A stretch of 24,005 nt of DNA from a virus, in IMG/VR virus record IMGVR_UViG_3300020467_000053, positions 1 to 24,005 of that record, one strand, 5' to 3'. The translations under genes were made by a program, and so were the position numbers. Under the pieces are notes generated by a model, which had not been told where the DNA came from, made no database searches, and saw only the letters and a list, made by a program, of their open reading frames with translations. Below are positions 1 through 24,005 of the stretch, in pieces (position 1 is the first letter of the stretch; the number at the start of each line of letters is the position of its first letter).

Positions 1-51
1 AAAGCAAACTACCCTAACCTACAAAGGTTCCCAAACGCAAGTGATATATAA
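1..51 (+). CDS. possible 3' end of an upstream gene (partial)
   Basis: The left edge is open in two frames. Frame 1 reads KANYPNLQRFPNASDI and stops with TAA at 49-51. Frame 2 reads a tail ending GSQTQVIYKNI and stops with TAA at 59-61. Frame 3 stops at 13-15. The phage packs genes closely on this strand, so one of these tails probably ends a real gene, but too little sequence is present to choose between them or name a product. Confidence 0.3.
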   Translation, partial: KANYPNLQRFPNASDI

Positions 52-56
52 AAATA
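45..56 (+). promoter_or_regulatory. weak T4-late-promoter-like AT box
   Basis: TATATAAAAATA lies 27-38 bases before the ATG at 83. It resembles the T4 late promoter box TATAAATA but carries two extra A residues, so the match is imperfect. The spacing to the first gene would suit a promoter. In a very AT-rich genome such strings also arise by chance, so this is only a candidate. Confidence 0.2.
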
Positions 57-82
57 TTTAAAAAAATTTCCCAGTATTAAAA

Positions 83-298
83 ATGCCACCAGAGTTTTTT
101 CAAGATTTCCAAGATGATCGTACATGGTGTTTAGAGAAACTAATCACTAAAGAGAACCACCTAGAAGTTCGCATGTACGAATGTGCAGATTATGCGATAG
201 AGAAGGGTATCACTAAAGATGTAGAGGCACTATATACCTTGTGGGAGGATTGGAAGATTAAACATCCATCTACGAATCAACAAATTAATCGCCTATGA
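83..298 (+). CDS. small hypothetical phage protein, 71 aa
   Basis: I do not recognise this protein. It is 71 residues, rich in charged and aromatic residues, probably mostly helical, with no signal peptide or membrane segment. It begins MPPEFFQDFQDDRTW and ends with a polar tail STNQQINRL. It ends 3 bases before the next start at 302 and so belongs to the same co-directional gene string. No good Shine-Dalgarno precedes its ATG, and none is seen for several other genes here. It could be an accessory or structural-assembly protein; position alone does not decide. Confidence 0.6.
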   Translation: MPPEFFQDFQDDRTWCLEKLITKENHLEVRMYECADYAIEKGITKDVEALYTLWEDWKIKHPSTNQQINRL

Positions 299-301
299 GA
301 T

Positions 302-460
302 ATGTCGAAAAGATTTACATTAAATATAGAGGAAGATGAGTATGGAGATCCTATCATCTACATCCCAGAGGAGGTATATACCGAATTAAATTGGGAGGTT
401 GGTAATACGCTAAATTATAGTATAGATGACACTACACTTAAATTATTGAAAGATGACTGA
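302..460 (+). CDS. AbrB/MazE-like small protein, 52 aa
   Basis: This short gene runs from ATG at 302 to TGA at 458-460. The product begins MSKRFTLNIEEDEYGDP and continues with IPEEVYTELNWEVGNTL. A short strand, then a 'P-x-E-hydrophobic...L-x-W-x-x-G' helix-turn, then a strand is the pattern of AbrB/SpoVT/MazE swapped-hairpin domains, where the Pro-led helix and following Gly-Asn/Asp are conserved. These domains normally bind DNA as dimers, often as transition-state regulators or antitoxins. This copy is highly acidic (net negative, with few Lys/Arg), unusual for a DNA binder, so it might act by protein contact instead. No toxin gene lies next to it. Its last 8 bases overlap the next gene, which starts at 453, suggesting translational coupling. 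Fold assignment is by pattern only. Confidence 0.6.
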   Translation: MSKRFTLNIEEDEYGDPIIYIPEEVYTELNWEVGNTLNYSIDDTTLKLLKDD

Positions 461-1151
461 AGAATCGAAAGCAAGTATTGATGGAGTAAGTACTTCACCA
501 TCAGGTGAATTACCATTTGATAATACCCAAGGTCCTAATAAATCTCCACAGGATATTATTAATGATGCTGCTCATGAAGAGGAATTGGCAAAGACACCTC
601 CTTATGAAACTCAATTGAGTAAGGATGATGCACCAAAGAATCTTGAAGTAGAAGGTGACATTGGCAGTGTTATGGATAATGATAAGAGAGATAAGTTAAA
701 TGAGTTCTTGGATGACCTTATGAAAGGTGATGCAAGGATAGATATACCTATTCCTAACACTGTTGATGGTACAGTTGACATGGAATGGTTGCAGTATTGT
801 ATGAATGACAACCAAGAAGCACATATGGCAATTAATATGTGTTTAGAACTTCTTCATAAGCGTTTAGAAGGTATGGAGAAGTATGTTGGTAGAATACAAG
901 ACCCACAAGAGGTGTTTAACAATTTCTTATTAAGTCCTAATAGTGATGGTAGATGGAGAACGTTAGAGGAACAGTTTAAAGATCTTCATACCAAGATGGA
1001 TAATTTTGAAGCAAGATTAAGTGGAGTCATTGGTTCTAGGTTAAATACTGTTGAACAGAATGAAACTGCATTAAAGTTCCTCATTGGTACATTTAATGAA
1101 AGGTTAGATAAACTAGAAGGTAAGACCGATGGGGTGCAACCCACAGAATGA
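453..1151 (+). CDS. acidic coiled-coil protein, 232 aa, function unknown
   Basis: I do not recognise a named family. Residues 1 to about 95 are hydrophilic, acidic and rich in Ser, Pro, Asp, Glu and Asn, so probably disordered. Residues about 112-145 form a helix around MAINMCLELLHKRLEGMEKY. Residues about 168-225 have heptad-spaced hydrophobics (LEEQF, LHTKM, LSGVI, LNTVE, FLIGTF, LDKLEG), which suggests a coiled coil that would oligomerise. The layout, a disordered arm followed by a C-terminal coiled coil, would suit an assembly factor or minor virion protein, but that is inference. The ATG at 453 overlaps the preceding gene by 8 bases, and the last 23 bases overlap the following gene, so expression is probably coupled to the 785-residue protein downstream. 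Confidence 0.7.
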   Translation: MTEESKASIDGVSTSPSGELPFDNTQGPNKSPQDIINDAAHEEELAKTPPYETQLSKDDAPKNLEVEGDIGSVMDNDKRDKLNEFLDDLMKGDARIDIPIPNTVDGTVDMEWLQYCMNDNQEAHMAINMCLELLHKRLEGMEKYVGRIQDPQEVFNNFLLSPNSDGRWRTLEEQFKDLHTKMDNFEARLSGVIGSRLNTVEQNETALKFLIGTFNERLDKLEGKTDGVQPTE

Positions 1152-3486
1152 TTGTAGTTCTGACTCTTGTGAAAGGTTTGAGCCTGGAACAGGAGAAGGA
1201 GTTACATTAGTAGAATTTAGAGAATACCCAGAGAATGCAATACGTGGAGGAGCGTATAACATTCCTGGAAGGGATGGTAGTACGATAATGTATCCATCTC
1301 TTGCGTTAAGTGGGAGTAGTGTTGCAAATTGTGGAAAATATACTAAGTCAGCATGTGGAAGTACGTTATATTTTGATTTTTATCCTACTGAGTTATCATA
1401 TGATCATGGATTCTCTGATACATGGTTCTCCTATTTGTATGATACTTCAAACGATGCAGGTGTAGTAGGCACTCCTTGCTATCATATAGAGACTGAGACC
1501 GTTACAAATACCCAGACAGGTGCAAGTTCATCTACAGATACTTGCTATCCTTGTGGGGCGTTTACATGTACCCCTGCGACAACCACAATAAGATACGATG
1601 TACCTGGTGCTGCTGAATGTGGGTGTGCCGACCCCGACTGCCCTCATCCAACTCTATTTTCAATAGGAAGTCTTAGTAAGAAGATTGTATTCAGTTATGA
1701 CTCCCTTTCAACCACGTTACCTAATGGTGTCTCTGATTTTGAAGTCTCTGACGACGGAACCACATGGACTGACGTATGGAACGAGAACACTGTAGTCGGT
1801 ACAGAGTACGTTTCTGGTGATAATCCTTATATGGCAGGGGATGAATCCTTTTCTGACTTCAAAATCTTTACCCTAAATTCGGGAGCGTCCACAGGACTTA
1901 GAGTAAAGGCAGAAATTAAGGCAGTATATGATGATAGCGGAGCGACCACGACGTTCTCAGGTACTTCGTGGACTATTACAGAGATTTTATCACCTGGGAC
2001 TGGTTATACGGTAGGACAAACGTTTACTTTAGAGTATACTCATACGCATCCTGATAATAGTACCTCTTTATTAAATTTAAATTTTAAAGTAAAAGCAGTA
2101 CAACCGTACCAAGCGACACAAGGGCAAACAGGGTTCGATGTTTTGCGTATAGGAGACACTATAAATGGACATACAATTACACGCACTTTTCACACCGATT
2201 TAGACAATTTTCCTTACCATATTGCCTATATTGATGGAAATGGAAGCGATTTTGCTAAAGAAACGCAATATACTAGCAATAGAAACCACGTTATTACCGT
2301 AAAAGCTGGTTATAGAGTCCCAGATAGGGCAATTTTAGTCGGATTTTACGAATTTTTGGATAAATCCATCCAATATGTCCCTGCAGACGTTGATCAGAAC
2401 GCTCCAGACACATATAATGTACTTAGAAACCCAATTGTTGATGTAACTATTACTAATGGTATTTTAACTGGAGTGCAACTTGTAGATGGTGGATCTGGAT
2501 GGAATGAATATGGAAGACAACCCGAACTTATAGTAACTCCACCGTATGCTGCTAATGGAACACAAGCAGAAGTCAAGGCAGAATGGACTAATGGAGTGCT
2601 TACAGCAGTTAAAGTCAGTCGTGGCGGTTCAGGATATTCTCATGTTGGTGGAGAATTACCAAAAATTTATGTACAGAACGTTTTTAAAGAAGAAACTACT
2701 ATTATTGAGAACGCAGCATACAAAACTACGGATGTTAAAGAGTTTCAGACTATTGTAAATGCACTTCCAGGTGGTGTAGATGCAGAAATGTTGAATAAAG
2801 TTGCAGATTGTTGGTTAAAACACCCAGAAAAAACAATTGGTACGGATATTGGAGCAAGAATAGACGTAAAACAAGACCCAGATTTGAATAGAGTGCAAAA
2901 AGTACCACAATATTTGTTTAGTAATTCAACTATGAGTGAATTTGAGGAAAGATTTGCCGTAAATTACTCATTAGTGCATGTTGGAGACGTACATCCCGCC
3001 TGGTTTGGAGATGTTTTAGTCAGAGAAAAAGATCGTAATACAGAAATGCGGTTACAAGACATAGAAGATATAACACAACAGACAATTCCTGCGTATTCTG
3101 TTAACCGTGAGCGTATGGTTACTACGGTTCAAGGTCGTTTTAGCGGTTTACCACAAGCTTCTACCTATACTAAATACCATATGCGTCAATATAGAGCTGA
3201 TTCAACTAAAAAAGTAGATATAAATGTCACATTAACATGTGTGCCAGTTGATTCTGGTTGTGGGCATATAGGATGTAGTGCTCCTAATACAGGTAATGTT
3301 GATAGTAGTAGCGGAAATACTGTTACTACATATACTATGTCACCGCTTTTAGGGTCAGGTTGTCAAACTTGGAGTATTACTGGTACACTACCCATGCACA
3401 ATTCATTAACAAAGAGTGCTAATGTGTGGAAAGATTGTATCGAGGAATACGGAAATCCGTTTAATCTTGGAGAATACCTACCATGA
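1129..3486 (+). CDS. cysteine-rich GSGY-repeat virion protein, 785 aa
   Basis: This is a probable structural protein; I cannot name its family. Its place directly before the PAAR tip gene (ATGA overlap at 3483-3486) and its beta-rich, Gly/Thr/Ser/Asn-rich composition suggest a tail or baseplate part. The centre has three beta repeats like those of the giant protein downstream: PGTGYTVGQ at about 289-297, GGSGWNEYG at about 454-462 and GGSGYSHVG at about 499-507. Each is followed by a Pro/hydrophobic strand. Twelve cysteines fall in residues 1-171, including CxCx4CxH at 164-173, and five more at 704-770. Between 171 and 704 there is only one, C561. The Cys-rich ends could bind metal or form disulfides. 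I see no lysozyme domain, so it is not a simple counterpart of T4 gp5. The start overlaps the upstream gene by 23 bases. Confidence 0.7.
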   Translation: MGCNPQNDCSSDSCERFEPGTGEGVTLVEFREYPENAIRGGAYNIPGRDGSTIMYPSLALSGSSVANCGKYTKSACGSTLYFDFYPTELSYDHGFSDTWFSYLYDTSNDAGVVGTPCYHIETETVTNTQTGASSSTDTCYPCGAFTCTPATTTIRYDVPGAAECGCADPDCPHPTLFSIGSLSKKIVFSYDSLSTTLPNGVSDFEVSDDGTTWTDVWNENTVVGTEYVSGDNPYMAGDESFSDFKIFTLNSGASTGLRVKAEIKAVYDDSGATTTFSGTSWTITEILSPGTGYTVGQTFTLEYTHTHPDNSTSLLNLNFKVKAVQPYQATQGQTGFDVLRIGDTINGHTITRTFHTDLDNFPYHIAYIDGNGSDFAKETQYTSNRNHVITVKAGYRVPDRAILVGFYEFLDKSIQYVPADVDQNAPDTYNVLRNPIVDVTITNGILTGVQLVDGGSGWNEYGRQPELIVTPPYAANGTQAEVKAEWTNGVLTAVKVSRGGSGYSHVGGELPKIYVQNVFKEETTIIENAAYKTTDVKEFQTIVNALPGGVDAEMLNKVADCWLKHPEKTIGTDIGARIDVKQDPDLNRVQKVPQYLFSNSTMSEFEERFAVNYSLVHVGDVHPAWFGDVLVREKDRNTEMRLQDIEDITQQTIPAYSVNRERMVTTVQGRFSGLPQASTYTKYHMRQYRADSTKKVDINVTLTCVPVDSGCGHIGCSAPNTGNVDSSSGNTVTTYTMSPLLGSGCQTWSITGTLPMHNSLTKSANVWKDCIEEYGNPFNLGEYLP
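3469..3473 (+). promoter_or_regulatory. Shine-Dalgarno for the PAAR gene
   Basis: GGAGA sits 9 bases before the ATG at 3483, inside the coding end of the previous gene. It supports that ATG as the true start and is stronger than the signals before most other genes in the window. Confidence 0.6.
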
Positions 3487-4028
3487 GTACACAATCTATA
3501 GCAACATATAACGGAAGTTGTAGTGGTCATGGCACACATTTACCTTCTATACATCATCCTGGTTTTGGTGGTGGTACTCTTTCTAATTGTCCACACTCAC
3601 CTACGGACTCTAGTATAGTTGCTAAGACTGTTGAGGAGATGGATCCTACTACTTGGTGGCCACCAGAGAGGCAAATACCAGATACATCTACGCAGGTGAC
3701 AAATGTAGTAATTAATGGTAAAATACCAATACTAGATGGAGATGAGTTAATCCCTCATTCCACACCTACGGTACATACTACCAAGTCGCAAAATGAAGAT
3801 TGCTCTAATACTGAGCAAACTCCTGCTTATCATTGCGTAATAGGTACTGCAGCTGGTCGTGAACCCTCTACAGGGCATAAACGTAAAGCATTTGCTACAT
3901 CAAAGTCCGTTAGAATTAACGGTAAATACGTAGCAAGGATAGGTGACCCACTAGGAAACGGAACTACTGAGTATCCATGCAAATCATTAATTGCTGGAAG
4001 TAGTGCAAATGTATTCATTGGAATTTAA
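3483..4028 (+). CDS. PAAR-like tail spike tip protein, 181 aa
   Basis: PAAR proteins are small pointed tips that cap the central spike of contractile tails (T4 gp5.4, VgrG spikes of type VI secretion) and help pierce the host envelope, usually holding a metal ion with His/Cys side chains. The C-terminal half shows the family pattern: VRINGKYVARIGDPLGNG at about 142-160, then C166, then LIAGSSANVFIGI at the end. An earlier half-repeat, VVINGKIPILDGDEL at about 75-89, gives the two-fold beta organisation. The N-terminus is unusually rich in His and Cys (C13, H16, H19, H24, H25, C36, H38), good candidates for metal ligands. It starts within the stop of the 785-residue gene (ATGA overlap), so the two may be made together and form parts of one spike. 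It is longer than the roughly 100 residues of minimal PAAR proteins because of an insert at about 90-130. Confidence 0.85.
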   Translation: MSTQSIATYNGSCSGHGTHLPSIHHPGFGGGTLSNCPHSPTDSSIVAKTVEEMDPTTWWPPERQIPDTSTQVTNVVINGKIPILDGDELIPHSTPTVHTTKSQNEDCSNTEQTPAYHCVIGTAAGREPSTGHKRKAFATSKSVRINGKYVARIGDPLGNGTTEYPCKSLIAGSSANVFIGI

Positions 4029-4030
4029 TT

Positions 4031-4180
4031 ATGGCAAAATCATCGGGAGCATGGAACGATAGTGGTAACTATGTTCCAGCAAGACCTAAAAAGACTCGTC
4101 AAGGAAGAAGTCAAAACACTGTAATAAGTGCCACTTCTCGTAATAAGAAGGGTAAAAGGTATAGAGGACAAGGTAAGTGA
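4031..4180 (+). CDS. very basic small protein, 49 aa
   Basis: This gene runs from ATG 4031 to TGA 4178-4180. The product starts MAKSSGAWNDSGNYVPARPKK and the rest is packed with Lys and Arg, ending KKGKRYRGQGK, with almost no hydrophobic core. It is probably unfolded alone and could bind nucleic acid or an acidic partner, such as the acidic proteins encoded at 302-1151. Small basic proteins of this kind recur near tail genes of cyanomyoviruses, as far as I recall, but I know of no function. It starts 2 bases after the PAAR gene, and its TGA overlaps the next GTG start (GTGA), which argues for a real, coupled gene. Confidence 0.7.
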   Translation: MAKSSGAWNDSGNYVPARPKKTRQGRSQNTVISATSRNKKGKRYRGQGK

Positions 4181-5556
4181 AGGAGTATCAAGATCTAACT
4201 ACTCGTATACCTACGGGATATGAGGGGGTTACTGTTATCCAGCCACCGAATCTTGGGTGGTTGGAGATTAATCTTGGTCAAAATATAAAAGAATACCTTT
4301 GGAATTGTATTGAAAACAAAGGTGACTCAAAGAATTCCGATCTAGCAGGACATATCAATAATAGTTATGTTTTGGAAGATAAAGATAATAAATTTTTTAA
4401 TGAGACATTACAACCATTAACGGAAATATATTCAGATAAAATATCTAATCTTGGTAGTAATATTCCTACAAATAATGCACATCCGTATTTTTTAAATTCT
4501 TGGTGGGTTAATTACCAAAAAGCAGGTGATTTTAATCCTATACACAAGCATGGAGGTGTATTCAGTTTTGTTATATGGATGCAAATACCTACACATTCCG
4601 CAGAACAAAATAAGATTGATATAGGTCAAAACAGGAATGGTAATGTAATATCAGATTTTGAAATATCATACGTTGATATGGAAGGTAGAATTCAAGGTCA
4701 TGTTTATAAAATGACCCCTGATAGAGAAGGAACTATGTTATTGTTCCCTTCTTGGATGAAACATCAAGTATATCCGTTTTATAACTGTGATGAGAATAGA
4801 ATATCAATTTCTGGTAATATTCATGTTGATACTAGTGTAATCATACCAAAAGATCAGATACAATCCGAACCTAATGAAATAGTGACAAATCAAACAAATT
4901 CTCAAGCATTAAATCCGCTTCCTCATGACCCTACTATTAAAACAGACTTTGTAAATTTGAATAAGCGATGGAAATCAGATAATGACAGTCCGTTAACTAT
5001 AAAAATTGGTGATGATAAACCAGTAGCAACGCAAAAAACTCAAGGAGCTCAACCAGGTCTTGCAAGAGACGAAAGTGTTAGAAATATGATTGATGCATAT
5101 GAGTATCCATTTTGGGCTAGAGATAATGATAAGATAATAGAGTACATTACCAATGCACCACCATTTGCAATGTCACCAAGAGAATGTCATGCTCATATGA
5201 CTGAATGGGATTTACATGTTAAGTGTAAAGAGGTTGGTGATTTGTTTAATTGGGTTAAATATACGCTAATTCCTGATCATTATGGGGAAAAACCTACAAA
5301 TGCGGAAATATGGGGTGTTAGGTATAGTAAAGGAGAATCACTTGATTGGCATAATCATAGAACCTCTAGATATTCCTTTGCATATTATGCAAATTGTCCA
5401 GAAGGATCATCTCCATTAATGTTTAAGGAGAATAATGTCTCTATTCCACCAGAAGAAGGTAAAATTATTATATTTGATGGTAGACTGATACATAAAGTAC
5501 CACCAAATGATTGCGATAACAGGGTTATCGTTTCTGGAAACATCTTTTTTAATTAA
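4177..5556 (+). CDS. tandem two-domain 2OG-Fe(II) oxygenase-like protein, 459 aa
   Basis: The protein contains two copies of the double-stranded beta-helix of 2-oxoglutarate/Fe(II)-dependent dioxygenases, which hydroxylate a substrate using O2 and 2-oxoglutarate. Domain 1 (about 100-220) shows H123-K-H125, then LFPSWMKH with H196, then R208 in NRISISGN. Domain 2 (about 375-459) shows H392-N-H394, then IIFDGRLIH with H439, then R449 in NRVIVSGN. The two are joined by a polar linker at about 225-300. The family triad is usually His-x-Asp/Glu...His; here both domains have His-x-His, as in the TIGR02466-type phage proteins, with Arg as the likely 2-oxoglutarate anchor. The start is GTG at 4177, overlapping the previous TGA as GTGA. 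The stop lies 2 bases before ho1. The substrate is unknown; a virion protein or a nucleotide are both possible. Confidence 0.85.
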   Translation: MKEYQDLTTRIPTGYEGVTVIQPPNLGWLEINLGQNIKEYLWNCIENKGDSKNSDLAGHINNSYVLEDKDNKFFNETLQPLTEIYSDKISNLGSNIPTNNAHPYFLNSWWVNYQKAGDFNPIHKHGGVFSFVIWMQIPTHSAEQNKIDIGQNRNGNVISDFEISYVDMEGRIQGHVYKMTPDREGTMLLFPSWMKHQVYPFYNCDENRISISGNIHVDTSVIIPKDQIQSEPNEIVTNQTNSQALNPLPHDPTIKTDFVNLNKRWKSDNDSPLTIKIGDDKPVATQKTQGAQPGLARDESVRNMIDAYEYPFWARDNDKIIEYITNAPPFAMSPRECHAHMTEWDLHVKCKEVGDLFNWVKYTLIPDHYGEKPTNAEIWGVRYSKGESLDWHNHRTSRYSFAYYANCPEGSSPLMFKENNVSIPPEEGKIIIFDGRLIHKVPPNDCDNRVIVSGNIFFN

Positions 5557-5558
5557 TT

Positions 5559-6284
5559 ATGACAACATTATTAGAAGGACCATTTTCTAAGCAATTGAAG
5601 GAGGGAACTAAAAAATCTCACTCAATGGCAGAAAATACCACATATGTGAGACAATTCCTTAAAGGAGTTGTTGATCATGCTAATTACTCTCAATTAGTTG
5701 CCAACTTTTATTTCATATATCAAGCTATGGAAACTGAGGTTGATAGATTAAAGGATGACCCCTATATTGGACCTCTCAGATTAAATGGTCTTGCAAGGAA
5801 AGACGCATTAATTGAGGATGTTAAGTTCTTCTGGGGACCAGATTGGAAAGATAAGATATATCCCACGGAAGCAACGCAACAGTACGTTAATCGTATTCAT
5901 GAGGTAGCAAAGGATAATCCTATGCTATTAATAGCACATCACTACACAAGATACATGGGAGACCTATCAGGAGGTGTTATTCTTGGTAATATTGCTAAAA
6001 AAGCACTAAAATTGACAGATGAGGGACTTGCTTTCTATGATTTTCCTGAAATTAGTGATAAAAAGGGATTTAAGACTTCATATCGTAGTGTTTTAGATGA
6101 TTTCATAAAGGTTGATCAACATCAGATTAATGATATAATAACAGAAGCGAATTTTGCATTTAGATTGAATATGTACATGTTTGAAGAGATTCAAGGAGAT
6201 GCAGGTAAATCATTCCGTGAATTGTTAATACAAGCAATAAGTGATTTTTGTGGGGAAATGATCGTGTCAAAGAGGTATAGATGA
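5559..6284 (+). CDS. ho1: heme oxygenase, 241 aa
   Basis: Heme oxygenase opens the heme ring to biliverdin IX-alpha, CO and Fe(II), using O2 and electrons from ferredoxin in cyanobacteria. Biliverdin feeds phycobilin synthesis, and phage copies are known auxiliary metabolic genes of cyanomyoviruses. The full length of 241 residues matches cyanobacterial HO1. The proximal heme ligand is H21 in GTKKSHSMAEN. The distal helix HHYTRYMGDLSGG is at 127-139 with the flexible Gly-rich kink (G134, G138, G139) and the conserved Asp135. All key positions look intact, so the enzyme is probably active. It has a poor Shine-Dalgarno, and starts 2 bases after one 2OG-Fe(II) oxygenase gene and overlaps the next by ATGA. 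No bilin reductase (pebS, pcyA) lies in the window, so the biliverdin must be used by a gene elsewhere or by the host. Confidence 0.97.
   Translation: MTTLLEGPFSKQLKEGTKKSHSMAENTTYVRQFLKGVVDHANYSQLVANFYFIYQAMETEVDRLKDDPYIGPLRLNGLARKDALIEDVKFFWGPDWKDKIYPTEATQQYVNRIHEVAKDNPMLLIAHHYTRYMGDLSGGVILGNIAKKALKLTDEGLAFYDFPEISDKKGFKTSYRSVLDDFIKVDQHQINDIITEANFAFRLNMYMFEEIQGDAGKSFRELLIQAISDFCGEMIVSKRYR
6271..6275 (+). promoter_or_regulatory. Shine-Dalgarno for the second 2OG oxygenase
   Basis: AGAGG lies 5 bases before the ATG at 6281, in the coding end of ho1. With the ATGA stop-start overlap it supports coupled translation of the two genes. Confidence 0.45.
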
Positions 6285-6925
6285 AGAATCCAGCAACTGA
6301 AGCTTCAAGAGCACCTTACTATGTTGACCCGATGGAACGTGATGAAGAAAAATCCGATAAAATAAGTTTATTGTATCCTACACCAGTATATTCTTCTAAA
6401 ATAGACAATTATGAGGAAATACAGGAAGAAATTGCATATTCTTTAGAAAATGGTGTAGTATTCAATATGAATGATGTTTGGGCAAGTCATTACCTATCAG
6501 ATATCACTTTTGAGTTGAATGTAATAGAACATTTTAAATTACATAAGTTTATGACTGAATTGGCAGTTCATATACAAGAATATTGTAAATATTTGAATCA
6601 TATGGGAAATTGTAAAATTGCCCAATCTTGGTATTCATTATTTAATCCTGGTAATTATGGTCATGTGCATCATCATGCATGGGCAGATATTTCTGGAGTT
6701 TACTATCATAAGACGAATGGTGAAGATGGAAATCTTTTCTTTGATTCACCTAATCCACATTTATCAACTACAAGGTTATATCAAAATTTAACACCTAGAC
6801 ATCAGGTAAAACCAGTACAAGGACATCTTCTATTATTTCCTGGTTGGTTGATGCATGGTATACAAACTAACACCACTCAAAACGAAAGAATCAGTTTATC
6901 ATTTAATATTGAGTTTGAACGATAA
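6281..6925 (+). CDS. 2OG-Fe(II) oxygenase-like protein (TIGR02466 type), 214 aa
   Basis: This is a single-domain 2-oxoglutarate/Fe(II) oxygenase. An early 'LYPTPVYSSKI' at 31-41 is the start motif typical of the TIGR02466 family. Conserved centre residues are the GHVHHHAW stretch (H128, H130, H131, H132), then LLLFPGWLMHG with H192, then R203 in ERISLSFN. As in the protein at 4177-5556, the first metal motif is His-x-His rather than His-x-Asp. The 214-residue length is usual for the family. It overlaps ho1 by ATGA and ends just before the GATAAATA box. A plausible role is hydroxylation of a phage or host substrate that cannot be named from sequence. It and the two-domain protein bracket ho1 and are probably distant paralogues, given the shared motif spacing. 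Confidence 0.88.
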   Translation: MKNPATEASRAPYYVDPMERDEEKSDKISLLYPTPVYSSKIDNYEEIQEEIAYSLENGVVFNMNDVWASHYLSDITFELNVIEHFKLHKFMTELAVHIQEYCKYLNHMGNCKIAQSWYSLFNPGNYGHVHHHAWADISGVYYHKTNGEDGNLFFDSPNPHLSTTRLYQNLTPRHQVKPVQGHLLLFPGWLMHGIQTNTTQNERISLSFNIEFER

Positions 6926-6928
6926 ATA
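6921..6928 (+). promoter_or_regulatory. T4-like late promoter box GATAAATA
   Basis: GATAAATA fits the NATAAATA form of the T4-type late promoter that is recognised by the phage sigma gp55 and clamp-linked gp33. It overlaps the stop of the 2OG oxygenase gene (TAA 6923-6925) and lies 32 bases before the 51-residue gene and about 170 bases before gp25. It sits in one of the few non-coding gaps in the window (6926-6959), a fitting place to drive the gp25-gp6-giant protein unit. Confidence 0.55.
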
Positions 6929-6959
6929 ATACTGGATATCTCTATTATTATACCTGATC

Positions 6960-7115
6960 ATGGTGGCAAATAGACCAGTTGATATGAGCGAAGATTTTAA
7001 AAAGAATGGATGGAAGTACTGTAAGTATTTAATTACAGACCCCAGAAGTGATGTTTTGATGCGAAGAGATATAGATAACGATACAACTAATAATAATGGC
7101 ACTGAAACCGATTAG
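6960..7115 (+). CDS. small hypothetical protein upstream of gp25, 51 aa
   Basis: This gene runs from ATG 6960 to TAG 7113-7115 and encodes a polar 51-residue protein beginning MVANRPVDMSEDFKKNGW with a central YCKYLITDPRSDVLMRRD and an Asp/Asn/Thr tail. No family is recognised. It overlaps gp25 by 20 bases in another frame. An internal ATG at 6984 is an alternative start, but the first ATG leaves a better distance from the late promoter box. The sequence has low coding bias noise and no stop in frame, yet its shortness leaves some doubt. Confidence 0.55.
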   Translation: MVANRPVDMSEDFKKNGWKYCKYLITDPRSDVLMRRDIDNDTTNNNGTETD

Positions 7116-7515
7116 TGGGCAGGATTTAACAAAATCTCGTTCATTTACAGACATAGGTATGGCTTTTGGTAAAAATCCTTTTACTGATGATGTATCTGTT
7201 GTTAAAAATGATAATGCTATTAAGCAGTCCGTTAGGAATTTGATAATGACATCTCCTGGCGAAAAACCATTTCAACCTACTATAGGTTGTCAGGTATACG
7301 CTATGTTATTTGAACCTCTCGATGCTTTTAGTGTAGATGGTATCAAGACTGAGATAATAAATACCATTAATCAGCATGAGCGTAGAGTACGACTTAGAGA
7401 TGTTAATGTTGTCCCTTTTGGTGGCAATAATAAAGTATCAGTAACTATTACATATCAAGTTGTAGGTATACCTATAGTGGAAGAAGTTAAGTTTGTTTTA
7501 CAGAGACCTGGATAA
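7096..7515 (+). CDS. 25: baseplate wedge protein gp25, 139 aa
   Basis: gp25 is a conserved, lysozyme-fold-like wedge subunit of contractile tail baseplates (GPW/gp25 family, homologous to TssE). It binds the gp6-gp7 core bundle and starts sheath assembly. Family features seen are the N-terminal 'DIGMAFGKNPFTDD' strand-loop at 19-32, the helix NAIKQSVRNLIMTSPGEKPFQP at 40-61 with the typical 'R-N-L-hhh-T-x-x-G-E' signature, the 'G-C-x-h...LFEP' segment at 64-74, and the C-terminal beta strands. The usual E-P-R loop that contacts the core bundle reads ERR here (95-97). Length is close to T4 gp25 (132). Its stop overlaps the gp6 start by one base (TAATG at 7513-7517), matching the coupled gp25-gp6 order of T4-like phages. 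Confidence 0.95.
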   Translation: MALKPISGQDLTKSRSFTDIGMAFGKNPFTDDVSVVKNDNAIKQSVRNLIMTSPGEKPFQPTIGCQVYAMLFEPLDAFSVDGIKTEIINTINQHERRVRLRDVNVVPFGGNNKVSVTITYQVVGIPIVEEVKFVLQRPG

Positions 7516-9548
7516 TGCAACCAAATAACCTGACAGCATTAGATTTTGAGGATATTAAGGCATCCATTAAAACTTATTTGAGAACTAGAAACGAATTCTC
7601 AGATTATGATTTTGAAGGATCAGGATTATCCTATCTTATTGATACTTTAGCGTATAATACCTATTATACTGCTTTTAATGCAAATATGTCGATGAATGAG
7701 GCATTCCTTCCTTCTGCGACGTTAAGAGACAATATTGTCAATATTGCAAAGCTTTTAAATTATGTTCCAAGATCAATTACCTGTTCTAAGGCATGTTTGC
7801 ACTTAGAGGTTCAAACCTCAATGACAAATGGCACTTATCCTAGTAGTATAACGCTCTCTAAGGGGTCTGTAGCGAGTGGTGGTAACTTTATATGGAATAT
7901 TCTTTCCGACACTACTGTAGAGGTTAATACCACAACTGGTATTGCGATATTTGATAATTTGATGATTCATGAAGGTTCCATTATGGAATTTCAGTATACT
8001 GTTAATACTTTCCAAAATCAAACTTATAAAATACCTGCTGAAGATGCTGATATTAGTACTTTAGAGGTAACTGTTAAACCAAACGAAGCATCTACTACAT
8101 CCGACTTGTATAATGTTGTTGATACAGTAACTAATTTAACTGCTTCAACTAGGGTTTATTTCCTTTCTGAAGGAGAAGATCAGAGATATGAGATACGATT
8201 TGGTGATGATAGTGTTGGTAGAAAGCTTAAAGATGGTGAAATAATTAATTTGGAGTACTTAGTTACTTCTGGTACAGAAGCAAATGAAGTACAAAAGTTT
8301 ACTTTTATAGGTTCTCTTACTGATAGTCTTGGAATTAAACCTGCAAATGGAGATGTTACTTTAACAACAAAAGAAAAGTCACAACAGGGATCGAAAGCTG
8401 AGACTGTAGAGTCAATTAAGTATATGGCTCCTAGATACTATTCTTCTCAGTATAGAGCAGTTACAGCACAAGATTATGCTGTAATAACTAAAAAGATTTA
8501 CTCTAATGCAGATTCTGTTATTGCTTATGGTGGTGACTCATTGAATCCACCAATTTACGGTAAAGTCTATATTGCTATTAAAACTAAGACTGGTTCTTCT
8601 TTGAACGATGCAACTAAAAAGAATATTGCTGCAGATCTTAGAAGTTATGCAATGGCATCTATTGACCCAGTAGTTATTGACCCTGATCAGCTTTATGTCT
8701 ATCCTAAAGTATATGCTTTATATGATACTGGAGTAACTAGTAACACCTCTGCTATTAAGACAAATATACAGAATAGTGTTAATGATTGGGCAACTCAAAC
8801 TCAAATTAACAACTTTAACTCAACATTTAGAAATCAACAATTCCAAAAAGCAATTACTTTATCTGATAAGGCAATTACTGATGTTTCTGTACAGACATCA
8901 CTTTTAAAGTATATTAAACCTCAAACTAATCAAACTAATACTTATTGTATATCTACTGGTTCAGCACTATACAATAGTGCTCCAAGTAACGTTGATGGTT
9001 CTGATGCAACTGGTTGTAAGAAAGAACCAGTTATATTATCTGGTAATTTTAGAACAGCAGATAGACCTGGTATTGATCAACAATTTGAAGATGATGGATT
9101 TGGTAAGTTGAGAACATTTTATAACACTGGTAATAAGAAGGTTTATACCAATAATAATGCTGGTTCTATTAACTATGATACTGGTGATATATGTATTGGA
9201 CCTATTAATATTGTTGGTGCTGGTGATAATATACCATCATCTACAAATTTAAATCTATCTGATGCTGTTACTGGTGTAGGAAGTGTAATTGATGTCAGTC
9301 AACTTCCAACAGATTTATCATTACCAACGTTGTTTATACCTTCCAACAGTTCTACTATTCCAGCATCTACTCCTGGTACTATTATCAACTTGATTAATCC
9401 AGAAGTCACAGTAAACCCAACTGGTTCAACACCACCTCCTACTGTACCTCTAAATAGTTTGACACCAAAGGTCTTTAATCAAGCACCAACTCTAGTAGAA
9501 GTTGCTTCAATTAATAATACAGGTTCTCTCACTTCTAGTTGTTTCTAA
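7515..9548 (+). CDS. 6: baseplate wedge protein gp6, 677 aa
   Basis: gp6 forms the inner ring of wedges in T4-type baseplates and belongs to the baseplate J/gp6 family. The N-terminus has the characteristic start 'LDFEDIKASIKTYLRTRNEF', then an NMSMNEAFLPSATLRDNI stretch and 'AKLLNYVPRS' at about 78-87, typical of these wedge proteins. The middle includes the family-like 'RYYSSQYRAVTAQDYAVI' segment at about 305-325, where the core wedge domain starts. The length is close to T4 gp6 (660). The last 100 residues are rich in Pro, Ser, Thr and Asn (for example SSTIPASTPGTI) and may be a flexible extension. It follows gp25 by a one-base overlap and ends 5 bases before the giant gene at 9554. Confidence 0.93.
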   Translation: MQPNNLTALDFEDIKASIKTYLRTRNEFSDYDFEGSGLSYLIDTLAYNTYYTAFNANMSMNEAFLPSATLRDNIVNIAKLLNYVPRSITCSKACLHLEVQTSMTNGTYPSSITLSKGSVASGGNFIWNILSDTTVEVNTTTGIAIFDNLMIHEGSIMEFQYTVNTFQNQTYKIPAEDADISTLEVTVKPNEASTTSDLYNVVDTVTNLTASTRVYFLSEGEDQRYEIRFGDDSVGRKLKDGEIINLEYLVTSGTEANEVQKFTFIGSLTDSLGIKPANGDVTLTTKEKSQQGSKAETVESIKYMAPRYYSSQYRAVTAQDYAVITKKIYSNADSVIAYGGDSLNPPIYGKVYIAIKTKTGSSLNDATKKNIAADLRSYAMASIDPVVIDPDQLYVYPKVYALYDTGVTSNTSAIKTNIQNSVNDWATQTQINNFNSTFRNQQFQKAITLSDKAITDVSVQTSLLKYIKPQTNQTNTYCISTGSALYNSAPSNVDGSDATGCKKEPVILSGNFRTADRPGIDQQFEDDGFGKLRTFYNTGNKKVYTNNNAGSINYDTGDICIGPINIVGAGDNIPSSTNLNLSDAVTGVGSVIDVSQLPTDLSLPTLFIPSNSSTIPASTPGTIINLINPEVTVNPTGSTPPPTVPLNSLTPKVFNQAPTLVEVASINNTGSLTSSCF

Positions 9549-9553
9549 ATTAG

Positions 9554-9733
9554 ATGGCAAATATCAATAAAGTCTCCCAATCAGTAAGGTCGCAGACCCC
9601 AGCTTTCATAGAGGATGAGTATCCTCTGTTTAATAAATTCATTGAATATTATTACAGATCGCAAGAAAAGACTGGATTAGGGCAAAATATTTTAAATAAT
9701 TTCCTTCAATATTTAGATATTGATAAACTAGAT
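9554..9733 (+). other. N-terminal baseplate-linked segment of giant protein
   Basis: Residues 1-60 contain 'FIEDEYPLFNKFIEYYYRSQE' as a helix with aromatic-rich faces, followed by QNILNNFLQYLDIDKLD. This kind of helical start opens several large structural proteins of T4-like cyanophages and relatives, so it is probably the part that plugs into the virion. Identification is from memory of the pattern and is moderate only. Confidence 0.55.
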
Positions 9734-12700
9734 ATAGGAATTCTTGATGGTGCGACAAAAATTGTAGAACCTTTAAGTGCTATTGATGATACTATAGTTG
9801 TAGAGAGTGTAGACCCATTTTTAGAGAACGATGGATCTATTTTAGTTGGTGATGAAGTAATATACTATGAAAAGGTAACTCATGCTCCAAATATTGCATT
9901 AAGTCCAGGTGTTTCATACGAACAAGTTAAGTTAAAATGGTTGGGTCTTGCAAATCCATTAACATTATTTGATGGAACAACTCAGTCATTCCCTTTAACT
10001 TCTCAAAATAACCCAATTGCTCCACCTTCAGCACAACACTTAATTGTACAGGTTTATAATGAAGTTTTAATTCCTAATATTGATTACACTGTAGAGGGTA
10101 CTGATATTATCTTTACTGAAGCACCTAGAAAGAAATTAGATGCTGATGGTACTTCTACAACGTTTGTTACATATTTGAGTGGTTTTGTTGAGAGTAATAT
10201 TGAATTAATTGACAACATCTCCAATAGTTTTGGTGAAGGTAAGCGTCAATTTACTATGACAAAAGGTGGTAATTCTTACGAACCTGTTATAGATGAATAT
10301 GTTTTAGCGATATATGATAATAAACTACTTTTACCAAAAATAGATTACTTTATTGATGGTGATCAGTTTATTTTTAAAGATACTCCTTTAAACGGTAGAT
10401 TTTTATCTCTTTATTCTGTTGAAGCACCAATTCCATCTTTCGGTTCTGGTGCTATAGGGTATGCACGTCTAGATTCAGATGGTAAATTAACTGGTATTTC
10501 TACAAATACTAATGGATCTAATTATAGGTTTGAATATCCACCAAAGGTTTCTATTAACTCTCAAGGAATTGGTAGTGGTGCATCTGCTACAGCATTAGTT
10601 AATGGTATTAAGAGTGTTTCTCTTCTAGATGGTGGATATGGATATAGTGATACAAACCCACCTTTAGTAACTGTACAAGCACCTACAAAACCAGGTTCTA
10701 CAACAGCATCTATCAAAGCAACTGTTACTAATGGTGCGGTTAGTTCATTAGAAGTTCTTAATTCTGGTAATGGGTATACATTTACACCTAGACTTACTTT
10801 TACTCAGCCTGGAGGCGGTCAGATTGCCCCTCCAACCATGTCTAATGGTTCTATTAGTGGTAGTATAACTGTAACTAAAGGTGGTATTGGTTATACAACT
10901 GTACCTGACATTTATGTTGACCCTCCAACTGAGGAGAATGGTATTAAAGCAAGTTTACAAGCAGTTTTAACAGATGGTGTTATTACTTCTGTTAATATTT
11001 TAAATGCTGGTCAAGGATATGTTGGAACTCCTAGAGTTTCTGTTATAGACCCAACAGGAGCACAGATTCTTCAGACAAAGGTTGATGGTGATGGAAGAGT
11101 AACAGATATTGAGCTTTTAAGTGGTGGTAGTGGATATCAAGATGTTCCTTCTGTTTATATTGTTGATGAAAGAGTAGATCAAATTGGTAATTATGCAGGT
11201 GGTACTGGTGCTGAAGCAGTAGCAACAATATTCAACGGTCAGATTATTGATATTAATATAACCAATTTTGGTTCTGGATATAGTGCAACTGAACCTCCAA
11301 CAATCTTTATTCAAGCACCACCTTCTGCAGAAGCTTCTGGTACTATAGGATTAAATGAAGTTACTGGATTTACAGTAAATCAGAGTGGTAGTGGATATAG
11401 TAAAGCAAAATTTGAAGGATGTGCTAGAGCAGCAAGTGGTATTAAAGAATATTCTGAAGATGGTAATGCAGTATTCTCTAATGTTACTACAGCAGCAGAA
11501 GCGGCAGCAGACACTTCTGTTAAGTGTTTAGATGCTTTATTCGTCAAAAGATTGCTTGATAAGTATACAGAACAGTTTTTACCTGATGTACCTTCTCTAG
11601 ATTATTCTCAAATTGACGTTAGAACAGCAATTAAGACCATTAAGGACTTCTATGCGTCTAAAGGTACTTCCTATAGTATTGCTTATCTCTTTAAGTTATT
11701 ATACGGTGAAACAGTAAGTATTTCGTATCCAAAAGATCAGATAATTAAGCCTTCTTCTGCTACTTGGTCTATTGATACTATTCTTCGTGCAACTTTAGTT
11801 AGTGGTGATTCTCGTGATATAAAAGACGCTTTATTAATACAAGAGAGGGATATAGCAGATAGTAATGTTCAAGATGCAAGTGCTCTTGTTGAAAACTTTA
11901 TTTCAATTAAAACTTCAGAACAAACAATATATGAATTAGTTCTTTCAGAAGAGACTATTACAGGAACATTTACAGTTCCTTATAAGACAAAATTGGCAGA
12001 ACCTTTGAATGCCACTGATGGTATTATTACAGTTGACTCTACTATTGGTTGGCCAGAAAGAAATGGTGAATTTATGATTGGTACTGGGGCTGGTGCAGAA
12101 CTAGTTCAGTATAAAGAGAAGTCACTTAACCAGTTTATCGAATGTACTCGTTCTGTTAACCATGTAGTTGAAGATTGGGATTCTGCTACTGAAGTAGCAT
12201 CAAACTTTAGAGTTTATCTTAATAAAGGAACTAATCAAGAAGTTCAGATGAATATTGTTGGTATTGTTGATGCTCAACAAACAACATTAACAGATACAGG
12301 TTCTTATTACTTACCTGGAGATAAATTAACAGTTTCTAAGTTAGGTGGTACTGGTATTGGTCCAGATTTAACAACTTGGTTGTATAATGTTAAGAAATTG
12401 ATTGAAATTACATCTATCACTTATGGTGGTGTTAATAATCAATCAGCAACAGTAACTTGTGCTAATAATCATGGTCTATTAGTTGGAGATCAAGTTACCA
12501 TATATGGTGCTAATCCGATCATTTATAATGGAACTTTCTTAGTAACTTCTAGGGATAGTGACCTTATTTTCCAGTATAATTTACCTCAACCTGCTACTGT
12601 TGTACCACAAGGTAATATTCTAGTATCTGTTGACCTTAATAAAGGTAAATCTATTAACTCTGCTGTTAATAATGCTATTAGCCCATATACAACAAACATA

Positions 12701-15700
12701 CAGAACTCATTCTTTAACGATGATTATGTTTATGTTGCGTCTACTGGTATTCCAAACTATGAGATAGGTCCATTCCCTGGTTCTGCTTTACTTCCAGGTA
12801 ACCAACGTAAATTAAATAGGTTCCCTAAAGTACCTACTACAATTTCAACTAAGAATGCTATTTCTTCAGGTCCTATTGGTACTTGGGTTAATGGTGTATC
12901 AATTTGGTCTTATAAGTCAACTGAAGCAAAAACCTTTGGTGCTGTAACTGACGTTAGTATTATTAATGCTGGATCTGGATATGATGCTGCATCTCCTCCT
13001 GCAATTACTATGACAGGTGGTGGTGGAGAAGGTGCAACTGCAAGTGTTGTAGTTAATGGTTCTCTTAGTGAGATTACTGTAACTAATGGTGGTTCTGGAT
13101 ATACTTCATCTCCATTGGTATCAATCGTTGGAGGAGGCGGTTCTGGTGCTGCTGCTACTGCTATTATCACTAAAGGTGAAGTTTCACGTATTCTAATTAA
13201 AGCAGGTGGTTCTGGATATACATCACAACCAGCTATTACCATTGTTGGTGGAGAAGGTTCTGGTGCTGCTGGTACTGCATCTGTTCGTGGACCTATTCAA
13301 TCTATTGGTATTACCAATGGTGGTGTTGAATATACTTCAAGTCCAACAGTAATACTAAGTTCTGGTAAAGGTGCTGTTGCACAGGCAATTGTTAATGATG
13401 GTAGAATTATATCTATTGCTATCATTTCTGCTGGATCTGGATATACTACTGCACCTGAAGTAACTATTCAAGGAGATGGTTTTGGTGCAGTTGCAAGAGC
13501 AACTATTGATACTGATGGTGAGAATGCTGGAAGGGTAACTGGTATTGAGATTATTAACAGAGGTATTAACTACGTTCAAGGTACAACAGTTATTAATTTG
13601 ACTTCTGTTGGTCAAAATGCAACATTTACTGCTAATGTTTTCCAATGGAATTACAACCTTCAGGCAACTTCACAATTTGACTCTGCTAAAGGTTCTGTAT
13701 TTACTGGTTATAATAATGAGTATGGTGGTGAGTATGCTCACCTTTCAAATCCTCAAAAGATGAGGTATATTCTTGGTGATAACCTATATGAGCAAGTTGG
13801 TACAGGAAATATACTTGAGCAAGAAGAGCAGTTAGAACATTCTCCAATTATAGGTTGGGCATTTGATGGTAACCCAATTTATGGTCCTTATGGATATAAT
13901 GATCCTACTGACCAAGGTTCTTCTATTGTAAGACTTAAAACTTCTTATAAGTTAAAAGATGAATTAATTTATGATGATACAACTAATCCAAATCCAACTA
14001 GAACTGCTGGTCCATTATTAACAGAAGAACCTTCTGGTAATTTTGTAGAAGACTATGAGTATAGTTTTGGATTAGGTGACTTAGACCAGTATAATGGTCG
14101 TTTCTGTAAGACTCCTGACTTCCCTAATGGTGCTTATGCATATTTTGTTACTATTGATGCTACTGAATTAGGTTCTCCACTTTTTCCATATGTTATAGGA
14201 CCAAGTTTCAACTCTGTTGTTGATTCTTGGAATCTTAGTGCTGATGCTGTTCAGCAAAATATTCCTCAAGGTGTTGTTCGTTATAGAGATCCTTATGAGA
14301 ATGTTGACATTGATGTTGAAAGAGTTCCTAATGCTTCTACTGCTGCTTTAACAACTGAATCAGGTGAAATTTTACTTTTTGAAGTAGAGGATGAGAATAG
14401 AGATGGTGTTATAGGTCCAGAAGAAACTGCTGACCCTGATCAGATGTTTGAGGAATCACCTCTACAATTATTTGATTATTTCCCTAAAGTTAAATTTGAC
14501 TCTAAAGTTGATATTGAAGTTGAAACAACAACTAAATTTGAAGATGCTTCTGTTACTGGATTTACTGTTGAGAACCCAGGTAAAAACTATCAGGTAGATG
14601 ATCGTTTAGTATTTGATAATGCAGGTACTGATGGTACTGGTGTTTCTGCTCGTATTTCAAAAATTAAAGGGGAATCTGTAGCAGCATATTCATTTGAAAA
14701 TATTAGTGGATTGAATTATGGTGTCTTAAAAACTAATGACCCTCATAATTTAGTTGCTGGAGATACTGTATATGTGGATTATACTCCTGTAATGCAGAGT
14801 ACTAATAAGTCATTTACTGTTCGTCAATATAAAGGTATAGAAGAGATTGTAATTGATCAAAGAGGTTCTGGATATAATACAGATATTCCACCAACTATAA
14901 CAATTGATGGTAATGGTACTTCTGGTAAATTAGAAGCAGTAGTTAGTTCCGTAGGATCTATTGATACTGTTAATATTATAAATTCTGGTTCTGGTTACAC
15001 AAGAAATCCTCGTGTTATCCTATCTCACCCACAGATATTCAAAAAAGCAGATTATTATGTTTCTAAACTTGATAATAATAATTATGTTAAGATAAATGAT
15101 ACATTTATCAATGATAGTAAGGAAATCTTTATTTGTGGTAAAACAAAGGATACTATCGGAAATACTGTTGGATTTGTTTCAAAATTATCTGCTACAGGTG
15201 TTAAAGAGTGGGAGAATACTTTAGAAAGTACTGATGGTCAATATTATACAGAATTTAAAAAAATATATGTTGATGGTAATGATGTTTGGGTAGTTGGTAA
15301 TAATGAACCAAATTCCAATTTACTTAATGCATATAATCCAGATATTATACTTGTTAAGTATACTCAGGCAGAAAATGGATTGAGTGCTGGATTACAGTTC
15401 CAGAAAGGTTATGCTGGTATTTCTGGTTCTACTCGTGCTGATCATGTTTCATCAATTCAGAAATGGAGTGATACTCGTTATGTAATTGGTGGATATACTA
15501 ATACTAACTCTAGTAATCCATATGATGCGTTTATAGCATCTATTGACACCACTGGTAATTTTGCAATAAAGAGAAAGCTTGTTTCTACAAATAAATCTGA
15601 AAAGATTGTAGACATGAAGGTCATAACGACCACTGCTGGTGCTACAGAATTGTATTTCTTAATGGAAGTAGGACAAAATACTTCCACTACTGATATTAAT

Positions 15701-18700
15701 ATAGCATTTGGTAAAGCAACTCTAACTACAAGTGCAATTAATGTAGATTTCATCAAGGAATATAGTACAACTTTATATTCATTAATTGATGGTAATCTTG
15801 TATTTGATGAATTTAATGAGTGTTATATTACTTGTACATTAAGACTTAAGTCCGATGCTACAACTAGAGATAGTTTCTGGGTTGGTAAAACTGATACAAC
15901 TGGAGAATTACTTTGGAATTATCGTTATGTTGCTCCTGGTAGAGACATTAACTTAGCTCAAAAGAGCTCTGTTGATATATTTGGAGATTTGAATGTAGCA
16001 TTTACTAGAGACAATACTACAAGTGGTGTTAGAACTGTAGATTCAGTTAAGATTGGATATAATGGTATTGTTAAAAATCATACAACTAATGAATTTAATC
16101 AGAAACGTATAGAGGGTATTACTGTTCATGCTGTTAATACTGATAATTCTGGCGATGTTTATATAAATGGACAAACTCAATGGAATAGAAATGAGTTTAT
16201 CTTCGATTTTGCTGCTAATGAGCAAACAGATGTAACAGGGCATTATACTTTAACTTCCGTTGGAGCAAGTAATGCAGTAACTTATGCCGATAATATGGCA
16301 AAAATTTATGGTTACCAGCCTGCTGGATCTAGTTCTACATGGGAAAATTCTTACCTTAAAGTTGCTGGAACTGATTTGGGTACAGTATTAGCAGATGATT
16401 GGACTTTAGAGTTCTTTGTATACAAATCTGCATCACAATCTCAGACTTTATCTCAAACTGTTCAAACTTTAGTAGGTATTGGTGGTGCTAGAGATGCTAC
16501 TGGTGGACTATGGTTAGGGTATGATAATTCCTCTGGTGAGTTGCAAATGGTTATTACCAATCAAACAACTCAGTTAATTAATGGTTCAGGTCAATCATCT
16601 TCTCAGACAACAATGTATGCTGATAATAGTTGGCAAACTATTGCTGTAAGGAAGGAAGGTAATGTATTTAAGGCATTTGTTAATGGTATAGAAGTAATTA
16701 GTGGAACATTATCAAATACTGCCTTTGGTAATAAAGATCTTTATTTTGGTAACCAGATTGGTTTTGGTACTCTTGCCACAGATTTCAATAAAGATTATCA
16801 AGGTCAATTCTTTATCGACAACATTAGATTGAGAAATAGAGCAGTTTCTATTACTGTACCTTCTGATATATCAAGTTTACCACCTGTAGCTTCATTTGCG
16901 TTTGCATACGATTGGACAGATGACGTATGGTTTACTAATAATTTAACCAGGTATGACTATATTGATCATAATGGTTGGGGTTTAAAGGTAGATAAAAATG
17001 CTGATGCTACTAGATTAGGTGATAAAGGATTACAAACAAATACTCAATTTGGATTTGTTAGAACCTCAGTAACTCCTGTTACAGGAAGTACTTTAACAAT
17101 GGGTGAAGCAGACTTTGCTTTAGGTGATGCTGGTCTACAAAATTTAGACTTTGATGATGCTACTATAACAATGACACCTGGTACAGAATCATTAACTTAC
17201 ACTAATGATATCTGGAGTTCTAGAACAGCAACTGTACCTTCTCCAGGTTCAAAGAAATTGCAAGTATCTGCTGTAGTTAAAGATAGGTACTTCTTTAAAG
17301 TTACTAATACAGTTAAGATTGATAATATTCAAGAGTTATCTATAAATCAACCATTTGCATTTACTGTAGGATCTAAGTTAAAGCTTGGTAATCTTGCTTC
17401 TGGTACATTTATCAATAGTGGTTATATTATTAAAACAGATGTACCAAATAGAAAGATCTATATTGCTGTTCAAAATAATACTTGGACTGATGATTTAAAC
17501 ACTGGTATATTAACTACTGAGCAGTTTAATGAAGCAGATACTTATGGAATAGTTGGTCCTATTCCAAATGATGTAAATGAGATGCCATATACATTTGCAC
17601 AGGTTAATAACACAACTCCTGGAACATTTGACATTGATATGTCCACTTATGATGCTCCTGCTGAGATTGGTGGTACTAATAACTTAGATGACTTTGCTAG
17701 GTTCAAGTCTTTCAATCCCGATGATTATTCTATTAGAATTGATGAAGTTTCTGGTGCATCTCCATTTATTGTCGGGTCTGTTGTTTCTATTACTGGTGAT
17801 GATATATCATTCAACTCAGACTATAATACATGTCAGATAATAAACTTAACTGCTGTTACTAAGATTACTTTAATATCGAATTTAGAGAGAATACTTCAAG
17901 TAACTGCTGTTGGTAATAGTGATGAAGTTTATGTAATTACAGGAACAAGTCATTATTTAACTCCTGGCGAGATCATTTATGTTGATGGTAATCCATCACA
18001 ATCATCTGGTGGTCTTGTTTATGACGAATATGATGGTGCATTTGCTGTTGATACTGTAGTAAGTCCACTTGAATTTACATATAAGTTACCACAAACTGCT
18101 GTAACAGAACCAGCAACCTCTGCTTCTAATGTTAGCATTTTTGTTAAGTCTCCTACTTTAAAGATGTATTATGGACACCAGTATATCTTTGATTTAAGTC
18201 ACTCTTCATTGGTAGGTGGTAACTTATCCTTCGCTAAGGATAATCTTTATAAGTTGGAATATTCTTTCAACTCTATTGAAAGAATTGGTACTCCTGGTGT
18301 AACTGGACAAGGAACAGTAACTCCATCAGTTAAACTGAAAGTTGATAATAATGTAGTTACTAATATTTCTTATTACTTTGATCCTTCTAGAACTGGTAGT
18401 GATTCTCCTGTAATATCTGATAGTTATCTTGATGTAACTGATTCTCCTTATACTGGTATATTCACAATTAGTTCTACATCTGGTCAAACTATTACTCGTG
18501 GTGCTGATACTTTCAAATTCCCATTATTAAATGAACCAGAAGGTGATGGTGATATAGTACAAACAACATATACTACAAGTTCTCTTAAAGCAGTTGGTTC
18601 TATTGGTGATATTCGGATCATTAATCCAGGTGGTTTTTATACTAAGTTACCTATTGTTACTGGTATTGATTCAACAAGAAAGATTGAAAGAGTGCAAATT

Positions 18701-21700
18701 ATTGAACCAGGAACTGAATATGCTGTAGGAACTTATAATGGTGTACCTATTGCTGGTGATGGAGAAGGTGGATTTGTTCAAATCACTGTTCAAGATGGAA
18801 CTGATGATGAAGGTATAACCATTCCAGGTCAGATTCAAGAAGTTCTTGTTACATCTCCAGGTAAGGGATATACTACTGCAACAATTGATGTTGAAGGTAT
18901 AGAAGGTATCCTTGGTTCTGGATTAGCTGGTTCTGGTGCAGATTTATCAGTTGTTATTCCACCTTTCGGTACTGAAGCATCTATCTTTACTAAGGGTGAT
19001 AAGGTTGGTAAGATTAAGAAACTTAAGAATAATAACTTTGGTTATGATTATCCTCATGACTATACTCTACGTCCTGAAATTACATTCCCATTAAATGCAC
19101 AGTTAACTTCTACAAGTATACTTGAGAGTATTACTGTTACTAATCCAGGTTCTGGATATTCATTAGCACCTACTGTTGTAATTACAGGTGGTGGTGGAAG
19201 TGGTGCTACTGCAGAAGCAAGTATTAAGAATGGTCGCTTAGATCAGATTGAAGTTAAAGACCCAGGTGCTGGTTATTCTTCTACACCTACTGTAAGTCTT
19301 AGGTCTGCATTTAACTATGTTGTAAACCTTGACTTGGGATTATTACAATTTGCTTATCCTCATGGTATTACTAATGGTGCTGAAGTTAGTGTTGCTGTAA
19401 CTGATACTGGAGATGGTGCTGATTATCCATTATCTGCTGGTGCAACAGGTCGTCTTAATCCAAATACTACTTATTATGCTATTGCTGGTTCTGCAAATTC
19501 ACTTGAAGATGATCAGTTAAAAATTGCTATTACTGCTCAAAACGCAGAACTTGGTGATGCACTATCATTTGTTAACGCTGGTGAAGGTCGTCAGAGTATT
19601 TTAACCGAATCATTCGGTGGTGCTGCTACTGCTAATGTTATCACATCTACCTTCCTTGAAGGCGAACTTGTATATCAAGGTGATTCCTTAGAGCAAGCAA
19701 CTGCACAAGGATATGTTTCAACTAACTCTGGTTGGCAAATTGGACCTAGAGTTCTTAAGATTGTTGATTATACTGGTGTATTTGCAGAAGGTGAACAATT
19801 AACTGGTGTTATTTCTAAGTCTTCTGGTACTATTGGAGATCTTAAATTTGCTCGTGGTGTTCTAGATATTGGTTCTATTACTAAAACTACGGGACAATTC
19901 ATTGATGATGTTGGTAAGCCATCTGAAATCATTCAGAAGATTCAAGACTCTTACTACTATCAAGACTTCTCTTATGCTGTTAAGTCTGCTGTTTCTATCA
20001 GTGAGTGGAAAGAAATTCTAATTAGAAACGTTCACCCTGCATCATTTAAAGTCTTCGGTGAGTTGAATTTAAATGAGTATGGTGAGATTCCTAATAAGGA
20101 TACATTCTTTGAACTTACTAAGTCTGTTGAGTTGGCACAGGAAGCAGTTGTTCCTAATATTCAGAACTTTGCTTTAGTTGAACCAATATACACAGAATTT
20201 AATAATACAGAAGTACTATTCAGACAGAAGAGATTAACATCTTCTGAGAATATTCTAACTTCTGTTGTACAAAGAGTTGATGATATTTCTAATCAATTTG
20301 ATGGTGTTAAAACTTCATTCCCATTAACAGTTAATGGTGGTACTGTTGTTGCTAACTCCAATCAGTTAATGATCGTTTTAAATGGAGTTGTACAGAATCC
20401 AGAAACAGCATTTACAATTCAACAGGATTCTATAGTTTTTGTTGAACCACCTAAACCACCTGCAAGTGTTAAGTATGCAAATGTTACTATTGCAACTAAG
20501 CAAGGATATGAATTAACATTCTCTAATACTAGTGGTATTTTCCCTCTTCTTGGAAATATAGTTAATGGTACTTCTTCTAATGCAAAATTCACTGTATTAA
20601 AAGTAGTTGGTAACACTATTACTGGTTATTATAGTGATACTCCAGAATTCATATTAAATGAATTATGTAATGTTGCTGCAACAGGATTCTCTGGTACTTT
20701 AGATACTATAACTCCAATTGCTAATCTTGGATTGTTTACTTTTGGTGAAAATATAACAAACTTAGAAGGTAATCTTGCAAAGATTGAGCAAGTTAACTTG
20801 CAAACAGGTCAAGAGATGCCTATTGCTAAGTTGAGATACTCAATTGGTCCATCTACAACTACATTTGAAGTTATAGATCCAAATTCCGAGACACCTCAAC
20901 CAGTTGCAAACAATACGTTTGAACCAGAAGCAAACTATCAATTAGGTTCTGAAATATTTACTTTAGTGAGTTCTGTTGATAATGCAGATTCTACCAGTAT
21001 TACTGTTACAAGAAATTCTCTTGGCACAACAGCAGTAAACCAATCTGATGATTCTCCAATATACACTACTAAGATTGAGGTAACAAATAATCTAACATTA
21101 AGTAAGACTGCAGGTACATACACATCTTCTCCTGGATTATTTGATATTCAATTGAATGATATCATCTATGGAGCACAGTCTGGAGTTATTGCACAAATTA
21201 CTTCAACATCTGCTTATCAAGATCCTGTAACTCAAGAGTTTATTGGACAGGTTGATATTTCTCCTGGTTCTTCATTCTTTGGTTTATTATTCAATAGAAT
21301 TACATCTACATCTTATCCAAACGTTGTTTTGGATAATATTTCTGAATCTGTTGTAAGTATTGTTGATTATACTGATAATATAACTGGATATAATAGTAAC
21401 TTCCCTTCTAACGAGCAGATTAATAATTATATTGTACCATTTAATAATTTAAGTGGTACAATGCAACTCAATGAAATGATCCGTAATTATAAGATTGATT
21501 ATGGTAATAATACTAATGAGTTTGTAACTGGTGAAAATGGTATCGTTAGAAAGATGGCGTTCTACGATAGAGAAGGTACTGGATTCTTTGGGTCTGGTCA
21601 AATAATCAGATCTCGTGATACTAAGGCTGAAGTTATTGGTTATAACCAAGCACGTAATATTGTTTATCTTGGTAAGATCGGTAGAACTAAATCAAATGGT

Positions 21701-24005
21701 GAAGATTATTTTGATTTCAATTTTGAAGGTAATGCACAAATTGATACAGCACAAAAGAAATTTGGTGCTGCTTCATTACAAATGGCGGCTGGAACAACAG
21801 ATTTCATTTATACTGGAGTTAGTGATGAGATTGCTTTTGGTACAGGTGACTTTACTGTTGAATTATATGTTCGTGCTGCTTCTTCATCTTTAACTGGAAC
21901 AGTAGATATTCTTGATACAAGACTTGGTAATGCAACAGAACTTTCATTTAGATTGTATCTAGAAACAGGTCAAGTTCGTTGGCATGTTAATGGTAACAAT
22001 CTAGTTACTTCTGGTGGAACTACTGTTGCTGCTGATACTTGGACACACCTTGCTTATACAAGAACTGGTACAACTGGAAAACTTTATATTGATGGAGTTG
22101 AAGTTGGAACAGGTACTGATGGTACAAATTATACCGCTAAACCACTCTTTATCGGAGTTGGATATCAATATTCAACTGGATATATTGGACATATTGATGA
22201 ACTAAGAATTTCTAACAGTCTTAGATATTCTGCTGCATTTACACCGTTAGCTGGTATTTTCCAAGGAGATATTGATACAAAACTATTACTTCATTTTGAT
22301 GGTGCTGATGGACAGCAATATGTAGAAGATTGGTCTGGTACTGAATCATTTACAAAATCAGAATACTTTAATAATGATGCTATCCCAGCTACAATTCGTT
22401 ATGTTGGAAAGCATTTATTTGTAACTGGTACTTCAAATGCTGCTCTTACATTTAATGATGGTACTATAAAGGATGTTACTGATGCAACTTATGATGCAGA
22501 AACTGGTGTATTGGTATTAACTATTGGTTCACATAGTTATACAACAAGTAATCAACTTATTATTGGTGCTGAGAAGTTACCATTTACTTGTGAAAAAGAT
22601 AGTCATGCAACAGAGCATAGATATCCACGTACAACAGACCCTGCATATAATAAAGCTTTAGATATTACTGCAGTAACTGGTACAACAGTTACAGTTAATG
22701 TTGGTAGAGCAGTTCAAAGAGGATTTGTTGGAAATACGAATAGGTATTACAATGCTGCTACATTAATAGAATCTAACTTAGATTTCATTGCTAAAGAGGC
22801 AGTATATCTACTTGAGCAGAAATTCCCAGAATTTACTGTTATTAATGGTAGTGTAAATTGTCAAGATGATGTTAAGGATATTTGTAAGGCTGTTGCATAT
22901 GATATACGCAATGGTAGTAACTCTAAGATTTGGGATGCAGCATCTTACTATGTTGATAGGACAGATGTTAATAACGTTCAATTACTCAACGTTGAAAAGG
23001 AAGTTGTAGAAACTGTTTGGACGTATGGTAAATTAAAGCAGATATTAGATTATATCATAACAAATGATGTTTGGGATGTACAAGGTGATCATGGATTAAC
23101 ACAAACATATGATACTAGTATTACAGAGTCTAGCGGTTCTGCTGCTACTAAGTTAACTCCTGCTGGAGCTGTATATAATGCTTCTACTGGTGATTTACAA
23201 TTAACCATTGCTTCACATGGATTGTTTAGTAATACATCAATATCAATAAGTGGTGGAGCATATGATCCTGTCAGTGGATATCTTAGATGTGTTACTAGCA
23301 GTGCTCATGGACTTTCTTCTACAGATAAACTACAACTAGCAGATGAATCTTTAACATTCACTTGTACTATGGACCAGAATAGGTCTGAACATAAGTATCC
23401 AAGATCTTCTGATGAGGCAAGTCAAGGTTGGTTAGATGTTTTTATAGTTAACTCAACAACTTTTGATGTATTTGTTGGTAAAACACCAGATGTAATCTTT
23501 AATCCAACTGCTGCAACTTATAGTGGTTCAACAGGTCTTCTTAAGATGACTATTGGTGAGCATAGATTAAAAGCAGGTACAAATCTTAAGGTTGCTAAAG
23601 GTAGTCTTCCATTCAAGTGTACTATGGATGGATTACAATCAACTAAGTACTATCCAAGAGAGACCGACTTTATTTACAATGATAGTGTTCCTATTTTATA
23701 TGAAGGAACAGCATTTACATGTAATGGAGCATCTTATACACCATCAACAGGTTTATTAACAGTTACTGTATTCAATCATGGATTCTCTCATGGTGATAAG
23801 GTTCGTATTGTTGACGAATCAATTACATTTGAGTGTTTATTGGATAATAATATAACTCAACATAGATATCCACGTTCTACTGACCCAGCTAGCGGTAGAC
23901 AATTTAAGATTACTAATGTAACTACATCTACATTTGATGTAAATGTTGGTATATCTACTGACCTTTCATTACATACATTTAAGTCTGCAGATCCTAATGG
24001 TATTA
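9554..24005 (+). CDS. giant modular virion protein, partial (4,817 codons, C-terminus beyond window)
   Basis: One frame is open from ATG 9554 to the right edge. I checked the frame at 12,899, 14,999, 16,910, 20,039 and 23,999, and all fall in the same phase. The N-terminus (1-60) starts MANINKVSQSVRSQTPAFIE and contains EYPLFNKFIEYYYRSQE, a type of start I know from large cyanophage and related phage structural proteins, probably baseplate-linked. Further on are GSGY arrays (310-622, 1129-1363, 1666-1824, 3016-3251), a 'YASKGTSYSIAYLFKLLYG' segment (about 700-718), a YHYH-like domain (about 1430-1553), a probable propeller (about 1851-2226), LamG-like domains (about 2276-2433 and 4053-4231) and a C-terminal YPR repeat array. 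It is unlike T4 gp7 at the N-terminus. Codons end mostly in A or T and Gly, Ser, Thr and Asn dominate. Function is probably adsorption or baseplate periphery; the stop and total length are not seen. Confidence 0.9.
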   Translation, partial: MANINKVSQSVRSQTPAFIEDEYPLFNKFIEYYYRSQEKTGLGQNILNNFLQYLDIDKLDIGILDGATKIVEPLSAIDDTIVVESVDPFLENDGSILVGDEVIYYEKVTHAPNIALSPGVSYEQVKLKWLGLANPLTLFDGTTQSFPLTSQNNPIAPPSAQHLIVQVYNEVLIPNIDYTVEGTDIIFTEAPRKKLDADGTSTTFVTYLSGFVESNIELIDNISNSFGEGKRQFTMTKGGNSYEPVIDEYVLAIYDNKLLLPKIDYFIDGDQFIFKDTPLNGRFLSLYSVEAPIPSFGSGAIGYARLDSDGKLTGISTNTNGSNYRFEYPPKVSINSQGIGSGASATALVNGIKSVSLLDGGYGYSDTNPPLVTVQAPTKPGSTTASIKATVTNGAVSSLEVLNSGNGYTFTPRLTFTQPGGGQIAPPTMSNGSISGSITVTKGGIGYTTVPDIYVDPPTEENGIKASLQAVLTDGVITSVNILNAGQGYVGTPRVSVIDPTGAQILQTKVDGDGRVTDIELLSGGSGYQDVPSVYIVDERVDQIGNYAGGTGAEAVATIFNGQIIDINITNFGSGYSATEPPTIFIQAPPSAEASGTIGLNEVTGFTVNQSGSGYSKAKFEGCARAASGIKEYSEDGNAVFSNVTTAAEAAADTSVKCLDALFVKRLLDKYTEQFLPDVPSLDYSQIDVRTAIKTIKDFYASKGTSYSIAYLFKLLYGETVSISYPKDQIIKPSSATWSIDTILRATLVSGDSRDIKDALLIQERDIADSNVQDASALVENFISIKTSEQTIYELVLSEETITGTFTVPYKTKLAEPLNATDGIITVDSTIGWPERNGEFMIGTGAGAELVQYKEKSLNQFIECTRSVNHVVEDWDSATEVASNFRVYLNKGTNQEVQMNIVGIVDAQQTTLTDTGSYYLPGDKLTVSKLGGTGIGPDLTTWLYNVKKLIEITSITYGGVNNQSATVTCANNHGLLVGDQVTIYGANPIIYNGTFLVTSRDSDLIFQYNLPQPATVVPQGNILVSVDLNKGKSINSAVNNAISPYTTNIQNSFFNDDYVYVASTGIPNYEIGPFPGSALLPGNQRKLNRFPKVPTTISTKNAISSGPIGTWVNGVSIWSYKSTEAKTFGAVTDVSIINAGSGYDAASPPAITMTGGGGEGATASVVVNGSLSEITVTNGGSGYTSSPLVSIVGGGGSGAAATAIITKGEVSRILIKAGGSGYTSQPAITIVGGEGSGAAGTASVRGPIQSIGITNGGVEYTSSPTVILSSGKGAVAQAIVNDGRIISIAIISAGSGYTTAPEVTIQGDGFGAVARATIDTDGENAGRVTGIEIINRGINYVQGTTVINLTSVGQNATFTANVFQWNYNLQATSQFDSAKGSVFTGYNNEYGGEYAHLSNPQKMRYILGDNLYEQVGTGNILEQEEQLEHSPIIGWAFDGNPIYGPYGYNDPTDQGSSIVRLKTSYKLKDELIYDDTTNPNPTRTAGPLLTEEPSGNFVEDYEYSFGLGDLDQYNGRFCKTPDFPNGAYAYFVTIDATELGSPLFPYVIGPSFNSVVDSWNLSADAVQQNIPQGVVRYRDPYENVDIDVERVPNASTAALTTESGEILLFEVEDENRDGVIGPEETADPDQMFEESPLQLFDYFPKVKFDSKVDIEVETTTKFEDASVTGFTVENPGKNYQVDDRLVFDNAGTDGTGVSARISKIKGESVAAYSFENISGLNYGVLKTNDPHNLVAGDTVYVDYTPVMQSTNKSFTVRQYKGIEEIVIDQRGSGYNTDIPPTITIDGNGTSGKLEAVVSSVGSIDTVNIINSGSGYTRNPRVILSHPQIFKKADYYVSKLDNNNYVKINDTFINDSKEIFICGKTKDTIGNTVGFVSKLSATGVKEWENTLESTDGQYYTEFKKIYVDGNDVWVVGNNEPNSNLLNAYNPDIILVKYTQAENGLSAGLQFQKGYAGISGSTRADHVSSIQKWSDTRYVIGGYTNTNSSNPYDAFIASIDTTGNFAIKRKLVSTNKSEKIVDMKVITTTAGATELYFLMEVGQNTSTTDINIAFGKATLTTSAINVDFIKEYSTTLYSLIDGNLVFDEFNECYITCTLRLKSDATTRDSFWVGKTDTTGELLWNYRYVAPGRDINLAQKSSVDIFGDLNVAFTRDNTTSGVRTVDSVKIGYNGIVKNHTTNEFNQKRIEGITVHAVNTDNSGDVYINGQTQWNRNEFIFDFAANEQTDVTGHYTLTSVGASNAVTYADNMAKIYGYQPAGSSSTWENSYLKVAGTDLGTVLADDWTLEFFVYKSASQSQTLSQTVQTLVGIGGARDATGGLWLGYDNSSGELQMVITNQTTQLINGSGQSSSQTTMYADNSWQTIAVRKEGNVFKAFVNGIEVISGTLSNTAFGNKDLYFGNQIGFGTLATDFNKDYQGQFFIDNIRLRNRAVSITVPSDISSLPPVASFAFAYDWTDDVWFTNNLTRYDYIDHNGWGLKVDKNADATRLGDKGLQTNTQFGFVRTSVTPVTGSTLTMGEADFALGDAGLQNLDFDDATITMTPGTESLTYTNDIWSSRTATVPSPGSKKLQVSAVVKDRYFFKVTNTVKIDNIQELSINQPFAFTVGSKLKLGNLASGTFINSGYIIKTDVPNRKIYIAVQNNTWTDDLNTGILTTEQFNEADTYGIVGPIPNDVNEMPYTFAQVNNTTPGTFDIDMSTYDAPAEIGGTNNLDDFARFKSFNPDDYSIRIDEVSGASPFIVGSVVSITGDDISFNSDYNTCQIINLTAVTKITLISNLERILQVTAVGNSDEVYVITGTSHYLTPGEIIYVDGNPSQSSGGLVYDEYDGAFAVDTVVSPLEFTYKLPQTAVTEPATSASNVSIFVKSPTLKMYYGHQYIFDLSHSSLVGGNLSFAKDNLYKLEYSFNSIERIGTPGVTGQGTVTPSVKLKVDNNVVTNISYYFDPSRTGSDSPVISDSYLDVTDSPYTGIFTISSTSGQTITRGADTFKFPLLNEPEGDGDIVQTTYTTSSLKAVGSIGDIRIINPGGFYTKLPIVTGIDSTRKIERVQIIEPGTEYAVGTYNGVPIAGDGEGGFVQITVQDGTDDEGITIPGQIQEVLVTSPGKGYTTATIDVEGIEGILGSGLAGSGADLSVVIPPFGTEASIFTKGDKVGKIKKLKNNNFGYDYPHDYTLRPEITFPLNAQLTSTSILESITVTNPGSGYSLAPTVVITGGGGSGATAEASIKNGRLDQIEVKDPGAGYSSTPTVSLRSAFNYVVNLDLGLLQFAYPHGITNGAEVSVAVTDTGDGADYPLSAGATGRLNPNTTYYAIAGSANSLEDDQLKIAITAQNAELGDALSFVNAGEGRQSILTESFGGAATANVITSTFLEGELVYQGDSLEQATAQGYVSTNSGWQIGPRVLKIVDYTGVFAEGEQLTGVISKSSGTIGDLKFARGVLDIGSITKTTGQFIDDVGKPSEIIQKIQDSYYYQDFSYAVKSAVSISEWKEILIRNVHPASFKVFGELNLNEYGEIPNKDTFFELTKSVELAQEAVVPNIQNFALVEPIYTEFNNTEVLFRQKRLTSSENILTSVVQRVDDISNQFDGVKTSFPLTVNGGTVVANSNQLMIVLNGVVQNPETAFTIQQDSIVFVEPPKPPASVKYANVTIATKQGYELTFSNTSGIFPLLGNIVNGTSSNAKFTVLKVVGNTITGYYSDTPEFILNELCNVAATGFSGTLDTITPIANLGLFTFGENITNLEGNLAKIEQVNLQTGQEMPIAKLRYSIGPSTTTFEVIDPNSETPQPVANNTFEPEANYQLGSEIFTLVSSVDNADSTSITVTRNSLGTTAVNQSDDSPIYTTKIEVTNNLTLSKTAGTYTSSPGLFDIQLNDIIYGAQSGVIAQITSTSAYQDPVTQEFIGQVDISPGSSFFGLLFNRITSTSYPNVVLDNISESVVSIVDYTDNITGYNSNFPSNEQINNYIVPFNNLSGTMQLNEMIRNYKIDYGNNTNEFVTGENGIVRKMAFYDREGTGFFGSGQIIRSRDTKAEVIGYNQARNIVYLGKIGRTKSNGEDYFDFNFEGNAQIDTAQKKFGAASLQMAAGTTDFIYTGVSDEIAFGTGDFTVELYVRAASSSLTGTVDILDTRLGNATELSFRLYLETGQVRWHVNGNNLVTSGGTTVAADTWTHLAYTRTGTTGKLYIDGVEVGTGTDGTNYTAKPLFIGVGYQYSTGYIGHIDELRISNSLRYSAAFTPLAGIFQGDIDTKLLLHFDGADGQQYVEDWSGTESFTKSEYFNNDAIPATIRYVGKHLFVTGTSNAALTFNDGTIKDVTDATYDAETGVLVLTIGSHSYTTSNQLIIGAEKLPFTCEKDSHATEHRYPRTTDPAYNKALDITAVTGTTVTVNVGRAVQRGFVGNTNRYYNAATLIESNLDFIAKEAVYLLEQKFPEFTVINGSVNCQDDVKDICKAVAYDIRNGSNSKIWDAASYYVDRTDVNNVQLLNVEKEVVETVWTYGKLKQILDYIITNDVWDVQGDHGLTQTYDTSITESSGSAATKLTPAGAVYNASTGDLQLTIASHGLFSNTSISISGGAYDPVSGYLRCVTSSAHGLSSTDKLQLADESLTFTCTMDQNRSEHKYPRSSDEASQGWLDVFIVNSTTFDVFVGKTPDVIFNPTAATYSGSTGLLKMTIGEHRLKAGTNLKVAKGSLPFKCTMDGLQSTKYYPRETDFIYNDSVPILYEGTAFTCNGASYTPSTGLLTVTVFNHGFSHGDKVRIVDESITFECLLDNNITQHRYPRSTDPASGRQFKITNVTTSTFDVNVGISTDLSLHTFKSADPNGI
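9943..10400 (+). repeat. two copies of a 'NxV..P..DY' beta module
   Basis: Residues about 131-193 and 209-283 share the plan: 'F-x-G...x-F-x-h-T', then 'VYNEVLIPNIDYTVEG' (first) or 'IYDNKLLLPKIDYFIDG' (second), then 'IIFTEAP' or 'FIFKDTP'. A third copy occurs far downstream at about 20,270-20,450 ('VLNGVVQNPETAFTI', 'SIVFVEPP'). The two early copies are adjacent, which suggests tandem duplication followed by movement of a copy. Confidence 0.7.
10481..11420 (+). repeat. GSGY beta-repeat array 1 (about 8 copies)
   Basis: Each unit of about 35-45 residues reads roughly 'hxhxxGGSGYxxxPxhxhxxP...A.a.hxxG.h'. Anchors seen are LLDGGYGYSD, VLNSGNGYTF, VTKGGIGYTT, ILNAGQGYVG, LLSGGSGYQD, ITNFGSGYSA and VNQSGSGYSK, plus a weaker first unit. 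This is coding DNA, so the repeat is at protein level rather than a DNA direct repeat. A beta-solenoid or chain of small beta modules is likely. Confidence 0.85.
11612..11770 (+). other. conserved 'YASKGTSYSIAYLFKLLYG' segment of giant protein
   Basis: Residues about 687-739 contain IKTIKDFYASKGTSYSIAYL, then 'FKLLYGETVSISYPKDQII' and 'PSSATW'. A helix ending in 'G-T/S', followed by an aromatic-rich 'hhhhhG..hxhxYPxDxhhxxS...W', recurs in large phage structural proteins of the cyanophage/T4 type. I use it as support that this protein belongs to that family and is baseplate-associated. Confidence 0.6.
12451..12600 (+). repeat. 'HGL..GD.V' module, copy 1
   Basis: Residues about 967-1016 show 'NNHGLLVGDQVTIYGA' then 'YNGTFLVTSRDSDLIFQYNLPQ'. 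A related copy at about 17,930-18,090 reads 'TSHYLTPGEIIYVDG' then 'YDGAFAVDTVVSPLEFTYKLPQ'. A looser one at about 14,735-14,835 reads 'PHNLVAGDTVYVDY'. Such modules are common in long phage fiber-like proteins. Confidence 0.65.
12940..13640 (+). repeat. GSGY beta-repeat array 2 (about 6 copies)
   Basis: This is the most regular array. Anchors are IINAGSGYDA, VTNGGSGYTS, IKAGGSGYTS, ITNGGVEYTS, IISAGSGYTT and IINRGINYVQ, each followed by Pro, a beta strand (AITM, LVSI, AITI, TVIL, EVTI) and a Gly-Ala-rich turn. The DNA here repeats 'ggttctggatat' nearly verbatim and could recombine in culture or misassemble. Confidence 0.85.
13841..14210 (+). other. YHYH-like domain of giant protein
   Basis: Residues about 1430-1553 show 'GWAFDGNPIYGPYGY', then 'LGDLDQYNGRFCKTPDFPNG', then 'AYAYFVT' and 'FPYVIG'. 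This order (h-x-x-DG-x-P-I-YG, D-x-x-N-G, P-x-G-x-Y-x-Y, FPYhhG) matches the YHYH family of secreted bacterial proteins. The final 'YHYH' is AYAYF here. The biochemical role of YHYH domains is not well established; the identification is by pattern. Confidence 0.65.
14550..15025 (+). repeat. GSGY beta-repeat array 3 (3 copies)
   Basis: Anchors are VENPGKNYQV, IDQRGSGYNT and IINSGSGYTR. The first is separated from the other two by a 'HNLVAGDTVYVDY' type module, so arrays and modules are interleaved rather than grouped. Confidence 0.75.
15105..16230 (+). other. probable beta-propeller region of giant protein
   Basis: Residues about 1851-2226 contain repeated blades of the type 'hhhxGxT...hhxKhs.tG...W...h': IFICGKTKDTIG with 'SKLSATGVKEWENTL', 'DVWVVGNN' with 'ILVKYTQAENG', 'RYVIGGYTNTNS' with 'FIASIDTTGNFAIKRKL', 'LYFLMEVG', 'YITCTLRLKS' with 'VGKTDTTGELLWNYRYV', and 'VYINGQTQWNRNE'. 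This is the look of SBBP/delta-60-type propeller repeats. About five to six blades can be counted; fold not verified. Confidence 0.6.
16380..16850 (+). other. LamG/concanavalin-like domain 1 of giant protein
   Basis: Residues about 2276-2433 run 'DDWTLEFFVYKSAS', 'GGLWLGYDNSSGELQMV', 'DNSWQTIAVRKEGNVFKAFV', 'NGIEV', 'LYFGNQIGF' and 'FFIDNIRLRNRAV'. This matches the 'fTlE.wvy...W..haVvR.g....hyvNG....IDelRis' plan of jelly-roll LamG/concanavalin A-like domains. These often bind sugars, so host surface binding is plausible, but no ligand can be read from sequence. Confidence 0.8.
17930..18090 (+). repeat. 'HGL..GD.V' module, copy 2
   Basis: Residues about 2793-2846 read 'TSHYLTPGEIIYVDG', then 'GGLVYDEYDGAFAVDTVVS' and 'FTYKLPQTAV'. 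The plan and spacing match the module at 12,451-12,600. Confidence 0.6.
18600..19305 (+). repeat. GSGY beta-repeat array 4 (5-6 copies, diverged)
   Basis: Anchors are IINPGGFYTK, IIEPGTEYAV, VTSPGKGYTT, KNNNFGYDYP, VTNPGSGYSL and VKDPGAGYSS. These copies use Pro before Gly (PG) where arrays 1 and 2 mostly use GG or SG, so array 4 forms its own subfamily. Confidence 0.75.
19925..20075 (+). other. 'DSYYYQDFSYAV' segment of giant protein
   Basis: Residues about 3458-3508 read 'IIQKIQDSYYYQDFSYAVKS', 'ISEWKEILIRNVHPASFKVFGEL'. I know this pattern as a recurring element of large T4-like phage structural proteins, where it often sits far from the N-terminus. It is not repeated elsewhere in the window. 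Confidence 0.55.
20270..20450 (+). repeat. third 'NGVVQNP' beta module
   Basis: Residues about 3573-3633 show 'FDGVKTSFPLTVNGG', 'MIVLNGVVQNPETAFTI' and 'SIVFVEPPKPP'. It is the distant copy of the two adjacent modules at 9,943-10,400. Confidence 0.65.
21710..22245 (+). other. LamG/concanavalin-like domain 2 of giant protein
   Basis: Residues about 4053-4231 run 'FNFEGNAQIDTAQKKFGAAS', 'GTGDFTVELYVRAAS', 'WTHLAYTRTGTTGKLYIDGV' and 'YIGHIDELRISNSLRYSAAF'. It is closer to the classic plan than domain 1, with the full 'W-T-H-h-A-h-x-R...hyhDG' and 'h-G-x-I-D-E-h-R-h-S' signatures. A 'LLLHFDGADG' start motif of a further LamG unit follows at about 22,280, but the rest of that unit is not seen. 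Confidence 0.85.
22490..22710 (+). repeat. C/HxYPR repeat, copy 1
   Basis: Residues about 4313-4386 show 'YDAETGVLVLTIGSHSYTTS', 'KLPFTCEKDSHATEHRYPRT' and 'TTVTVNVG'. It is the first of four units with the plan 'Y.-x-x-TG-x-L-h-h-T...H', 'F-x-C-x-h-D...H/Y-x-YPR', 'h-V-x-V-G'. Confidence 0.8.
22730..23080 (+). other. helical module of giant protein between YPR repeats
   Basis: Residues about 4393-4509 are clearly helical, unlike the beta-rich surroundings. They include 'YYNAATLIESNLDFIAKEAV', 'VNCQDDVKDICKAVAYDIRN' and 'SKIWDAASYYVDRTD', then 'KLKQILDYIITNDVW'. I recall the 'A..LI..N..FIA.EA...C..DV..h...hAYDhR.G.N' plan from other giant phage structural proteins; it has no known function. 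It sits as an insert between copy 1 and the other YPR repeats. Confidence 0.6.
23168..23960 (+). repeat. C/HxYPR repeat array, copies 2-5 (first is a half copy)
   Basis: A half unit 'YNASTGDLQLTIASHGLFSN' is at about 23,168-23,265. Full units follow with 'FTCTMDQNRSEHKYPR' (about 23,260-23,485), 'FKCTMDGLQSTKYYPR' (about 23,518-23,690, shortened end) and 'FECLLDNNITQHRYPR' (about 23,735-23,960). The conserved Cys, Asp, Tyr, Pro and Arg in each copy suggest structural constraint. The array may continue past the right edge. Confidence 0.8.

Follow-up and report, generated by a model that had tools for sequence, protein, structure and literature searches.

A giant open frame directly after gp6 in a T4-like cyanomyovirus contig very probably encodes gp7 with its core split by inserts

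The window analysed here is an entire virus record of 24,005 bp (IMG/VR record IMGVR_UViG_3300020467_000053); coordinates below refer to its plus strand. Upstream of a giant open frame, and on the same strand, lie genes for a wedge subunit (phrog_719), a PAAR protein, 2OG-Fe(II) oxygenases, a heme oxygenase, the sheath initiator gp25 (7096..7515) and gp6 (7515..9548), the last two recognised by profile matches. The giant gene (9554..24005) follows directly after gp25 and gp6, the position where T4 has gp7, as had been pointed out in the first-pass annotation of this DNA. The window's gp6, the expected partner in a (gp6)2-gp7 core bundle, carries a Gp6-like helical domain; its match to PHROG 219 covers residues 1–578 of 677, the last 99 residues (9249–9548) being beyond the match. 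The oxygenase and heme oxygenase block, flanked by PAAR and gp25, is embedded in the baseplate cluster, with the heme oxygenase gene (5559–6284; PF01126, E = 2e-71) placed between two 2OG-Fe(II) oxygenase genes within 4177–6925, the first of which gave repeated oxygenase matches.

The window is the baseplate region of a T4-like cyanomyovirus (Kyanoviridae type). A tblastn search with residues 1–282 of the giant protein produced matches in 357 of 50,697 phage records, all but one of them named Synechococcus, cyanophage or Prochlorococcus phage. With residues 616–1082 and a looser limit, the number of matching records was 506, and these included pf16, Cr30, and Stenotrophomonas and Pelagibacter phages at low identity.

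The giant frame starts with ATG at 9554 and stays open to 24004, with 0 stops in 4,817 codons, while the remaining five frames contain 233–725 stops each over the same stretch; given the base composition of this stretch, the chance of a stop-free run of this length is ~10^-164. The frame takes up 14,452 of the 24,005 bases, and its visible portion encodes 519 kDa of protein, which bears out the earlier description of a single frame of at least 4,817 codons that fills 60% of the window, is open to the right edge and exceeds 500 kDa before its end is seen. The record ends at 24,005 bp, and the stop codon (3′ end of the gene) therefore lies outside the data. Residues 1–4817 align with residues 1–4817 of a relative, G005, at 89% identity. 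Compensating indels spoil a gapless codon comparison, and dN/dS was instead calculated from aligned codons: for this one relative it was 0.19 overall and 0.12–0.28 in every one of eight 600-codon blocks (the first 4,800 codons), which points to purifying selection along the length of the gene. The frame at 9554–24004 was thus confirmed as real. That it could be an artefact of assembly or frame might be suspected in an IMG/VR virus contig, the more so as the frame of a near relative, G001 (loci L065 and L290), is broken at codon 4658; we give this practically no weight in view of the dN/dS value and of the intact genes in complete relatives and isolates described below. The window itself is open at codon 4658. 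In G001 the second piece is in another frame, and the two pieces abut when aligned on intact G005; this break may be a sequencing error or a real split.

By sequence, the giant protein is a member of the known PHROG 701 family of virion structural proteins, the model of which it follows collinearly (positions 2 to 4272 of 6136 at residues 3 to ~4286). Isolate orthologues also come after gp25 and gp6, and have lengths of 6,180 aa in S-SM1 (SSM1_102), 6,171 aa in S-SSM5, 6,198 aa in S-ShM2, 6,603 aa in S-TIM4 (ORF_101), 7,124 aa in P-SSM7 and 7,312 aa in P-SSM3 and P-SSM4; identity of the giant to the S-SM1, S-SSM5, S-TIM4 and P-SSM7 proteins is 68–72% over ~4,100 residues. The gene is already named gp7 in the records of P-SSM4, S-RIM8, P-HM2 and S-SM2, and other records label it merely as a virion structural or hypothetical protein. 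Virion mass spectrometry, proposed in the first-pass annotation as a check, exists for the S-SM1 orthologue rather than for the window's own virus: its cluster, T4-GC969, is one of 41 proteins for which multiple peptides from purified S-SM1 virions are listed in the part of Sullivan et al. (2010, PMC3037559) available to us. PHROG 701 and three further profiles with matches in the giant or in relatives (PHROG 19630, 18802 and 4406) carry the category ‘head and packaging’, although by gene order and homology the giant belongs to the baseplate.

Seven of 80 IMG/VR relatives were followed for full length. Five were complete, with 8,114, 8,115, 8,209, 8,210 and 8,394 codons, while the G006 gene and the second piece of the broken G001 gene run off their contigs. 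The complete G005 protein has a mass of 874 kDa, and since the visible residues align with it end to end, the full giant probably has ~8,100 aa and ~870 kDa. An earlier remark that it is among the largest phage proteins is plausible with relatives of this size.

Comparison of profiles shows that this gene retains the core of gp7 as three separate segments. Segment A is an N-terminal helical segment (residues 6–59; 9569..9730) corresponding to T4 gp7 ~641–692, segment B comprises helices with a KGT motif (residues 662–735; 11537..11758) corresponding to T4 gp7 ~724–760, and segment D contains a YYQDFSY...HPA motif (residues 3454–3511; 19913..20086) corresponding to T4 gp7 ~864–902. When aligned by hhalign to a T4 gp7 family of seven Straboviridae gp7 sequences, A, B and D matched in the same order with E values of 8.1e-5, 5.2e-13 and 5.4e-6, respectively. 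Their scores (32.0, 81.3 and 39.9) exceeded the maxima obtained with eight decoys, consisting of seven other T4 tail and fibre proteins plus the reversed gp7 family (14.1, 14.8 and 16.9), and those of 20 column shuffles (18.7, 17.0 and 19.2). A profile of the B region alone (nine sequences; residues 616–840) searched against 177,635 PDB sequences found T4 gp7 at E = 8.1e-7 and a Klebsiella phage gp7 at 2.4e-6, with the next match at 0.23. A profile of the short gp7-like family (32 sequences) matched T4 gp7 601–1032 at E = 3.7e-11, over T4 residues 645–829. The stretch behind B (residues 739–816; 11768..12001) is a putative counterpart of T4 gp7 domain V, with a weak structural match (Z 3.8–3.9).

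The Pfam family PF23786 (Baseplate_wedge, 284 positions) was likewise matched as three pieces in order. Positions 174–221 at residues 683–730 scored 33.1 bits, above the cut-off of 27, with positions 5–53 at residues 4–51 (19.3 bits) and positions 235–280 at residues 3462–3503 (16.2 bits, E = 0.0076) both below it; the family was also found above cut-off in the same-slot proteins of pf16 (523 aa) and HTVC008M (1,016 aa). The predicted model of the pf16 protein, gp212, had gp7 as its top three matches among 350,542 PDB chains (E = 1.6e-4 to 3.4e-4; 5hx2_A is named gp7, and the other two were taken as gp7 from entry and length), the next chain being at 0.13; the model is of low confidence (mean pLDDT 58) and its TM score to the best gp7 chain is 0.14. 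A model of window residues 1–840 predicted the insert between A and B well and the core poorly (pLDDT of 25–73 in blocks of A and B); the PDB chain that it matched best was a gp7, but without significance (E = 0.021, probability 0.08).

Less sensitive searches found little. The D profile alone ranked gp7 second in PDB at 0.13, behind an unrelated maturase at 0.01, and gave 0.09 in a second single-profile search against T4 gp7; segment A was not found in T4 gp7 by HMMER. The assignments of A and D to T4 gp7 therefore rest on the profile–profile test. The window protein had no match to T4 gp7 in plain BLAST, phmmer with residues 616–1082 against PDB returned gp7 as the sole match at E = 0.14, and neither phrog_964, the T4-type gp7 subfamily, nor the Pfam families Gp7_helical, Gp7_5th and Gp7_6th (window protein in five pieces, E 0.05) matched the giant, which on these searches would fall outside the T4-type subfamily of gp7.

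Taken together, we consider it very probable that the giant frame represents gp7 in a T4-like cyanophage, with the core kept as A, B and D in order. The first-pass annotation had asked whether the protein replaces gp7, and as a substitution this does not hold: the protein itself contains the gp7 core in three collinear pieces, and each of the 13 genomes searched had a single match to the KGT profile, located in this gene. A related proposal comes from a 2020 study of pelagimyophages, in the accessible part of which T4 gp7 is described as absent from pelagi- and cyanomyophages and seemingly replaced by VrlC (PMC7029224). Under such non-homologous replacement VrlC would have taken over the job of a lost gp7, and the giant would be an unrelated fibre or structural gene in its slot. 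The empty BLAST comparison with T4 gp7 agrees with this proposal, and the ordered profile matches of A, B and D and the gp7 chains at the top of the fold search with the short pf16 protein speak against it. Moreover, in relatives gp8 comes next after the giant gene or a few genes on, in some of them with an unnumbered wedge gene there, and VrlC is annotated as an additional gene adjoining gp8 or this wedge gene. We thus rate replacement as very improbable, and the gp7 core in the gene after gp6 contradicts the absence of gp7 as stated in that study.

The order of segments was surveyed across relatives. Among 90 distinct complete ORFs holding B, 87 contained A, B and D, none of them out of order, while two were without A and two without D (three ORFs altogether); the survey is biased, as loci L204–L283 were picked by patterns within A and D, ten profile seeds and fetched isolates are counted among the ORFs, near-identical copies are counted apart, and 180 incomplete B-holding ORFs were left out, long genes being cut by the fetched flanks. 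The 87 ORFs span 432–7,312 codons of open frame (measured from stop to stop), with gaps of −1 to 608 between A and B and of 95 to 2,809 between B and D, and tails of 9 to 3,714 after D. In the giant, A and B are separated by ~600 residues and B and D by ~2,700, and the core is spread over 3,500 residues. The A–B gap was 595–609 in 76 of 80 giant-type IMG/VR loci (four not scored) and 101–103 in all 80 S-SM2-type loci, so the insert between A and B looks like one gain or loss. The alignments consisted of 31 of 41 eligible loci plus pf16 for the short family (A5), and of all 76 giant-type loci, 37 of 80 S-SM2-type loci and the window for the other (A6).

With T4 gp7 (PDB 5hx2, 5iv5) the giant shares the slot, the A-B-D order, the profile match and perhaps domain V. 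However, in T4 the three segments lie within ~260 residues, and the ~640 residues that precede A have no counterpart in the giant. A gp7-like frame of 2,022 codons at another locus (L216, ORF from 867) has ~1,370 codons before segment A; this N-terminal extension had no PHROG match at 1e-5, and T4 gp7 has an N-terminal extension too. The short gp7-like proteins of pf16 (523 aa), Mendera (503 aa), Cr30 (767 aa) and HTVC008M (1,016 aa) are encoded after gp6, as in the giant, and carry A, B and D in order with few or no inserts; unlike in the giant, A touches B in the pf16, Mendera and Cr30 proteins. The part of PMC5587285 available to us does not settle gp7 of pf16. In S-CREM2, ORF122 (~1,937 aa by coordinates; compared by description) occupies the same place in the gene order and is labelled ‘baseplate wedge protein, intermediate’; virions yielded 91 unique peptides of it, according to the portion of PMC10665884 at hand; the label agrees with the gp7 reading of the slot. 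The protein family, its presence in virions and the name gp7 in some records were already known, and what is added here is the split core, the rule of repeats, the likely length and the conflict with the published absence of gp7. No description of a gp7 split in this way was found among the open PMC papers matched.

Insert 1, between A and B (residues ~66–620; 9749..11413), consists mostly of well-predicted beta structure with GSGY-type repeats and is largely missing from S-SM2-type relatives. Two beta domains within it (residues 124–292; 9923..10429; best Z there 8.1, borderline) resemble domains of phage tailspikes and baseplates; the model of the insert matched the CBA120 tailspike at Z 8.1 and the JBD30 baseplate at Z 8.9, which we read as resemblance alone because the tool regards values close to these as common. 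In the insert that separates B from D there are GSGY-type repeats, a YHYH domain (residues 1357–1537; 13622..14164) and a laminin-G-like domain (residues 2265–2432; 16346..16849), and a second laminin-G-like domain lies behind D (residues 4090–4223; 21821..22222), these three being recognised by domain matches. There are also matches to tail-fibre PHROGs in the C-terminal part. At the right edge an array of repeats begins that varies in copy number, four units of which are seen (residues 4309–4808; 22478..23977).

The units of this array are ~100 residues long (86-position model). In the five complete relatives 20–23 units are followed by a conserved C-terminal block of 1,265–1,285 residues, and these proteins share their end blocks with the PHROG 701 isolate proteins. 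Across ten giants, length equals 5,990 + 104 × number of repeats, with an r2 of 0.992 that is descriptive, as the ten proteins include several close pairs; S-ShM2 (6,198 aa, no unit found), outside the ten, fits the intercept loosely. Length differences among the giants thus follow repeat copy number between conserved ends. If near 8,100 aa, the giant would be 800–1,900 residues longer than the isolate proteins, with ~20 units versus 2–12, of which the window shows the first four.

In T4 and in phage XM1, gp7 or its homologue forms the wedge core bundle with two gp6-type chains, with six wedges per baseplate, as stated in the part of PMC10457771 accessible to us; XM1 gp17, the gp7 homologue there, has 242 aa, and its loop and tail hold receptor-binding spikes, which are separate proteins. 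By analogy with these structures, the three segments of the giant may come together again in the fold and form the wedge core with two gp6 chains, with one giant gp7 copy per wedge and six per baseplate. If A, B and D do assemble with gp6 in this way, the inserts would have to protrude as loops from the edge of the baseplate, and the C-terminal part would lie outside the core. Alternatively, a single chain could be produced and then cleaved to give a number of virion proteins. Hints of this might be seen in S-ShM2, where a neighbouring gene of 573 aa also encodes a YHYH-like unit by itself, and in the broken frame of G001; we find it improbable, since the core segments, far apart along the chain, would still have to stay together. 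The S-SM1 orthologue was found in virions, as cited above.

The inserts and the C-terminal part may act in host-surface recognition, much like a fibre or spike that is part of the wedge itself, with the reach of the C-terminal block set by the repeat array, a role that we hold to be about evenly poised. It competes with a structural skirt or second baseplate layer that makes no contact with the host, a serious contender a little short of even chances. Such a skirt would fit with the conservation of the C-terminal block (57–66% identity to S-SM1 in nine other giants), with low dN/dS in all blocks, with the 84% identity to G005 that is kept even in the repeat array, and with the fact that no receptor is known; the laminin-G-like and YHYH domains and the tail-fibre PHROG matches argue against it. 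So does the profile of identity to five isolates, which is 52–89% per 150-residue bin up to residue 4,050 and 70–88% in the bins holding core segments, and falls to 31–58% at residues 4,201–4,800, where repeats make the alignment unsure; S-ShM2 is lower. Between near-equal contenders, host contact appears the likelier.

A further and more tentative suggestion, which we think rather unlikely as a whole, is that gp7 carries its own receptor-binding arms, six chains of ~870 kDa, with the array of 2–23 units as an adjustable stalk to the end block. Host reach would then evolve within a core component of the baseplate, through changes in the number of repeats. In the accessible part of PMC6224464, S-TIM4 mutants in baseplate and fibre genes are reported, ORF_101 not being specified among them.

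Placing gp7 in cyanophages would fill a gap and tell where to look for it in a cryo-EM map. It would also mean that a core machine part can vary from <500 to >8,000 residues, growing at fixed points while its core keeps its order, and it identifies a repeat array, the copy number of which tracks how the giants differ in length.

Some existing gp7 labels fall on other genes. In S-ShM2 and P-HM2 the genes at L093:21940–23661 and L085:28551–34001 (the latter cut by the locus end) are both annotated as gp7, and each genome has one KGT match, in the gene after gp6 and not in this ‘gp7’-labelled gene. The one in S-ShM2 is similar to the YHYH portion of the giant, and these labels may therefore have come via shared modules.
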